Positions 1 to 64,000 of a stretch of DNA of 64,000 nt are shown here, in pieces. The notes beneath the pieces are model-generated. The model was not told the origin of the DNA. It made no database searches and saw nothing but the letters and a program-made list of their open reading frames with translations. Position 1 is the stretch's first letter. Each line of letters opens with the position of its first letter. Source of the DNA: Clostridia bacterium (lineage in GTDB: Bacteria; Bacillota; TC1; UBA5767); NCBI GenBank assembly GCA_016887505.1, contig CP069393.1:310001-374000 (forward strand), given 5' to 3'. Both the position numbers and the translations under genes were made by a program.

Positions 1-435
1 TAAGATAGCCAAAAGTACGCCTACACTTCCCGCGATGCTAGAAAGCTCATCTTGTGGATCTGGTAAAAAGTACATCTGGGTAATAGAGTAAATGAAAGTC
101 CCCATGAAAACACCTAGTACTCGTAAAGAAATCTTGCTTTCTAGGAAGTCTGGTAGGGTTCTTGGCGAGAACTGTGCTGAATAGAGCGTAAGTACAACCA
201 TGATGGTAGAAAAGGTAACGGTAATCATGGAAAGTAGGGCACCAGTAAGAACAGCTAGTATGCTTCTTGCGGCTTCAATCCGTTGAAGAAATATTGGATT
301 GTTCACCATCTGCATATTATGAATCAAAGTGCGGTCCAATACGATGATGGCAAAGGAGAAGATGACTGCTAAAAGGCAGTATAAAGCCGGAATGAAGTAT
401 GTTTTATTTTTCCAACGCTGATAATATCGGTTCAC
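1..435 (-). CDS. DUF2254-type membrane protein (5' part only)
   Basis: Reverse-strand reading frame that runs off the left edge, leaving about 145 N-terminal residues. The GTG start (433-435) has AAGGAGG six bases upstream. Visible are a hydrophobic segment at about residues 15-35, a second at about 65-90 containing the run TVTFSTIMVVLTLYSAQFSP, and the start of a third. That run, with serine/threonine-rich helices followed by QFSPR, is characteristic of the DUF2254 (COG4325) predicted membrane proteins, whose function is unknown. It is divergent from the J-domain gene at 553. The family call rests on remembered motif resemblance only. Confidence 0.75.
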   Translation of the reverse strand, partial: MNRYYQRWKNKTYFIPALYCLLAVIFSFAIIVLDRTLIHNMQMVNNPIFLQRIEAARSILAVLTGALLSMITVTFSTIMVVLTLYSAQFSPRTLPDFLESKISLRVLGVFMGTFIYSITQMYFLPDPQDELSSIAGSVGVLLAIL

Positions 436-552
436 GGCAGACCTCCTTAACTATGTTTGTGTTAATTATAGCATGGAAATATTCAGGCTGTGAAGATGAA
501 GTGCTTTTTGTCCTTGTATGTTGTATAATATGCGGAATAAGGAGTTGAAATA

Positions 553-1467
553 ATGAGTTTAGTAGAAATGTTACAAGGTGTTATAGGATTCGGGTTGGAC
601 TTGATTTCCATTTTGTTCCGTTTGTTCCTTTTTGCCGTTGTTCAGGTGATAATGAGTTTCAAAAATAGAAATGGAATACTATATGGTGTTGCGGTCTTTT
701 TCTTTCCATGGGCAATATTCTTGCTGTTTTGGATACCCAGAAAGACCCCAAAACTTGATGCGCGCTATAAAAATATGGAAGAATTTAGAGGGCTAAATCC
801 TGTAATCGCTTCCATCATGAGTTTAGCTGCCATGGTAGCGAAGAGTGATGGACGTGTCTCAGAATCTGAAATTCTGCAGGTTAAGCAGTTTGTAGCTCAA
901 AACTTCCGAATCTCCAAAGAAGACCTGGATCGTTATCGTGGTGCCTTCAATTACGGGAAAAAGCATCCAGAGGAATACGAACAGTTTACAAGGGTAATTC
1001 GAGGATACTATACCAATCGCATGACCTTATTGGGTTTGGCTTATCTTTTTATGGGCCTAGCGCAGGGCAATAAGGGCACTATAGCAGACGAAGTATTGCT
1101 TCGAAATATTCTCTATTCTATGGGTATATCGCAGATGGAATACATGGGTATGAAGAATTCATATTATGCCCGTCAAAACGGCGGTGCTTGGGGAGGGAAT
1201 TGGCAGGATGCTTTTGGTTCGGGTCAACGCACTAATTATGCGCCACCCCGAGTAAACCAAACAAAACGCTATACGGATGTATTGGGTGTATCTGAGAATG
1301 CCAGCACCCAGGAAATAAAGAGTGCATATAGGAAAATTGTTAAAGAATTTCATCCAGACAAGGTAGCCAGTAAAGGCATGCCCAAGGAATATGTGGACTA
1401 TGCTACACAAAAGGTAAAAGAAGCAAATGAAGCCTATGAGTATCTGATGAAACAGAAGGAATCCTAA
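553..1467 (+). CDS. Membrane-anchored TerB/DnaJ-domain protein (DjlA-like)
   Basis: A 304-residue DnaJ-family co-chaperone. Two hydrophobic segments (about 9-31 and 41-61) would anchor it in the membrane. Residues about 83-200 resemble a TerB-like helical domain (SLAAMVAKSDGRVSESEI), followed by a Gly/Asn-rich linker at about 205-235. The C-terminus is a J domain (about 238-300) with the HPD signature at 267-269 that stimulates DnaK ATPase activity. The order membrane segment, TerB, J domain matches DjlA-type proteins. The start has GGAG about eight bases upstream. It stands alone, divergent from the DUF2254 gene and closed by a hairpin at 1511. The client is unknown. Confidence 0.85.
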   Translation: MSLVEMLQGVIGFGLDLISILFRLFLFAVVQVIMSFKNRNGILYGVAVFFFPWAIFLLFWIPRKTPKLDARYKNMEEFRGLNPVIASIMSLAAMVAKSDGRVSESEILQVKQFVAQNFRISKEDLDRYRGAFNYGKKHPEEYEQFTRVIRGYYTNRMTLLGLAYLFMGLAQGNKGTIADEVLLRNILYSMGISQMEYMGMKNSYYARQNGGAWGGNWQDAFGSGQRTNYAPPRVNQTKRYTDVLGVSENASTQEIKSAYRKIVKEFHPDKVASKGMPKEYVDYATQKVKEANEAYEYLMKQKES

Positions 1468-1510
1468 TGCTTAAATAATCTCTAGCTAATTTTTGCCATA
1501 TGAAAAGTAA

Positions 1511-1546
1511 TGGTAGGAGCATCGTTCGATGCTCCTACCATCTTTT
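1511..1546 (+). terminator. Rho-independent terminator after the J-domain gene
   Basis: A perfect 12-bp stem (TGGTAGGAGCAT paired with ATGCTCCTACCA) with a six-base loop, followed by TCTTTTG. It closes the transcript of the gene ending at 1467. Confidence 0.8.
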
Positions 1547-1678
1547 GTAATAGCTTGAACTCTTCGATGGAGATAATGCTTGACCACACCTTGGTAGAGA
1601 GATTGCCAATCACGTATTGATGGGGTAAAATATTTAAATACTGATGGTTTTACATGCAGTATACATTTGGAGGATCAT

Positions 1679-1726
1679 ATGCACGAAAAAGAGAAATATT
1701 TTATTGTTCTCCTTAATATTTTTTAA
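1679..1726 (+). CDS. Possible 15-residue leader peptide upstream of the amidohydrolase
   Basis: An ATG preceded by a strong TTGGAGG ribosome binding site (spacing about six bases) opens a 15-codon frame ending in TAA just after a T-rich run. Nearby GAGAA and TTCTC could pair, followed by TTAATATTTTTT, so an attenuation function is conceivable. The rest of the 1547-1777 gap shows no other feature I can support. There is no codon bias or homology to lean on, and chance is a real alternative. Confidence 0.25.
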   Translation: MHEKEKYFIVLLNIF

Positions 1727-1777
1727 CAATTTTGCGTTGCCTTAGGTTTCGTAGAATTCAGTTGAAGGGAGAAAAAT

Positions 1778-3121
1778 ATGTTACAAGCAGATATTTGGTT
1801 GCGTGGTGGTAGTTTGGTCCATGAAGATGGTCAAATAGAAAAAAAAGATATGCTACTAGTTGATGGAAAAATCGAAAAAATACTTCTACCCAATGCAAAG
1901 GAAGAAATAAAAGCAAAACAAATCATCAACTTGAAGGGAAGGTATGTATTCCCAGGCTTGGTGAATACCCATACCCATTTATTCCAAACTTGGTTTAAAG
2001 GCCTGGGCCGTGACTTAAAGTTAATGGACTGGTTGGCTGCTTCTATAAGGCCGAATGCGCCTAAGCTGACTCGGGAGGACTGCTATTATAGTGCAATACT
2101 CGGCGCGATGGATACGGTGATGTCCGGTGGGACTTCTATAATGGATTTCATGTATGCCAATGAAAAAAAAGATAATATCTTAGGGGCTATCGATGGGTTG
2201 GATGATTTGGGAGTCCGGGCAGTTATGGGACGAGGATTCATTGATATAAAGTTAGAGGATGAAAACCATAATCGGTTGGTAGAAACACCAAAGCAAGTCA
2301 TAGAACAGCTGGACATCTTGAGGGAATATGTGAAGGATAAGGACCGGATGGACATTGGTATTGCCGGTAGTGTGTTCTGGGCAATTTCAGAAGAAGGTTT
2401 TGCTACGATTCGAGATTATGCTGACCAACATCATATGACAGTGGCCCTTCATGCTTCCGAAACCGAGGATGATAACCAAGACAGTATGCGACGTTTTGGC
2501 ATGCGCATGTTTCCCTACTTAGAGAGTATTGGATTTATGAAAGATTGGTTGACGGCAGTTCATTGCGTGACTTTGGACGAAACCGACTTAGATTTGATAG
2601 AAAAATATCAAGTTAAGGTGTCATACAATCCAATGAGCAACCTAATTTTAGGTTCTGGCATACCACCCATGGAGGAACTCAGAAAACGTGGCGTAACCAT
2701 AGGTCTGGGTACAGATGGTGCTGCATCGAGTGACTCCCAAGATATGATTGAGACGATAAAGTTTGCTGCCTTATTGCAAAAAGGAGCCAATCAAGATCCA
2801 ACGGCATTTAAAGCAGCCGATGTTCTACAAATGGCTACCTTGGGTGGAGCTCATTGCCTGGGCCTTGCCGATAAGACAGGAAGTTTTGAAATAGGAAAGA
2901 GAGCTGATTTGATGGTCTATAATCCCAACCGCATCAAATCCGCACCAGTTTATAACCCAGTGAATTCTTTAGTGTACACTTCCGATACCAGTAATGTAGA
3001 AATGGTCCTAGTAGACGGAAAGGTAATCTACCGTGATGGTAACTTTACCACGGTGAACCAAGAGGATGTGCTTTATTGGGTGGAAGAAGTAAAAGAAAAA
3101 TTTGATACCAACAAAGCTTAG
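1778..3121 (+). CDS. ATZ/TRZ-type amidohydrolase, probable purine/pterin-like deaminase
   Basis: A 447-residue metal-dependent hydrolase of the cytosine deaminase/SsnA/chlorohydrolase branch, normally cytoplasmic, acting on aminated heterocycles. Metal ligands are visible: H65 and H67 in NTHTH, H225 in HASE, H262 in VHCV and D313 in GTDGAASSD. Length is normal for the family. The GAAGGGAG site lies about eight bases before ATG. Only about 40 bases separate it from the following tandem FolB-fold gene, so the two are probably cotranscribed. That pairing makes a pterin or guanine-like substrate attractive, but this is inference; related family members act on guanine, 8-oxoguanine, isoxanthopterin, methylthioadenosine and triazines. 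Confidence 0.8.
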   Translation: MLQADIWLRGGSLVHEDGQIEKKDMLLVDGKIEKILLPNAKEEIKAKQIINLKGRYVFPGLVNTHTHLFQTWFKGLGRDLKLMDWLAASIRPNAPKLTREDCYYSAILGAMDTVMSGGTSIMDFMYANEKKDNILGAIDGLDDLGVRAVMGRGFIDIKLEDENHNRLVETPKQVIEQLDILREYVKDKDRMDIGIAGSVFWAISEEGFATIRDYADQHHMTVALHASETEDDNQDSMRRFGMRMFPYLESIGFMKDWLTAVHCVTLDETDLDLIEKYQVKVSYNPMSNLILGSGIPPMEELRKRGVTIGLGTDGAASSDSQDMIETIKFAALLQKGANQDPTAFKAADVLQMATLGGAHCLGLADKTGSFEIGKRADLMVYNPNRIKSAPVYNPVNSLVYTSDTSNVEMVLVDGKVIYRDGNFTTVNQEDVLYWVEEVKEKFDTNKA

Positions 3122-3162
3122 ATTTAGGCAAACTAGATTTAATGAAAGGGAGGAATAAATCG

Positions 3163-3882
3163 ATGAATTACAAAATGTATAAAAATATTACCATCTTTGC
3201 CACACACGGACACGCCATTCAAGAAAAAGAATTGGGACAGAAGTTTGTGCTAGAGATAACCCTGTTTGGAGAAGATTTATCCAAAGTGGATACATCCGTA
3301 TCTGAGGCGGAGGTGGAGCGTTTTATCCAAGAAGAGGCGATAGACGTACACCGCGACATGATTCAGGCGGTAGCCGGCCGCGTGGGAGACCTGATTTTAG
3401 AAGCCAGCTCAGATGCCTTAATGGAAGTACGGGTAGAGGTTAAAAAGCCGTCTACACCCATCCGTATCGGTATGCCAGGAGGCTTGGTCAAGTATGTAAG
3501 TACTACAGTGAGCCGTCGTAAGAAGGGTTACACACCGGTATATGAACATCTTGAAGACTATAACTTTACCAAGATCCGCAGTGCTAGAGTATTCGACAAG
3601 GATGTCAAATACGAAGCAGATCTAGAGGTAGCCTTCGATATGGGTCCATCCATCGAAAATGATGATATTGCCTATAGCTACAGCTATACTACGGTTTATG
3701 ATGTGGCGGTAGATACCATCAAAGCCAACAAGGGTGATGCACCCTATGAATTGGCTCGTAAGATGGTTGAAAAGGTCTATGAGGATAAACCGGATGCCAA
3801 GATGGTTCGTGCTAAGGTTCGAAACTTTTTGCCAGAAAACAATCTGTCTGTAGATTATATGGAGTATATGGTTGTTAAATAG
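3163..3882 (+). CDS. Tandem dihydroneopterin-aldolase-fold (FolB/T-fold) protein
   Basis: The ATG at 3163 is chosen because AAAGGGAGG ends nine bases before it; the ATG at 3142 lacks a site. The 239-residue product contains two FolB-like T-fold domains, about residues 1-118 and 128-239. The first keeps the family pattern, including a Lys-Pro pair (KKPSTPI) near its end, a position occupied by the catalytic lysine in dihydroneopterin aldolase. The second keeps the strand/helix pattern but lacks the Lys-Pro pair, so it may be structural. Ordinary FolB is a single domain of about 120 residues. It follows the amidohydrolase and is closed by a terminator. No other folate-synthesis genes are nearby, which argues against simple folate biosynthesis. 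Confidence 0.75.
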   Translation: MNYKMYKNITIFATHGHAIQEKELGQKFVLEITLFGEDLSKVDTSVSEAEVERFIQEEAIDVHRDMIQAVAGRVGDLILEASSDALMEVRVEVKKPSTPIRIGMPGGLVKYVSTTVSRRKKGYTPVYEHLEDYNFTKIRSARVFDKDVKYEADLEVAFDMGPSIENDDIAYSYSYTTVYDVAVDTIKANKGDAPYELARKMVEKVYEDKPDAKMVRAKVRNFLPENNLSVDYMEYMVVK

Positions 3883-3904
3883 CAAGATGAAGTGATAGTT
3901 GAAA

Positions 3905-3948
3905 AAGAATGTGAGTTCCCCTTGATGGAATGAGCATTCTTTTTTTAT
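3905..3948 (+). terminator. Terminator after the FolB-fold gene
   Basis: AGAATG pairs with CATTCT and, further in, TTCC pairs with GGAA across a TGAG/TGAG internal loop; seven T residues follow. Confidence 0.7.
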
Positions 3949-4032
3949 TAGTATATCGGTAGAGGAAGGATATTGTCGTAGTTTTGTCTAAGAATGCAGT
4001 TATAGAAGAAAAAGAGCATTGGAGGAGAAACG

Positions 4033-4452
4033 ATGAGTGTTGATTACAAAACAGAATGGTTGGGTGATATGGCTTTTGAGATGGATATCGGGGGACATAA
4101 GGTTCGCATGGATTCATCAGCCGAATTTGGAGGAGAAGATTCTGGACCTAGGCCGAAACCATTGATTCTTGCTGGCATGACTGGATGTACGGGTATGGAT
4201 GTGGTCTCTATTCTTAAAAAGATGAAAGAACCGGTAGATTATTTTAATATGAAAGTGGAAACAGAACTTACTACTGAGCATCCCTATACTTATACTAAGG
4301 TACATTTGATTTACCGAATTGGAGGTAAGGGCCTGAATCACGATAACGTTAATAAGGCTTGCCGCTTATCCAGAGAAAAATATTGCGGAGGCATCGCGTT
4401 GGTAGAAAAGGCAGTTGACTTCAGTTATGAGGTTCAAATAGAGGATTTATAG
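4033..4452 (+). CDS. OsmC-family peroxide-resistance protein
   Basis: A 139-residue OsmC/Ohr-superfamily protein. The two redox cysteines expected of the family are present in TGCTGMD and EKYCGGIA, the arrangement that forms the thiol peroxidase active site at the dimer interface. Length is typical of the short YhfA-like OsmC group. The ATG has GGAGGAGAAACG directly upstream. It is a single-gene unit between two terminators. The physiological substrate (organic peroxide or other reactive electrophile) cannot be read from sequence. Confidence 0.88.
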   Translation: MSVDYKTEWLGDMAFEMDIGGHKVRMDSSAEFGGEDSGPRPKPLILAGMTGCTGMDVVSILKKMKEPVDYFNMKVETELTTEHPYTYTKVHLIYRIGGKGLNHDNVNKACRLSREKYCGGIALVEKAVDFSYEVQIEDL

Positions 4453-4462
4453 TTCAAAAAAA

Positions 4463-4489
4463 GCCCGGGTTTTAGGACCCGGTTTTTTT
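4463..4489 (+). terminator. Terminator after the OsmC gene
   Basis: CCGGGT pairs with ACCCGG around a six-base loop, flanked by A-rich sequence on the left and seven T residues on the right; it may work in both directions. Confidence 0.85.
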
Positions 4490-4520
4490 ATAAAAAAATA
4501 GTCAGAAAAGGTCAGAAAAT

Positions 4521-4548
4521 TTGACTGCCAATTATCTGGTGATATAAT
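4521..4548 (+). promoter_or_regulatory. Sigma-A-type promoter of hsp20
   Basis: TTGACT (4521-4526) and TATAAT (4543-4548) are separated by 16 bases. The expected transcription start falls just before or within the CIRCE element. Confidence 0.75.
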
Positions 4549-4558
4549 AAATATAGAG

Positions 4559-4585
4559 TTAGCAGTCTAATTAAGAGAGTGCTAA
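4559..4585 (+). promoter_or_regulatory. CIRCE operator (HrcA binding site)
   Basis: Left half TTAGCAGTC, nine-base spacer, right half GAGTGCTAA. The consensus is TTAGCACTC-N9-GAGTGCTAA, so only one base differs. It lies about 10 bases after the -10 box and about 28 bases before the hsp20 start codon, the standard position for HrcA repression. Confidence 0.9.
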
Positions 4586-4612
4586 AAATTATTATGAAAT
4601 GGAGGAATTGAT

Positions 4613-5053
4613 ATGTCAGGATTAACAATTTTTAACCGCAGACCCTTGAGAAGAATCGGAGATCCAATGTACTTTCACAACATGATCGATGACTTCCTGG
4701 ATAGTAATTATTGGGCGCAGGGAACCCAACTAGAAGATTTTAAAATGGATGTTAAGGAAACAAACGAAGGATATGAAATCGAAGCTGAGCTACCTGGTAT
4801 AAATCGAGAGGATATCAATGTGTCTATAGAGGAAGGTATACTCTATATAGCGGTAAACCACGAGGAGAAAAACGAGGAAGAACAAAAAGACTATGTCTAT
4901 CGTGAAAGAAAGACAAGTTCCATGGCTAGAAGTATACACTTGCAAGATATTGCAGATGTTGGGGTAGAAGCAAAACTTGCAGATGGGATTTTGCATATTA
5001 AAGTACCTAAGAAAGAAAAATCCGAAAAATGCAAACAGATTGAGATTAAATAA
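4613..5053 (+). CDS. hsp20: Hsp20 family small heat-shock protein
   Basis: A 146-residue small heat-shock protein, an ATP-independent holdase that binds unfolding proteins. The alpha-crystallin domain spans about residues 40-135, with the family signature ELPGINREDINVSIEEGIL and the C-terminal ADGILHIKVPK. The ATG follows TGGAGGAATTG. It is monocistronic, with its own promoter, a CIRCE element and a downstream terminator, so HrcA heat-shock control is strongly indicated. Confidence 0.93.
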   Translation: MSGLTIFNRRPLRRIGDPMYFHNMIDDFLDSNYWAQGTQLEDFKMDVKETNEGYEIEAELPGINREDINVSIEEGILYIAVNHEEKNEEEQKDYVYRERKTSSMARSIHLQDIADVGVEAKLADGILHIKVPKKEKSEKCKQIEIK

Positions 5054-5061
5054 GGAAGAAG

Positions 5062-5096
5062 GTGGGTCACGTCTTAGACGTGGCTCACTTTTTGTT
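5062..5096 (+). terminator. Terminator after hsp20
   Basis: A 12-bp stem (GTGGGTCACGTC with GACGTGGCTCAC, two G-T pairs) with a three-base loop, then TTTTTGTTTTG. Confidence 0.85.
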
Positions 5097-5220
5097 TTGT
5101 AGTGTAAAATATTTCCATATTTGGTGTCATTGTGGTCAATTCTTATTGCAGGATAATCGTTTTCCGGATAGGATAAAAGTGGTTTAACAAACGATGAAAA
5201 GCAAAAATAGGGGGTAAAAA

Positions 5221-6405
5221 ATGGCTGAAATGATGAATGAAGACCGAGTGCAAAGACTTTTAGAACTAGCGATGAAGATACGTAGTGGTCAAGCGGATAA
5301 AGAATATATCGAGTCATTTAATGATGATTTAGAACAAGTAGGACCGCAGGAAGTTATGGAAATTGAATTTAGACAATTGAATCAAGGCATCGAATCTACT
5401 GAGGTCTTGACCTATTTGGATAAACTAATTCACTTGTTTCATAAAGGTCTAAGCAAGAAAACTTGGAAAGAACCTGAGCCTGGTACCTTTCTAGGAGTTC
5501 TCAGGGCTGAAAATGATGAATTAAGAAAGCGGATGCAAGAAATCAAACAAATTTTGAAAAAGAAGAATATTTCAGCAGATAGACCACTTTTAATTGATAA
5601 AATAAGCGCTTTGATGGAAATAGAAAAACATTATTTGAAGAAAGAAAACATCCTATTTCCATACATGGAAAAAAAGCAGGACAGATTTCTGGGGCTATCC
5701 ATAATGTGGGAATTACACGACGTTTCTAAGAAAAGTATTCAGTCAGTTTTGGCCGATCTTAAGGATGGTGATGACCAAAAGCTAAACTCGGATATTGGAA
5801 AGATGTTCTTTAACCTGATAGGATTGACGCAGAAAGAGGAATGGATTCTCTTTCCAAGTGCAATTGAGATGTTCACAGAGGAAGAGTTCCAAGAGATGCT
5901 CCACCAATCTTTCGAATATGGGTTTTCCTTTATTGAAGCACCTGCAATTATGGAAGAGCTTGAAGCAAAGGAGACGAAGCCATCTTGGACGGAGTGGAGC
6001 TACCAAACGGACACGGGTTCGTTAAGCTATGAGCAGTTGACTATGCTACTATCCAATCTTCCTATTGACCTTACGCTAGTAGATGAAAACAATAAGGTGC
6101 GCTATTTTTCCAAACCGAAGGAAAGATTTTTCCCAAGATCTGCAGCCGCTATTGGTAGAGATGTAAGTCAGTGCCACCCGCCACAAAGTGTAGGAAAAGT
6201 ATTGGAAATTTTGGAATCATTTCGTCGTGGCGAAAAGGATATTGCTCGATTTTGGATTCGAATCAAGGGACGCCTTTTGTTAATTCAATATTTTGCGTTA
6301 AGGGATACAAAGGGTGATTATAAAGGTGTTTTGGAAGCCAGCCAGGATATTACGGAAATCCAAGAGTTGGAGGGTGAAAGTCGATTGGTTGATTGGAAAA
6401 ATTAA
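5221..6405 (+). CDS. DUF438 protein with hemerythrin-like and PAS domains
   Basis: A 394-residue cytoplasmic sensor-like protein of the COG2461 type. Residues about 10-75 match the DUF438 helical domain; about 85-235 form a hemerythrin-like four-helix region with diagnostic stretches EKHYLKKENILFPYME and QKEEWILFPSAIEMF; about 270-385 are PAS-like, ending DITEIQELEGE. Hemerythrin-like domains bind di-iron and sense or handle O2 or NO, so a redox-sensing role is likely, but no output domain is present. A GGGG-containing site lies just before the ATG. It is monocistronic between hsp20 and transketolase. Confidence 0.85.
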   Translation: MAEMMNEDRVQRLLELAMKIRSGQADKEYIESFNDDLEQVGPQEVMEIEFRQLNQGIESTEVLTYLDKLIHLFHKGLSKKTWKEPEPGTFLGVLRAENDELRKRMQEIKQILKKKNISADRPLLIDKISALMEIEKHYLKKENILFPYMEKKQDRFLGLSIMWELHDVSKKSIQSVLADLKDGDDQKLNSDIGKMFFNLIGLTQKEEWILFPSAIEMFTEEEFQEMLHQSFEYGFSFIEAPAIMEELEAKETKPSWTEWSYQTDTGSLSYEQLTMLLSNLPIDLTLVDENNKVRYFSKPKERFFPRSAAAIGRDVSQCHPPQSVGKVLEILESFRRGEKDIARFWIRIKGRLLLIQYFALRDTKGDYKGVLEASQDITEIQELEGESRLVDWKN

Positions 6406-6513
6406 CCTCAGCTTAAACTATAGCTTTCGTGTAAAGATATGATACAATAATGGGGTAATTTTGGGAAACTGATTTATAGAGAAAGGGAGAGAGTAGAATC
6501 TCTTTTGGGGTGA

Positions 6514-8484
6514 ATGATGAGTAATAACTATTCGATTAATGCGCTACGTTTGTTGGGAGTAGACATGATCAACAAGGCCAACAGTGGTCATCCGGGTATC
6601 GTATTGGATGCAGCACCTATGCTTTATACTTTATACACGGAGCATATGCGCTATAATCCGGTTCAACCGACTTGGTTCAATAGAGACCGCTTTATCATGG
6701 CAGCAGGCCATGGTTCTGCCTTATTGTATTCAATGTTGCACCTGAGTGGGCACAATCTGAGTATGCAGGATTTGAAGCAATTCCGTCAATGGGGTTCTAA
6801 GACACCAGGACACCCAGAGTTTGGACATACAGAAGGTGTGGATGCAACGAGTGGCCCCTTAGGTCAAGGGATTGCTATGGCCACAGGAATGGCAATTGCA
6901 GAGAGCTACCTGTCTGCTAGCTTTAATAAAAAAGAGTTGAATATTATTGATCACTTTACATATGTACTTTGTGGTGATGGAGATCTTCAAGAAGGGGTTA
7001 CACAAGAAGCCTTCAGTCTTGCAGGTCATCTTGGTCTAGGAAAATTAATTGTGCTTTATGATTCAAATGATATTCAATTGGATGGACCGGTAGAAGCCGC
7101 TAACTCTGAACATGTGAAGCAAAAGTACGAGGCGATGAATTGGCAGTATATTTTGGTAGAAGATGGTGAAGATACGGCTAGTATTTCTACTGCTATAGAA
7201 GCAGCAAAGGCTAACCCCAATCAACCATGTCTTATCGAGGTTAAAACCATTATTGGATATGGCTCTCCTTTAGCAGGCGACTGTGCCACGCACGGTTCAC
7301 CTATCGGTGAAGAAGGAACGGTTGAAACCCGTAAGACACTATGTTACGACTATAAGCCATTTGAAATTGCAGATGAAGTTTATACTGATATTCAAAATAA
7401 AAATGAAGAGAAGGGTATAAAATCGTACCAACAATGGTTGGATATGTTGGAATCTTATAAAAAACAATACCCTGAAGAATTTGAAATTCTACAAACGGTA
7501 ATGGGCGAAAGTGAGTTTAAAGTGGATTTGGAAATAGTTTCTGACTATTTGCCTGAAGAAAAGATTGCTACTAGAGCTTCCTCTGGAGAAATCTTGAAAA
7601 AGCTGCAGAAACACTATCCTCAGATGATTGGTGGTAGCGCAGACCTTACAAAATCTACCAAAGTGAAAGGCATAGACGGGGATTTCAGTAAGAGCCTTAG
7701 AACAGGCCGGAATCTTAATTTTGGTGTACGAGAGCACTCTATGGCGGCCATAAATAATGGCTTGAGCCTACATGGCTTGAAAAGTTTTGTAGGAGGATTT
7801 TTCATTTTCAGTGACTATATGAAGCCTGCGATGAGAATGTCTGCCCTTATGGGTCTACCAGCTATCTATGCATTCACACATGACTCAGTAGCGGTGGGTG
7901 AAGATGGACCCACCCACGAGCCGGTTGAACAACTGGCTGGTTTACGGGCAGTTCCCAATATGGATGTGATTCGTCCGGCTGATGTGCAAGAAGTGAAAGT
8001 AGCCTGGAAGTTGGCGCTTGAATCTAAAGATCATCCTACTTGTTTAATTCTGACTAGACAAGGTGTACCTTTGCTAGCGGGCGTAAATGAAGAAGGTGTG
8101 GCAAAAGGTGGATATATTATTGCCAAGGAAGATAAAAAGATAGATGTAATCCTGATTGCTACTGGCAGTGAGGTTGGCTTAGCACTTGAAGCGAAGAAAG
8201 CACTTAAAATGAAGAATATTGATGCAAGAGTAGTATCGATGCCTTCATTTAAGCGCTTTAATGAACAGCCAGAGGAATATCGCGAAAGCATCTTGCCATT
8301 GGATGTTATGAAACGAGTTTCCATTGAAATGGGCTCATCCTTCGGTTGGACACAATACGTTGGTCTAAAGGGATATTGCATCTCGATAGATACATTTGGT
8401 GCTAGTGCTCCAGGTGGTCAAGTAGTATCCAACTATGGTTTCAATGTCGAGAACGTGGTGGATAAAGTTACCAAATATCTATAG
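6514..8484 (+). CDS. tkt: Transketolase
   Basis: A full-length single-chain transketolase (656 residues), the thiamine-diphosphate enzyme that moves two-carbon units between pentose-phosphate sugars. N-terminal ThDP region: NSGHPG, GPLGQGIAMATGMA and the GDGDLQEG motif. Pyrimidine-domain region: FGVREHSM and FTHDSVAVGEDGPTHEP. Two adjacent ATG codons (6514 and 6517) share the GGGGTGA upstream; either could be used. It is followed directly by a terminator, so it is probably monocistronic. In an anaerobe it would supply pentoses for nucleotides and link them to glycolysis. Confidence 0.96.
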   Translation: MMSNNYSINALRLLGVDMINKANSGHPGIVLDAAPMLYTLYTEHMRYNPVQPTWFNRDRFIMAAGHGSALLYSMLHLSGHNLSMQDLKQFRQWGSKTPGHPEFGHTEGVDATSGPLGQGIAMATGMAIAESYLSASFNKKELNIIDHFTYVLCGDGDLQEGVTQEAFSLAGHLGLGKLIVLYDSNDIQLDGPVEAANSEHVKQKYEAMNWQYILVEDGEDTASISTAIEAAKANPNQPCLIEVKTIIGYGSPLAGDCATHGSPIGEEGTVETRKTLCYDYKPFEIADEVYTDIQNKNEEKGIKSYQQWLDMLESYKKQYPEEFEILQTVMGESEFKVDLEIVSDYLPEEKIATRASSGEILKKLQKHYPQMIGGSADLTKSTKVKGIDGDFSKSLRTGRNLNFGVREHSMAAINNGLSLHGLKSFVGGFFIFSDYMKPAMRMSALMGLPAIYAFTHDSVAVGEDGPTHEPVEQLAGLRAVPNMDVIRPADVQEVKVAWKLALESKDHPTCLILTRQGVPLLAGVNEEGVAKGGYIIAKEDKKIDVILIATGSEVGLALEAKKALKMKNIDARVVSMPSFKRFNEQPEEYRESILPLDVMKRVSIEMGSSFGWTQYVGLKGYCISIDTFGASAPGGQVVSNYGFNVENVVDKVTKYL

Positions 8485-8493
8485 CAATAAGAA

Positions 8494-8517
8494 ACGGGCA
8501 AATGCCCGTTTTTTTTG
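8494..8517 (+). terminator. Terminator after transketolase
   Basis: ACGGGC pairs with GCCCGT around a four-base loop, followed by eight T residues. The stretch from 8518 to the promoter at 8635 holds nothing I can identify. Confidence 0.92.
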
Positions 8518-8634
8518 TAACCCTGTATTAGCTTACGGCAGACTCCGACGGGAAATGCTTGCCAATGAAAGACGTTTTACGAGCAGTAAGATGGCTCATA
8601 TGGAATTAGTCCAAGAACTGTGTAATGGCTGCTA

Positions 8635-8663
8635 TTGACTCACCTTGCCGTATAAGCTATACT
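8635..8663 (+). promoter_or_regulatory. Promoter of the riboswitch-controlled exchanger
   Basis: TTGACT (8635-8640) and TATACT (8658-8663) with exactly 17 bases between them, placing the start of transcription right at the beginning of the aptamer. Confidence 0.8.
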
Positions 8664-8668
8664 TCAAG

Positions 8669-8785
8669 CGTTAGAGGGAGTAACTTTCCAAAGGAATCAA
8701 GGCCGTCATGACGGATTAAATCCCGGTCTTGGTGGCAATTATGTCTAGTGAGACTCTACACCCAAGGGTGTAGAGTCTTTTACAT
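8669..8785 (+). promoter_or_regulatory. yybP-ykoY (manganese-type) riboswitch with overlapping terminator
   Basis: The 5' strand AGAGGGAGTAAC (8673-8684) and the 3' strand AGTGAGACTCTA match the conserved ends of yybP-ykoY aptamers (GGGAGUA and UGAGAC), with CCGTCATGACGG and CCCGGTCTTGG elements between them. The 3' strand of the closing helix is also the 5' arm of a 12-bp terminator (8752-8763 with 8766-8777, then TTTT). Aptamer and terminator are therefore mutually exclusive, the architecture of a ligand-ON switch. The known ligand of the class is Mn2+. I recognise it by motif; a covariance-model search would settle it. Confidence 0.85.
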
Positions 8786-8804
8786 CGTAGAGGGAGGATT
8801 AATT

Positions 8805-9818
8805 TTGGAAAAATATATTTTGGACTTGGTCGAAACCATGCCAATGATTGGCCTTATTGGGGTGATTGCAGTATTGTTGTTTATTTTAGCCAAAGGGGCA
8901 GACCTGCTAGTGGATGAGGCAGTATCCCTATCAATTCACTGGGGTATTCCCAAGATGGTGGTTGGAGCTACTATTGTATCCTTAGGTACAACCTTGCCTG
9001 AAGCGACGATATCTGTTCTAGCTGCGGTCAATGGGAATCCAGATCTAGCACTAGGCAATGCCATAGGTTCCATCATTGCTGATACCGGCTTGATACTGGG
9101 ATTAGCTGCTATGATTGGACCTCTCGCGGTAGATCCGAAAACCATCAATCGACAAGGTCGACTCCAGGTCATGGCCGTAGTGTTGTTGGCCATCGTAAGC
9201 TTGCCATTCTTTTCAGAAGGCCTAACCCATGGAACCATTTATCAATGGATGGGTATTGCTTTTCTCGTTTTACTAGTTGGCTACATCTACCTATCAATGC
9301 GTTGGGCCGTGACATCTGGTGTAGATGAGGGTGTGGTGCTCGAGGAGAAAAAACGTCCACTTTGGGAACAAGTGGGAAAACTAGTAACTGGTATTGCTTT
9401 GGTTATTCTGTCTTCACGCGTTCTAATTCCCACCGTTGAAACGCTGGCAATCAATGTAGGAATTCCGCAAGGAGTAATAGCAGCGACCTTGGTGGCATTT
9501 GGAACTAGCTTGCCTGAGCTGGTGACTGCGATTACAGCGGTGCGTAAGGGGCATGGTGAATTGGCAGTGGGAAATATTATAGGAGCTGATATTCTGAATG
9601 TGTTATTTGTAGTAGGAAGTGCAGCCGCAGTTACTTCCCAAGGCCTTGATGTTCCATTGGCATTTTACAAATTGCAGATCCCAGCGATGATATTAATAGT
9701 CGGATTTTTCCGCATCGTAGCTAAAAATGCTTATCAGGTTATCAACCGGTTTGAAGGCTTCGTTTTGTTCTTGTTATATGGCATATATCTATTTCTTAAT
9801 TTTGTCCCAATGTGGTAG
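8805..9818 (+). CDS. Calcium/sodium-exchanger-type cation transporter
   Basis: A 337-residue CaCA-family membrane antiporter with two inverted repeats, each carrying the alpha motif: GTTLPEATIS followed by GNAIGS in the first half, and GTSLPELVTAI followed by GNIIGAD in the second. About ten hydrophobic segments are visible. The start is taken as TTG at 8805, seven bases after GGGAGG; an upstream ATG in frame lies inside the riboswitch terminator and cannot be right. Because a Mn-type riboswitch precedes it, export of Mn2+ (or Ca2+/Mn2+ exchange) is the likely role, although sequence alone cannot fix the ion. Confidence 0.88.
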   Translation: MEKYILDLVETMPMIGLIGVIAVLLFILAKGADLLVDEAVSLSIHWGIPKMVVGATIVSLGTTLPEATISVLAAVNGNPDLALGNAIGSIIADTGLILGLAAMIGPLAVDPKTINRQGRLQVMAVVLLAIVSLPFFSEGLTHGTIYQWMGIAFLVLLVGYIYLSMRWAVTSGVDEGVVLEEKKRPLWEQVGKLVTGIALVILSSRVLIPTVETLAINVGIPQGVIAATLVAFGTSLPELVTAITAVRKGHGELAVGNIIGADILNVLFVVGSAAAVTSQGLDVPLAFYKLQIPAMILIVGFFRIVAKNAYQVINRFEGFVLFLLYGIYLFLNFVPMW

Positions 9819-10003
9819 TAAATGACTAGAATGTCACCTTGAATTGGACTATTATGTGAATGCAGTGGCTATTATTATTTTCTAAAATTAAAAGAAAAAA
9901 ATGGTATTACTTGATTTGGTATATACATGAAATTTATTTGACAGGCCTTGTGTTGAAAGTGGTATAGTATAGTTAGATTACAAGTATAGAAAGGATGGAA
10001 AAG

Positions 10004-10387
10004 ATGGCAGCAAAACTAGGTATTTACAAATGCGAGCATTGTGGAAATATTGTAGAGGTTTTCGTAGAAGGTGCAGCACCAATTGTGTGTTGTGGTGAAA
10101 ACATGATTTTCATGGAAGAAAAGACTGCGGACCATTCTACTGAGAAACACGTACCATTCATCGAAGAGACGGAATCCGGCTATACGGTGAGGGTAGGTGA
10201 GAATGCAGCCCATCCGATGACTGAAGAACACTATATCCAATGGATTGAACTTCTAGTCGGTGATTATGTGCTTAGGAAAGAACTTAAGCCAGGGGATGAA
10301 CCAGCTGCAGAATTTTTCTGTTCTCATAACGACTCAGCTGTGGCTCGAGAATATTGCAATGTGCACGGTCACTGGAAAAGCGAGTAA
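10004..10387 (+). CDS. dfx: Desulfoferrodoxin (superoxide reductase)
   Basis: A 127-residue two-iron superoxide reductase, reducing superoxide to hydrogen peroxide without making O2. The N-terminal desulforedoxin centre has C10, C13, C29 and C30. The catalytic square-pyramidal iron site is complete: E47-K48-H49, H70, H76, C118 and H121. The start at 10004 is preferred over the ATG at 9995 because AAAGGA sits eight bases upstream. A TTGACA/TATAGT pair with a long 19-base gap (9938-9968) may be the promoter. Downstream lie ferritin and a ZIP transporter, consistent with an iron/oxygen defence block. Confidence 0.95.
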   Translation: MAAKLGIYKCEHCGNIVEVFVEGAAPIVCCGENMIFMEEKTADHSTEKHVPFIEETESGYTVRVGENAAHPMTEEHYIQWIELLVGDYVLRKELKPGDEPAAEFFCSHNDSAVAREYCNVHGHWKSE

Positions 10388-10413
10388 CCAGTGATTTACA
10401 TGTAGCTGTTTGC

Positions 10414-10445
10414 GGATGGGCCAATATATTGGCCCATCCTTTTAA
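10414..10445 (+). terminator. Hairpin between dfx and ferritin
   Basis: A 26-base perfect palindrome (arm GGATGGGCCAATA) followed by TTTT. It lies directly before the ferritin ribosome binding site, so it may end the dfx transcript or act as a partial attenuator. Confidence 0.7.
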
Positions 10446-10462
10446 AAGAAAGGATGAAAAAA

Positions 10463-10969
10463 ATGTTAAACCTAAAAGTAGAAGAAAGTATCAACGATCA
10501 GATTAATGCAGAATTATTTTCTGCCTATCTTTATTTGTCTATGAGTGCCTATCTTGAATCAGAAAATTTACCTGGTTTTGCCAGCTGGATGCGTGTTCAA
10601 TTCCAAGAGGAACAAGCACATGCAATGAAGTTTTTTGACTATGTAAATGAACGTGGTGGAAAAGTGACTTTGGAAGCTATTGAAGCACCACAAACTGAGT
10701 GGGCTTCTGTAGTTGAAATTTTCGAACATACATTGAGCCATGAACGTATGGTAACAGAACGCATAAACCATCTGATGGATGTTGCGTTGGAAGAACGCGA
10801 CTATGCAACAGAATCATTTTTACGTTGGTATATTGATGAGCAGGTTGAGGAAGAGGCTTCTGCTGAAGCTATTCTTAGTCAACTTGAAAGACTTGAAGGT
10901 CATGGCAACGGTATGATTATGTTGGACCGTGAACTGGGAACTAGGGTGTTTACACCGATTGCTGAATAG
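10463..10969 (+). CDS. ftnA: Ferritin (FtnA-like)
   Basis: A 168-residue non-haem ferritin that oxidises and stores iron in a 24-mer shell. Ferroxidase ligands are present in the expected spots: E in QINAELFSAYLYLSM, the EEQAHAMKF helix with Glu and His, and E in the DEQVEEE helix. The ATG at 10463 is preferred to 10454, since AAAGGA (10449-10454) gives an eight-base spacing. It is flanked by superoxide reductase and a ZIP transporter. Confidence 0.94.
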   Translation: MLNLKVEESINDQINAELFSAYLYLSMSAYLESENLPGFASWMRVQFQEEQAHAMKFFDYVNERGGKVTLEAIEAPQTEWASVVEIFEHTLSHERMVTERINHLMDVALEERDYATESFLRWYIDEQVEEEASAEAILSQLERLEGHGNGMIMLDRELGTRVFTPIAE

Positions 10970-10984
10970 TGAGGTGAGTGTCTA

Positions 10985-11806
10985 ATGCTGCAGTGGCTAG
11001 CACAGTTTCCGCCGGTAGGACAAGCTCTTTTAGGAACGTTATTCACTTGGGGGTTAACCGCCTTGGGTGCAGCAATGGTATTTTTCTTCAAAACCATCAA
11101 GAAAAGGGCTTTGGATGGAATGTTGGGATTTGCAGCTGGCGTGATGATTGCTGCGAGTTTCTGGTCCTTGCTTGCTCCTGCGATTGACCTTGCTGAGAGG
11201 ATGGGTTATATTCCGTGGTTGATAGTCGCTGCTGGATTTTTAAGTGGCGGAGGTTTCCTCTGGATCGTTGATAGATTGCTACCCCATATTCATCCCGGCT
11301 TGGGGGCAGGAAACACAGACCAGAAAGAAGGACCTAAAACCACATGGCATAGAAGTATTCTTCTTGTTCTGGCCATTACCTTGCACAATATTCCAGAGGG
11401 ATTAGCTGTCGGCGTTGCCTTTGGTGCAGTGGCATATAATTTACCAGCAGCATCTTTGGCTGGTGCCGTAGTGTTGGCTCTAGGAATTGGAATTCAGAAC
11501 TTCCCGGAGGGGGCAGCGGTCTCCATTCCTCTAAGACGAGAAGGATTCAGTAGGAAAAAGAGTTTCTTTTATGGTCAAGCGTCTGGCATCGTAGAACCCA
11601 TATCTGGGGTAATAGGTGCAATGCTTGTCGTAAGCATGAGAGCTATTTTACCGTTTGCCTTGGCTTTTGCGGCGGGTGCCATGATTTATGTGGTAGCGGA
11701 GGAACTAATACCTGAGGCTCAAAATGATCGTGAGAGCGATATCGCGACGATTGGAGTAATGGTAGGCTTTGCAGTCATGATGATATTGGATGTGGCATTA
11801 GGCTAG
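10985..11806 (+). CDS. ZIP-family divalent metal transporter
   Basis: A 273-residue membrane protein with about eight hydrophobic segments. The conserved ZIP metal-path motifs are in the central helices: [14 protein letters not shown] and [14 protein letters not shown] short histidine-containing loop (HIHPG) lies between helices 3 and 4. GAGGTGAG precedes the ATG, 15 bases after the ferritin stop, so the two are probably cotranscribed. Family members import Zn2+, Fe2+ or Mn2+; the ferritin neighbour favours iron, but that is inference. Confidence 0.9.
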
Positions 11807-11852
11807 ATAAAATATTTGTTTCATATTAAATTGAATTGAGTAAATGATAAAG

Positions 11853-11886
11853 GTCAGGCAACTTAGTGTTGTCTGGCTTTTTTGCT
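11853..11886 (+). terminator. Terminator after the ZIP transporter
   Basis: GTCAGGCAAC pairs with GTTGTCTGGC (two wobble or mismatched positions) with a five-base loop, then TTTTTTG. Confidence 0.75.
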
Positions 11887-12094
11887 AGCGTAGCGACCTT
11901 GGGTTATTAGTCCCATGCAGTACGCGCATGGAGGAATACTGCGCATTTGGATATATTGTAGGAATGCAATCAGAAAGAAAGTTATATGCAAAATCCTTGT
12001 AAAGTTGATTTGTTGACAGAGAAATTTAATGAAATGTTTCATATTGATGCAGGAGAATTGATAAATATATCGAAATATAATTCTATAGTCAGAA

Positions 12095-12110
12095 ATGCAA
12101 ACGATTGCAT
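12095..12110. promoter_or_regulatory. LacI-type operator O1a upstream of the BMP transporter
   Basis: ATGCAAACGATTGCAT, a near-perfect palindrome of the LacI/GalR type. A TATAAT lies at 12076-12081, so the site would cover about +7 to +22 of a transcript from it. A sister site lies 56 bases downstream, centre to centre. Confidence 0.75.
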
Positions 12111-12151
12111 AAATTAAAAACCTTGTAAAAAAAGGAATAAAACGCTAGAAG

Positions 12152-12165
12152 AACAAACGTTTGCA
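12152..12165. promoter_or_regulatory. LacI-type operator O1b upstream of the BMP transporter
   Basis: AACAAACGTTTGCA, with the perfect core CAAACGTTTG at 12154-12163. The same core recurs at 16889, 18085, 18118 and 21675 in this locus. Confidence 0.8.
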
Positions 12166-12212
12166 AAATTATGATGAATACTGTTGCTATTTTGATGTGC
12201 GGGAGGAAGATT

Positions 12213-13244
12213 ATGAGAAAAATGAAATGGGTTGTAGCATTGATGCTTGTATTGACAATGGTTTCTTCAATTGTCGGATGTGCGAGTGAAGAAGAGCCTC
12301 AAGTTGAACCTGAAGAAAATGGAACAGAAGAACCTGCAATGGAATCGTTAAAAGTGGCATTGCTTTTGGATGGCAACATTAACGATGGTGGATGGAATCA
12401 GCTGCCCTATGAAGGCTTATTGAAGGCTGAAACAGAATTGGGAATTGAAGGAGACTTCACCGAACTGATTCCCCAAAATGAAGTAGCTACAATCATGAGA
12501 GATTACGCAAACAAGGGATACGACTTAATCATCGCCAACGGATATACATTTACCGATGCATTGAATGAAATCTCCGAAGAATATCCGGACATTATGTTTG
12601 TTGGTATGAACATACCCAATGCCGGACCAAATCTGTCAACTGCTAGAATCGAGTATGGTACGAGCGGATATTTGGCTGCTATGGCATCGGCAAAGATGAC
12701 GAAAACGAATAAGGTCGGCATAATTAGTGCAGTGGAATCCCCTCAGATGCAGGCTGATCTCAATAATATGATGCGAGCATATGATGAACTTGGTACTGGA
12801 ATTGAAATTAAATCGGTATACACCGGTGATTGGGCTGATGTGAATAAAGCCAAACAGGCTGCTGTTTCTTTGGCTGATGAAGGTGTGGATGTAATTATCA
12901 ACAGAATTGATGGAGCAACGCAGGCGGTCGCTGACGTGGCGAGAGAAAAGGATGCTAAAGTAATCGGTTGGTCTGGAGATGAAGCACCATTGGATCCGGA
13001 TATGATTGCTACCAGTCTAGTGATTCGTAATGACATAGTACTATATGCCACGATTGAAAAAATTATGAATGACGGTTACACTCCTGGTGAATCCGTTCAG
13101 TTGGGCATTGAAACTGGAGCCGTGGGTTATGGTTCATTCGGCAACGTACTTAGCGAAGAGGATGTAGCAGAGTTAATGGGTATCCAAGATGATATCATGA
13201 ATGGCATCATTGTATTGGATACTTCAGTAGAAGGCTGGGACTAG
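12213..13244 (+). CDS. BMP-family ABC transporter substrate-binding lipoprotein
   Basis: A 343-residue extracytoplasmic binding protein. The start at 12213 has GGGAGGA five bases upstream. An N-terminal signal with lipobox SIVGC predicts lipid attachment near residue 23. The mature protein matches the BMP/Med (PnrA/YufN) family, with DGGWNQLPYEGL near the N-terminus, IIANGYTFTDAL and the late GAVGYGSFG. Known members bind purine or pyrimidine nucleosides, or occasionally other small ligands. It heads a four-gene importer and is preceded by two LacI-type operators, so its ligand is probably the compound broken down by this locus or a relative of it. Confidence 0.9.
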   Translation: MRKMKWVVALMLVLTMVSSIVGCASEEEPQVEPEENGTEEPAMESLKVALLLDGNINDGGWNQLPYEGLLKAETELGIEGDFTELIPQNEVATIMRDYANKGYDLIIANGYTFTDALNEISEEYPDIMFVGMNIPNAGPNLSTARIEYGTSGYLAAMASAKMTKTNKVGIISAVESPQMQADLNNMMRAYDELGTGIEIKSVYTGDWADVNKAKQAAVSLADEGVDVIINRIDGATQAVADVAREKDAKVIGWSGDEAPLDPDMIATSLVIRNDIVLYATIEKIMNDGYTPGESVQLGIETGAVGYGSFGNVLSEEDVAELMGIQDDIMNGIIVLDTSVEGWD

Positions 13245-13251
13245 TGAAATG

Positions 13252-13284
13252 GGGGCTCTGGCAGGAAACCCGGAGCCCTGTTTC
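13252..13284 (+). terminator. Intercistronic hairpin after the binding protein
   Basis: GGGCTCTGG pairs with CCGGAGCCC (one G-T pair), followed by the weak tract TGTTTCTT. This type of hairpin often trims the transcript so that the binding protein is made in excess over the ATPase and permeases. Confidence 0.6.
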
Positions 13285-13330
13285 TTGCATTTATATCTAA
13301 GTATATTTGTCAGTAGTAGTGGAGATTATA

Positions 13331-14896
13331 ATGGAAAAACTTGTAGTTAAAAACCTTAGTAAGAGTTTTGGAAGTGTGAAAGCGAATCAACACGTTGACC
13401 TTACTGTGGAGAGTGGCGAGGTCCATGCTATACTAGGCGAAAATGGAGCCGGAAAAACTACATTGATGAAATGTATCTATGGTTTACACAAGATTGATGA
13501 AGGCGAGATATACTATGAAGGCGAAAGTATGGAGAATCATTCTGTAAGTGATTCGATTAAGAAAGGCATAGGTATGGTGCATCAGCATTTTATGCTGGTT
13601 CACAATATGAATGCTGCAGAAAATGTCATGATTGGCTTAGAGGATATCGGTAAGGTGTTCATTAATCAGAAAAGCGTTGAAGCTAGGTTATCCGAAATCA
13701 TGGACAAGTACCATCTGCATGTAGATATGAACTGTCAAATTCAGAATATGTCAGTGGGGGCTCAACAGAGAGTGGAAATTCTCAAGGCCTTGTATAGGCA
13801 GAGCAGCTTGCTGATTCTTGATGAACCAACTGCTGTCTTGACCCCGCAGGAGATTGAAGATCTCTTTCGGTTTATTGAAGAATACATCAGGCAAGACAAT
13901 TCTGTTGTGTTGATAACGCATAAATTAGATGAAATTATGAAAATTGCTGACCGTATTACAGTGATGCGTGCCGGTGTTAAAACAGGAACATTTCGTAAAA
14001 CAGATATAAAAGATAAAAAAGAACTTGCGGAGAAAATGATGGGTGAAAGCATAGAATGGGACATAAAACGCAAGGTGAATACAGAAGGACTAGAAAAAGT
14101 ACTTGAGGTAAAGAACCTAGTCGTTCGGGATAATCGGGGACTTAATGCTTTAAATGGAGTAAGCTTTGATCTGCATAAGGGTGAAATTCTTGGTGTGGCT
14201 GGTGTGTCAGGCAATGGTCAAACAGAATTGGCAGAGGCACTGGCAGGACTAAGGCCAATTCATGAAGGTGAAATTTTCTATGACGGTGAGAATATTGCAA
14301 ACATGAGTCCTAGAAAAATTCAGGAGATGCAGATTCGATATATCCCTGAGGACCGACATCGTGTTGGATTGATTTTGGATTATTCACTACGTGATAATTA
14401 TATGTTGGGTAAATTTTATGCTGAACCAAGTAGCCATGGTTTGAGACTGGACCATAAATACAACAATGATATGTCTGAAAAATTGTTGAAAGAGTACAAT
14501 GTTATGGCGACCGATATATGGCAGAAGGCACGTACTTTATCCGGTGGCAACCAGCAGAAAATTATTCTTGGAAGGGAATTGTCAGCTGAACCCCGGATTT
14601 TAATTTCTACACAGGCGACGCGTGGCTTGGATATTGCATCGACCATATTTGTGCAGCAATGCATCATGGAGCAGAAAGAGAAGGGTACTGGCATTCTCTA
14701 TATATCCACAGAATTGGATGAAATCATGGAAATATGCGACCGTGTAGTTGTATTTTATGAAGGCAGAATAATCAAGACTTTCATGACAGGAGAACTCGAC
14801 AAGTGGCAGATTGGTTTGCTGATGGCAGGTAATAAAGACCATCAGTCAATGAGTTGCAAGAGGGAAAAAGGAAATGAAAATACTCGAGAAGTTTAA
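13331..14896 (+). CDS. Sugar/nucleoside ABC transporter ATP-binding protein (two ATPase domains)
   Basis: A 521-residue tandem ATPase of the YufO/RbsA/MglA type. First domain: Walker A GENGAGKTT, signature MSVGAQQRVE, Walker B LLILDEPTAVLTP. Second domain: degenerate P-loop GVSGNGQTELAEAL, as is normal for this family, signature LSGGNQQK and Walker B-like ILISTQATRGLD. The start at 13331 has GGAG six bases before it; the upstream ATG lacks a site. It overlaps the next permease by 23 bases, showing translational coupling. It would power uptake of the ligand bound by the BMP protein. Confidence 0.93.
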   Translation: MEKLVVKNLSKSFGSVKANQHVDLTVESGEVHAILGENGAGKTTLMKCIYGLHKIDEGEIYYEGESMENHSVSDSIKKGIGMVHQHFMLVHNMNAAENVMIGLEDIGKVFINQKSVEARLSEIMDKYHLHVDMNCQIQNMSVGAQQRVEILKALYRQSSLLILDEPTAVLTPQEIEDLFRFIEEYIRQDNSVVLITHKLDEIMKIADRITVMRAGVKTGTFRKTDIKDKKELAEKMMGESIEWDIKRKVNTEGLEKVLEVKNLVVRDNRGLNALNGVSFDLHKGEILGVAGVSGNGQTELAEALAGLRPIHEGEIFYDGENIANMSPRKIQEMQIRYIPEDRHRVGLILDYSLRDNYMLGKFYAEPSSHGLRLDHKYNNDMSEKLLKEYNVMATDIWQKARTLSGGNQQKIILGRELSAEPRILISTQATRGLDIASTIFVQQCIMEQKEKGTGILYISTELDEIMEICDRVVVFYEGRIIKTFMTGELDKWQIGLLMAGNKDHQSMSCKREKGNENTREV

Positions 14897-15914
14897 ACTT
14901 AAGGGCTTAGCAAGTCTGGTTTTCCCAATATTGTCCATACTGTTAGGACTGTTTGGAGCGGGCATAGTAATCGCCTTGATGGGTGTAAATCCTATCTTGG
15001 CCTATAAGGAAATGCTAAGCGGTTCTTTGGGATCTTTCTATGGTCTATCTACCACTTTGCTACGATTCACGCCACTTGCCTTTGCGGGTCTAGCCGTGAC
15101 GTTGGCCTTTAGAGCAGGGGTATTCAACATAGGAGTTGAAGGACAACTTTACATGGGGGCACTTTTTGCTACTTGGGTAGGCACTTCTTTTGCATTCTTA
15201 CCAGCCATAATCCATATGCCATTAGCACTATTAGTAGGTGGCTTGGCAGGCGGATTCTGGGGATTCATACCAGGCTATTTTAAGGTGAAATACAATCTAA
15301 ATGTTATTCTCGTATCCATATTTCTTAATTTTGTTGCTATTAATTTGTTGGGCGCAGCAGTGTCTAGCGTGCTAAAGGCACCAGGACAAGGGATAACGTG
15401 GAGTGCCAAAATACTGGATAGTGCTGAATTGCCATATTTTCCGGGAACAACGTTACATGTCGGTATTTTGCTGATATTCATATTGGGATTCCTGTTACAC
15501 TACATAATGAAAAATACCACCATTGGCTATGAAATCGATGCGGTTGGCCTTAATGAGGATGCCTCCCAGTATGGAGGAATTAATGGCAAGAAAGTCATCA
15601 TGTTGGCCATGTTTTTTAGTGGTTTTATCGCATCCTTTTCAGGGAGCGTTGAGATTTTGGGTATACAACATAGGCTTACAGAAAACTTTTTAATTGACTA
15701 TGGATATAATGCCATACCGGTTGCTTTACTGGGCGGGTTACATCCCATAGGGACCCTGATATCTGCTTTCCTTTATGGAGCCATTATTAATGGATCAAGC
15801 TCTATGCAGATTACCATGGGAGTTCCAGTTTCCATTGTTAAGATTATCATGGCTCTCGCCATCCTTGGTTCAATTGGCATGAATGGTGTGAGAAAAATAG
15901 TATCTAACAGATAA
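14874..15914 (+). CDS. BMP-type ABC transporter permease 1
   Basis: A 346-residue inner-membrane permease of the BPD_transp_2 (YufP-like) family, with about nine hydrophobic helices. The characteristic region FRAGVFNIGVEGQLYMGALFA is present, and the segment GYEIDAVGLNEDASQYGGI is the family's ATPase-contacting loop. It overlaps the ATPase gene and is followed 13 bases later by the second permease. Confidence 0.92.
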   Translation: MKILEKFKLKGLASLVFPILSILLGLFGAGIVIALMGVNPILAYKEMLSGSLGSFYGLSTTLLRFTPLAFAGLAVTLAFRAGVFNIGVEGQLYMGALFATWVGTSFAFLPAIIHMPLALLVGGLAGGFWGFIPGYFKVKYNLNVILVSIFLNFVAINLLGAAVSSVLKAPGQGITWSAKILDSAELPYFPGTTLHVGILLIFILGFLLHYIMKNTTIGYEIDAVGLNEDASQYGGINGKKVIMLAMFFSGFIASFSGSVEILGIQHRLTENFLIDYGYNAIPVALLGGLHPIGTLISAFLYGAIINGSSSMQITMGVPVSIVKIIMALAILGSIGMNGVRKIVSNR

Positions 15915-15927
15915 CGAGGAGAAGAAG

Positions 15928-16839
15928 ATGGAGTTATTTATCGTATCGGGCTTGATATTAACGATACCGATCCTTCTAGCATCAATGGGCGACCTGTATG
16001 CTGAAAAAAGTGGGGTACTAAATCTGGGGATTGAAGCCACGATGCTTATGGGGGCTTATTTTTCCTATCATTTCGCATATTTTCTAGATAGCGCAGCGAA
16101 GGGAATTTTTGTTGCTCTCGGTATCGGAGTTTTGATTGCGTTAATCAATGGTCTTTTTTTGGTTACACTCAAGGTGGACCAAGTTGTTTATGGTGTAGGA
16201 ATTAATATGTTGGCAGCTGGCCTGACCAGCACCTTATTTAGAAAATCGTTTGCCATCGGCAGTGGCTATGAAAAATGCCCGTTATTACCGAAGATACAAA
16301 TAGAGGCTTTAAACGGAATTCCATATATAGGAAGCATATTCAACAATCAGAATATATTGTTCTACCTAGCCATAATTATGGTTGTCGTAACCATAATTGT
16401 ATTGAAAAAGACGAAAGCAGGACTCGTCATTAGAGCAGTTGGCGATAATCCGCACGCTGCCGACTCTCTGGGAGTCAGCGTGGTCAAGGTTCGTTATCTA
16501 TGTATATTGGTAAGCACCTTGTTTGGAGTGTTAGGTGGAAGTGCTCTGACCGTTGGAGATTTGAGATTCTTCCAGGATGGAATGACAGCTGGTCGTGGTT
16601 ATATCGCTTTGGCTACAATCATATTTGGACGTTTCAGTCCATTGGGGGTTTTGATGGGTGCATTGCTTTTTGGTATGGCAGATGCCTTGCAATTAAAAAT
16701 GCAGGTACTCGGTTCACAAATCCCTTATCAGTTGTATATCATGATGCCCTATGTAGTTACACTGGTTGCGTTGTTTATTGTAGGCTCATCGATTGCCCCA
16801 AAATATCAAGGCAAACCCTTCTATAGAGACCGAGATTAG
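15928..16839 (+). CDS. BMP-type ABC transporter permease 2
   Basis: A 303-residue second permease (YufQ-like), with about eight to nine helices. The paired motif AEKSGVLNLGIEATMLMGAY and the cytoplasmic loop GLVIRAVGDNPHAADSLGV are typical of this half of the heterodimer. AGGAGAAG precedes the ATG. It closes the importer operon; about 190 bases with another operator follow. Confidence 0.92.
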   Translation: MELFIVSGLILTIPILLASMGDLYAEKSGVLNLGIEATMLMGAYFSYHFAYFLDSAAKGIFVALGIGVLIALINGLFLVTLKVDQVVYGVGINMLAAGLTSTLFRKSFAIGSGYEKCPLLPKIQIEALNGIPYIGSIFNNQNILFYLAIIMVVVTIIVLKKTKAGLVIRAVGDNPHAADSLGVSVVKVRYLCILVSTLFGVLGGSALTVGDLRFFQDGMTAGRGYIALATIIFGRFSPLGVLMGALLFGMADALQLKMQVLGSQIPYQLYIMMPYVVTLVALFIVGSSIAPKYQGKPFYRDRD

Positions 16840-16886
16840 TTGGAGGGGTAAAGAAGTGTTGCTTTTTGTTATTACATATAATGGAA

Positions 16887-16900
16887 TACAAACGTTTGAA
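16887..16900. promoter_or_regulatory. LacI-type operator O2 upstream of the dehydrogenase
   Basis: TACAAACGTTTGAA, core CAAACGTTTG at 16889-16898. It lies about 130 bases before the start codon of the 2-hydroxyacid dehydrogenase gene. Confidence 0.75.
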
Positions 16901-17026
16901 TTTGCGAATTGGTAGCGCGTTTGAATTATTACTGTGAATATCTACAGTCGTATTGGATAAGAGAGTAGAGTGCTTTTTTCAGATCTGATAGGACTGAGAA
17001 TATTAAAATCTGAGGAGGACGAGTTT

Positions 17027-17965
17027 ATGAAAAGAGTATTGATTGCAAATGGTGAAGACTTGAAAATATCCATTACATGGTCGCCATTGGACAAGATTTT
17101 GCAAGAGAAATTGCAGGCTGTTGGGTATAGCGCAGATATTGAGTCATTTTCTGACAAAGAACTGAAAGATTCAATAAATGGGTATGATGTTCTTGTGGTT
17201 GGCGAAAGTTTAAAAGTTGATAAAGAAGTCATCGAGGCAAGCAACCTTAAAATGATTGTTAAAGCTGGTCGCTTTTTTAACAATATTGACATCGATGCTG
17301 CTAAAGCCAAAGGAATTATTGTAAAAAACACTCCAGAGTGTAGCCGAAATGCCATAGCAGAATTGATTCTAGGACATATCGTATCGGTTTCTAGGTTCTT
17401 TTTCAAGACCTTTAAAAATATGCCAGAAGGAATATGGGATCAGGCTTCTTGCACAGGTATTGAATTAAGCAATAGGACATTGGGACTTGTTGGATTTGAT
17501 AAAACTGCACAAATACTAGCTAAAAAGGCCGCAGCTCTAGGAATGAAAGTGAGATATTGGGATATAAATGGCAAAGCAGAAGGCTTTGACGAATACGAAT
17601 ATAGAGAATTCAATGCATTAATTTCTGATTCTACTTATCTTTCCTTGCATGCAGAATATGACCCTGCAAAAGGCTATATTATGGGTGAAAAAGAATTATT
17701 TAGCATGGAAAAAGGTGGAAACCTATTCAATTGTACTGACGGTAGATTGGTTGATGAAAAAGCCTTGCTAAAAGCCTTAGGTGCTACTATGGCAGATATG
17801 CATTTGTTCGGAGCTGCCCTTGATGTATTTGAACAGGAACCGACTACTAATGCAGAATTAATGGCACATAGTAGAGTTTCTTTGACTCCGCATATTGGAG
17901 ATTCTACATATGAGGCGAATACTGCAAGAGTTGATGAAATTGTTGATATAATCCAAAAAAATTGA
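17027..17965 (+). CDS. Divergent D-2-hydroxyacid dehydrogenase family protein
   Basis: A 312-residue protein with the PGDH-like fold (substrate domain, Rossmann domain, short C-terminal return). The start at 17027 has GAGGAGG about ten bases upstream. The catalytic Glu (DVFEQEP) and His (LTPHIGDST) are present. The active-site Arg of the usual NTARG motif is replaced: here the stretch reads NCTDGRLVDE, placing Asp at the Arg position. The dinucleotide loop reads GLVGFDKTA where GLIGFGRIG is usual, losing two glycines. So either NAD binding and substrate are unusual or the protein no longer catalyses a normal dehydrogenation. It sits between two operator regions inside the locus. Confidence 0.8.
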   Translation: MKRVLIANGEDLKISITWSPLDKILQEKLQAVGYSADIESFSDKELKDSINGYDVLVVGESLKVDKEVIEASNLKMIVKAGRFFNNIDIDAAKAKGIIVKNTPECSRNAIAELILGHIVSVSRFFFKTFKNMPEGIWDQASCTGIELSNRTLGLVGFDKTAQILAKKAAALGMKVRYWDINGKAEGFDEYEYREFNALISDSTYLSLHAEYDPAKGYIMGEKELFSMEKGGNLFNCTDGRLVDEKALLKALGATMADMHLFGAALDVFEQEPTTNAELMAHSRVSLTPHIGDSTYEANTARVDEIVDIIQKN

Positions 17966-18082
17966 GCTAGTAGAGGAATATGATTTTTTTCACAATTGAT
18001 GGAATTTGAAGCAATGGTGAATTAAATTAAAAAATTTTAGAAGAATAGAAGGAATTTCTCTATAGATGTAGAAATGTAAAAA

Positions 18083-18096
18083 TACAAACGTTTGCA
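18083..18096. promoter_or_regulatory. LacI-type operator O3a upstream of the corrinoid protein gene
   Basis: TACAAACGTTTGCA, core at 18085-18094. It is paired with O3b at a centre-to-centre distance of 33 bases, close to three helical turns. Confidence 0.85.
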
Positions 18097-18115
18097 ATAT
18101 TTTTTTAGAAATGTA

Positions 18116-18129
18116 TACAAACGTTTGCA
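18116..18129. promoter_or_regulatory. LacI-type operator O3b upstream of the corrinoid protein gene
   Basis: TACAAACGTTTGCA, identical to O3a over the 14 bases, ending ten bases before the AAGGAG of the corrinoid gene. Confidence 0.85.
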
Positions 18130-18151
18130 ATTTATGACAAGGAGAATGGTT

Positions 18152-18826
18152 ATGGAAGTACTGGAGAAAATTGCTCAAGTTATCTACGAGGGGGACACGG
18201 AAAAAACTATTGAGTACGCAAAACAAGCAGTCGCAGAAGGATTAGATCCCAATGTCATAATAAATGACGGAGGTGTTAAAGGCCTTGATAAACTTGGCGA
18301 GGACTTTGACAATTTGGAAGTCTTTTTGCCGGAGCTTATGCTGGGTGCTGAGTCAATGAAAGCCTTGATTGCTGAGATGGCTCCATTGCTCGAAGCTCAA
18401 GGAGAAAGCGCGTACAAAGGTACCGTTGTAATAGGATGTGCAAAAGGTGACCTGCATGATATTGGGATGAATCTTGTTGCAACACAGCTAGCAATTAATG
18501 GTTTTAAAATCTTCAATATGGGCACGGATGTAGGTGTTGGTGAGTATATTGATAAAGCCAAAGAAGTGGATGCAAATATCATTGCGGTATCATCTTTAAT
18601 GACTACTAGCGCATATTACCAAGAGGAACTGGTATCTAGACTATCGGTTGAAGGCTTAAGAGATAAATATAAAGTGGTTGTTGGAGGAGGTCCCATTACT
18701 CCTACCTGGACTAAGAAAATTGGAGCGGATGGATATTCACGGACTTCAAACTTAGCAGTCGATTTATGTATCGATTTGGTTGGAACAGATGCCAATACTC
18801 AACAAGAACCGTTGATTTACGAATAG
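18152..18826 (+). CDS. Methylamine-type corrinoid protein (MtmC/MttC-like)
   Basis: A 224-residue cobalamin-binding methyl carrier. The start at 18152 is fixed by AAGGAG seven bases upstream; earlier ATGs overlap the operator. Residues about 1-88 form the helical cap domain typical of MtmC/MtbC/MttC and MetH. The B12 domain has the lower-axial ligand motif D100-L-H102-D-I-G105, then VSSL (147-149 region) and VGGG near 177-180. It accepts a methyl group on Co(I) from a substrate-specific methyltransferase and passes it on. It is 18 bases upstream of an MtmB-family gene, the natural partner. No reductive activase gene is in this window. Confidence 0.93.
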   Translation: MEVLEKIAQVIYEGDTEKTIEYAKQAVAEGLDPNVIINDGGVKGLDKLGEDFDNLEVFLPELMLGAESMKALIAEMAPLLEAQGESAYKGTVVIGCAKGDLHDIGMNLVATQLAINGFKIFNMGTDVGVGEYIDKAKEVDANIIAVSSLMTTSAYYQEELVSRLSVEGLRDKYKVVVGGGPITPTWTKKIGADGYSRTSNLAVDLCIDLVGTDANTQQEPLIYE

Positions 18827-18844
18827 GCCAAAAGGAGAAAATAG

Positions 18845-20242
18845 ATGAGTCATTCAATAAAAGAACTAATCAAATATATGGACCGAGGAAAAAGAGGAAG
18901 AAGAGTACCTGAAAGGGAATGGGATAATGTAATAGTTCCGCAGACTCTTAATGAAGTAGCCAAAAAATATGGTTTGCTTAAAACTTGCGATTTAAAGAAT
19001 CCTGTAAACATGGATCTTGAACTTGCGGATACATTTTATAAGGCTGGTAAGGAAGTAGCTCTTAGATTGGGTCTATATAATACCGATACAGAAACCATAA
19101 CTACGATTACTGAAGAAGAATTGGAAGCTAGCCTCAAAGCGGCTCCCTCCAAATTGGTCCTTGGAAAAGGCCTTAATGAGGTAGTAATTGAAGCTAGAAA
19201 ACCTGAAGATGGTGTTTCTCCAGCTTTTGGTGGACCTCTATCTATCCAAATGAATGAAGAATACTATGTTCCGCTCATTTCAGAAACTTTAAAAAGTAGA
19301 CTTGTAGATGTTCATGAAGGACCATCTTTGGATACAATTTATGGATCACCATTGTTGGCCAATACGCCTTATGAGACTGCGGCCTCATTCTACGAGATGG
19401 AAATGCGTAAAAAGGCACAGTACTTAGCCGGCAGACAAGGGATGCCCAATATGTTGGTATCTAGCTCTAGCACAGAATACGGAAATTTGGCGACATTTGC
19501 TATGTGGGAACAACCTCAAATAGCTTTGGTACTGATCCCATCTTCCTTAAAAACTAACTATTGTTCTTTACATAAATGTGTTCAAACGTTAGCGGTAGGC
19601 GGATATATTGAGTCTGGTTCACCTAACATGATTGGTGGTTTCACAGGTGGCCCCGAAACTACAGCACTTTCAAATATCGCGGACGATTTATTGCAGTATT
19701 CAATTCACCAAGCCCATATGTCAGGTGCGCCATGCTACGACATCAGATATTCTGGCAACTGTGACCGTCATGCGTTATGGTCACAAAGTATTTCAACTCA
19801 AGCAATAGCTCGTAATACTCACTTGATTATGCTTAAAACCATTAACCAAGTAGCAGGCCCATGTACTGAAATGTTTTATAAAGAATCAATAGTTGGATTT
19901 GCAGCGAATTCAGCATCAGGATTAACCTATACCATTGGACCAAGATCTGCCGGTGGAAAGTATAAGAATCACTTAACACCTCTTGATATTTGGTTTGCAG
20001 CAGCTTGTCATAAAGCTGGAGGCAAGATTACGCTTAAAAAGGCCAATGAAATTGCAAACACGTTGATTCCTGAGTACGAAAAATGGCACAAGGAAGATCC
20101 ACCAGCAGGCAGACCTATCAACGAACTATATGATATGGATACAATGATACCTATTCCAGAGCACAAAGAAATGTACCTGCGGATGAGAAAATTGTCAGCT
20201 GAACTTGGAATGCCGTTGCCATCTGATGGTATCTACGATTGA
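18845..20242 (+). CDS. MtmB-family methyltransferase without pyrrolysine
   Basis: A 465-residue homologue of monomethylamine:corrinoid methyltransferase MtmB (about 458 residues in Methanosarcina). Shared landmarks include AGR-x-GM (195-200), a late GPCTEM (338-343) and a PAGR stretch near the end. In archaeal MtmB the amber-encoded pyrrolysine lies three residues after AGRPGM; in an ungapped alignment the codon here is ATG, giving Met203, and no in-frame TAG occurs anywhere. It is therefore a natural non-pyrrolysine relative, by analogy with the MtgB/MtpB/MtcB members of the MttB family that act on quaternary amines. It should methylate the adjacent corrinoid protein from an unidentified, probably N-methylated, substrate. 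AAGGAGAAAATAG precedes the start. Confidence 0.87.
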   Translation: MSHSIKELIKYMDRGKRGRRVPEREWDNVIVPQTLNEVAKKYGLLKTCDLKNPVNMDLELADTFYKAGKEVALRLGLYNTDTETITTITEEELEASLKAAPSKLVLGKGLNEVVIEARKPEDGVSPAFGGPLSIQMNEEYYVPLISETLKSRLVDVHEGPSLDTIYGSPLLANTPYETAASFYEMEMRKKAQYLAGRQGMPNMLVSSSSTEYGNLATFAMWEQPQIALVLIPSSLKTNYCSLHKCVQTLAVGGYIESGSPNMIGGFTGGPETTALSNIADDLLQYSIHQAHMSGAPCYDIRYSGNCDRHALWSQSISTQAIARNTHLIMLKTINQVAGPCTEMFYKESIVGFAANSASGLTYTIGPRSAGGKYKNHLTPLDIWFAAACHKAGGKITLKKANEIANTLIPEYEKWHKEDPPAGRPINELYDMDTMIPIPEHKEMYLRMRKLSAELGMPLPSDGIYD

Positions 20243-20270
20243 TAAGAAATAAGTTTATATAGAGAGAACG

Positions 20271-20335
20271 TCGGCCTTTTGTAAATGTGCTGCTCCTTGA
20301 ATACTCCTATAAAGCTAACAGGAGGCCGATTTTTC
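20271..20335 (+). terminator. Possible terminator after the MtmB-like gene
   Basis: TCGGCC at 20271 can pair with GGCCGA at 20324, followed by TTTTTC, but the loop is long (47 bases) and contains further short complementary pieces (ACTCCT/AGGAG). It probably ends the corrinoid transcript before the lacI-type gene. Confidence 0.45.
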
Positions 20336-20418
20336 TAGTAATAGTATGAGTAGCCGAATGGGATTATAAATAAAACTGAATGGATTGTATGTTTTGCTCA
20401 GTTGGAAAGAGGAGTCGC

Positions 20419-21444
20419 ATGAAGCAGAAGGAACAACTTATCACCATTTCGGATATTGCAAACATGGCAGGTCTGAACCCTTCAACCGTTTCAAGAGTAA
20501 TTAATCATCCAGAAATGGTTAAAGATGAAACCAAAAAGCGTGTGCAGGCTCTTCTCATTGAACATAACTATCAACCTAACTTGCTTGCGCGAAGTTTGCA
20601 GACCAAAAAAAGCGGTATGATCGCTCTGGTAGTTCCTAACTTTACCAACTTGTCTTTTACCAAATTTGCTAGAGGAGCCCAGGTTGGGTTGCAGGAAAAA
20701 GGATATACTATGTTGACCTTTAGTACTCATGAAAGTGAGGAATGGGAAAAGCGTATCCTAAGTGATATTGCAAGATTGAGACTTGATGGAGCAATTATCA
20801 TGTCGACTACCGACCAACTTCCATTCATGGATATTATTCCACAGACTACAAAAATTGTTTTGATAGATCGAGATGCTTCAAAGGAAGGAATTGATTCCCT
20901 TTACTTTGATTACGTACAAGCCTTTGACACACTAATAAAATACTTGAAAAATAGAAATCATAAAAAAATCGCATTGCTTATGGGTGGGCGAAAATCATAT
21001 ACAGGGAAAATCCGTGAGAAAGTATATCGTAATGCGATGAAGAAATATGGTTTAGATGTAAAGGATGACTTCATCAAAGAAGCTTTATGGAGTGCTGCAG
21101 AAGGATGGAAAGCATGTAATAGTTTAATGCAACAACCGGAAAAGCCGACGGCTATCATTGCCGCTACAGACTCTATTGCTTTTGGTGTGATGGGTTACTT
21201 GGAAAATATCAATTATAGAATACCGGAACAAATTTCAGTAATAGGTTTTAACGATGAGCCTTTAAGTAACTATCTTTATCCAAGGCTGTCAACTATGGCT
21301 TGTGATCAATATGATCTGGGATTAGATGCTGCACTTACGATGGTTTCCAGAATTGAGGGAACGCAAACAGGTGTGGTAAAACGTTCATATAAAATGCATT
21401 TAATTGAAAGAAATACAATAGGATACGCAAACATAAGTGAATAG
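20419..21444 (+). CDS. LacI-family transcriptional regulator 1
   Basis: A 341-residue LacI/GalR repressor. The N-terminal helix-turn-helix (about residues 5-50) contains ISDIANMAGLNPSTVSRVINHP with the hinge-region AR-x-LQTKKSG, then a periplasmic-binding-protein-like effector domain (VALVVPNFTNLSF through PTAIIAATDSIAFG). The start at 20419 has AGAGGAG upstream. It sits between the corrinoid unit and the transporter/catabolic operon. The six CAAACGTTTG-type sites in the locus are LacI-type palindromes, so this protein or its paralogue at 35740 probably binds them. The effector is presumably a pathway substrate or intermediate. Confidence 0.93.
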   Translation: MKQKEQLITISDIANMAGLNPSTVSRVINHPEMVKDETKKRVQALLIEHNYQPNLLARSLQTKKSGMIALVVPNFTNLSFTKFARGAQVGLQEKGYTMLTFSTHESEEWEKRILSDIARLRLDGAIIMSTTDQLPFMDIIPQTTKIVLIDRDASKEGIDSLYFDYVQAFDTLIKYLKNRNHKKIALLMGGRKSYTGKIREKVYRNAMKKYGLDVKDDFIKEALWSAAEGWKACNSLMQQPEKPTAIIAATDSIAFGVMGYLENINYRIPEQISVIGFNDEPLSNYLYPRLSTMACDQYDLGLDAALTMVSRIEGTQTGVVKRSYKMHLIERNTIGYANISE

Positions 21445-21672
21445 CAAATAAAGCACAGATTCAATTTAACGAAAGGAGGGAATACTAAGGCGGGCATGAC
21501 GCAGTACAATTTTGGAAGGGTAGTCTAACGTAATAGAATGGTGCAAAGATGCAATACGCGTGTTTTTGCCAATCTAAAGGAGACCCAGATATCTTGTACT
21601 ATCAGGATGATTGCCACAAATGATTCTTGTGCCACACAATTGACCCAAATTCTGAGCTGCATAAAGCACGAA

Positions 21673-21686
21673 TGCAAACGTTTGCG
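21673..21686. promoter_or_regulatory. LacI-type operator O4 upstream of the large catabolic operon
   Basis: TGCAAACGTTTGCG, core CAAACGTTTG at 21675-21684, about 36 bases before the start of the ECF S-component gene. The rest of the 21445-21672 gap contains an AAAGGAGGG not followed by a credible gene. Confidence 0.8.
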
Positions 21687-21721
21687 AACGATGATGTTTT
21701 CAATTTTGAAAGGAGAAAATT

Positions 21722-22333
21722 ATGGGTGATAATGAAGTTCGAGTGCGAGAAGCCATTCATAAACCATCAACTATTCATATCATGACAGCGGCGGTTTGGG
21801 CAGGTATTATTGCAGTTTTACAGGTTATATCTATGTTAGGATTCTCAATTTCTGCTGTTATCGTATCTTTGAATGTGGCTGTTAGCCTTTATGCTGTATC
21901 AGGATTATGGTTCGGTGTTTGGGGAATTCTAGGAGCATGTGTCGGAATGATTATTGGGAATACCATTGGTGGCTTGCCAATATCAATCGTACTACTATTT
22001 CAATTAGCAACAATTTTTGAAATTGCGGTTCCGATGATTGCATTCAGATGGTTTGGTTGCGACCCAAGATTAAGAGACTTGAAAAGCTGGGTAGTATGGA
22101 TAATATCTGCATCAATTATCGCAAGTGGTATATCCAGTATTTTCAGCGCCTGGTATGTAGTACTAGGTCAAGCAGCTCCTGAGTTTTGGTTATATGCAAT
22201 CCTTCCTGGGTGGTTCGCTGGTTCAGCCATTGGTCGAGCTGTTTTAGGTGGCCTAGCATTGGTGGTCCTAACTCCATTTATTCAACGCTTTAGAGGCTAT
22301 GTTCCAAATGAGAAGGATCGTTGGATCGCTTAA
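21722..22333 (+). CDS. ECF transporter S-component-like membrane protein
   Basis: A 203-residue hydrophobic protein with about six predicted helices and a glycine-rich core (VSGLWFGVWGILGACVGMIIGNTIGG), the look of an energy-coupling-factor substrate-binding subunit. Context is the main support: it is followed by a T-component (interrupted) and two ECF-type ATPases in the same operon. I cannot assign it to a named vitamin family. AAAGGAGAAAATT precedes the ATG, and operator O4 lies just upstream. The ligand is probably the locus substrate or a cofactor needed for its breakdown. Confidence 0.75.
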   Translation: MGDNEVRVREAIHKPSTIHIMTAAVWAGIIAVLQVISMLGFSISAVIVSLNVAVSLYAVSGLWFGVWGILGACVGMIIGNTIGGLPISIVLLFQLATIFEIAVPMIAFRWFGCDPRLRDLKSWVVWIISASIIASGISSIFSAWYVVLGQAAPEFWLYAILPGWFAGSAIGRAVLGGLALVVLTPFIQRFRGYVPNEKDRWIA

Positions 22334-22347
22334 GAGAGGAGAAAACA

Positions 22348-22485
22348 ATGAGTACAGAACAAGAATTAGCAAAGAAGCAACAATTAAAATGGGCAAAAAT
22401 TATTAAAACTTATGTCGTGCTATATTGTTTGTTATCTGCTGGCCTTTTGATTTATGCATTGAGAATGGTGGCTTCAGTTAATTAG
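22348..22485 (+). CDS. Small single-helix membrane protein between ECF S and T genes
   Basis: A 45-residue protein with a basic/polar N-terminus (about 1-18) and a single hydrophobic segment (about 22-42, VVLYCLLSAGLLIYALRMVA). GAGAGGAGAAAACA gives a strong ribosome binding site, 14 bases after the S-component stop. Its placement suggests an accessory subunit of the transporter. I do not recognise a family. Confidence 0.7.
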   Translation: MSTEQELAKKQQLKWAKIIKTYVVLYCLLSAGLLIYALRMVASVN

Positions 22486-22499
22486 CTATTAATGTTATC

Positions 22500-22532
22500 C
22501 GGAGGAGGTGGTGGAAATCCACCATTTCCTCC
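22500..22532 (+). other. Stem-loop between the small protein and the ECF T gene
   Basis: GGTGGA pairs with TCCACC and the outer GGAGG with CCTCC, making a GC-rich hairpin just before the T-component ribosome binding site. There is no T tract, so RNA processing or stability control is more likely than termination. Confidence 0.5.
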
Positions 22533-22633
22533 AAAAATATAGGGGGTATTACACAACATGGCTACTAAGGTTATGACAGCTGAAGAAAAGAGTTCATATA
22601 AAAAGACCATTTTCGGTTATACACCAAAGTGGA

Positions 22634-22641
22634 CTGTTTTC
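22634..22641. repeat. Target-site duplication, left copy
   Basis: CTGTTTTC directly before the left end of the IS256-family element; the identical 8-mer follows the right end at 23993-24000. Confidence 0.9.
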
Positions 22642-23992
22642 GAGGGTGTAAAATAATTGGTGTAAACTCCTGAGATTGTATAAACTAAATCTATCTTCAA
22701 GGAGGAACACTATAATGGCCCAGAAAAAACTCATCGACAAACAACTGATCCGCGAACTCATGAAAGAAGGCGAGCTTAAGGATGTCAAAGACATCCAGTC
22801 CCTACTAAAAGCACAGTTCAAAGACATCATGCAAGAAATGCTGGAAGCTGAACTGGATCATGAACTCGGATATAGCAAGTATGACTATAAGAACAAGGAT
22901 ACTACAAACAGCCGTAACGGCATTCGTTCTAAAAAGGTTCGTTCCGATTATGGAGAAATGGAAATTGACATACCTAGAGACCGTAATGGGGATTTTGAAC
23001 CTGTAATCATTAAGAAAAACCAACGTGATGTTTCAAGTATTGATGACCAGGTCATAAGCATGTATGCCAAAGGGATGACTGTCAGAGACATTCAGGATCA
23101 TCTACATAACCTTTACGGAATTGATGTATCACCAACCATGATTTCACAGATTACTGAGAAAATATTACCTGTAATAAAGGAATGGCAGCAACGCCCACTA
23201 CAAGAGGTTTATGCCCACCTAATCATGGATGCCATCCACTACAAAGTCCGTCAGGATGGAAAGATAGTCAACAAAGCAGTCTACATCATACTAGGTATTG
23301 ATTTGGACGGTAAAAAGGACGTTGTAGGTATGTGGGTCGGAGAAAATGAGACCAGTAAATTTTGGCTTAAAGTGTTAACTGATTTGCAGCATCGTGGTGT
23401 TAAGGATGTGCTGATAGTGTCTATCGATGGACTGAATGGCTTTAAAGAAGCAATACAGGCTGTTTATCCAGACACCAGAATTCAGCGGTGCATCGTTCAT
23501 ATGATTCGCAATTCAACGAAATACCTGTCCTGGAAGGACCGTAAAGCATTCGTCAATGATCTTAAACCAATCTACAAAGCAATCAACGAAGATTCCGCTT
23601 TGAACGCTCTACAAGATTTAGAAGACAAGTGGGGCGAGAAGTATTATATCGCGGTAAAACCTTGGAAAGACAACTGGGATGAAGTAGCAACAATGTTCGA
23701 GTATCCGGCTGAAATCAGAAGGATGATATACACAACAAACGCCATCGAAAGCTTTAACCGCCAGCTACGCAAAGTCACGAAATCCAAGAGTGTGTTTCCA
23801 ACCGATGATGCCCTGTTGAAAATGCTGTATCTGGCAATGATTGATATAACCAAGAAATGGACTATGAGGACTCGGGACTGGGGTAAAATTATTAATCAGC
23901 TAGCAATTCACTTCGAGGGACGTATTTGACCTTCCACGAATTGAGTTAAGAAAAATCTTTAAGGAAGTTTACACCAATTTCTTGACAGACTC
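22642..23992 (+). mobile_element. IS256-family insertion sequence, 1351 bp
   Basis: The element is bounded by imperfect inverted repeats of about 29 bp. The left end reads GAGGGTGTAAAATAATTGG and the reverse complement of the right end GAGTCTGTCAAGAAATTGG; both continue GTGTAAACT. It is flanked by 8-bp direct repeats and carries one intact mutator-type transposase. Size, ends and duplication length all fit the IS256 family. The identical duplications and intact transposase suggest a recent, possibly still active, copy. Confidence 0.95.
22715..23929 (+). CDS. IS256-family (mutator-type) transposase
   Basis: A 404-residue DDE transposase. The start at 22715 has AAGGAGG nine bases upstream. The catalytic acidic residues lie in HLIMDAIHYKV, VSIDGLNGFKEAI and TTNAIESFNRQLRK, with the family CIVHMIRNS motif between the second and third. 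No frameshift or internal stop is seen. Confidence 0.96.
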   Translation: MAQKKLIDKQLIRELMKEGELKDVKDIQSLLKAQFKDIMQEMLEAELDHELGYSKYDYKNKDTTNSRNGIRSKKVRSDYGEMEIDIPRDRNGDFEPVIIKKNQRDVSSIDDQVISMYAKGMTVRDIQDHLHNLYGIDVSPTMISQITEKILPVIKEWQQRPLQEVYAHLIMDAIHYKVRQDGKIVNKAVYIILGIDLDGKKDVVGMWVGENETSKFWLKVLTDLQHRGVKDVLIVSIDGLNGFKEAIQAVYPDTRIQRCIVHMIRNSTKYLSWKDRKAFVNDLKPIYKAINEDSALNALQDLEDKWGEKYYIAVKPWKDNWDEVATMFEYPAEIRRMIYTTNAIESFNRQLRKVTKSKSVFPTDDALLKMLYLAMIDITKKWTMRTRDWGKIINQLAIHFEGRI

Positions 23993-24008
23993 CTGTTTTC
24001 TCTAATTT
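23982..24008 (+). promoter_or_regulatory. Possible outward promoter at the IS right end
   Basis: TTGACA (23982-23987) lies inside the right inverted repeat pointing outward, with TAATTT 15 bases later in flanking DNA. Spacing is short of the optimum, but such hybrid promoters are known for IS256-type ends and could keep the downstream operon expressed. Confidence 0.35.
23993..24000. repeat. Target-site duplication, right copy
   Basis: CTGTTTTC directly after the right end of the IS256-family element, matching 22634-22641. Confidence 0.9.
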
Positions 24009-24855
24009 ACACCCACTTGCAAGGATGAGTCTGATTCTGGTATTTAATATACCGTTTCTGATGGCTAATCCAATTATTAATATTTTCTTTTTGGTTATGG
24101 TATTGGCACTTTATCGAATAGCAAAAGTACCGAAAGCATATTTTATGAAGTTCTTGCCATTTGGCATAACGCTAACTTTCTTCCTATTTCTAACCTATGC
24201 ATTTTTTCCATCTATTTATATAGATCCACCATATAAATATAACTTAATTACTATTGGCGCATTCACATATCATTTCGAAAATCTCATCGTTTCAATTGCT
24301 ATGTGGCTCCGTTGGATGCCAGCAATTTTTGGAGCGTTGTTTGTATTTGCGATTATTGATGAAAAAGATATCAACATCGCACTAAAAACACTACGCGTAC
24401 CATTCTTTTTAAGACTTGTTATTGCGACCGGACTAAGATGCTTTTTTTCTTTTTACTATGATGCAATGCAAATCCTGGAAGCACAGAAGGCCAGAGGCCT
24501 AGACTTCATGAATATGAATATCTTTCGAAGACTCAAGTATTATATCGCTATCTTGGTACCACTAGTTATGATCGAGATGCAAAAAGCAGATTCTATGTCT
24601 GATGCAGCCGATTCACGTGGTTATGTTCCCTTTGATGAAGGAACTGGTGAAAAGATTGAAAGAACAGAATTTATCGGAAGAGATGTAGTCATGGAAGCAA
24701 AGGATAAAGTGGTATTGATCGGTGCAATTTTACTATTTGTCGTGTTCATTGGCTTGAATGCTATTCCTGAAACTTCCGCAGTCTTACAATGGGTGCCGTC
24801 ATCCATGAGCGAATTGATAAGCCTTTAGTAATCATAGAAAAATGGGAGGAAAATA

Positions 24856-25689
24856 ATGGATAATGCCTATATAAGCGTTCAGGATGTACAGTTTGTTTAT
24901 CCTGATGGTACACAAGCTTTATTTGGAACATCGATGGATATAGGGCAGGGAGAGATGCTATCCATCATTGGACAGAATGGTTCAGGAAAGACTACTGTAG
25001 TTAAACTTTTTAACGGGATTCTAAAACCTACAACAGGTAAGGTTATCGTAGATGGTAAGGAAACAAAAGATGAATCTACAGCAGTTTTGGCGCAGAAAGT
25101 TGGTTATGTTTACCAAAATCCAAGTCTACAATTATTTCGTAGAAGTGTAAGAGATGAAGTAGCTTTTGGACTACGCCTTCTTAAGAAAGATGAAGAAGAA
25201 GTAAACAAAATAGTGGAAGAATCACTACGAATGATTGATATGTGGGATAAGGCAGATGAATATCCATTTTTGTTGACTATGGGAGAAAAGCAAAGGGTTG
25301 CCATCGCAGCGGTGTTAGCTTTGGGACCTGAGGTGCTTATCGTAGATGAACCTACAACAGGCCAGGATTTCAAACGTGCCTACCAGTTTCTACAACTATT
25401 TGAAAAATTAAACAGAGAACATAATAAGACAATTATTTTCATTACCCATGAGATGCGTTTTTCAGCTGAATTTGCTAGAAGAACCATCGTGATGGCTAAC
25501 GGAAAAGTAATACTAGATGATGAAACTTCAAAGGTATTTAACAATATACCAAAACTAGAGGAAGCATTTGTTACCCCTCCGGAAATTGTTCTTTTGGCTT
25601 CAAAATTGAATAATGAAGGATTTAATAAAGAAATTATGACAGTTAAAGGTTTGAATAAAGAATTCAAATTAGCAATGGGAAGGAGGTAA
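24856..25689 (+). CDS. ECF transporter ATPase A1
   Basis: A 277-residue ATP-binding subunit of an energy-coupling-factor importer. Walker A GQNGSGKTT, Q-loop YQNPSLQLF, Walker B VLIVDEPTTGQD and the switch His in FITHEM are present. The ABC signature is unusual: MGEKQR replaces the normal LSGGQKQR, so the ATP site that uses it may be less active. GGGAGG precedes the ATG. It is followed two bases later by the partner ATPase. Confidence 0.9.
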   Translation: MDNAYISVQDVQFVYPDGTQALFGTSMDIGQGEMLSIIGQNGSGKTTVVKLFNGILKPTTGKVIVDGKETKDESTAVLAQKVGYVYQNPSLQLFRRSVRDEVAFGLRLLKKDEEEVNKIVEESLRMIDMWDKADEYPFLLTMGEKQRVAIAAVLALGPEVLIVDEPTTGQDFKRAYQFLQLFEKLNREHNKTIIFITHEMRFSAEFARRTIVMANGKVILDDETSKVFNNIPKLEEAFVTPPEIVLLASKLNNEGFNKEIMTVKGLNKEFKLAMGRR

Positions 25690-25691
25690 AA

Positions 25692-26594
25692 ATGGGAAAT
25701 CAAATGATTAGTTTCCAAAACTTCTCCTGGACCTATGAAGGTTATGAAAAGAAGGCCCTGAATGATATCACACTGGAAGTGGGAAAAGGTGAGTTCATTG
25801 GGATAATGGGTCAAAATGATTCAGGAAAAACAACTTTATGTCGTGCCATAAATGGATTGATTCCTCATCGCTTCAAAGGAGATCTTGGCGGGAATGTAAT
25901 TTTAGCAGGTCAGTATGATTCTTTTGACACTGATTTAGCAACTCTAGCCCAAAAGGTTGGTATGGTGGGATCAGATCCTAGTGCACAGTTTCTAAGAGGT
26001 ACCGTAGAAGAAGAAATTGTTTTTGTAGCTGAAAATATGGGACTTAACGTAAGCGAAATTGAGGAAAGATTGAAGAACGTGCTGAGGACTGTAAATGTAA
26101 GTGATGAGTTTTTACAGAAGGCACCAACAGACCTTTCAGGTGGACAAAAACAGCGGGTAGCTATAGCTGCAGCTCTAATGGCAAGACCTGAGATTATTGT
26201 ATTAGATGAACCGACTTCGCAGGTTGACCCAATGGGAAAACAAGAAATTATTGAAGTTGTTGAAAAATTAAGAAAAGAACATGACATGACTGTTGTATTG
26301 GTCGAGCACAGATCTAATGAAATTTTAGAATATGCTGATCACGTAGCATTAGTGCACAATGGCGATTTAATAATGCATGAACCGCCCAAAATATTTTTCC
26401 GTCAAGTGAATAAGTTACTCGAATACGGTGTTTACCCGCCGCAGATTGCACAGTTTGGCAACGATGTAATCAGGGATCCGGATTTTGCTTATCTTGGATT
26501 TACCAATGATGATATTCCGCTAACTGTTGATGAAGGCTATGATTTCATATTAAACGCGCTGAAGAGAAGGGAGAAAAAAAATGTTGTATCGTGA
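25692..26594 (+). CDS. ECF transporter ATPase A2
   Basis: A 300-residue partner ATPase. It has a canonical signature (DLSGGQKQR), Walker B IIVLDEPTSQVDP and a switch His (VLVEHRS). The P-loop reads GQNDSGKTT, with Asp where Gly is common, but still fits GxxxxGKT. Together with A1 it should form an asymmetric heterodimer. It overlaps the next gene by 14 bases. Confidence 0.9.
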   Translation: MGNQMISFQNFSWTYEGYEKKALNDITLEVGKGEFIGIMGQNDSGKTTLCRAINGLIPHRFKGDLGGNVILAGQYDSFDTDLATLAQKVGMVGSDPSAQFLRGTVEEEIVFVAENMGLNVSEIEERLKNVLRTVNVSDEFLQKAPTDLSGGQKQRVAIAAALMARPEIIVLDEPTSQVDPMGKQEIIEVVEKLRKEHDMTVVLVEHRSNEILEYADHVALVHNGDLIMHEPPKIFFRQVNKLLEYGVYPPQIAQFGNDVIRDPDFAYLGFTNDDIPLTVDEGYDFILNALKRREKKNVVS

Positions 26595-27558
26595 TTTAGG
26601 AAAAACTGGATTAAAGGTTTCTGCATTAGGTTTTGGTGGCTGGGGAATTGGTGGCTGGAAGGGTGCTGAAGACTCTGAATCAATTCGTTCTATTGAAATG
26701 GCCATAGATGCTGGAGTAAATTTCTTTGACTCTGCACTTGGCTATGGTGATGGACATAGTGAAGAATTGATTGGTAAGGTTATTGGCTCTAAAGCTGATC
26801 GTGATAAATTTGTGGTTACATCTAAGATTCCACCTAACAACTGGGTATTTCCACAAGAGCCAGGCACTCCAATTAAAGAATCATATTCCAAGGAATGGAT
26901 TATTGAATGCACCGAAAAAAGTCTTAAAAACTATGGCTTGGATTATATAGACATACAACAATTTCATGTCTGGATCAATGATTGGCAAGGAGATGCTGAG
27001 TGGATTGATACTTTTGAACAGTTGAAGAAGGAAGGGAAAATCCGTTTCGTAGGACCTTCAATCAATTTCCCCTATTCTGAGGCAGACAATGGTATTGAAT
27101 CAATGAAACAAGGAGAATTTGATACAGTTCAGGTTGTACATAACATTTTCCAACAAGAAGCAGAAAAAGATATTTTTGTTACTGCTGCGGATAAAGGTGT
27201 AGGAATTATTACCAGATGTCCTTTGGACGAAGGTGCACTAAGTGGAAAAATTAATTCAAGCACAGTATTTCCTGAGGAAAGCTTTTTAGGTAGTTATTTT
27301 AAAGATGACAGACCACAGATTGTCGAAAAAAAGATTGCTGAAATGAAATGGTTAATTGACGAAGGATTTGTAGAGAATATGGCCGAAGCTGCCATTAGAT
27401 ATTGCATCAGTTTCCCAGTAGTTTCTAGCATTATTGTTGGTATGAGAAGTTCAAAACATACTGAAACAAACTGTAAGGCTATAGCGAAGGGTCCACTACC
27501 AGAAGAAGCTGTAAAACGTCTGAAAAATCATGCGTTTGATCACAACTGGTGGATATAG
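26581..27558 (+). CDS. Aldo/keto reductase
   Basis: A 325-residue NAD(P)H-dependent oxidoreductase with the TIM-barrel AKR fold. The N-terminal signature LGKTGLKVSALGFGGWGIGG is complete, the catalytic Asp and Tyr are in FFDSALGYGDGHSE, and Lys in VTSKIPP. The usual catalytic His is in the QQFHVW region. AAGGGAGAAAAAA precedes the ATG. It lies in the middle of the catabolic operon, where it would interconvert a sugar-like carbonyl and alcohol. Confidence 0.92.
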   Translation: MLYRDLGKTGLKVSALGFGGWGIGGWKGAEDSESIRSIEMAIDAGVNFFDSALGYGDGHSEELIGKVIGSKADRDKFVVTSKIPPNNWVFPQEPGTPIKESYSKEWIIECTEKSLKNYGLDYIDIQQFHVWINDWQGDAEWIDTFEQLKKEGKIRFVGPSINFPYSEADNGIESMKQGEFDTVQVVHNIFQQEAEKDIFVTAADKGVGIITRCPLDEGALSGKINSSTVFPEESFLGSYFKDDRPQIVEKKIAEMKWLIDEGFVENMAEAAIRYCISFPVVSSIIVGMRSSKHTETNCKAIAKGPLPEEAVKRLKNHAFDHNWWI

Positions 27559-27567
27559 GAGAAAACA

Positions 27568-28569
27568 ATGAATTCTCGTGAAATCATTATGGGTATACTG
27601 GATGGCAGTGTTGCTGGACCAGTGCCATGGGTAGAAATAGAAACTAGAGATGAATTAATTGCGAGAACTTATGGCCTAAAAGATGATGCTGTTGATTGGC
27701 CTACACGAGTGAGATATGCAAAAGAATTTGGGCAAGATGCCGTTGGGTTTTCACATTGGGAACGATTTGGTTGCGATGTTATCAACAATGGAGATGTGTT
27801 GGGATTTTCTGCCAGAATAAAAGACCAGAATGATATGGATAAATTCCTTATGCCGAAAGATATTGATAAAGAACGGTTAATTGAGAATGTTAAAAAAGCG
27901 AAGGAAGCTATCGGCGATTCTGGGTTAGCTTTATTTGTAGCTCATCTCCTTTGTCTTGATCCTGTAAGCATGGACATGGGATTCGAAAATTTTTGTGTAA
28001 GTTTATACACGAATTTGGATTTTGTTAAAGAACTCATGGAGCGTTATGTGGAGTATTACTCTAAGCTTGATGAATTATATAGTTCGCTTCCAGAAATAGA
28101 TTTTATATGGATAGGCGAAGATATTGCATTTAACAGTGGTACCTACATTCGACCAGAAATGTTTATGGAAATTGTTTACCCCTACTTCAAGCAGATTACA
28201 TCTCACATAAAAAAGCCTTGGATCTATCATAGCGATGGAAACTATGCTGCAGTTTTAGATGACTTGCTAAAGCTAGGAATGAGTGCAATTCATCCGATGC
28301 AACCGGAAGCGATGGATATTCGAGAGGTGAAAAGGAACTACGGAGATCGGGTTGCCTTAGTTGGCAATGTAAATCTGAATACTTTGAGCCTTAGCAGCGA
28401 AGCGGATGTCGAAGAAGAAGTGCGAGGACTGATGGATGATCTGCATAAGGGAGGCAATTATATGCTATCTAGCAGTAACTCTTTGGCAGCATGGTTAAAG
28501 CCTGATAATGTGATTGCTATGGGTCGTGCAAAGCGTGAATGGAATAGAGAACATGGTTGGGAATTTTAG
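27568..28569 (+). CDS. UroD-like corrinoid/cofactor methyltransferase
   Basis: A 333-residue protein of the uroporphyrinogen-decarboxylase superfamily (the MtaA/MtbA/CmuA-type methyltransferases). The metal-site region reads WIYHSDGNYAAVLDDLLKLG followed by IHPMQPEAMD, where MtaA-type enzymes have His-x-Cys; His is kept and Cys is replaced by Asp, as in many bacterial members. It is not a haem-pathway enzyme: no other haem genes are near and true HemE motifs are lacking. It may move the methyl group from the corrinoid protein to a pterin or thiol, or demethylate a second substrate. AGGAGAAAACA precedes the ATG. Confidence 0.82.
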   Translation: MNSREIIMGILDGSVAGPVPWVEIETRDELIARTYGLKDDAVDWPTRVRYAKEFGQDAVGFSHWERFGCDVINNGDVLGFSARIKDQNDMDKFLMPKDIDKERLIENVKKAKEAIGDSGLALFVAHLLCLDPVSMDMGFENFCVSLYTNLDFVKELMERYVEYYSKLDELYSSLPEIDFIWIGEDIAFNSGTYIRPEMFMEIVYPYFKQITSHIKKPWIYHSDGNYAAVLDDLLKLGMSAIHPMQPEAMDIREVKRNYGDRVALVGNVNLNTLSLSSEADVEEEVRGLMDDLHKGGNYMLSSSNSLAAWLKPDNVIAMGRAKREWNREHGWEF

Positions 28570-28595
28570 ACGATACATACAGGGGAGGTAAAAGA

Positions 28596-30044
28596 GTGAA
28601 ATCTGCATATTGTTTGAATTTTGATTTAGGAACTTCTTCCCTCAAAGCAGTCTTATACGATATAGACGGTGAAATACGATACAAGGATTCCGTTGAATAC
28701 GAATATGAGACACCACAAAGGGGTTGGGCAGAGTTTGATCCTAAAAATTGGGATGAAGCTCTTTGGACATTATTGCAACGTGTAGGGAAAAAATACTCCT
28801 TAGCAAAACTAAGAGGAATGAGTTTCACAGGGCAGATGCACTCCTTTGTAATGCTGGATGAGAACAACCAAGTACTTAAGCCATGTATACTTTGGCTTGA
28901 CCGTAGAGCACAGGAAGAGACTAGTATTCTAGAAAAGAAACTCAAATTACCATCCTACATGCTGAATAGTACGTATTCATTACCTAAAATGTATTGGCTC
29001 AGTAGGCATCTGCCAGAAATAGTCAATGAAGTGGATTGCATTTTATGGCCTAAAGACTACATTCGTTTTAAATTGACAGGCCTGAAAGCGACAGAATCGA
29101 CTGAAGGATTGGGTGCAGGTATCTTGAACTGGGATACTGGAGAGTTTGATGCTGACCGATTAAAAGCGATTGACTGGAATCCTAACGTATTACCTAACGT
29201 TTTAAAGGATGGGGAGGATGCTGGAAATATTTTGCCTGAAATCGCAGAAAAGTATGGCATTAACCCTGAGGTTAGAATTTTTGCAGGAGCTGGTGATATT
29301 TTAGCTTTGCTAGGTGGGGCTCCACATAAGAAAGGTAGACTTGTATATTCGTTCGGATCTTCTTCTATGTTTTTTGCTGAACTTGGTAAAGACGACCAGC
29401 CAGAAAACAAGGAACTATATAAGGTTGAAATGTTTGGCAGTAAGTTATACGGAGGTGTTTCCTCTACTACGGGTGCCTCACTGATGTGGGCTTTTGAAAA
29501 TATTTGGGAAAAGAAAACTGACTTCCCAGGTATGATCGATGCAGCCCAGACCATCGGACCCGGTTCAGACGGATTGGTATTTATCCCTTATTTATCTGGG
29601 GAAAGAAGTCCATATTGGAGCGATAGTATCCGCGCAGGATTCTATGGCCTCGAGTTGGCCCATAAAAAAGAGCACCTGCTGAAAGCAGTTCTGGAGGGTA
29701 TTTGTTTCAGTCTGCGGCAAGCAATTGAGATTTATGAACGCAACGGAATTGAGATTAATGAAATTGCCGTTGCAGCAGGAGGTGTGAGAATCAAGGGCTT
29801 TGTGCAAATGGTTGCTGATATCTGTCAGGTAAAAGTGAGCGTATACTCGGCACAAGAGACTGTAACCAATGTTCTGTTCGCTATGGCGAAAAGTGAATTG
29901 GAAGGTCAACCATTTAAATCAATACTTGCAGAAAGTTTCCAGAATGTTGAAACCGTTGAGCAAAACAGTGCAATGGTTTCAGAGTATGAAGAAGCATACC
30001 AGACATTTTTATCCTTCTCAAAGTATGCTTTTTTAAAGAAGTAG
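28596..30044 (+). CDS. FGGY-family carbohydrate kinase (xylulokinase-like)
   Basis: A 482-residue sugar or polyol kinase. The start is GTG at 28596 with GGGGAGG seven bases upstream; an in-frame ATG at 28557 overlaps the previous gene. It has the N-terminal ATP-binding motif FDLGTSSLKAVLYD, the FTGQMH and LWLDRRA substrate-region motifs of xylulokinases, and the C-terminal ATPase core (FGSSS, TTGAS and AAGGVRIKGFVQMVAD). Its presence implies that a pathway intermediate is a free polyol, ketose or similar hydroxylated molecule that is phosphorylated. Confidence 0.9.
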   Translation: MKSAYCLNFDLGTSSLKAVLYDIDGEIRYKDSVEYEYETPQRGWAEFDPKNWDEALWTLLQRVGKKYSLAKLRGMSFTGQMHSFVMLDENNQVLKPCILWLDRRAQEETSILEKKLKLPSYMLNSTYSLPKMYWLSRHLPEIVNEVDCILWPKDYIRFKLTGLKATESTEGLGAGILNWDTGEFDADRLKAIDWNPNVLPNVLKDGEDAGNILPEIAEKYGINPEVRIFAGAGDILALLGGAPHKKGRLVYSFGSSSMFFAELGKDDQPENKELYKVEMFGSKLYGGVSSTTGASLMWAFENIWEKKTDFPGMIDAAQTIGPGSDGLVFIPYLSGERSPYWSDSIRAGFYGLELAHKKEHLLKAVLEGICFSLRQAIEIYERNGIEINEIAVAAGGVRIKGFVQMVADICQVKVSVYSAQETVTNVLFAMAKSELEGQPFKSILAESFQNVETVEQNSAMVSEYEEAYQTFLSFSKYAFLKK

Positions 30045-30055
30045 GAAGGAGAAAA

Positions 30056-31480
30056 ATGGACATAAACCAAATTGTTGAAGACTCGTCAAAATATGAAAAA
30101 GGAAGTGTACATGATTTAGTCGTCCGCAATGCCTTGGTACTTCCAATGACAGATAATGAGACATGGTTTAGAGGAAGCGTGGCAGTTGATGGCGGTGAAA
30201 TCACATCGATTTTGCCCGATGCTGAAGGCATTAGGCTAGACGCTAAAAAGGTTATCGATGCGAATGGTATGGCTCTTTTACCGGGCTTTGTGAATACACA
30301 TTTTCACTTTACCCAGAATTTTCTGAAAGGGTCTAGGGATGATTTGGATCTGCTCGATTGGATCGACCAGGTTAGTTTTCCTCGCATCAAGCACATCGTT
30401 TCACAGTACCGTAAGGGGGATTACGGTTACCATCACCATTCGGTGATGCATGCTGGAATTGACCTGATTCGTTCAGGCATTACAACAACCATAAATATGG
30501 AATGGGCTACTCCTGTAGAAATCCTCAAGTCCTACAAGAAGCTGGGAATCAAAGTGATAAATGGATTGACTCTGACCGACAACTGTGACTGGACGCCTAA
30601 AGAGGCGGTACTAAGCTGGGAGCAGTACTTTGATTTATCCAAGGCGCTAATTGAAGGTTGCAAGGGTGATGAGCAGCTCTCCTTTGCTTATGCGGTTGCC
30701 TGCCCGAACTCCAATACAAAAGAAATGTTGCAACGGACGCGTCAAGAGGCATATGACAACAAGGCCAAGGTGCACATCCATCTGGCGGAAACCAAGTATG
30801 AGTTCGATAAGTATATGGAGCTATATGGGAAAAGTCCTACCCAGTTTCTGGAAGATATGAATTTCTGGGATAGTGATGTATGGGCTGCTCATAGCATCTG
30901 GCTTACTGACGAGGATATAAAGATCCTCCACAGTCATGATGTGGGAATAGCTCACAATCCAAAATGTAATATGAAAATTGCTGATGGCGCTGCCCCGATA
31001 GCCAAAATGCTGGATCTCGGTATGGATGTAGGTTTGGGTATAGATAGTTGTGCTGTTAGCGACAATACAGATTTCTTCGAAGCCATGCGTGCCTTCGTAT
31101 TCCTGCAGAGGGTAACAACTTTAGATCCTAAAATTGTGCTGGGACGTGATGCATTGGCAATGGCTACTAGGCTGGGCGCACGCGCCATGAACATGGGGGA
31201 TCGTATCGGAACTCTAGAAGAGGGTAAGGATGCAGACATGATTCTTGTGAACCTAAGAGACGTGAATATAAGACCCTTAAACAACATTTTCAACAATATC
31301 GTCTTTGCGGCCAACAGCCATAACATCAAGACGGTGATTGCAAGGGGTAATATCCTCATGGAAGATGGTGTAATCACTTGCCTAGATGAAGAAAAAGAAC
31401 TTGCAGAAGCGGAGGAGTTTGTTTACAAGGCTTTGCGTGATAATGGCATGGAATTGCCAGATTATTTTACGAACAATTAA
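30056..31480 (+). CDS. SsnA/ATZ-type amidohydrolase (probable deaminase)
   Basis: A 474-residue metal-dependent hydrolase. Ligands are His-Phe-His in VNTHFHFTQNFLKG, the His of HIHLAETK, His of AAHSIW, and Asp in GLGIDSCAVSDN. It is distinct from the amidohydrolase at 1778, with about 40 extra N-terminal residues and a different substrate loop. The family deaminates or dechlorinates aminated heterocycles, including guanine, adenosine derivatives and triazines. In an operon with a nucleoside-like importer it suggests a substrate carrying an amino-heterocycle or amide. AGGAGAAAA precedes the ATG. Confidence 0.85.
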   Translation: MDINQIVEDSSKYEKGSVHDLVVRNALVLPMTDNETWFRGSVAVDGGEITSILPDAEGIRLDAKKVIDANGMALLPGFVNTHFHFTQNFLKGSRDDLDLLDWIDQVSFPRIKHIVSQYRKGDYGYHHHSVMHAGIDLIRSGITTTINMEWATPVEILKSYKKLGIKVINGLTLTDNCDWTPKEAVLSWEQYFDLSKALIEGCKGDEQLSFAYAVACPNSNTKEMLQRTRQEAYDNKAKVHIHLAETKYEFDKYMELYGKSPTQFLEDMNFWDSDVWAAHSIWLTDEDIKILHSHDVGIAHNPKCNMKIADGAAPIAKMLDLGMDVGLGIDSCAVSDNTDFFEAMRAFVFLQRVTTLDPKIVLGRDALAMATRLGARAMNMGDRIGTLEEGKDADMILVNLRDVNIRPLNNIFNNIVFAANSHNIKTVIARGNILMEDGVITCLDEEKELAEAEEFVYKALRDNGMELPDYFTNN

Positions 31481-31499
31481 TTAGACCAAGGAGGTCGAA

Positions 31500-32516
31500 A
31501 TGAAGATTGCATTATTAGAAGGGAAAGAAAAGGTTGTTGTCAGAGATGTTGAAATGCCAGAACCTGCGAGTGGTGAAGTAAGAATTAAGGTTGCTTTTGC
31601 GGGTCTGTGTGGTACCGATATCGAAGCATATAAAGGCAATGCACCAAAGGGTTGGGTTATTACTTACCCGTTCCGTATGGGCCACGAATTGTCTGGAGTG
31701 GTTGATAAAGTCGGTCCCGATGTTACTGATTTAAAAGTTGGTGACAGAGTTGTGCCGGATGGACGTTTACCATGTGGTATTTGCAGTATGTGCCGTTCTG
31801 GTCATGTTAATGCTTGTACTAATGGTGGATATACCTCAGGCGGTTTTATGGAATATAGCGTATACCCAAGAAAGTGCCTTGTAACTGTACCAGATGGCTT
31901 GCCTATGGATCATGCAGCTTTAGCTGAACCTTTGTCTTGCTGCTTATATGGGGATAAAAAACTGGATGTATCAGTTGGAGATTTTGCTGTTGTTATTGGT
32001 GAAGGTGCAATCGGAATTATGCATGCCAAGCTGTTACAATTGCGCGGTGCTAAAGTAGCAATAGTAGGTTTAATGAAGGAACGTTTGGACATTGCTAAGA
32101 ATATGGGCATCGATTATACAATTGATGCAGGAAAAGTAGATGCAGTTGAAACGGTAATGGAACTTACTGGAGGAAAAGGAGCCAATCAGATTGTTATTGC
32201 AGCTGGTGCAGCTCCTGTCTTTGGTCAAGCCCTGGAAATGGCTGCAAGATATGGTCAAGTTCTGTACTTTGCTGCGAACATGAAGGACAGCATTAGTTTA
32301 GAAAGTGATTATATTCACTACAAAGAACTTTCAGTTATAGGAAGCTATGATTCAACAACTTGGCATTTCGAACAAGCTCTTAAAGTCCTTGCAGAAGGAA
32401 TGATTGATGGCGATGCTTTGATTAGTCATAAATTTGCACTTGAAGATATTTCAGAAGCTTTCTTAACAGCTGTTAAACGCGATGGTCTTAAAATAATGAT
32501 TAAAAATGAGGAGTAA
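31500..32516 (+). CDS. Zinc-dependent alcohol/polyol dehydrogenase 1
   Basis: A 338-residue medium-chain dehydrogenase of the threonine/sorbitol dehydrogenase group. Catalytic zinc ligands are in LCGTDIE and GHELSG, a structural-zinc lobe in CGICSMCRSGHVNAC, and the NAD(P) fold in VVIGEGAIGIMHAKLL. AAGGAGGTCGAA precedes the ATG. It is the direct upstream neighbour of the Ftr homologue, with four bases between, so the two are translated together. Confidence 0.92.
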   Translation: MKIALLEGKEKVVVRDVEMPEPASGEVRIKVAFAGLCGTDIEAYKGNAPKGWVITYPFRMGHELSGVVDKVGPDVTDLKVGDRVVPDGRLPCGICSMCRSGHVNACTNGGYTSGGFMEYSVYPRKCLVTVPDGLPMDHAALAEPLSCCLYGDKKLDVSVGDFAVVIGEGAIGIMHAKLLQLRGAKVAIVGLMKERLDIAKNMGIDYTIDAGKVDAVETVMELTGGKGANQIVIAAGAAPVFGQALEMAARYGQVLYFAANMKDSISLESDYIHYKELSVIGSYDSTTWHFEQALKVLAEGMIDGDALISHKFALEDISEAFLTAVKRDGLKIMIKNEE

Positions 32517-32520
32517 TATA

Positions 32521-33432
32521 ATGAAAATTAATGGCGTAGAAATAATTGACACTTATGCAGAAGCTTGGGCACTCGAAGTTGTACGTTTTGTAATTACGGC
32601 CGTGAATGAAGAAATGGCTATGGCAAGCGCCAATCAGTTTGTAGGCGCTGCAGGTTCTGGAGAATTGGGTTCTGTGATTAATGGTGGTATTGAAAGAGTT
32701 GCTCTTCCTACGGAAACTCCGGATGGACGTATCGGTGTTGTAGTAGCTCTGACCCAAGTACCTGCATCTAGAAAACAATTTTTAGATGAACTAGCATTGA
32801 GATTTCATTTAGCTACTCTAGTAGCAACCACTGCAATCTTTGATTTCATGGTTGAAGGTGTAGCCATGGAAAAAGTAAATATTGCAGATCATTTGTTCAA
32901 CCATTTGACTCGGGAAGATGCTACAGAACTTGATCGTGAAAATGCAGAGAAGCTTCAAAGCGATAGTTGGGAAGAAGAAATCAATGGAAGAAAAATGTTT
33001 GTGCTTCCTACCTTGACAGGTACCTATAAGTTTGAAAAAGAGATATCCATTGCTACCGGTGGCTGTGATGGACACTTCGTATGCTATTGCAAAGATAGTA
33101 ATGCGGCTGTATTGGCTGTTAGTGCGGCCAAAGCAGCAGTTAAGTCTGTTGATGGCGTTTGCCCTATGGGAATCGGCCTTGAACAGGTTTATCGTGAAAA
33201 AGATTATGTACCTTCTTTGAGAGAAAAAATCGAAAACAGTAAAGTACCTGAGGACACTGGTTCTATCCTGAACCTTCTAGTCTTCGGTGTTGCTCCTGAA
33301 AAAATGGGCAAAGCTTTGGGCGTAGCCATCAAGGCTGCCTGTCAGATTCCTGGTGTAGTGCATATTGGAGCAATGAATTTTGGGGGAGAATTTGGACCTT
33401 ATAAATTTGTGCTGCATGAGATTGTTAAGTAA
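32521..33432 (+). CDS. Ftr/FhcD homologue (formylmethanofuran:H4MPT formyltransferase family)
   Basis: A 303-residue protein matching Ftr along its full length. The N-terminus NGVEIIDTYAEA with ITA parallels NGVEIEDTFAEA of archaeal Ftr; ETPDGRIGV is shared; the middle has INGRKMF-LP; the C-terminus AACQIPGVVHIGAMNFGG parallels AACQQPGVVKISAGNFGG. The start at 32521 follows GAGGAGTAATATA. Ftr moves a formyl group between methanofuran and tetrahydromethanopterin in methanogens and in some methylotrophic bacteria. Neither cofactor is expected in Clostridia and no other C1-cofactor gene is present, so the real substrate is probably different. It lies between a dehydrogenase and an aldolase in the catabolic operon. 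Confidence 0.88.
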   Translation: MKINGVEIIDTYAEAWALEVVRFVITAVNEEMAMASANQFVGAAGSGELGSVINGGIERVALPTETPDGRIGVVVALTQVPASRKQFLDELALRFHLATLVATTAIFDFMVEGVAMEKVNIADHLFNHLTREDATELDRENAEKLQSDSWEEEINGRKMFVLPTLTGTYKFEKEISIATGGCDGHFVCYCKDSNAAVLAVSAAKAAVKSVDGVCPMGIGLEQVYREKDYVPSLREKIENSKVPEDTGSILNLLVFGVAPEKMGKALGVAIKAACQIPGVVHIGAMNFGGEFGPYKFVLHEIVK

Positions 33433-33444
33433 GGAGCAAAAAAT

Positions 33445-34221
33445 ATGAAAACCAGAATGAGCAGGGTTTTCAATACAGATGGTAATACATTCATACTGGC
33501 CTTGGATCATGGGGCCAGTATGGATATTCATCCATTCTTAAATCACCCTGAAAACATCATCAAAGTAGGTAAAGCCAATGGCGTAGACGCGTTTATAACA
33601 ACCTATGGTATGGCCAAGGAATACGGAACTGCTTTTGGGCAATCTGGGGTTATTGTTAGAGCTGATGGAGGTACATCACAATTAGGCACTCCTAGCTTTA
33701 GTAAAAAAATGGTTTCCATGGAAGACATTATTAAGTTGGGGGCTGATGGCGCAGTTACAATGGGATTTCCGGGAGCAGATCAGGAAGTACAGTCCCTTGC
33801 TGGGAATCTAATGCCTTTGATTCGCGAAGCGGATGAGTGGAATATGTTATTATGCGCAGAAATGCTACCTTTTGGTTGGGATGGTAAAACATGGACGACA
33901 GAATCCTTAAGTTTTGCTTGTAGGATTGCGTCTGAATATGGCGCGGATTTCATTAAAACTCAATACACTGGAGATATAGAAAGTTTCAAAGCTCTGGTGG
34001 AAGCATGTTATCAACCAGTAATCATTTTGGGAGGACCTGGTGATGGTAGTGAGCGTGCATTGCTTACGAATATCAAAGAATCACTCGAAGCAGGTGGTAA
34101 AGGTGTAGCAATTGGCCGCTCTATATGGAAGCATGAAAATCCAGGAGCATATTGCAGGGCAATCGCTAAAGTTGTACACGAGGGAGCCTCAGTTGAATCA
34201 GCTTTGAAGGAACTCGAGTAA
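33445..34221 (+). CDS. DhnA/LacD-type class I aldolase
   Basis: A 258-residue TIM-barrel aldolase of the DeoC/FbaB/LsrF group. LALDHGASMD near the N-terminus is the phosphate/substrate loop; the Schiff-base lysine is in GADFIKTQYTGD; the phosphate-binding C-terminal part is ILGGPGDGS and GVAIGRSIW. Members cleave phosphorylated ketoses or related compounds to dihydroxyacetone phosphate or similar fragments. Its presence with the FGGY kinase supports phosphorylation followed by carbon-chain cleavage. Confidence 0.88.
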   Translation: MKTRMSRVFNTDGNTFILALDHGASMDIHPFLNHPENIIKVGKANGVDAFITTYGMAKEYGTAFGQSGVIVRADGGTSQLGTPSFSKKMVSMEDIIKLGADGAVTMGFPGADQEVQSLAGNLMPLIREADEWNMLLCAEMLPFGWDGKTWTTESLSFACRIASEYGADFIKTQYTGDIESFKALVEACYQPVIILGGPGDGSERALLTNIKESLEAGGKGVAIGRSIWKHENPGAYCRAIAKVVHEGASVESALKELE

Positions 34222-34233
34222 GGAGGGTCTATT

Positions 34234-35268
34234 ATGAAAGTTGGTGCTATTACAGGGATCAAGGAAGCTAAAGTCATCGAAATTGCAAAACCCAAGATTA
34301 AAAGTGACGAGGTATTGGTAAGAGTGAAAGCCTGTGCAATCTGTACTTTTGAACAAAGAATATTCGATGGTACAAAAAACTATGGATACCCGTACTTGGG
34401 AGGTCATGAGGTAGCAGGAGTAATTGAAGAACTCGGTTCAGATGTAAATGAAAATGCTTGGTATGCTGGACAAAATGTTGCCGTAAGAACACTAGATTTC
34501 TGTTGTGAATGCGATTTCTGCAAATTGGGTGAAACCACTATGTGCACTGAAGTTGGGAAATCTGGCAGAAGAGTTCCGGAAATGGACGGTATTGGTGGAT
34601 TAGCTGAGTTTTTAGTAGCGAAACCTAAAGCATTGTTTGCATTGAGTGATAAACAGTCTCTGATAGAAGCTTCTTTAGTTGAACCATTGGCATGTGTAAT
34701 TCACAGTATCGATAGAGCAAACATTCAGTTTGGTGACACGGTAGTAATTATCGGTGCTGGTATCATGGGATTATTGCATTTGCAACTTGCTAAATTAAAA
34801 GGAGCAGATGTAGTTGTTCTTGAAGTGGATGAGACAAGAAGGCAAAAAGCACTATCACTAGGAGCAAGCCATGTTTCTAACCCTATAGAAATAGATAGCG
34901 TAGAATATGTTAAGAAAATAACTGGTGGAAAAGGTGCAGAAGTAGTGATATGTACACCTGCTATTTCTAAAGTTGCAGAGGATGCAGTTAAGATGCTTTC
35001 CCAAATTGGTAAATTGGTTCTTTATGGATCATTCCACCCTGATACACCTCTTGCAATCAGTCCTAATTTGATTCACTATTCACAATTGACCGTTACAGGT
35101 GTTGTAAATCCTGGTGCTGCTGACTTTGTAAGAGCGACCCGCATGCTTAACAAAGGCGTCGTTTCATTGAATGACTACATTGATGCCCAATACCCAATTG
35201 ACGAGATTCAGAAAGCTTATGAAGCATCAATCAGTCCTAATACGTATCGAGTTGTAGTAACCTTTTGA
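34234..35268 (+). CDS. Zinc-dependent alcohol dehydrogenase 2
   Basis: A 344-residue medium-chain dehydrogenase, last gene of the catabolic operon. Zinc ligands are in ACAICTFEQ and GGHEVAG. The CGTD motif of classical members is CTFE here, keeping Cys but changing the proton-relay residues, so substrate specificity probably differs from the dehydrogenase at 31500. Structural-zinc cysteines are in CCECDFCKLGETTMC; the NAD(P) fold is VVIIGAGIMGLLHLQL. AAGGAGGGTCTATT precedes the ATG. Confidence 0.9.
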   Translation: MKVGAITGIKEAKVIEIAKPKIKSDEVLVRVKACAICTFEQRIFDGTKNYGYPYLGGHEVAGVIEELGSDVNENAWYAGQNVAVRTLDFCCECDFCKLGETTMCTEVGKSGRRVPEMDGIGGLAEFLVAKPKALFALSDKQSLIEASLVEPLACVIHSIDRANIQFGDTVVIIGAGIMGLLHLQLAKLKGADVVVLEVDETRRQKALSLGASHVSNPIEIDSVEYVKKITGGKGAEVVICTPAISKVAEDAVKMLSQIGKLVLYGSFHPDTPLAISPNLIHYSQLTVTGVVNPGAADFVRATRMLNKGVVSLNDYIDAQYPIDEIQKAYEASISPNTYRVVVTF

Positions 35269-35739
35269 TGGCTTACTTGATTGTATTTGACACAGCTTAG
35301 TTTTCCTATACGGGATTGTAACGAAAATCTCTTGAAAATGGGCGATGTGATTATAAAATTGCTGAGATGTGCATGGATAGACCCCAAAAAAGGAATGGCC
35401 ACGCTAACCACCACTCCAAATTTTGGTTATTTTACACTATGAAAAAATGTAAAGAGGCATGTCCAAACAGCATTTTTCCGATCGCATGGCCCATTCATTT
35501 TGTATATGGTTTTGGAATACCATAGTGCCCCTGACTGTAAGGATGATTTTTGAGAAATTACTTGCGCATAGTCAGATTGACTATGGTTTATTTCTGCCTG
35601 CCTTCAAATTATAACAATTTTGAATAACATAGTACGAAGATAAGAATTGCTCATTCTTATGCAGTATAGTAGAATGTTTTAAGCTGCGATAAATTAACTG
35701 CTTTGTGTGGAATGCTTTTCGTGGTGGGAGAGGTGTAAC
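35269..35739. other. Intergenic region before the second LacI-type gene
   Basis: About 470 bases without a credible gene. It contains the hairpin listed at 35567 and no copy of the CAAACGTTTG operator. A TTGACA at 35287 has no -10 box at usable spacing. No riboswitch or small RNA is recognised. Confidence 0.6.
35567..35592 (+). terminator. Possible terminator of the catabolic operon
   Basis: CATAGTCA pairs with TGACTATG around a three-base loop, then GTTTATTTC. The T tract is imperfect and the site is 300 bases after the last stop, so this is tentative. Confidence 0.4.
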
Positions 35740-36759
35740 ATGAACAGTAAAAAGAAAATTACAATTGTCGAGATTGCCAAAATGACAGGATATAACGCTT
35801 CAACGGTTTCACGAGCCTTGAATCATCCAGATATGGTAAAACAAGAAACGCGAGATAGAATTATGAAAGTAATCAAGAAATTTGATTACTCACCAAATGT
35901 ATTTGCGCGTGGCTTGCAAACACAAAAGAGTAATCTCGTCGCATTGATCGTACCGAATTTCACCAATCTTTCATTTTCAAATCTAGCGCGTGGCGTGCAG
36001 GATACGTTGAGAAAATATGGATACACGATGCTTATTTTCAGTTCACATGAGAATGCTGAGTGGGAACGATTAATTTGTACAGAAATATCTAAATTACATA
36101 TTGATGGCGTTATCTTTGCATCTGGTAGCAGTGTAACTCCACCAATAGAGGATATTACCGTTGAAACGGAGAGACTCTTCATCGATAGAGATGGAAGGGC
36201 CTTTGATATAGACACACTGATGCCTGATTTCAACACAGGCTTTGATGAACTTATTGCGATTCTTAAGAATAATGGCCATAAACGTATTGGTTTAATATGT
36301 GGGGATGCCAATTCCCATACTGGGATGGAGATTATTCTATCGTTTCAGAAAGCAATGCAAAAACACGAACTCTTTGTCCCGCTTGAGTACATCCAAAGTT
36401 GCATGTGGGCCGCTAAAGATGGGTGGATGAGTGCCGAGGAACTAATATCACTGGAGAAACCTCCTACAGCGATAATTGCAGCTACGGACACAATCGCTCT
36501 AGGCGCTATGGGGTGCGTTCAAAAGATGGGCTTAAGGGTACCGCAGGACATTTCCATAATAGGTTTCAATAATGAACCTGGAAGCGAATCGCTGAATCCA
36601 CCTTTGACCACGCTTTTGTATGATGCATATAAGTTAGGTACAGAGGCGGCAGAAATTTTGGTTAAACGTATTTTGGAAGGTGAAAGGGAAGTCGTATTCA
36701 AAAAATATGAGTTTCATATTCTGGAGCGAGAATCGATAGGAATGGCTCCGAAAGAGTAA
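35740..36759 (+). CDS. LacI-family transcriptional regulator 2
   Basis: A 339-residue LacI/GalR repressor, clearly a paralogue of the regulator at 20419: both share the helix-turn-helix segment STVSR-x-NHP-x-MVK, VPNFTNLSF and PTAIIAATD. The start at 35740 has GGGAGAGGTG just upstream; an earlier ATG has no site. It bounds the locus on the right. The near-identical recognition helices suggest both read the same operator, while the less similar effector domains could answer to different ligands. Confidence 0.92.
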   Translation: MNSKKKITIVEIAKMTGYNASTVSRALNHPDMVKQETRDRIMKVIKKFDYSPNVFARGLQTQKSNLVALIVPNFTNLSFSNLARGVQDTLRKYGYTMLIFSSHENAEWERLICTEISKLHIDGVIFASGSSVTPPIEDITVETERLFIDRDGRAFDIDTLMPDFNTGFDELIAILKNNGHKRIGLICGDANSHTGMEIILSFQKAMQKHELFVPLEYIQSCMWAAKDGWMSAEELISLEKPPTAIIAATDTIALGAMGCVQKMGLRVPQDISIIGFNNEPGSESLNPPLTTLLYDAYKLGTEAAEILVKRILEGEREVVFKKYEFHILERESIGMAPKE

Positions 36760-36782
36760 CCGTTGCAGTATATTGTTATACA

Positions 36783-36828
36783 ATAATAAAACCGCCAGCC
36801 TTCGGACTAGTAGTCAAAAGAATGGCGG
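36783..36828 (-). terminator. Terminator of lplA (reverse strand)
   Basis: On the - strand CCGCCA pairs with TGGCGG (loop of about 25 bases with further pairing), followed by TTTTATTATTG. Confidence 0.6.
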
Positions 36829-36845
36829 CATAAAGCGTAAGAACT

Positions 36846-37829
36846 TTACTGACGCAGTAAAAACTCTACAAAGTCTTGGTTGCACATCTGATGGAAGTAT
36901 TCTCCAATATTATACGGTGCTAGTGCCTTATCTAGATCTTCCTTTTGTAGTTTAACGCCAATTAATGCATTTTCCAGATTAGAAAGCTCTTCTGAAGTAA
37001 AGAAGTCGCCAAAAATTCGCAGCTCTCGAATTACACCTTTGGAAACGTTCATCTTGACATTAACTAGCCCACAGGTGAACTTATCAAGCTTTTCTAGGGA
37101 GTAGGTTGGTGATTTGCCCCATACCCAATCCCATTTTTTGAGTTCATCCGCCTTTTTCGCGATGTATTCTTCAATTTCAGGGGTAATCTGGAATTCACTG
37201 ATGTCACTTTTTTGTTTAAAATGCTTCAGCAAAAATGCTTTGAATTCCTGAATATCCATATCCTGTTTCAAGTAGTCAGCGATATTACCAACTCTAGAAC
37301 GAACTGATTTAATACCTTTAGATTCTATCTTTAAATCTTTAACCTTCAAGGCTTTGGAAAGGTTTGACATATCTGCATTATAAAGTAGTGTTCCGTGATG
37401 TAGTATCCGTCCGTTCTTGTAGCATTGTGCATTTCCAGATACTTTTTTTGTATCAATCATGATATCATTACGACCAGATAATACAGCATCAAGCCCTAAT
37501 TCTTCCATGGCCTCGATAACTGGACGGGTAAATTTCTTAAAGTTATTGATATCGGTTTTGCCGGCCTTATGAACGAAAGAAAAATTCAGATTTCCATGGT
37601 CGTGGTAAACAGCGCCACCCCCAGAAAGTCTGCGAGCTACAATGATATTTTCTTGTTCGACAAAATCCTTGTTAATCTCTTCAATGGTATTTTGAAATTT
37701 ACCAATGATGATAGAGGGTTTGTGAATATAGAAAAATACGTAATCATCTTCCGGCGCCACATTCAGCAGGTAGTCTTCTAATGCGAAGTTAAAATAGGGG
37801 ATTTCCCAATCTGTCTTAATATATTTCAT
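36846..37829 (-). CDS. lplA: Lipoate-protein ligase A
   Basis: A 327-residue ligase that adenylates free lipoate and joins it to lipoyl domains such as GcvH or the E2 subunits. The catalytic-domain landmarks are present: RRLSGGGAVYHDHGNLNFSF, the NDIMIDTKKVSGNAQ loop with the conserved Lys, and HHGTLLYNADM. The C-terminal accessory domain (about 250-327) is retained. The reverse-strand start has AAAGGAG upstream. It is one of three - strand genes here; lipoylated proteins are not encoded in this window. Confidence 0.95.
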   Translation of the reverse strand: MKYIKTDWEIPYFNFALEDYLLNVAPEDDYVFFYIHKPSIIIGKFQNTIEEINKDFVEQENIIVARRLSGGGAVYHDHGNLNFSFVHKAGKTDINNFKKFTRPVIEAMEELGLDAVLSGRNDIMIDTKKVSGNAQCYKNGRILHHGTLLYNADMSNLSKALKVKDLKIESKGIKSVRSRVGNIADYLKQDMDIQEFKAFLLKHFKQKSDISEFQITPEIEEYIAKKADELKKWDWVWGKSPTYSLEKLDKFTCGLVNVKMNVSKGVIRELRIFGDFFTSEELSNLENALIGVKLQKEDLDKALAPYNIGEYFHQMCNQDFVEFLLRQ

Positions 37830-38029
37830 GAGTAACTCCTTTCCCTTGTACCAAATTATTATAAGCGCTTAGCAGATAGTGGTCAAATAGGTAATAGGCT
37901 ATTGTGGAACCAAATATGCTGCTTGCTTGAAAGGTAAGGATATATGAAGTAATATTTAATAAGTGCTGGACAAAGTAGGGGAAATTCTATAAAATGAGAA
38001 ATTGAGATTGATGAAGGGAGATAAAAGTT

Positions 38030-38800
38030 ATGAAAAAAAGTAAAAAATTAATTGCTATACTGCTATGTGCCATGCTCGTATTGGGTTTTAGCGGTTGTGG
38101 TGGTGATGATGAGGATACTCTCAGTCAGGTCCAAAAAGATGGACAAGTGATTATGGGAACCAATGCTGAATTTCCACCGTTTGAGTACCGCGATGAAAAC
38201 GGCGATGTAGCCGGATTTGATGTGGAAATTGCCAAGGAAATTGCAGCTGGTCTAGGTGTGGAACTGGTAATTGAGGATATGGACTTCGGTTCAATCATCA
38301 GCGCGCTACAAAGTGGAAAAATTGACTTTGGTTTGGCTGGTATGTCCGTGACGGAAGATCGATTGGCGAATGCTGATTTTTCAGATGCCTATTTCAATGC
38401 TAGCCAGGTAATCATCGTAAAGGCTGACAATGATATGATCAAAGGCAATGCAGACTTGGTCGGAAAAACCATTGGAGTGCAAGAAGGTACTACTGGTGAT
38501 TTAGAAGCGAGCGAGGTAGAGGGTGCTACTGTTATGCGTTTTAAAAAAGGCGTGGATGCAGTAATGGACTTGCAAAATGGCAAACTTGATGCAGTCGTGA
38601 TTGATGCTTTACCAGCAGCCGTCTTCGCTGAAAAGAATGATGATATCGTCGTTCTTGACGAATACTTCACCGAAGAGGAATATGCGATTGCTATCCGCAA
38701 GGGTGATGATGCTTTCCTTAACGAAGTTAACCGAATTATTGCTGAACTAAAGGATAGCGGACGCTATCAAGAGATTTATGACGAATATATCGGCGACTAG
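38030..38800 (+). CDS. Amino-acid ABC transporter substrate-binding lipoprotein
   Basis: A 256-residue family-3 solute-binding protein. It has a signal peptide with lipobox FSGC (Cys at about 23), then the characteristic start MGTNAEFPPFEYRDENGDVAGFDVEIAKEIA and GLAGMSVTEDR. The family binds polar amino acids such as glutamine, arginine or cystine. It is followed by a terminator-like hairpin, a permease and an ATPase, completing one importer. AAGGGAGATAAAAGTT precedes the ATG. Confidence 0.93.
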   Translation: MKKSKKLIAILLCAMLVLGFSGCGGDDEDTLSQVQKDGQVIMGTNAEFPPFEYRDENGDVAGFDVEIAKEIAAGLGVELVIEDMDFGSIISALQSGKIDFGLAGMSVTEDRLANADFSDAYFNASQVIIVKADNDMIKGNADLVGKTIGVQEGTTGDLEASEVEGATVMRFKKGVDAVMDLQNGKLDAVVIDALPAAVFAEKNDDIVVLDEYFTEEEYAIAIRKGDDAFLNEVNRIIAELKDSGRYQEIYDEYIGD

Positions 38801-38804
38801 TAAC

Positions 38805-38836
38805 AGGGCTGGTTTAACCAGCCCTTTCTTTTTCTT
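38805..38836 (+). terminator. Hairpin after the amino-acid binding protein
   Basis: AGGGCTGG pairs with CCAGCCCT around a five-base loop, then TTCTTTTTCTT. It probably reduces read-through into the permease and ATPase genes. Confidence 0.85.
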
Positions 38837-38872
38837 ATTCTAGATTAATAAGGCAGGAAGGAGGGGGATTCC

Positions 38873-39586
38873 ATGATATTGGTTCAATACGCGAATCTAA
38901 TGCAGATTTGGAGTAATTTTACCAGTGATTTTTATTCGAATTTCATAGCCGAAGATCGTTACATGTTTTTGGTAAAAGGCTTGGGCATTACAATCCAAGT
39001 GAGTTTTTTTGCCATTCTACTCGGCATCTTACTAGGATTTACATTGGCTTTCTTTAAGTTGTCAAAATCCCGTGCTTTACAACGCATTGCATCAGCCTAT
39101 ATCAGCGTGATTAGAGGAACACCAGTAGTCACACAGCTGTTAATCATCTACTTCGTGTTTTTTGGAAGTGTGAATATATCCAAGGTTATTGTAGCCATCA
39201 TTGCTTTTGGTGTGAACAGTGGGGCTTATGTGGCTGAAATCGTACGTGGAGGAATACTATCTGTAGATAAGGGCCAGATGGAGGCCGGCAGGTCTCTCGG
39301 TCTTAGCTACCGCCAAACGATGATACACATAGTAATTCCACAAGCTCTGAAGAATATTTTCCCAGCGTTGGTGAATGAATTTATCGTTTTAATCAAGGAA
39401 ACGGCCATAGTAGGATATATTGCCTTAGAAGACTTAACGAAGGGCGCAGATATCATACGAAGCCGGACTTTCGAACCGATGATGCCTCTGATATCAGCGG
39501 CTATCATATACTTCATACTGACAACCATACTTTCGAAAGCAATGGGAGTCATTGAAAGGAGGTTGAGAAAAGGTGATCAGCATTAG
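38873..39586 (+). CDS. Amino-acid ABC transporter permease
   Basis: A 237-residue permease of the HisM/GlnP family with five hydrophobic helices. It carries the family EAA loop ([14 protein letters not shown]...[13 protein letters not shown]) that docks on the ATPase, and the early RGTPVVTQL motif. GGAAGGAGGGGG lies just upstream. It overlaps the ATPase gene by 14 bases. Confidence 0.93.
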
Positions 39587-40295
39587 CAATTTATATAAGC
39601 AATTTGGTGAACTCGAGGTTCTTAAGGGAATCGATGAGCATGTGGACAAAGGTGAGGTTGTGGCTGTTATTGGGCCGAGTGGATCTGGGAAAAGCACCTT
39701 TCTTCGATGCATTAACCTGCTTGAAGTGCCGCAACAGGGTGAGATCCTTATTGAAGGTATGGCTCTTACCGATGCCAAACAAGATATTAATAAATTGCGT
39801 CAAAAGGTAGGTATGGTTTTTCAACAATTCAACTTATTCCCACATCTATCTGTAATGGAAAATATCACGTTGGCACCCTTGATTGCGAAAAAAATGGACA
39901 AAAAAGCGGCAGAGAAAACAGCTCGTATGCTTTTAGATAAAGTTGGGCTGCTGGACAAGGCGGATACTTATCCAAATCAACTTTCCGGCGGACAAAAACA
40001 ACGTATTGCCATTGCTAGAGCCCTGGCGATGGAACCGGATATTATGCTCTTTGATGAGCCAACGTCAGCACTTGATCCTGAAATGGTGGGAGAGGTGTTG
40101 GAAGTAATCAAACAACTAGCTCGTGAAGGAATGACTATGGTGATTGTTACCCATGAAATGGGCTTTGCACGAGAAGTGGCCAACCGAGTAATATTTATGG
40201 ATGAAGGTATGGTCGTTGAAGAAGCACATCCTGCAGAATTATTTGCCAATCCAAAAGAAGAACGTACCAAATCATTTTTAAGTAAAGTCCTATAA
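39573..40295 (+). CDS. Amino-acid ABC transporter ATP-binding protein
   Basis: A 240-residue GlnQ-type ATPase: Walker [11 protein letters not shown]-loop [10 protein letters not shown], signature LSGGQKQR, Walker [15 protein letters not shown], switch His VTHEMGFA. The start is GTG at 39573 with AAAGGAGG ten bases upstream inside the permease gene. Confidence 0.95.
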
Positions 40296-40320
40296 ACATG
40301 GCGTAAGCCATGTTTTTTTA
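40295..40320 (+). terminator. Terminator after the amino-acid transporter
   Basis: ACATGGC pairs with GCCATGT around GTAA, then seven T residues. Confidence 0.9.
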
Positions 40321-40401
40321 TGTGCTTGACAATTTTACTTAGGATATCCTTTATGTGATAATGATATTACAAGTTAGCGAATTATTTGTTAAGGAGGTAA
40401 C

Positions 40402-42186
40402 ATGGAAAAGGAATATATAGATGGTTTTGATATTTATAATTTTATTGTATCTGGCGCACATAGACTGATTGCCGAGGAACAAGATTTAAATGCAATTAAT
40501 GTGTTTCCCGTAGCAGACGGAGATACCGGAACCAACCTAGCCTTTACCATGCGTACCATTGTCCAACATGCAAAGAAAGACCAAGCAGTAGATAAGACAC
40601 TTCAATCGATATCCCATGTAGCGCTAGAAAATGCTTATGGGAATTCTGGTATAATTTTTGCCCAGTATTTTAGGGGACTTTCTATTGAGTCAAAGGGCAA
40701 AGAAAGAATATCCACGAGAGAATTTGCTTCCATGGTTCGGGGAGCGACTCACTATACATACAAAGCACTGGCAAAACCAGTTGAGGGCACTGTTCTAACT
40801 GTGATGCGAGGCTTTAGCGATCAACTAATCAATAATCATTTAGACAATGAGTGGGAAAAACTGTTTGCCAAGGCATATAAAAATTTGGAGTATATGGTAG
40901 AGCAAACACGTTATGGTTTAAAGGTATTGCGTAAAAACCATGTGGTGGATGCTGGTGCCTTGGGATTTATGTTTTTTGTTGAGGGAATACTTGATTTTAT
41001 AAGGACTGGAGATACAAAAGGTTCCAGCCAACATAGTATGGGACCCTTGATGGCAAATCACGTTAATAAATTTGATGAAGTCAAAAGGAATGTATATTGT
41101 TCTCAATTCTTGGTAAAATCTTCCATGCCTGCACCAGCGTTAAAAGAACTATTGCTGGATAGGGGAGAAGATTTGATTGTCGCCCAAGGAGACGGCATTC
41201 TGCGAGTTCATATTCACACTGATTATCCAGATCAAATTATGCGACTCCTACTTACAAGAGGTCAAGTTTTGGAGCATCGTATCGAAGATATGAAACTACA
41301 AAGTCTTATACTTCAGCAAAAAGACCACACGATTGCTGTTGTGACTGATTCTATTGCAGATTTACCCCAAGAATATCTTTGGGATCAGCGTATTAGTGTT
41401 ATTCCGTTGAATGTAATATGCGACTCAGTTGCATATTTAGATAAGTTAAGTATGACACCAGCCACATTTTACAAGGATTGGGATGACTATGAACTATATC
41501 CAACTAGTACTCAGCCTTCCATCGATGTTATCGAAAAGACCCTATATGCTTTAAGTATGAAATATGACAGCATCATTGGACTATTTGTTTCTAGTGAAAT
41601 GAGTGGGACGTATGAGAATGTATTGCGTATTGCAAAAGAAATGGGAAAAAACGGATATCAGATTTCAGTAATCGATTCGCGTCATAATTCGGTAGGGCAG
41701 GGACTGTTAGTGAAGAAAATGGCCACTCTAATTGAAGAAGGATTAGAACATAGCCAAATTGTATCAGAAATTGAGAGAATAAAATCACAGGTTAAAACTC
41801 TAATACTGGTTCAGGATCTTTCCTATATGCTTCGAGGTGGTCGCATTTCGAAACCAAAGAGTTTAATCCTATCCCATATCACAATGAAACCTGTTATTTC
41901 TATTGACCAAGAAGGAAAAGGGTTTTTATTTAAAAAAACACTTACATGGGAGAAAGGATTAGCTGAAATTAGAAAGCAAATTAGGCGAGAATTTAATAAC
42001 AGCGGGATAAGCGAGTACGCACTGGTATATGCTGATGAACCTAAAAATTTGGAAGAACTACGAGAAATCATGCTTGAAGAGACGGGTAAACCACCGAGTT
42101 TCACAACTCAAATCTCATCAGTAGTAGCGCTGAACGCTGGACGAGGCGCAATAGCTGTAGGTTATATCAAAGGAGAAGAATTATGA
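40402..42186 (+). CDS. DhaL (DAK2)-DegV fusion protein, probable fatty-acid kinase
   Basis: A 594-residue fusion. Residues about 1-205 are a DAK2/DhaL nucleotide-binding domain with VFPVADGDTGTNLAFTM, the Asp cluster that chelates Mg-ATP, and YGNSGIIFAQYFRGLS. Residues about 310-590 are a DegV domain (VVTDSIADLP, STQPSIDVIEK, FVSSEMSGTYENV, SRHNSVGQGLL), which binds a fatty acid. In FakA/FakB systems these are separate kinase and carrier proteins that phosphorylate exogenous fatty acids. One chain here would combine them. AAGGAGGTAAC precedes the ATG; a TTGACA at 40326 may be its -35. Confidence 0.88.
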   Translation: MEKEYIDGFDIYNFIVSGAHRLIAEEQDLNAINVFPVADGDTGTNLAFTMRTIVQHAKKDQAVDKTLQSISHVALENAYGNSGIIFAQYFRGLSIESKGKERISTREFASMVRGATHYTYKALAKPVEGTVLTVMRGFSDQLINNHLDNEWEKLFAKAYKNLEYMVEQTRYGLKVLRKNHVVDAGALGFMFFVEGILDFIRTGDTKGSSQHSMGPLMANHVNKFDEVKRNVYCSQFLVKSSMPAPALKELLLDRGEDLIVAQGDGILRVHIHTDYPDQIMRLLLTRGQVLEHRIEDMKLQSLILQQKDHTIAVVTDSIADLPQEYLWDQRISVIPLNVICDSVAYLDKLSMTPATFYKDWDDYELYPTSTQPSIDVIEKTLYALSMKYDSIIGLFVSSEMSGTYENVLRIAKEMGKNGYQISVIDSRHNSVGQGLLVKKMATLIEEGLEHSQIVSEIERIKSQVKTLILVQDLSYMLRGGRISKPKSLILSHITMKPVISIDQEGKGFLFKKTLTWEKGLAEIRKQIRREFNNSGISEYALVYADEPKNLEELREIMLEETGKPPSFTTQISSVVALNAGRGAIAVGYIKGEEL

Positions 42187-42947
42187 TTTATCCATCTATT
42201 TTAATCATCCTCTTGATTTATTTTACGACGATTTACATTCTATCCCTTGCGAAAAAAAATGCTTCCATATTGGATATCGCCTGGGGTGCAGGTTTTGTAC
42301 TAGTTGCCTGGATTAGTTTCCTAACATCGGAGGTATCATCAGGGCTACTCGTTACTATGCTAGTAACCGTATGGGGCGTGCGTCTGACCTATCATATATA
42401 TAAGCGAAATGCAGGAAAACCAGAAGATAGTCGCTACCAAAAATTTCGGGAAGATTGGGGAAGCAGTTTTGCTGTTCGATCGTATTTTCAACTTTTTTTG
42501 GGTCAAGGCCTTTTGCTTTATTTGATAGCACAGGGACTTTTGCATATTAATTTACAAGGAGAAGTGACTTCTCAATTAGGCCAACTGCTTGGTGTATGTA
42601 TTTGGATAATTGGCTTTTATTTTGAAGCGACCGGGGATGCTCAATTGAAGGCATTTTTAAAAAAACCGGAAAACAAAGGAAAAATAATGGACCAGGGTTT
42701 GTGGCGCTACACAAGGCATCCAAACTATTTTGGCGAAGCGACCATGTGGTGGGGTATTTTCGTTATGGCTTTGGCTGCGGGGGCTTCTTGGACTGTAATT
42801 ATTTCTCCCATTACCATCACAGTTTTGGTGCGCTATGTTTCAGGGGTACCGATGCTAGAAAGAGCCTTTAAAGATATGCCAGGATTCAAGGCTTACAGTG
42901 AAAGAACTAGTGTTTTTTTCCCACGTCGTCCGAAGAATGAAAGATAA
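42183..42947 (+). CDS. DUF1295 membrane protein (steroid-5-alpha-reductase-like)
   Basis: A 254-residue integral membrane protein with about six helices. The C-terminal NADPH-binding-like stretch LWRYTRHPNYFGEATMWWGIF and the early LDIAWGAGFVLVAW are signatures of DUF1295. Its ATG overlaps the previous gene's stop (ATGA), so it is translationally coupled. The substrate is unknown; a lipid or isoprenoid is plausible, and coupling to a fatty-acid-kinase-like protein hints at lipid metabolism. Confidence 0.85.
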   Translation: MIYPSILIILLIYFTTIYILSLAKKNASILDIAWGAGFVLVAWISFLTSEVSSGLLVTMLVTVWGVRLTYHIYKRNAGKPEDSRYQKFREDWGSSFAVRSYFQLFLGQGLLLYLIAQGLLHINLQGEVTSQLGQLLGVCIWIIGFYFEATGDAQLKAFLKKPENKGKIMDQGLWRYTRHPNYFGEATMWWGIFVMALAAGASWTVIISPITITVLVRYVSGVPMLERAFKDMPGFKAYSERTSVFFPRRPKNER

Positions 42948-42958
42948 GGGGGGGTAAC

Positions 42959-43357
42959 ATGAAATATATATGGATGTATTTAATTAGTCTTGCAGTGTTT
43001 CTTGCCATAGATATGGTTTGGCTAAACTTTATTGCTAAGGCCCTTTACCAAAGAGAATTGGGCTATCTTATGGCGGATAAATTCAATCTGGCGGCCGCCT
43101 TTATCTTTTATGCAATATTCGTTGCAGGTCTGATGTATTTCAGTATTTACCCTGCATTTGTGCAGCAAAGTGTTTTGAAAGCTGTGTTGACTGGTGCCTT
43201 TTTTGGATTGGTCTCCTATGCTACTTATGATTTAACCAATATGGCTACAGTACGTGACTGGCCATTATTGATTACACTGGTTGATCTTGTTTGGGGGGCG
43301 ACATTAGGCGCTACCACCTCAAGCATTTCATATTTAATTTTCAAACGATTGTTTTAA
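42959..43357 (+). CDS. DUF2177 family membrane protein
   Basis: A 132-residue protein with four hydrophobic segments and the motif GAFFGLVSYATYDLTNMAT typical of DUF2177. GGGGGG-rich sequence precedes the ATG, 11 bases after the DUF1295 gene. The function of the family is unknown. Confidence 0.85.
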   Translation: MKYIWMYLISLAVFLAIDMVWLNFIAKALYQRELGYLMADKFNLAAAFIFYAIFVAGLMYFSIYPAFVQQSVLKAVLTGAFFGLVSYATYDLTNMATVRDWPLLITLVDLVWGATLGATTSSISYLIFKRLF

Positions 43358-43405
43358 TTATCGTTGTCGCAGTTTAAGGCAGAATCATTATTGGAGGTGA
43401 TTTTA

Positions 43406-44128
43406 ATGCCAAAGGAATTTAAAGCAGGGTGTGAGCGACCGAAAAGTAGTGTTGTGGCTACGGCGAACACCGAGGAACAAGTATTGCCATTGGAAGTCAA
43501 AAAGGAGGCACAGTCTATGATTAAGGTAGGTAAACCGGCTCCGGATTTTTCCGCTCCGGCGTTTTATCAAGGTAAATTTGTCAATGTAGAACTTTCGGAA
43601 TACAAAGGTAAATGGGTGTTGCTCTGCTTCTATCCTGGGGATTTTACTTTTGTCTGAGCAACTGAAGTATCAGCAGTTGCTGACAAGTATGATACTTTCA
43701 AATCTTTGGGTGTAGAGGTATTATCTGTTTCAGTGGATTCTCATTTTGTCCATAAAATGTGGAATGACCAAGAATTATCGAAGATGATAAACAAAGATAT
43801 TCCATTCCCGATGCTTTCTGACCAAAATGGAGCGATTGGCTCTTTGTATGGTATCTATGATGAAGACGCGGGCGTGGAAACTCGAGGAAGATTCCTCATT
43901 GACCCCGATGGCAATGTACAAGCATTTGAAGTTCTCACACCTCCAGTAGGACGAAATGTGGCTGAGGCCATTCGTCAAATTAAGGCATTTCAGTTGGTTC
44001 GTGCATCCAAAGGAACAGAAGCAACTCCTTCAGGCTGGACACCAGGCAAGAAGGTACTTAAGCCAAATATTGATTTAGTTGGTAATGTATGGAAAGCATG
44101 GGATGTCAAAGAAGCATTTGAGGACTAG
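43406..44128 (+). CDS. Selenocysteine-containing peroxiredoxin (in-frame UGA at 43655)
   Basis: The frame opens at ATG 43406 (GGAGGTGA five bases upstream) and runs to 44128 through one TGA at 43655-43657. Reading that TGA as selenocysteine gives 240 residues with Sec84 exactly where peroxiredoxins have the peroxidatic cysteine: [21 protein letters not shown]. Thr and Pro of the active site are in place. Downstream, [11 protein letters not shown] and [12 protein letters not shown] match AhpC/Prx1-type proteins, but the resolving Cys (VCPANW in relatives) is replaced (ATPSGW). No Cys remains after Sec84; C9 and C74 lie before it. A 35-residue N-terminal extension is unusual. Selenoprotein peroxiredoxins are known in Peptoclostridium acidaminophilum. 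It would reduce peroxides. Confidence 0.93.
43655..43680 (+). promoter_or_regulatory. Bacterial SECIS-like stem-loop at the UGA codon
   Basis: Immediately after the UGA, GCAACTG (43658-43664) pairs perfectly with CAGTTGC (43674-43680) around a nine-base loop (AAGTATCAG). A hairpin directly 3' of the UGA with its apex within about 12 bases fits bacterial SECIS elements, which bind SelB. Confidence 0.8.
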
Positions 44129-44172
44129 AAGAATAACTAAGGTAGGATAATTCTCTTTGGAAAGGAAGACAT

Positions 44173-44364
44173 ATGAAAGCATTTGTTGACCAAGAACTAT
44201 GTATAAGTTGTGGGCTTTGCACGGATGAGCAGCCAGAAGTTTTCTTTACAAATGATGATGATAAGGCTGAGGCCATTAAAGATGAACTCAATGAGAAACA
44301 AATCGAGATGGCGAAACAAGCAGTTGAAAATTGTCCAGTAGAGGCTATTAAAGTAGAATGCTAG
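44173..44364 (+). CDS. Small [4Fe-4S] ferredoxin
   Basis: A 63-residue electron carrier. The cluster ligands are C10, C13, C16 and C54 (CISCGLC and ENCPVEAI); the second cluster of classical clostridial ferredoxins is lost. GGAAAGGAAGACAT precedes the ATG. It follows the peroxiredoxin gene by about 45 bases and could supply it with electrons, but this is only positional. Confidence 0.92.
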   Translation: MKAFVDQELCISCGLCTDEQPEVFFTNDDDKAEAIKDELNEKQIEMAKQAVENCPVEAIKVEC

Positions 44365-44404
44365 ATTAAACCATGATTGTATGTGCTAAGCGGGAGGTGT
44401 TTTA

Positions 44405-44818
44405 ATGGAATGTAGAGTTTCTCTACTTGCACTTGTTATTGGCACCCTGCTCAATATGGGATTGGGTGCACTATGGTATTCGCCAGTACTCTTTGCAAAA
44501 GTCTGGATGAAAGAAGCTCACGTTACACCAGAAGACTTAGCAACATCTCAGGGAAAAATGGGAATGATGTATGGCTTGACTGGAGTATCTGCTCTACTTA
44601 CATCCTATGTAATCGGTGTCTTCATTCTCAATCTCAAGATTATGAACATTGCTGGTGCGTTGGGCTTTGCAATACTGCTTTGGTTGGGCACGAATATTCC
44701 AGCAATTGTAAAAAACTGGAGCTTTGAAGGAAGAACCATTAAATTAGGCATAATTAACCATGGATATGATTTGGTTGTTTATGTATTGGTTTCAATGGTT
44801 TATGTCATAATCGGTTAA
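44405..44818 (+). CDS. DUF1761 membrane protein
   Basis: A 137-residue protein with four hydrophobic helices and the DUF1761 landmarks NMGLGALWYSPVLFAKVWMK and a conserved basic/aromatic C-terminal half (INHGYDLVVYVL). GGGAGGTG precedes the ATG. Function unknown. Confidence 0.85.
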   Translation: MECRVSLLALVIGTLLNMGLGALWYSPVLFAKVWMKEAHVTPEDLATSQGKMGMMYGLTGVSALLTSYVIGVFILNLKIMNIAGALGFAILLWLGTNIPAIVKNWSFEGRTIKLGIINHGYDLVVYVLVSMVYVIIG

Positions 44819-44859
44819 ATGTAAGTGTTGAAGTAAGATAGAACAATTGAATAATACCA

Positions 44860-44896
44860 AGAGAGCTCCCTCTACGATTGAGGGAGCTCTCTTTGC
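44860..44896 (+). terminator. Hairpin after the DUF1761 gene
   Basis: AGAGAGCTCCCTC pairs perfectly with GAGGGAGCTCTCT around a seven-base loop. The T tract that follows is short (TTTG), so termination may be partial. Confidence 0.7.
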
Positions 44897-44923
44897 CAAC
44901 TGTCTCTCAAATTAAGAGACTCA

Positions 44924-44952
44924 ATGACAGAGTCAATATAATTCAGTATAAT
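44924..44952 (+). promoter_or_regulatory. Promoter of hflX
   Basis: ATGACA (44924-44929) and TATAAT (44947-44952) with a 17-base spacer. Transcription would begin near 44959, which rules out the start codons further upstream. Confidence 0.65.
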
Positions 44953-45015
44953 AAAAATATGATGGGGTGCTTTGAAAAGGTCTCATGCAGATTGCTAAAA
45001 GATGGGAGTTATACG

Positions 45016-46833
45016 ATGCAACAAGAAGTTATTGGTGCTTTGGATACAGTTCGAAAAGTAGATATAGAGCAAATGAATAACTGGATTGGTCTAAAGATGG
45101 ATCCACACTTGCTAATTGGAAAAGAATTGGCACTAGAGATGGTAGCTATGAGTTATCGATTGCAAAAGGAAATCGCTATATATATAAATCGAAGAGGTAT
45201 GGTTTTGACCGTTGTGATGGGTAACAAAAGAGATGCCATTGTACCGCCGGACTTAGAAAGTTCTGCGGGCGATTTACGTTGCATCCATACTCATCCAAAT
45301 GCTAGTAGCCAACTAAGTGAATTGGATTTGTCAGTTTTAGAAAAATTTGATTTAGGGCTAATTTCTGCGATAGGGTTGAATGATAAAGGGGAAATTACTG
45401 GTATATCCATCGCTTACCAGAGCGAAGATGGCTTACAGTATAAAAGCTACCAAAGTTTTGAATCAGTGAGTGATGAAGATGTGCTTCCTATGTTGGAAGC
45501 CAATCACCGTCTTCAAAGAATGCAAAATGGTGTTTCAAAGGAGATTGTGGTCAAAGAAAGAGCATTACTCATCGGCGTGATGACAGCAGGTGATTTGCGC
45601 GAAAACCCCAGCCTTGAAGAACTAAAAGAATTGTCGCGGACAGCAGGACTTGAAGTCTTAGCGGAAATTTATCAAAAAAGAGAAAGCAGTGCTGCAGGCA
45701 GTTACCTAGGACGTGGGAAATTAGATGAGGTCAGACAGGAGATACAAAAACATAATATTAATGTTGTTGTTGCAGATGATGAGCTGACTCCCAGGCAACA
45801 AAAGCATTTGGAAGAATCTTTGGGTATTAAGGTTATCGACCGAGCTATACTAATCTTGGATATTTTTGCAAGTAGAGCTAAGAGTAAGGAAGGTAAATTG
45901 CAGGTTGAATTGGCTCAGTTAAAGAGTCTTTTGCCCAAACTTTCAGGACAGGGCACTTCTTTATCCAGGCTAGGTGGAGGTATTGGTACTAGGGGTCCTG
46001 GAGAGACAAAACTAGAGGTAGATAAGCGACTTATCCGTAAAAGAATAAATATTCTTGAAAAACAATTGGACCTTGTTCTCAAAGCGAGGGAACATCGTTC
46101 AACAGGGAAAAAGGAGTTTTATCAAGTAGCATTAGTAGGCTATACAAATGCCGGAAAGTCTACCTTGATGAACCTTATGGCAGATGAGACGCAAAAAGCT
46201 CAAGATTTACTTTTTGCTACCCTCGATCCTGTAACTCGTAAAGTCTGCACTAAAAAGCATGGCTGTTTTCTTTTATCAGATACAGTCGGCTTTATTCATA
46301 AGCTACCACATGATTTAATAGCCGCTTTTCGAGCAACCTTAGATGAGGTCCAAAGTGCGGATTTGCTTCTTCATGTAGTAGACGGATCCAATGCGGAATG
46401 TATGCATCAGATTCGTTCAGTATTATCCGTTCTGAATGAATTGGAGGTGGAAGAAAAACCTCAAATTGTAGTTTTGAATAAGATTGACGCCATAACGAAG
46501 CAGGAAGTAGAGGCGCTAAAGCTACTCATACCGAAAGCAATACCGATTTCTTGTCGTAATCGAACGAATATTGACGTGCTTATGGCTGCTATTGAAGAAC
46601 ACTTGGATACAGGTAGAGTAGATGCGGTTGTTACCTTACCCTATGATATGGGAGAACGTCTACCAGAAATATTTGATTTGGCTCAAGATGCAAAGGTCGA
46701 ATATGTGGAAAATGGATACTGTATTACAGGCAGATTTTTGGCAGACCGGATTGAACGCTTACGTAGCCAGGGGATAAGAATCAAAAGGAGAGAAAGAGCA
46801 GATGAGCATACGCCTGCAGATAAGAAAGAATGA
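45016..46833 (+). CDS. hflX: Long-form GTPase HflX with JAMM-like N-terminal motif
   Basis: The start at 45016 (GGGAG seven bases upstream, downstream of the promoter) gives 605 residues, versus about 425 for E. coli HflX. HflX is a ribosome-splitting GTPase used in stress. The HflX N-domain includes AGGxxxx-like GRGKLDEV; the G domain has G1 VGYTNAGKST, G3 DTVGFIHKLP and G4 NKID. The extra N-terminal ~190 residues contain H-T-H-P-x6-S-E-L-D (residues 91-104), which fits the JAMM/MPN metal motif H-x-H-x7-S-x2-D. Long-form HflX occurs in other Clostridia as far as I recall. The next gene overlaps its end by 32 bases. Confidence 0.92.
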   Translation: MQQEVIGALDTVRKVDIEQMNNWIGLKMDPHLLIGKELALEMVAMSYRLQKEIAIYINRRGMVLTVVMGNKRDAIVPPDLESSAGDLRCIHTHPNASSQLSELDLSVLEKFDLGLISAIGLNDKGEITGISIAYQSEDGLQYKSYQSFESVSDEDVLPMLEANHRLQRMQNGVSKEIVVKERALLIGVMTAGDLRENPSLEELKELSRTAGLEVLAEIYQKRESSAAGSYLGRGKLDEVRQEIQKHNINVVVADDELTPRQQKHLEESLGIKVIDRAILILDIFASRAKSKEGKLQVELAQLKSLLPKLSGQGTSLSRLGGGIGTRGPGETKLEVDKRLIRKRINILEKQLDLVLKAREHRSTGKKEFYQVALVGYTNAGKSTLMNLMADETQKAQDLLFATLDPVTRKVCTKKHGCFLLSDTVGFIHKLPHDLIAAFRATLDEVQSADLLLHVVDGSNAECMHQIRSVLSVLNELEVEEKPQIVVLNKIDAITKQEVEALKLLIPKAIPISCRNRTNIDVLMAAIEEHLDTGRVDAVVTLPYDMGERLPEIFDLAQDAKVEYVENGYCITGRFLADRIERLRSQGIRIKRRERADEHTPADKKE

Positions 46834-47986
46834 AGTGGAACGTTATAAAAAAGGGTATCCACTTCTTACGAAAGAGGCACTAGCGCGTGATAGTAGGAAC
46901 ATGGTTGAAGGAGAATTATTCGAACTATATGATGGAAATAAGTGGATGGCTCGAGGTTATATAGGTTACCAAAATAAGGGGCTAGGATGGATTCTTAGCT
47001 TGCAGGAAGAAGAAAAGATTGATAAAGAATTTTTCTTTCGCAAGCTTGGGGAAGCACTAGCAAAAAGAGAAGGACGTTTTGTTTCGGATGAAACCAATTG
47101 CTACCGTTTTTTCAACGGTGAAGGTGATGGGATTGGTGGAATGCAGATTGACTGTCTAGATGGTTATTATGTATTCCATTGGTATAGCAAGGGAATCTAT
47201 CAATATAGAGAGACTATCCTTGAGGCATTTTGTGAGCTCATGGACTACAGAGGAATCTATGAGAAACGTCGCTTTAAAGAAAAAGGAAAATATTTAGAAG
47301 GCAATGACTTCGTCAGAGGAGAACGTCATTCAGATGAGTTTTTTGTAAAGGAAAACAAAGTGCGGTACAGGGTCAATTTGGATGATGGTGCAATGTACGG
47401 TATTTTTTTGGATCAACGAGAGGTAAGAAGGGCTCTTATAGAGCGGTATGCGCGTGGTAGAGCGGTTTTAAACACCTTCTCCTATACAGGTGCCTTTTCA
47501 GTAGCAGCGAAGGCTGGAGGCGCCACAAAAACGGTCTCGGTAGACCTGGCGAATCGTAGTAGGTCCATGACGGAAGATAATTTTCGTTTGAATGCAATCG
47601 ATCTTTCGGAAGAAACAATTATTGTTGAAGATATTTACAACTATTTTCGTTATGCAAAAAAGAAACAGTTGCTTTTCGATATGATTATCCTAGACCCGCC
47701 GAGTTTTTCTAGGTCAAAAAAGAAAATATTTCAAGCTGAAAAAGACTATCAAGAACTAATTGAAATGGCCATTGCGGTGGCGGGTAAGGATGCAATTCTG
47801 ATTTTATCCACCAATTGTTCTACGCTTAAATTGGGTAAATTTCGTCAATTTGCAAGTCAGGCCTTTAAAAAAAGTGGTAGAAGATACCGGATTGTTGAAG
47901 AATTTCGGAACCCAGAAGATTTTTCACCAATGCCTGCTTATCCAGAGAGCAACTATTTGAAAGTAATGATTGTCGAGGTGAACTGA
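46802..47986 (+). CDS. rlmI: 23S rRNA cytosine-5 methyltransferase, RlmI-like
   Basis: A 394-residue class I SAM methyltransferase. A PUA-like RNA-binding domain (about 1-75) is followed by the EEHD-like region and a catalytic Rossmann domain, with SAM motif LNTFSYTGAFSVAAKAGG, the acidic VSVDLANRS loop and DMIILDPPSFSRSK as motif IV. Overlap with hflX suggests one ribosome-related operon. AAAGGAG is eleven bases before the ATG. Target specificity (C1962 in E. coli) is inferred from the family. Confidence 0.9.
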   Translation: MSIRLQIRKNEVERYKKGYPLLTKEALARDSRNMVEGELFELYDGNKWMARGYIGYQNKGLGWILSLQEEEKIDKEFFFRKLGEALAKREGRFVSDETNCYRFFNGEGDGIGGMQIDCLDGYYVFHWYSKGIYQYRETILEAFCELMDYRGIYEKRRFKEKGKYLEGNDFVRGERHSDEFFVKENKVRYRVNLDDGAMYGIFLDQREVRRALIERYARGRAVLNTFSYTGAFSVAAKAGGATKTVSVDLANRSRSMTEDNFRLNAIDLSEETIIVEDIYNYFRYAKKKQLLFDMIILDPPSFSRSKKKIFQAEKDYQELIEMAIAVAGKDAILILSTNCSTLKLGKFRQFASQAFKKSGRRYRIVEEFRNPEDFSPMPAYPESNYLKVMIVEVN

Positions 47987-47987
47987 C

Positions 47988-48506
47988 TTGGAAGATAAAC
48001 TAATAATGCTGGCAGAAATAGCAGAAAGACTTCATAGTGGAAACATAGAATTTGGGATTGGCTCATCAATGCTACTGTATCTAAATGGTTTAGTAGATGA
48101 AGCGAGAGATATTGATTTATTCATTAATGAAGAATCCACCGATAAAGTACGTGCACTTCTTAGGCATTTGGGTGAAATACGACTAAAACCAGGGAAAAAA
48201 CTCTATACGAGTAGATCTTTTTTCACACTTATTACTGAAAAGGTAGACGTCGATGTTATAGCAGCTTTTGGAGTTAGAGGGGATGGCTATATTGGCAGCA
48301 TTAGCATTACTAAGGAAAGCATAGAACGCGATCTTGTTATACATGGTCAGACGATACCCTTGATGTATTTAGAAGACTGGCTAGAATTATATAAACTTAT
48401 GGGACGTAAAGAGAAAGTGGATATTTTAAACAGGTATTTTAAAACACACTGCAAGTCTCCGCAGACAGGCTTTGAACAGCACTTCGTGGAGGAATCCGAT
48501 GCGTAG
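47988..48506 (+). CDS. Nucleotidyltransferase-fold hypothetical protein
   Basis: A 172-residue protein beginning with TTG, preceded at six bases by GAGGTGA. The stretch FGIGSSMLLYLNGLVDEARDIDLFI resembles the GS...D-x-D core of minimal nucleotidyltransferase-like proteins (antitoxin/DUF6036-like), and VDVDVIAAFG supplies a possible third acidic residue. No partner toxin gene is adjacent. The function is unassigned. Confidence 0.65.
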   Translation: MEDKLIMLAEIAERLHSGNIEFGIGSSMLLYLNGLVDEARDIDLFINEESTDKVRALLRHLGEIRLKPGKKLYTSRSFFTLITEKVDVDVIAAFGVRGDGYIGSISITKESIERDLVIHGQTIPLMYLEDWLELYKLMGRKEKVDILNRYFKTHCKSPQTGFEQHFVEESDA

Positions 48507-49155
48507 GCTACTAGGACGTATAGCCATCTTTCTTTTGCTGCTCTACTGTTTGCAAATTGGTGGTGAATGGTGGACTATGAATAGAAAGATGGAAAACTTT
48601 ATCGAGCAGGTTGAGGCCAACAGACCACTTGAAACGGACAATCGAACCGTACCGCTACTAGTTGAAGGGGAAAAACATTTGGGGGCACCTGGAGATATTC
48701 CGCTAACATTTGAAGCCTTGAATTTGCCGATCACAATCGCTGTGGGAGGACACTCGGGTGTAGTGGTAGATAATAGACGAGTGGTTGAATCTAGCGGACT
48801 GGAATCTTGGGATAAGAATATCACCAAATATTGGAGAAACAATTGGCGGGAACGATATGATGTAGTCTTAATGCTTCGGGTTAAGGGGTCTACAGAAGAA
48901 GAGGCTGCCGTGGCAGTAGAAAAGGCCGAGTCTCTGTTGGGAAAAAGATACGACTATTTGTTCAATCGCACAGAATACTGGATTTACTGTTCTGAGGTAC
49001 CATGGATTGCTTGGAAAGAGGCGGGGTATAATTTGAACTATGACGGATTACAAGTTACTCCGAATGATTTATTAGTCAGCCCAAAGACAGAGATTGTCTA
49101 TTTAAAGGTGACCGATAAAGAAGGTGTGGCCAAAGAGTATTATCTTTCTGAATAG
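48499..49155 (+). CDS. YiiX/YebB-like permuted NlpC/P60 cysteine hydrolase
   Basis: The start at 48499 follows GTGGAGGAATCC and overlaps the preceding gene by eight bases. The 218-residue product has an N-terminal membrane anchor (about 7-25). The candidate catalytic His is in AVGGHSGVVVD and the candidate Cys in WIYCSEVPWIAWKEAG, the order of permuted papain-like YiiX proteins. Members are thought to act on amide or thioester bonds in cell-wall or lipid substrates. The assignment is by motif only. Confidence 0.7.
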   Translation: MRRLLGRIAIFLLLLYCLQIGGEWWTMNRKMENFIEQVEANRPLETDNRTVPLLVEGEKHLGAPGDIPLTFEALNLPITIAVGGHSGVVVDNRRVVESSGLESWDKNITKYWRNNWRERYDVVLMLRVKGSTEEEAAVAVEKAESLLGKRYDYLFNRTEYWIYCSEVPWIAWKEAGYNLNYDGLQVTPNDLLVSPKTEIVYLKVTDKEGVAKEYYLSE

Positions 49156-49220
49156 GGAACAAGTTGGATTGGGATGCGTCTAGAGTATTGAAACAAATTA
49201 ATAAAGGAAAGGTGATAATG

Positions 49221-49949
49221 ATGAAAAAAAAGATTACGATTATGGCAATGGTACTCCTGTTGTTTACTCTAGTTTTGGGAGGTTGCTCACAGCAGGCGAT
49301 GCTAGAAGCACAAAACCCAGCTACAATTTCAGTAAGTGCTAATTCATTCATGGATGTGCTACCCGACCAAGCAGAGATATATGTATCGATTGCTTCACGA
49401 GGCGAGACCGAGCAAGTCCAAAAAGACAATGCAGCTCTTAGCGATAAGGTGATAGAAGCCATTGTAGACGCCGGTGTTGATAAGACAGATATTGAGACGG
49501 TTAGTATTGATTTTCGCCCTAACTATGTCTACAACAAGGAGACATACAAAAGTGAGATTGATGGCTATGAGGCAATTCATCGCTTAAAAATCACGATTAT
49601 GGATTTGGAACTTGTGGGACAAGTAATAGATGATGCGGTTGTTGCTGGCGCTGAAATGATAGACAATGTTAGCTTCACGATATCGGACGACAAAAAAGAA
49701 GAATATAAGAATGCCTTAATAGAAGAAGCAGTAGCTAGTACTAGAACGAAGGCTGATGCGGCGGCTGCAGCTAGCGGTGAAAGTATCGATGGCATACAGA
49801 CGTTAAACGTAAGTGATGATAATGGAACGCCTTATTACAGAGCTGATTATATGATGGAAGCTGATGTAGCATCAGATGAATCGTATGAGATTCTTCCTGG
49901 TGAGGTCAGAGTAAATGTTTCTGTCCAAGCGTCCTATCGGTTGAAATAA
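49221..49949 (+). CDS. SIMPL-domain (DUF541) lipoprotein
   Basis: A 242-residue exported protein. The start at 49221 has AAAGGTGA five bases upstream. It has a signal peptide with lipobox LVLGGC, then the DUF541/SIMPL pattern: ISVSANSFMDVLPDQAEIYVSI near the start and EILPGEVRVNVSVQASY at the end. The oligomeric envelope function of SIMPL proteins is poorly understood, with links to oxidative stress in some species. Confidence 0.88.
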   Translation: MKKKITIMAMVLLLFTLVLGGCSQQAMLEAQNPATISVSANSFMDVLPDQAEIYVSIASRGETEQVQKDNAALSDKVIEAIVDAGVDKTDIETVSIDFRPNYVYNKETYKSEIDGYEAIHRLKITIMDLELVGQVIDDAVVAGAEMIDNVSFTISDDKKEEYKNALIEEAVASTRTKADAAAAASGESIDGIQTLNVSDDNGTPYYRADYMMEADVASDESYEILPGEVRVNVSVQASYRLK

Positions 49950-49958
49950 GGTGTCAGA

Positions 49959-49987
49959 AGCCGCGTGTATAACGCGGCTTTCTTTTT
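49959..49987 (+). terminator. Terminator after the SIMPL gene
   Basis: AGCCGCGT pairs with ACGCGGCT around a five-base loop, then TTCTTTTTG. Confidence 0.9.
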
Positions 49988-50051
49988 GCCTTTTGTCGCC
50001 TTTAATTCCCGCCTAGAAGGATGTATAATGTTTTATGGCATGGAGGGGATT

Positions 50052-50588
50052 ATGGATAAGTTAAGAAATCTATATTATAAAAGAAGAAGTTGCAGGAGTT
50101 TTAAAGAGGACAAGGTATCTGATGAAAAAATTCAGTTAATCCTTGAGGCAGCCTTGTTGGCACCGGCAGGAAGAAACAGAAAGCCATGTCACTTTTTGGT
50201 TGTGGATGATAAAGAGACTTTGCTTAAACTATCGGTTGCAAAACTTCATGGCTCACAGTTGGTTGAAGGAGCATCTCATGCTATTGTAGTCATGGGAGAT
50301 AAGACCATAACAGATACTTGGGTTGAAGATGCCTCTATAGCAACGACCTTTATTCAACTGATGGCTGAAGAAATAGGATTGGGCTCTTGTTGGATACAAA
50401 TTCGTAACCGTTATTATGATAAAGAGGAGACAATTCTTTCCAATGATTATCTAAAGAAACTATTAGATATTTCTGATAATTTTGAAGTTTTATCCATGGT
50501 AGCTTTGGGCTATAAGAAAGAAGAAACAATTGGGCGTTCTAAAGACACATTAGATTGGACGCAGATTACTCATTGGAGTTCTTTATAA
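50052..50588 (+). CDS. Nitroreductase-family flavoprotein
   Basis: A 178-residue FMN-dependent reductase. RRSCRSFKEDKVSDEKI at the N-terminus and LAPAGRNRKPCHFLVV are typical FMN-phosphate and dimer motifs, and GLGSCWIQIRNR the later flavin loop. Earlier in-frame ATGs lie in the upstream terminator. GGAGG is five bases before 50052. No typical substrate-specifying region is evident. Confidence 0.85.
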   Translation: MDKLRNLYYKRRSCRSFKEDKVSDEKIQLILEAALLAPAGRNRKPCHFLVVDDKETLLKLSVAKLHGSQLVEGASHAIVVMGDKTITDTWVEDASIATTFIQLMAEEIGLGSCWIQIRNRYYDKEETILSNDYLKKLLDISDNFEVLSMVALGYKKEETIGRSKDTLDWTQITHWSSL

Positions 50589-50598
50589 GGAGGATATC

Positions 50599-51126
50599 AT
50601 GAACTATAGCGCGGATAGACTGGTAGGAGAACATATATCAGCTGTAGCTGCTAAAATGTGTACAGCTGCCCGTACTGCACCAAAAGCAAAAGGGTTTGAC
50701 GGGATTGAGACATTTTTTTTGACAGGAGAAGATCGTTTTGCGTTAGCTGACGAGATTGAAAAAATTGGCACAGAAAATGATAAGGACTTCTTTCTAAGAG
50801 ATGCTGAATGCATACGCAATTCAGGTGGTGTTGTACTTATTGGTGCCAAAACTGGTGCTCGTGGAATTGTACCTTGTGGCTTGTGCAGTTTCGACAATTG
50901 CCAAGGTATGCTTGAGGCACAAGGGCGTTGTGCATTGGCCATAACGGATTTGGGCATTGCAGTAGGTTCAGCAATATCGGTGGCTTCAGACGAGCGTATG
51001 GATAACCGCGTTTTTTATACTGCAGGAATAGCTGCCTTGCGGTTAGGGCTTTTTAGTGAAAAGATTACGATTGCCTATGGAATTCCTTTGTCTGTTTCCA
51101 GTAAGAATATATTTTTTGACAGATAA
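50599..51126 (+). CDS. DUF2148 ferredoxin-domain protein
   Basis: A 175-residue protein whose central region VPCGLCSFDNCQGM has three closely spaced cysteines of a predicted iron-sulfur or metal site, followed by the DLGIAVGSAISVASD stretch of DUF2148. A further Cys lies in KMCTAARTAPKAKG. AAGGAGGATATC precedes the ATG. It is cotranscribed with the nitroreductase (11 bases apart), suggesting a shared redox role; the function is unknown. Confidence 0.85.
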   Translation: MNYSADRLVGEHISAVAAKMCTAARTAPKAKGFDGIETFFLTGEDRFALADEIEKIGTENDKDFFLRDAECIRNSGGVVLIGAKTGARGIVPCGLCSFDNCQGMLEAQGRCALAITDLGIAVGSAISVASDERMDNRVFYTAGIAALRLGLFSEKITIAYGIPLSVSSKNIFFDR

Positions 51127-51159
51127 GGCACAGGCCTTGTTATTTTAAGGAGTAGTTGA

Positions 51160-52611
51160 GTGGACGATAAGTTTCAATGGTCAGGTTTAATATTGATAGT
51201 GTTGGTAGTCGCCTTTGTGTTGCGATTTTCGTTGCAGTATGCCCAAAATTCTTTGAACGCAGAAGAATGGGAGGAGTTTGAACTGTACGAAATTAGTGAG
51301 ACGACAGGTAACGAAGAACTAGATGGACGGTTGAATTTTTTCAATAGTGTTACAGGTATCGTTCGTGACTCCTTTCCGTACGTAAATATTAAAGAATCTC
51401 GTTTTGGCTATAAATGGCAGGAAATCACAGATTATTATAGTTCTATCGTGACGAATGAATCACTTCCTGAGCAGGCTTATCTATATACTATTTCTGAGAT
51501 GCTTAGCTTGCTAGATGACCCTGGCACGAGACTGTCTGACCGCATATTGGAAGGCGTGGAGCGGAATCTGTTGATGAATGTGACTTTGCAAGATGATCAA
51601 TTAATCCTTAAAAATTATCATGAGATATATAGAGAAAATGAGGATTATATGCAGTATCTTGAACCGGGAGACGTTCTATTGAAGGTCGACGACCGCAATG
51701 CCTTAGGTCTTTATAATGCCCTTCTTGAAGACAGTATCTTTGGTCTCTTTCCTGAGACGCAGGATATTTTTATGGAACGCTATTTCAGAACCTACTACCA
51801 CCAGTATCTTGAGAAGATAAATCCTCAATTTTGTAAGTTGGATTTTCGAAAGGATGATGGTACAGAGTATACGGTGCTATTGGAATGGCAAGATGCAATA
51901 AACATAACTGGCGTAAATGGAGTGGTGACTTCTAGTTCCAATAGTTCAGTTGCGTATGGGGAGTATCTAGAGGACGGTAATTTAGGATATATTCGTTTAA
52001 ACAGTCTCTATATGGAAAACCTGCCACTTTTTCAAAGCGAAATGGCCCGGATGCAGAATACTTCGGGACTGATTGTAGACCTGAGGGGTGCTGATAAATC
52101 CATAGACTACATTACCTTTGAAAAGGCAATACTAGGTTATTTTACTGCTTCGGAGCAGACCATTTTTTATGAAAAGACTAGATATTCACCAATATTACTG
52201 CGCTTTAGTGATTTTGAATATGAACCGATTGACCGTGCTTACTATCCTGCTTTAAGTGTTACGGTGCTACCGGCTTCAGGTTACTATGCAAAGCCCTTGG
52301 TGGTGCTGGTGGATGAAAATTATATGGAATCACCAGATGAGTTGATTGTAGGCTTAGTTAAACTTGCAGATGCCACACTGATTGGTCGTGGATTTGAGGT
52401 ACATGCTCTCGGTAAGAATATCTCAGTCGACACACCATATTTGAATTATGGATTTAGGTTGTCTACATCGTATTTATATGACACTACGATGAAAAAGTTG
52501 GAAAATGAGCCCTTGGTCATGGATGTAGAAATCCCATATTCAAGTCAAGAGGCGAATGGTTCACTCGACCCTATTTTACGTGCAGGAATCGAGTGGTTTG
52601 AGGAGGATTAA
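51160..52611 (+). CDS. Membrane-anchored S41-peptidase-like protein
   Basis: A 483-residue protein starting at GTG (AAGGAG seven bases upstream) with an N-terminal anchor (about 8-27). Features resembling C-terminal processing peptidases appear in order: LLDDPGTRLS, a PDZ-like LEPGDVLLKVDDRN, NLGYIRLNSL, LIVDLRGAD and PLVVLVDENYMESPDELIVGLVK. The last has Ser where S41 enzymes carry the nucleophile, but the surrounding NGG/SASAAE consensus is poorly kept. It may be a divergent protease or a non-catalytic relative. Confidence 0.65.
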   Translation: MDDKFQWSGLILIVLVVAFVLRFSLQYAQNSLNAEEWEEFELYEISETTGNEELDGRLNFFNSVTGIVRDSFPYVNIKESRFGYKWQEITDYYSSIVTNESLPEQAYLYTISEMLSLLDDPGTRLSDRILEGVERNLLMNVTLQDDQLILKNYHEIYRENEDYMQYLEPGDVLLKVDDRNALGLYNALLEDSIFGLFPETQDIFMERYFRTYYHQYLEKINPQFCKLDFRKDDGTEYTVLLEWQDAINITGVNGVVTSSSNSSVAYGEYLEDGNLGYIRLNSLYMENLPLFQSEMARMQNTSGLIVDLRGADKSIDYITFEKAILGYFTASEQTIFYEKTRYSPILLRFSDFEYEPIDRAYYPALSVTVLPASGYYAKPLVVLVDENYMESPDELIVGLVKLADATLIGRGFEVHALGKNISVDTPYLNYGFRLSTSYLYDTTMKKLENEPLVMDVEIPYSSQEANGSLDPILRAGIEWFEED

Positions 52612-52982
52612 TGTTTTTTCTGGGAATAATCGGAGTAATGGATCATAAGGAGAGAATAAGGACAATTCGTCTAAATCCCTGTCGAGTATGTGAGGCAGAG
52701 GAATCTGGCGTTTTATTCAAAGTCGAACGAATTTTTTCATTCTTCTTTTTTCCTCTATTCCGTTGGAATACGCGCTATGGCGTCCAATGCAAACGGTGCG
52801 GTTCATTGTACTGGATTAAAAAGGAAAAAGGGGAAAAATTGGAGCAGGGTGACGAAGATAGCATCGGCTATTGGGAAATGTTGGAAAACAACATGGTTCG
52901 CGGAGGTATCTGCCCCAACTGCCAAAAACGCATCATCCCAACATTTAATTATTGTCCACATTGTGGAAAGAAACTGAAATAG
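52611..52982 (+). CDS. Zinc-ribbon protein
   Basis: A 123-residue protein whose ATG overlaps the previous stop (TAATG), with GAGGAGG just upstream. Two Cys pairs near the N-terminus (CRVC and CKRC) and two near the C-terminus (CPNC and CPHC) form two probable zinc ribbons flanking an aromatic middle section. No catalytic motif is seen; the role is unknown. Confidence 0.8.
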   Translation: MFFLGIIGVMDHKERIRTIRLNPCRVCEAEESGVLFKVERIFSFFFFPLFRWNTRYGVQCKRCGSLYWIKKEKGEKLEQGDEDSIGYWEMLENNMVRGGICPNCQKRIIPTFNYCPHCGKKLK

Positions 52983-52991
52983 GAGTACTTC

Positions 52992-54167
52992 ATGGAGAAA
53001 TTAAACACACTGACGGTATATCGAAAACTTGTTACAGATAAATTAATACAAGATATGCAAGATGGTCTAAATGGTGATGAAAATGCCGTGTACAATGTAT
53101 CAGCTCGTCTTTTGGAAATCGAGGGAGGTATTTCACCAAGCGAATATTTAGCGAGAAGACTTGTGCTAAGTAAGAACAGTTACACCTTGGCTTGTGAAAA
53201 AGAGCAAAGCTTTCCCCATTGGGAAATGTTGCTGCGAGATTTGAAATTAATCCAGGCATTTATAGTACGGGCGCTTAAAGAACTTCCTATAAGCGCCTCA
53301 CTTCTTTGTCCGGCGACTACAAGATATGGTAAAGTGGAAAAAGAACTCTTGAATGGTACAACTGAATCGTTGGCACAAGCAATTCGGGAATATGTCGCCA
53401 AACACGGTACGGGTGTGCTGGGGTCTGCCAGTGCTTTCGTATACCAGGAAAAGCTAAGGCCCGTACAAAACATTGTCCAAGTATCCTTGGACGATTTGTT
53501 GGGTTTTGAAGAGGAAAAGCATATTCTTTGCATGAATACCGAAGCATTTTTAGAGGGCAAGAAGGCATTAAATGCTTTGCTCTATGGTGAACGAGGTACT
53601 GGGAAATCTTCGACCATAAAAGCCATTCTAAATCGTTACAAGGATGCAGGCCTTAAGATGATTGAAGTAGACAAAGAAAACCTAAAACACTTGAAATATT
53701 TACTGGAGCTATTGCGCAATCGAGGGGGAAAGTATATTCTTTTTCTTGATGATTTATCTTTTGAAAACTATGAAAACGATTATAAAAGTCTAAAAGCGTT
53801 GATGCAGGGTGAACTGGAGGAGAAAACAGATAACATTTTGGTTTACGCTACATCCAATCGAAGACATTTCATAAGAGAAGATTGGTCAGATCGAATGGAT
53901 GAAATGGGTGAGATTCACAAGAGCGATTCCATGGAAGAAAAGCTATCGCTAGTGGATCGTTTTGGTATATTGCTTACCTTCCAGCGCTTGAATAAAAAAG
54001 AATATCTGGAAATGGTACGTTTTATGTCGAGTCGAAAAGGGCTGACTATCGAGGATGAAGAATTAATTCGTGAAGCCTTGCAATGGGAGATCTCAGGGCA
54101 TGGTATGAGTGGCCGCTCAGCTGAGCAGCTGATGATTTCGTTACTGATGAGGGAGGAAAGAGCATGA
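52992..54167 (+). CDS. DUF815-family AAA ATPase
   Basis: A 391-residue P-loop ATPase. A helical N-terminal domain (about 1-190) is followed by Walker A LLYGERGTGKSS, Walker B YILFLDDLSF and an arginine-containing sensor region SNRRHFIREDWSDR. This matches DUF815 proteins, AAA+ relatives of unknown target. The next gene overlaps by four bases (ATGA). Confidence 0.9.
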   Translation: MEKLNTLTVYRKLVTDKLIQDMQDGLNGDENAVYNVSARLLEIEGGISPSEYLARRLVLSKNSYTLACEKEQSFPHWEMLLRDLKLIQAFIVRALKELPISASLLCPATTRYGKVEKELLNGTTESLAQAIREYVAKHGTGVLGSASAFVYQEKLRPVQNIVQVSLDDLLGFEEEKHILCMNTEAFLEGKKALNALLYGERGTGKSSTIKAILNRYKDAGLKMIEVDKENLKHLKYLLELLRNRGGKYILFLDDLSFENYENDYKSLKALMQGELEEKTDNILVYATSNRRHFIREDWSDRMDEMGEIHKSDSMEEKLSLVDRFGILLTFQRLNKKEYLEMVRFMSSRKGLTIEDEELIREALQWEISGHGMSGRSAEQLMISLLMREERA

Positions 54168-54985
54168 TAGAAAAAATCAACGTTGCACTTTGTCAAATGA
54201 AAACCGTTGCGGACAAAGAAGAGAACTTAAAGAGGGCGGAAGAAATGATCGTAGAGGCGGCAATACATGGCGCACAGATTGCGGTCTTACCCGAGATGTT
54301 CAATACTCCTTATGATATCCGAACCTTTGGTGGCTATGCTGAGGGTGAGGTGGGACCAACATGCCAAATGCTCTCGAGAGCAGCACAAGAAAATAATATT
54401 GTGGTCGTAGGCGGTAGTATCCCTGAACGGGACGAACAGTTTTTGTATAACACTTGTTTTGTCTATGATCAACAAGGTGAGAGGCTTGCAAAGTATAGAA
54501 AGAAATATTTATTTGATGTAGATATTCCCGAGGAGATTACTTTTCGTGAAAGTCGTGTCTTATCACATGGATCGAAATCAATCGTCTTTGAGGCATTTGG
54601 CCATAAATTTGGTTTAGCCATCTGCTTTGATATCCGTTTTCCAGAATACATCCAGAAGCTCAGTATGAAGGGGGCCGAAGCAATACTAATGCCTGCTAGC
54701 TTCAATACGATAACAGGACCAGCGCATTGGGAAATTTTGGGTAGAGCCAGGGCTGTGGACAATCAGTGTTATATGGTGATGGTGGCCACCAGTCCCGTAA
54801 AAGGAAATTCCTATCAGTCCCATGGACATTCAATGGTCGTGAGCCCTTGGGGAGAAATTTGTACTAGTGCTGATGTCGAAGAGGCTATGATTCTATGGAC
54901 GTTGGACTTTAGAAAGGTAGCTAATATTCGTGAGCGCTTGCCCCTACTTACCATACGTGCGGAACGAAAAAAGGATAAAAACTAG
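54164..54985 (+). CDS. Carbon-nitrogen hydrolase (NIT2/omega-amidase-like)
   Basis: A 273-residue nitrilase-superfamily amidase. The catalytic triad is visible: Glu in VLPEMFNTPYD, Lys in KYRKKYLFDVD and Cys in GLAICFDIRFPE. The residue context is that of omega-amidases/NIT2, which hydrolyse 2-oxoglutaramate or related amides and repair side products of glutamine metabolism. It is translationally coupled to the DUF815 gene. Confidence 0.9.
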   Translation: MIEKINVALCQMKTVADKEENLKRAEEMIVEAAIHGAQIAVLPEMFNTPYDIRTFGGYAEGEVGPTCQMLSRAAQENNIVVVGGSIPERDEQFLYNTCFVYDQQGERLAKYRKKYLFDVDIPEEITFRESRVLSHGSKSIVFEAFGHKFGLAICFDIRFPEYIQKLSMKGAEAILMPASFNTITGPAHWEILGRARAVDNQCYMVMVATSPVKGNSYQSHGHSMVVSPWGEICTSADVEEAMILWTLDFRKVANIRERLPLLTIRAERKKDKN

Positions 54986-55013
54986 AAACTCTACCAAATT
55001 AGTAGGATATAAC

Positions 55014-55042
55014 TTGACAAGGGCTGGTAAGGTGGATATAAT
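55014..55042 (+). promoter_or_regulatory. Promoter of the cysK-cysE operon
   Basis: TTGACA (55014-55019) and TATAAT (55037-55042) with a 17-base spacer, a consensus sigma-A promoter just before the T-box leader. Confidence 0.9.
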
Positions 55043-55049
55043 TTTTTTA

Positions 55050-55296
55050 AAAGATAGTAGTAAATGGCTTTGATAAAGAAAAGTAGTAAAGTGTAACGGT
55101 AAAGAGAGAGAACGGTTGGTGAGAAGTTCTTCCGCTAAGCTTTATGAAGTGCCCTTTTGAGCTGCATACCGAAATTGAGTAGGCTATGCCGGGATCTCCC
55201 GTTACAGAGATCGAGTATGTAAGTACTTTAAAATTCACGTTTAGAGTGGAATAGCGGATAACTCCGCCTCTATAAGAGGCGGAGTATTTTTATTTT
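55050..55296 (+). promoter_or_regulatory. Cysteine T-box leader with terminator
   Basis: The T-box sequence AGAGTGGAATAGCGG (55243-55257) lies directly before a terminator (ACTCCGCCTC 55261-55270 with GAGGCGGAGT 55276-55285, then ATTTTTATTTT). Stem I features include GAGAACGG and, in the specifier region, GAGCTGCATACC with TGC at 55163-55165 as the likely cysteine specifier codon, followed by GAGTAGGC. Uncharged tRNA-Cys would stabilise the antiterminator and switch on cysK-cysE. Recognition is by motif. Confidence 0.9.
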
Positions 55297-55306
55297 GGAG
55301 GACGAT

Positions 55307-56224
55307 ATGAGAGTTGAAAATGCGATACAACTGATTGGAAACACCCCGGTAGTACGTTTGAGAAAAATGGTAGAAGACAATGGCCCAAAAATATATGTGA
55401 AGCTTGAAAAATTCAATTTGGGTGGTTCTGTAAAAGACCGGGCTGTACTGGGAATGCTTAGTCAAGCAAGGGAACAAGGAAAGATTAACGAAAAGAGTGT
55501 TATCGTGGAGGCAACCAGTGGTAACACAGGTATTGCTTTGGCTTTAACTGGAAATCTGCTTGGCTTTTCTGTAATCATCGTTATGCCGGAGACCATGAGC
55601 CGGGAACGACAAGATATAATTCGGAGCTATGGTGCGAAATTGGTGCTGACAGCTGGTCCTTTAGGAATGAAAGGGGCCATTGAAAAGGCACATGAATTGG
55701 TAAGTGAGAACGAGCATGCATTGTCATTAGACCAATTTGAAAATCCAGGAAATGTAAGAGCTCATGAAACGACAACAGCAAAAGAAATTTTGGAAGACGT
55801 ACCAGAGCTAGATATGTTTATAGCTGGTATAGGTACGGGTGGAACCTTGACAGGAGTAGCGAAACAACTAAAAATCCATAAACCGGAGGTCGAGATTATT
55901 GGAGTTGAACCGTTGGCCTCTTCCGTACTTAAGGGAGAAAGTCCTGGGCCTCATAAAATTCAAGGCATTGGTGCTGGATTTGTTCCTGAAATTCTAGAAA
56001 GAGATCTGATTGATGAGCTCGTTAGCATAAGTGATGATGTAGCTTATGAAGTTACAAGAAGGCTAGCTGCTGAAGAAGGATTATTTTTGGGAATTTCCTC
56101 TGGAGCTGCTGTAGCCGCTGCTCTAATCAAGGCCAAGACTCTTCCAGAAACAAAGACCATTGTGGTTATTGCACCTGATGGTGGAGAAAAATATATTTCA
56201 ACCAAAGTGTTTGGAGGTAACTAA
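55307..56224 (+). CDS. cysK: Cysteine synthase A (O-acetylserine sulfhydrylase)
   Basis: A 305-residue PLP enzyme making cysteine from O-acetylserine and sulfide. The PLP lysine is in GGSVKDR; the substrate loop TSGNTG and the phosphate-binding GTGGTLTG are present, as is GISSGAA near the end. GGAGG lies five bases before ATG 55307; an in-frame TTG at 55295 is inside the T-box terminator tail. It is regulated by the cysteine T-box and cotranscribed with cysE. Confidence 0.96.
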
Positions 56225-56225
56225 G

Positions 56226-56810
56226 ATGTTTAAGAATTTGAAAAATTATTTGGATAATATTAAGAAGAAGGACCCAGCAGCCAAGAGCTATTTGGAAATT
56301 GTCCTACTTTATCCCACCGTTTTATCGACCTTGAATCACAGGATTGCTCACTTTCTGTTTAGCAAGAAACTGTATTTCCTAGCCCGGTTGATTAGTCAGG
56401 TATCCCGTTGGCTTACTGGAATTGAAATACACCCAGGAGCTACCATTGGCAAAAACTTTTTCATTGACCATGGCATGGGAGTTGTTATAGGTGAAACTAC
56501 AAGAATCGGTGACAACGTGACGCTTTATCAGGGTGTTACCTTAGGAGGTACTGGTAAGAATGAGGTTACTAGGCATCCTATCCTAGAAGATGGTGTCATT
56601 GTGGGGGCAGGTGCCAAAGTTTTAGGCAATATCCGAATCGCCTCTGGTAGTAAGATAGGGGCTGGTGCAATCGTAATTAAGGATACTTCAACCAACTCTA
56701 CAGCAGTAGGTGAGCCAGCTAGGATTATTGATAAAAAACCAGCAAACGTGGTATCTATCTATAAAAACAAGGAAACGGAAACAAAGATTTACAATCAGAT
56801 GAGCATATAG
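56226..56810 (+). CDS. cysE: Serine O-acetyltransferase
   Basis: A 194-residue left-handed-beta-helix acetyltransferase of the short CysE type. The active-site region [21 protein letters not shown] and repeated hexapeptides (VTLGG through GAGAIV) are evident. It begins one base after the cysK stop, with GGAGGT inside cysK as its site. It supplies O-acetylserine to CysK. Confidence 0.96.
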
Positions 56811-56820
56811 CAATCATAAG

Positions 56821-56855
56821 AACGGCTTGACTTTTGTGGTCAAAGCCGTTTTTCT
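56821..56855 (+). terminator. Terminator after cysE
   Basis: AACGGCTT pairs with AAGCCGTT, with a further GAC/GTC pair beyond a small bulge, then TTTCTAG. Confidence 0.75.
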
Positions 56856-56897
56856 AGGCTATAATGCTAGGAGTTAGAAACAATTTGTGAGGGAAAT

Positions 56898-57575
56898 ATG
56901 AACGAGAAACAAGCCTATCAAAAGATGACAAATGAGGTTATAGAAAACAACCGCAAAAAGGGGATAAGACCCAAATTATTGTTGCACTGCTGTTGTGCCC
57001 CTTGTGCAAGTGTGCCTTTGGTGGATTGGTCCAACGATTTTGATATCGCGGCCTACTATTATAATCCCAATATTTATCCTGAAAAAGAAGCTGTGGCCCG
57101 TGCTGAAGAGTTGAAACGCTTTGTAGCTAGTTATCCTTTCAATAATCGCCCCAAGGTAATCATTGCGGACTATACTCCAGAGGTTTATTTTGATATGGTA
57201 CGAGGTCTTGAAAATGAACCGGAACGTGGACTGCGTTGTGAGGTTTGTTTTGAACTAAGATTTACGCAGACGGCCGAACTTGCCAAACAACTGCATTATG
57301 ATTATTTCACAACAACCTTGTCTATTAGCCCTTATAAGAATGCAAGTTTACTTCACCAGCTAGGGCTAAACATTCAGGAACGTATTGGTGTACAGTATCT
57401 GCCCTGTGATTTGAAGAAGAATAATGGTATGAAACGTTCCGTTGAATTATCTAAGGAGTATGCCTTGTACCGCCAAGATTATTGCGGCTGTGTTTACTCT
57501 AAAAATGAGATGTTAGAGCGGAAGAAAAGAATGAAAATTGAAGAGGGAAAAAATGAAAAAACTGATATTGTTTGA
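56898..57575 (+). CDS. queH: Epoxyqueuosine reductase QueH
   Basis: A 225-residue protein of the former DUF208 family, the cofactor-independent-of-B12 enzyme that reduces epoxyqueuosine to queuosine in tRNA. The iron-sulfur and catalytic Cys clusters are present: LLLHCCCAPC, LRCEVCFELR and RQDYCGCVYS, together with TTTLSISPYKN. GAGGGAAAT precedes the ATG. It overlaps the next gene by 23 bases. Confidence 0.93.
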   Translation: MNEKQAYQKMTNEVIENNRKKGIRPKLLLHCCCAPCASVPLVDWSNDFDIAAYYYNPNIYPEKEAVARAEELKRFVASYPFNNRPKVIIADYTPEVYFDMVRGLENEPERGLRCEVCFELRFTQTAELAKQLHYDYFTTTLSISPYKNASLLHQLGLNIQERIGVQYLPCDLKKNNGMKRSVELSKEYALYRQDYCGCVYSKNEMLERKKRMKIEEGKNEKTDIV

Positions 57576-58221
57576 TTTAGATGGAACTTTGGTGGAAACT
57601 GGACCGGGAATACTCGATTCTCTTAAGAAGACTTTTAGAGAAACGAAGAGGGCTGTGCCAGAAGATAAGGTACTAGAGCGTTTCATCGGACCAAGGTTGG
57701 AATATAGTTTTCAAACTTACGCTGATATTCCTGAAGAAGAGATCGATCTTATGCTGAAGGTTTTTCGGAAATTCTATAATAAAGAGGGAATCTTTATGGG
57801 TAAGCCCTATCCCGGAATGGTTGAAACGCTTCAGAAACTAAGCGAGGATTGTGTTTTGGCGGTTGCTTCAGCCAAACCGCAAAAAAACGTAACGATTGTA
57901 CTGGACCATTTCGGTCTAACGAAATATTTTCAGACCTTGGTGGGTTCAGATGTTCGTTTAAATAGAATTCATAAAAATGAAATTATTACAGAAGTAATGA
58001 AAAACCACCCAGACATTGTGCAAGAAGAGATGTGGATGGTGGGAGACCGGATATATGATATCCAAGGAGCCAAGAATTTGGGCATTGATAGTATTGCCGC
58101 ACTTTACGGATATGGTTTGGATGAAGAATTTATTGAGGCTACTCATTGCATCGCTACACCTGTTGAGCTGATTTCCCTTTTGGCAAAGGAAAATGAGAAA
58201 GGATACGGAATCAATGGTTGA
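57553..58221 (+). CDS. HAD-superfamily phosphatase (PpaX/Gph-like)
   Basis: A 222-residue hydrolase with the DxDGT motif (FDLDGTLVE), the Ser/Thr motif in VASAKPQ, Lys in LNRIHKNEI and the late MVGDRIYDIQGAKN acidic motif. The cap domain is helical (subfamily I). The start at 57553 follows GAGGG within queH. Candidate substrates are phosphoglycolate or pyrophosphate; not decidable. Confidence 0.88.
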   Translation: MKKLILFDLDGTLVETGPGILDSLKKTFRETKRAVPEDKVLERFIGPRLEYSFQTYADIPEEEIDLMLKVFRKFYNKEGIFMGKPYPGMVETLQKLSEDCVLAVASAKPQKNVTIVLDHFGLTKYFQTLVGSDVRLNRIHKNEIITEVMKNHPDIVQEEMWMVGDRIYDIQGAKNLGIDSIAALYGYGLDEEFIEATHCIATPVELISLLAKENEKGYGING

Positions 58222-59587
58222 TAACCAGAAAAGCATGCTGTTGGGTATTGGAATTATGCTATTCGTAGCTTCCTTTGGTTTTTTAGTTGGAGCAGGCGTA
58301 AGTCAAAAAGAGTTTGAAGCGACACCTGAAAAAGACCCTATAGTTGTGAAACCTCTATTGGTAGAACCTGAAAAGCATGCAGAGCCTGAAGTGCTATTGG
58401 CTATTCAGGAAATAGATAGTTTAAACGGACGAGCATCTAACTCAGATGCCTATATTGATATTTTCGACCTAACACCAGAGAAGATCGATACGATTCTTTC
58501 GGATTGCTTTACCTGGCCCAAATCAGCTTTGGCGAAAGAAAACTTGAGTCCTGTGTCTGCTGAAGAAAAATCTGGGATTTTAGCCAATGCTACTCTACAA
58601 AAGAATTATGGCTATGGTTTGATACTGACTAGAGGTTCTTTAAGGGCCTTGCCCACCATGAATAAATATGTTAATCCCAATAAGAATCCAGGATTCGACC
58701 GGTTGCAGCTAAGCGCTATTTATCCCCAAGAACCAGTATTTGTTTTTGGGACCAGCAAAGATGGCAAGTACCTTTTGGTGGCTAGTGACTATTATGCGGG
58801 TTGGATTCTTAAAGAGCATGTGGCGAATATTAGTAAGGAAAAATTGGAATCTATACTAAATAGAGATAATTTTATCGTGGTTCAAGATAACCGAGTTGAA
58901 GCACTTCGAGTAAGTCAAAGTGGTGCTCGAAAACGAATTGAACTGCCGATGGGTACGGTTGTGCCTCTTGCTGATGCTCAAGATACCACTGCCTTTTCTT
59001 CCCTACTGAGCAGCGGCTGCTTTCATGGGCTTACCTATGATGGTCAAGGCGAACTTGCCATATTGGAAGTAGACAAAAACGCGGTAGTTAGCCTAGGATA
59101 TTTGCCTTTTACCCAAGATACTATTACCAAGCAGGCAGACAAGCTTTTGGGCGAAGCGTATGATTGGGGTGGCGCTGATCAGGGACGGGATTGTTCTGCT
59201 ATGGTAAGAGATATCTATAGTGGATTCGGCCTATGGATTCCCAGAGATTCTGGTCCACAGGCGCTGTATGCAAAAGAACTGGGCGGATTGAGAAGCATTC
59301 GTTTTGACGAAGGACTCACAGATAGTGCCAAGCTCAGAAAAATCAGTAATTTACCGGTCGGCTCACTATTATTTATGCCAGGTCATGTTATGATGGTGTA
59401 TAAGCAAGAAGAATCACAAGTTTTGGTAATTCATGATTATGTTGAATACTATAAGGTTAACGGAAGCAATCTTGAACGGGTAGAAGTGATGCAGGTTGGG
59501 GTATCTGATTTGGAAATCCTAGATCGCAACGGACAAACATATCTGTCCTCTATCTTTGGTGCTTTGTCGTTGGAAGAAGGAAAATAA
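58214..59587 (+). CDS. Secreted or anchored NlpC/P60 peptidoglycan hydrolase with SH3-like region
   Basis: A 457-residue envelope protein. The N-terminal hydrophobic segment (about 8-30) is a signal or anchor. The middle holds SH3-like beta-rich stretches (ALPTMNKYVNPNKNPG, YLLVASDYYAGWI). The C-terminus is NlpC/P60 with Cys in GRDCSAMVRDIY and His in GHVMMVY. Start choice is uncertain between ATG 58193 and 58214: AAAGGA is ten bases from the latter, two from the former. It likely cleaves peptidoglycan stem peptides. Confidence 0.82.
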   Translation: MVDNQKSMLLGIGIMLFVASFGFLVGAGVSQKEFEATPEKDPIVVKPLLVEPEKHAEPEVLLAIQEIDSLNGRASNSDAYIDIFDLTPEKIDTILSDCFTWPKSALAKENLSPVSAEEKSGILANATLQKNYGYGLILTRGSLRALPTMNKYVNPNKNPGFDRLQLSAIYPQEPVFVFGTSKDGKYLLVASDYYAGWILKEHVANISKEKLESILNRDNFIVVQDNRVEALRVSQSGARKRIELPMGTVVPLADAQDTTAFSSLLSSGCFHGLTYDGQGELAILEVDKNAVVSLGYLPFTQDTITKQADKLLGEAYDWGGADQGRDCSAMVRDIYSGFGLWIPRDSGPQALYAKELGGLRSIRFDEGLTDSAKLRKISNLPVGSLLFMPGHVMMVYKQEESQVLVIHDYVEYYKVNGSNLERVEVMQVGVSDLEILDRNGQTYLSSIFGALSLEEGK

Positions 59588-60720
59588 TGAAAGATTTTAA
59601 AGTATATGGTTTGCCAGAAGAAGTGCTGGCATCTCTCGAAAAACAAAAAATAGTTGCTCCACTTGCAGTGCAGTCAGATACAGCTGAAAAGGCCTTATCT
59701 GGTGCCAATCTGTTGGTTCAGTCTCCGACAGGAACCGGCAAGACCCTAGCATTTTTGCTACCAGTATTGAAAAAAATTAAAATAGATGAGAAGAATTGTC
59801 AGGCACTCATCATAATGCCCACTAGGGAATTGGCGGGCCAGCTGAATAATGTACTCGGCATGTATAAAATGCCAGGGCTTAGGCAGGCAATGCTGATTGG
59901 TGGAGCGAATAAAGAAAGACAAAAAGATAAACTAAAGAAGAAACCCCAGATTATCATCGGAACACCAGGACGGATTGATGAAGCGATACGGGTAATGAAG
60001 TTGAACCTAGATTCAGTCAATATGATTGTGGTGGATGAAGCGGATAAGCTAGCGGATGAAAAATTCTATAACGGTGTCAGAGATTTATTGAACCAATTGC
60101 CAGATGATGCCCAGACCTTATTCTTTTCTGCTACAGTGACCGATGATGCGCAACGAATGATGCGGGATATTGGAAGGAAATTTGAGCTAATTCTCATGAG
60201 TAAAAAGAAAACCAATGAGGATATTTTGCACCAGTTCATCATGGCAGAAGACCCCAGGAAGTTTAATTTATTGATAAGGCTTTCTGAAGAATTGAAAATT
60301 AAGCGGGCTATCGTTTTCATTACTCGCAATGCAGGTGTGAAGGGCCTAGCCGGACGCATGCAAGAAGCCGGTCTTAAGGCTCAAGGCATCCATAGTGGTC
60401 TTTCATCCCAGGATAGGAAAAGAATTATTGGAAATTTCAGAACAGGAAAAGTAGATTATCTGGTGACTACGGATATCTTTGCCCGCGGGATGGATGTTCC
60501 GGACGTTCGCTACATCATCAACTATGATGTACCCAAAGACCAAACCAGCTATATCCATAGAAGTGGCCGGACGGCTCGTGCGGGACGAAAAGGTACGGTA
60601 ATCACTTTTGTAGAGGAACATACAAAATTTGTAGTTGGTAAATTGGAGCGAAACCTGGATATAGAAATCAGGGAAAAAGGGTTTACCAAGGATGGCAAGT
60701 ATATTGATGTAGATTATTGA
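59587..60720 (+). CDS. DEAD-box RNA helicase
   Basis: A 377-residue minimal helicase core: Q-motif region, Walker A VQSPTGTGKT, PTRELAG, DEAD in VVVDEADKLA, SAT in FFSATV, and motif VI HRSGRTARAG. No C-terminal extension is present, unlike CshA or DeaD. Its first A overlaps the preceding stop codon (TAATG). It converges with the pseudouridine synthase, overlapping by seven bases. Confidence 0.93.
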   Translation: MKDFKVYGLPEEVLASLEKQKIVAPLAVQSDTAEKALSGANLLVQSPTGTGKTLAFLLPVLKKIKIDEKNCQALIIMPTRELAGQLNNVLGMYKMPGLRQAMLIGGANKERQKDKLKKKPQIIIGTPGRIDEAIRVMKLNLDSVNMIVVDEADKLADEKFYNGVRDLLNQLPDDAQTLFFSATVTDDAQRMMRDIGRKFELILMSKKKTNEDILHQFIMAEDPRKFNLLIRLSEELKIKRAIVFITRNAGVKGLAGRMQEAGLKAQGIHSGLSSQDRKRIIGNFRTGKVDYLVTTDIFARGMDVPDVRYIINYDVPKDQTSYIHRSGRTARAGRKGTVITFVEEHTKFVVGKLERNLDIEIREKGFTKDGKYIDVDY

Positions 60721-61607
60721 TCTTTAGATAAAAGTTCTTGCATATCAAGCGGAAGTTCAGAGATGATTTCGATTTTCTCACCCTTATTTCTAGGGTCAGG
60801 GAACCGAAGCATGTGACAGTGCAGAGCGTGTCTTTCCATTTCTATTTCACTGCCTCCGTATAGTCCGTCACCAGCCAAAGGATGTCCAATATGCGAAAAA
60901 TGGACCCGGATTTGGTGGGTTCTTCCTGTTAGTAAGCGGATTCGAACTAGGCTATGATGTTTAGTTTCTTGTATAACCTGGTATTGTGTTTGACTCGATT
61001 TTCCTCCAGGCATCACAGCACGTCTTAAAGAAGTGTGTTCGATTCTGTCAATGGGGAAGTCTAAACACCCAGAGGGCTTATTTAGATGTCCTTCCACAAA
61101 CGCAAGATAGATTTTTTCAACTTCTCCTAACTGGTTGCATTTTACATAATAGGCTTGTGCAAAGGAACTTTTGCAGACCAATAGAAGACCAGAAGTATTT
61201 CGGTCAAGTCTTCCAGCCGGCCGAAATTTGCGGGTTTTTCCTTGATGTAAGTAATAGTGGCAGACTGCATTTGCAATGGTTCCACTTTGGTAGATGCCCA
61301 CAGGATGACAGGCAATCTTTGGTGGCTTATCCACGCAAAGAAAGTCCTCATTTTCAAAGACAAGGGACAGTGGAAGATTCTCTGGTATGACGGAAGTTTC
61401 TTCATTTCCAGACATTTCAACACACAAGGTATCGCCGGTTTTGACCCTTAGGTAGTAGTAGCCTGTTTTACCGTTTAGATAAACACCGTCTTTGACCTTG
61501 AGACTTCGTAGTAATTTTCTGGAAAAGTGAAATTCATTTTGCAATACCGATTGAAGCGTTTGACCGTTGTACTTAGCTTCCACGATATAGGTTAAGCTGT
61601 CTTCCAA
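60714..61607 (-). CDS. RluA-family pseudouridine synthase
   Basis: A 297-residue RNA-modifying enzyme on the - strand. The N-terminal S4-like domain (about 10-75) and the catalytic Asp motif GRLDRNTSGLLLVCKS are visible, as is the late RIRLLTGRTHQIRVH motif. The start is TTG with AAGGGAGG upstream on that strand. Family members modify 23S rRNA or tRNA uridines; the specific target is not readable. Confidence 0.92.
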   Translation of the reverse strand: MEDSLTYIVEAKYNGQTLQSVLQNEFHFSRKLLRSLKVKDGVYLNGKTGYYYLRVKTGDTLCVEMSGNEETSVIPENLPLSLVFENEDFLCVDKPPKIACHPVGIYQSGTIANAVCHYYLHQGKTRKFRPAGRLDRNTSGLLLVCKSSFAQAYYVKCNQLGEVEKIYLAFVEGHLNKPSGCLDFPIDRIEHTSLRRAVMPGGKSSQTQYQVIQETKHHSLVRIRLLTGRTHQIRVHFSHIGHPLAGDGLYGGSEIEMERHALHCHMLRFPDPRNKGEKIEIISELPLDMQELLSKDQ

Positions 61608-61716
61608 GTGATACCTCCCTTGCCGGAGGTTGTTTACTTTCCGGCCCAGAATAGATTATACTCTAATTAAGGGAAAAAATGAATGATACAAAAACGAGTT
61701 AAAAATGGAGGATGGT

Positions 61717-63378
61717 ATGGGGAACATTAGAGTACACATTAGAGATAAGGAATATTTGGTGGAAAAGGGTATTACCTTGTCCGAATTAGGCGAGATGGTA
61801 CAAGAAGAGTATAAATATCCCGTTGTAGTAGCTAAGGTAAATAACCAGCTCCGCCCCTTGCAACTGCAACTTTTTGAGGATGCCAAGGTAGAATTTTTAG
61901 ATTTATCAACGAGCATAGGACACCGCATTTTAGAACGTTCATTAGTATTTTTATTGGCCAAGGTAGTAAGAGAGTTCTATCCTTTGGCAACACTTAGTGC
62001 GGAGCATTCCATAAGCAATGGGTTATACTGTTTACTGCAGGGACAAAGCCGCATCAAAAAAGAAGATGTGGAACGGATGGAAAACCGCATGAAGGAACTA
62101 ATCCGTCAGGATTTGCCCATTGAGCGAGAGACCGTTGATAAGAAAGAGGCAATTGAGCTTTTCACTTCGATGAACAATCTAGTTAGGGCACGCTTATTTG
62201 AGAATAATCGTAGCAAAAAGACCACCTCCATTTACAAGTTGGAAGAGTATCAAGATTACATGTATGGGTATATTGTGCCCCGCACTGGCGTACTTAAACA
62301 TTTTTCACTTCGTTATTATATGCCAGGATTTTTGTTGCTTCTTACCAAGAAGGACAACCCCAACCGTCTACCGCCTTTTCGGGAACAACCGAAGCTATTC
62401 AATATCTTGAGGGACAGTGAACGATTCAGTCAAATCCAAGGGGTAAGCGATGCTGGCACCTTGAATCAATGTATTCGCTCGGGTGAAACGGATGAACTGG
62501 TGCGCATTGCCGAAGGAATGCATGAGAAAAAGATTATGGCCATAGCCGATCAGATTACTTGTGACAGGGAAAGATTAAAGCTGATTATGATTGCGGGTCC
62601 ATCTTCGTCCGGTAAGACCACCTTTGCCAAACGATTGTCAGTACAACTCATGGTAAATGGGATAGAACCAGTTTCCATTTCTTTAGATGATTATTTTGTC
62701 AAAAGACAGGAAACACCGATAGATGAATTTGGAGAGGTGGATTATGAATCTATTCATGCCATTCGTTTGGACCAATTCAATGATGATTTGACCTCCCTTA
62801 TACAGGGAGAAGAAGTTACACTTCCCTTGTTTGATTTTAAGAAGGGAACATACTCGGAGGGGAAAAAACTAAAGATACGGGCGGATCAGCCGATTATCAT
62901 TGAAGGAATCCATGCCATTAATAATGTGTTAACAAAAGCAATACCTAGGAGTAGGAAGTTCTTTATCTACATTAGCGCCTTGACCCAATTGAATTTGGAT
63001 TGCAGCAATCGAATTAAGACGACGGATGCTAGACTGATGCGCCGTATGGTACGCGATGCTAGGGTTAGAGGAATTTCACCAGAGGATACTTTGGCTAGGT
63101 GGTCCAGCGTACGCAGGGGAGAGGATCAAAATATTTTTCCGTATCAAGAAAATGCGGATGTGATGTTCAACTCACATTTAATTTACGAATTGGCAGTTTT
63201 AAAACCCTTGGTCGAGAAACTACTGTGTGGACTTGATTCAAGTTCTCCTTACTTTGCAGAAGCCGTCAACTTACTAAACATTGTAGATTTTTTTGAACCA
63301 ATTGAGGATACTGGAGCAATACCCAACAATTCCATCATTCGAGAATTCATTGGCGACAGTGTATTCTATGACCGTTAG
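61717..63378 (+). CDS. Uridine-kinase-like protein with ThrRS-like N-terminus
   Basis: A 553-residue protein. About residues 1-60 resemble the TGS domain, and about 65-180 the second (editing-associated) region found in threonyl-tRNA synthetases. The C-terminal kinase has P-loop MIAGPSSSGKTTFAKRLS, the ISLDDYFV substrate-binding motif, VTLPLFDFKKG and IEGIHAIN. ATG 61717 has GGAGG about five bases before it. Such fused nucleoside kinases are common in Clostridia; the role of the N-terminal part is unclear. Confidence 0.9.
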   Translation: MGNIRVHIRDKEYLVEKGITLSELGEMVQEEYKYPVVVAKVNNQLRPLQLQLFEDAKVEFLDLSTSIGHRILERSLVFLLAKVVREFYPLATLSAEHSISNGLYCLLQGQSRIKKEDVERMENRMKELIRQDLPIERETVDKKEAIELFTSMNNLVRARLFENNRSKKTTSIYKLEEYQDYMYGYIVPRTGVLKHFSLRYYMPGFLLLLTKKDNPNRLPPFREQPKLFNILRDSERFSQIQGVSDAGTLNQCIRSGETDELVRIAEGMHEKKIMAIADQITCDRERLKLIMIAGPSSSGKTTFAKRLSVQLMVNGIEPVSISLDDYFVKRQETPIDEFGEVDYESIHAIRLDQFNDDLTSLIQGEEVTLPLFDFKKGTYSEGKKLKIRADQPIIIEGIHAINNVLTKAIPRSRKFFIYISALTQLNLDCSNRIKTTDARLMRRMVRDARVRGISPEDTLARWSSVRRGEDQNIFPYQENADVMFNSHLIYELAVLKPLVEKLLCGLDSSSPYFAEAVNLLNIVDFFEPIEDTGAIPNNSIIREFIGDSVFYDR

Positions 63379-63391
63379 AAGAGGAGACAAG

Positions 63392-64000
63392 ATGATTTTA
63401 GGAAGTCACCTATCCATTGCGAAAGGATACAAGAAGGCTGGTGAAACGGCGGTAGATATTGGGGCGAATACCTTTCAGTTTTTCACGAGGAATCCTCGCG
63501 GTGGAAAGGCCAAGGAGTTAGAACCGTCCGATCTTGAAGCATTAAAGAAGATTATGGAAGAACATCATTTTGGTCCCTTACTTGCTCATGCACCCTATAC
63601 ACTGAATCTAGCATCGGGAAAAGAGGACGTACGAACCTTTGGAAAGAATATGATGCGTGAGGATCTCTTACGCATGGAGCAACTACCAGCACACTTATAT
63701 AATTTTCATCCAGGGAGCCATGTTAAAGATGGTGTGGTGGTAGGTATAGAACGCATTGTACGTGGTTTGAATGAAGTAGTAAGCGGTAGAGAAACTACGA
63801 CCATCTTGCTTGAAACGATGGCTGGAAAAGGTTCTGAAGTAGGGGCAAGATTTGAAGAATTAAGAAGTATATTATCCGAGCTTGACCATCCGGAGAAGTT
63901 TGGCATTTGCCTCGATACCTGCCATGTGTATGATGCAGGGTATGACTTGCGGGATAATATGGTAGGGGTACTAGAAGAATTTGACACTATTTTGGGCTTA
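63392..64000 (+). CDS. nfo: Endonuclease IV, 5' part
   Basis: The first 203 residues of an apurinic-endonuclease IV; the frame runs off the right edge. MILGSHLSIAKGYKKAG, LAHAPYTLNLAS, the metal ligand region FHPGSHV, ILLETMAGKG and GICLDTCHVYDAGYD match the AP-endonuclease TIM barrel with its trinuclear zinc site. GAGGAGACAAG precedes the ATG. It repairs abasic sites in DNA. Confidence 0.95.
   Translation, partial: MILGSHLSIAKGYKKAGETAVDIGANTFQFFTRNPRGGKAKELEPSDLEALKKIMEEHHFGPLLAHAPYTLNLASGKEDVRTFGKNMMREDLLRMEQLPAHLYNFHPGSHVKDGVVVGIERIVRGLNEVVSGRETTTILLETMAGKGSEVGARFEELRSILSELDHPEKFGICLDTCHVYDAGYDLRDNMVGVLEEFDTILGL

Follow-up and report, generated by a model that had tools for sequence, protein, structure and literature searches.

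Gene organization of the locus

The protein at the centre of this study, here called P0001, is encoded at positions 18845..20242 (+) of the window, i.e., the whole stretch of 64 kb of DNA that was analysed. The gene is an unbroken reading frame for 465 amino acids with a TGA stop. The only Pfam match of P0001 is the MtmB family (PF05369), with 221.3 bits against a cut-off of 25 and coverage of profile positions 5–449 of 450; sequence comparison with the solved MtmB1 gave 8.8e-38. The AGRQGM and GPCTEM motifs are present, in line with the MtmB-family alignment of the original prediction. An AlphaFold2 model of P0001 (pLDDT 93.5), produced from an input of 36 window and locus proteins, superposes on MtmB of Methanosarcina barkeri (1NTH) with a Z score of 52.4 over 450 residues at 1.9 A. 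In contrast, MttB-type structures reach a Z score of about 23, far below 1NTH, and no MttB family model matched P0001, for which Pfam gave PF05369 alone and NCBIfam gave no match at E 0.001. P0001 is a genuine, intact, pyrrolysine-free MtmB-family protein, with the MtmB fold over its whole chain.

Directly upstream lies the gene of the cognate corrinoid protein MtxC (18152..18826, +; PF02310, PF02607), the adjacent B12-binding partner that had been noted before. MtxC carries a DLHDIG motif and scores 181 bits against TIGR02370, under the cut-off of 215 bits. Its gene ends in a TAG stop 18 bases upstream of the P0001 start, and this adjacency is kept in relatives. It is preceded by a gene for a D-2-hydroxyacid dehydrogenase family protein (16970..17965, +; PF02826/PF00389) and by the genes of an ABC importer. 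The importer consists of a BMP/PnrA-like substrate-binding lipoprotein (12171..13244, +; PF02608, 172 bits), an ATPase (13307..14896, +) and two permeases (14874..15914 and 15928..16839, both + and PF02653). PDB relatives of the lipoprotein include the atrazine periplasmic binding protein and TmpC. The whole importer is syntenic with the importer at locus L009 of Candidatus Formimonas warabiya DCMF, where the BMP protein flanking an MtxC-MtmB pair is 59% identical to the window lipoprotein; the identities are 58% for the ATPase and 67% and 62% for permeases 1 and 2, respectively. A LacI-family regulator (20380..21444, +; PF00356, Peripla_BP) follows P0001. A second one (35707..36759, +), whose true start probably lies downstream of the listed GTG, is 42% identical to LacI genes beside the MtmB-like genes of L009 and L010.

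A palindrome of the LacI type, TGCAAACGTTTGCA and close variants, precedes several of these genes. Two copies lie before the BMP gene (12096..12166; TGCAAACGATTGCA at 12096 and AACAAACGTTTGCA at 12152), one before the 2-hydroxyacid dehydrogenase gene (16887..16900), two before the corrinoid-protein gene (18083..18129; at 18083 and 18116) and one before the gene of an ECF S-component (21673..21686), at the start of a further gene block that we call module 2. With two mismatches allowed, no further sites were found in the 64 kb window. Similar palindromes occur upstream of the MtxC-MtmB pair in L005, L006, L010 and L072. In L009, the sole site with at most two mismatches separates the LacI gene from the BMP gene, and a site before MtxC appears when three mismatches are allowed; no site was found in the short upstream sequence covered for L007 and L008. 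We regard these palindromes as putative operators bound by a LacI protein.

Window region 1778-3882, in which an amidohydrolase gene precedes one whose product has two stretches of the FolB type, may be a further module for a nucleobase or a pterin.

Phylogenetic position and loss of pyrrolysine

A maximum-likelihood tree of 55 sequences places P0001 inside a clade of 26 members without pyrrolysine (Pyl), with support of 100/100 and a long stem; the Pyl-bearing sequences group apart from it, as a clade of 10. The original prediction had proposed a search for sister sequences with another residue at the Pyl position. The nearest kin of P0001 (74–83% identity) are found at L005, L006, L007 and L008, followed by the DCMF protein at L009 (61%) and relatives at L010, L011, L012 and L072. 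Several genomes carry more than one family member. DCMF has eight MtmB-family genes, one with TAG and seven non-Pyl. G002, a 2.6 Mb genome of the window's genus, has 13 MtmB-family matches, some of them partial, on several contigs, and several of these genes have their own corrinoid protein and PucR. The genome of the window contains a second MtmB-like gene (C1:1054413-1055762). A class-level search around G036 covered 20 genomes. In G005, a genome of the window's order, the MtmB-like reading frames of L096 and L097 are broken up and apparently represent decaying genes.

In the alignment with Methanosarcina MtmB, the column of Pyl202 is occupied by Met203 of P0001, encoded by an ATG codon (19451..19453, +), and TAG occurs nowhere in frame in 18845-20242. 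Both observations agree with the original prediction. TAG looks like an ordinary stop in the window DNA, because 24 of the 58 listed open reading frames end in it, the adjacent corrinoid gene among them. A hidden TAG or recoding in P0001 was rejected, as there is no TAG in frame and TAG is common as a stop. A sequencing artefact at the Pyl codon was rejected as well, since four close homologues on other contigs also have Met; further members besides these four read Met at this column.

The changes extend to the surroundings of the Pyl position. Glu229, Glu259, Gln333 and Tyr335 of MtmB are invariant across the nine Pyl-bearing sequences of the alignment; P0001 has Leu, Gly, Thr and Asn, respectively, in their place. 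We take Glu259, Gln333 and Tyr335 to be the residues that face or surround pyrrolysine in the MtmB structure. Gln333 and Tyr335 are missing from all 23 clade members in the alignment. Two clade members have a Glu aligned at column 259, and this column alone is thus not decisive. Because pyrrolysine and the MtmB residues around it are replaced in P0001 and its clade, the active site of P0001 is, as judged from the alignment, rebuilt beyond the loss of one residue.

The genome (99.2% complete) gave no match to the N-terminal family of PylS in a profile search. Its match to the C-terminal PylS model scored 23.5 bits against a cut-off of 178, and such matches below the cut-off are likewise present in 12 unrelated control genomes.

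Gene neighbourhoods across the clade

In nearly all loci of the clade, a corrinoid-protein gene adjoins the MtmB-like gene. Many of these loci, from several bacterial families, also contain genes of purine-type categories, namely xanthine dehydrogenase, SsnA/8-oxoguanine-deaminase-like hydrolases, PucR and BMP nucleoside-type ABC transporters. When all loci were counted in the same way, at least one such category was present in 17 of 22 clade loci, compared to 0 of 8 loci with a Pyl-MtmB (p=2e-4) and 4 of 20 control regions (p=5e-4), and at least two in 15 of 22 clade loci compared to 1 of 20 control regions (p=2.3e-5), where the reference genes were drawn from clade loci, the 20 control regions were hand-picked rather than random, several of the MAGs are near-duplicates, and the p values assume an independence of the loci that does not hold.

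At L009 of DCMF, the genes for the BMP protein, ABC ATPase, two permeases, MtxC and the MtmB-like protein are followed by those for YgeY (above cut-off), a YgeW-related carbamoyltransferase, an SsnA-like hydrolase, a molybdenum hydroxylase of three subunits and a fusion resembling PreA/YgfK. Judged by its predicted products, this flanking set resembles the reductive uric acid gene set (PMC12507026). Most of it is also present in L072 and L010. The hydroxylase accompanies an SsnA above cut-off in L011/L071 and a 94% identical SsnA in L012/L075. In the second branch, it occurs together with PucR and 8-oxoguanine-deaminase-like hydrolases. Other non-Pyl members adjoin genes assigned by Pfam to NCS1/NCS2 (cytosine/purine, xanthine/uracil) permeases, adenosine deaminase, adenine deaminase and PucR. 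PucR also adjoins the second MtmB-like gene of the window genome, with an XdhA equivalog (above cut-off) about 11 kb and an 8-oxoguanine-deaminase-like gene about 10 kb away.

Another DCMF locus (L170; 1861000-1880999) combines two non-Pyl MtmB genes with genes for purine permeases, PucR, MtrH, adenine deaminase and a protein like 8-oxoguanine deaminase. One of these two MtmB genes may be the dichloromethane-induced Ga0180325_111810.

Within 10 kb of P0001 itself, we found no xanthine dehydrogenase, PucR or YgeW/YgeY; one amidohydrolase gene lies at about 10 kb. Nor did we find these genes near the other four members of the closest subclade, two of which lie on contigs of less than 8 kb. The window locus is tied to the purine-type loci by the synteny of its importer and by its operator-like sites, as similar sites precede the MtxC-MtmB pair in relatives that lie amid uric-acid-pathway genes. 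For the window itself, the putative purine linkage comprises the importer and the operator-like sites only; the linkage across the clade is broader.

Genes of module 2

Module 2 (21722-35268) begins with a putative ECF transporter S-component (21722..22333, +), which has no Pfam match; homologues with 69–72% identity lie beside ECF-T or FTR-like genes in L121-L123. It is followed by genes for an ECF T-component and two ECF ATPases (24025..26594, +; PF02361, and TIGR04521 for the first ATPase), an aldo/keto reductase and a UroD-family (MtaA/MtbA-like) methyltransferase (26581..28569, +; PF00248, PF01208), and then an FGGY kinase, an amidohydrolase, a Zn-alcohol dehydrogenase, an FTR-like protein, a DeoC/LacD-type aldolase and another Zn-alcohol dehydrogenase (28557..35268, +). 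The LacI-type palindrome before the S-component gene suggests that these genes belong to the same regulon as the corrinoid/MtmB-like pair. The block recurs in L006/L124 and, partly to largely, in L120-L123. Its chemistry looks sugar-like or pterin-like, and a free methylpurine would leave it unexplained.

The FTR-like gene (32518-33429) encodes a protein of the formylmethanofuran:tetrahydromethanopterin formyltransferase family (PF01913/PF02741), and no other genes of the formylmethanofuran pathway were found near it. Close relatives (53–76% identity) occur in 4 of 398 genomes besides the window genome, and all four carry a close (59–81%) MtmB-like gene. The FTR homologues in L125-L127 are only about 30% identical and have different neighbours, and a true formyl-methanofuran pathway was rejected for this gene. 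The UroD gene raised the possibility of a type 1 mlp gene cluster. Such clusters have an arrangement of multiple Mlp proteins and an activase (PMC10418091). With a single UroD gene in the window and no activase beside it, we rejected this assignment too. A transposase gene (22676-23929), which we called IS256-type by eye, lies between the S- and T-component genes with imperfect inverted repeats on both flanks (22643-23991 in all) and may interrupt the ECF operon.

Possible function of P0001

We propose, with a probability of about 0.5, that P0001 is a corrinoid-dependent demethylase subunit for an N-methylated purine or a close N-heterocycle. Candidate substrates would be of the methylxanthine, methyluric acid or methylguanine type. 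The substrate would be taken up by the BMP-type ABC importer, after which P0001, as the methyl-abstracting subunit, would pass the substrate's N-methyl group on to Co(I) of MtxC, its neighbour with the DLHDIG motif. A MeTr-like protein encoded elsewhere would hand the methyl group to tetrahydrofolate, RACo would re-reduce the corrinoid, and the demethylated base would enter hydrolytic and reductive breakdown. The demethylation would proceed without oxygen. Parts of a corrinoid-dependent system are present in the genome, which encodes not only the adjacent B12-binding protein but also an intact RACo activase of 586 aa. Two MeTr-like genes lie outside the window, and MeTr-like genes adjoin MtmB-like genes in some relatives. 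The catalytic activity, the substrate and the methyl acceptor of P0001 are inferred.

Pyrrolysine might not be needed in this reaction, because a stabilised nitrogen of a heterocycle, and not ammonia, would be the leaving group. Xanthine and urate have acidic ring nitrogens that should serve reasonably well in this role, much as phenolate does in the known O-demethylases. Conversely, the nucleoside-type importer also suits other heterocycles, which counts against a purine-specific reading. Slightly more tentatively, and a little short of even odds, we extend the proposal to the non-Pyl clade, whose members could be purine N-demethylases that depend on cobalamin and work anaerobically. Paralogues, as suggested by the 13 matches in G002 and the eight MtmB-family genes in DCMF, could then each be specialised for another methyl position or another base. 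The original prediction had hinted at an extension of the quaternary-amine theme of MttB; the neighbourhoods of the clade point instead to methylated purines and N-heterocycles.

The genome of the window also encodes two homologues of methenyl-H4MPT cyclohydrolase (PF02289; L158:15469-16437 and L159:9216-10187), one adjoining a MeTr-like gene and the other within 8 kb of one. Together with the FTR-like gene, they hint at a reuse of C1-pathway enzymes in heterocycle breakdown.

It is chiefly because of module 2 that a substrate of larger size, or one with a sugar, stays a serious rival. P0001 might demethylate a methylated compound with a sugar-like or pterin-like part that is handled by module 2, in which case purines would concern its cousins only. 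The operator is common to modules 1 and 2, close FTR-like relatives turned up in no more than five genomes, that of the window among them, each of which also has a close MtmB-like gene, and module 2 adjoins MtmB-like genes in L006/L124 and shares a contig with them in G055. Yet, the importer that shares this operator matches that of the uric-acid-type cluster of DCMF in position and at 58–67% identity, and G055 and G158 each hold both module 2 genes and a purine-type cluster. On balance, we consider this alternative less likely than a purine-type substrate, and the strongest of the rivals.

An alternative explanation, which appears improbable to us, is that P0001 demethylates quaternary amines such as choline or tetramethylammonium. 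This is what MtqB does, the only characterised non-Pyl MtmB that we found and an enzyme of broad substrate range; MtqB, however, sits in its own branch near the Pyl-containing MtmBs (PMC13044021), and no choline or betaine gene was recognised among the neighbours of the clade. That P0001 is a monomethylamine methyltransferase working without pyrrolysine, as its family membership and fold and the weak monomethylamine activity of MtqB (PMC13044021) might suggest, is very hard to reconcile with the replacement of pyrrolysine and all residues facing it. A further objection is that DCMF keeps one TAG-bearing MtmB alongside its seven non-Pyl genes, a pattern in favour of a division of labour.

Demethylation of an N-methylated purine or related heterocycle would have several implications. 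To our knowledge, the enzymes described so far for the N-demethylation of caffeine and similar purines are oxygenases. We found no earlier report of corrinoid-dependent methylpurine demethylation in the open literature, most subscription journals lying outside this search, and as far as the searched literature goes the proposed role of the clade appears new. If true, many non-Pyl MtmBs now filed as monomethylamine methyltransferases or as proteins of unknown function would gain a substrate class, and the anaerobic breakdown of methylated purines would gain an entry enzyme. Methylated purines, methylxanthines among them, would become accessible to anaerobes, also as a source of C1 units. It would also offer a contrast that bears on the purpose of pyrrolysine, in that the same barrel would manage without it when the leaving nitrogen is pre-activated.

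Comparison with known systems

P0001 shares with MtmB of M. barkeri (1NTH/1L2Q) the fold over its whole length, the PF05369 family and an adjacent corrinoid protein. It differs in the lack of pyrrolysine and of the Glu/Gln/Tyr set, in its low identity (25%), in its gene context and in its genome, in which no Pyl synthetase was found.

MtmB proteins without pyrrolysine are already known as a kind since the description of MtqB. The original prediction knew of no characterised example, a remark that MtqB from Methanococcoides methylutens Q3c has overtaken; in March 2026 it was reported as the first non-Pyl MtmB for which a function had been demonstrated (PMC13044021). MtqB demethylates tetramethylammonium and choline, with weak activity on monomethylamine, and in the accompanying tree of 1,061 Pyl and non-Pyl MtmBs the remaining non-Pyl branches were called of unknown function (PMC13044021). 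Like P0001, MtqB belongs to the MtmB family, lacks pyrrolysine and has a corrinoid partner. Unlike P0001, it is archaeal; it acts on tetramethylammonium and choline and feeds coenzyme M.

A non-Pyl MtmB was noted earlier in strain DCMF (PMC9768040). This protein, Ga0180325_111810, is a bacterial non-Pyl member of the MtmB superfamily as is P0001, but differs in being induced under dichloromethane (PMC9768040). Among the eight MtmB-family genes of DCMF, one encodes the 61% homologue of P0001.

The MttB superfamily (MtgB, MtpB, MtcB, MtyB) comprises corrinoid-dependent N-demethylases with and without pyrrolysine. Its barrel is related to that of P0001 (Z about 23), but it is a separate family without a sequence match. 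Finally, several members of the clade are flanked by genes of the kinds found in the reductive uric acid pathway (XdhD, YgfK/UacX, SsnA, HyuA, YgeW, YgeY, YgeX; PMC12507026). The pathway as described has no methyl-removing step (PMC12507026), whereas the loci of the clade add a pair of MtmB-like and corrinoid proteins to it.
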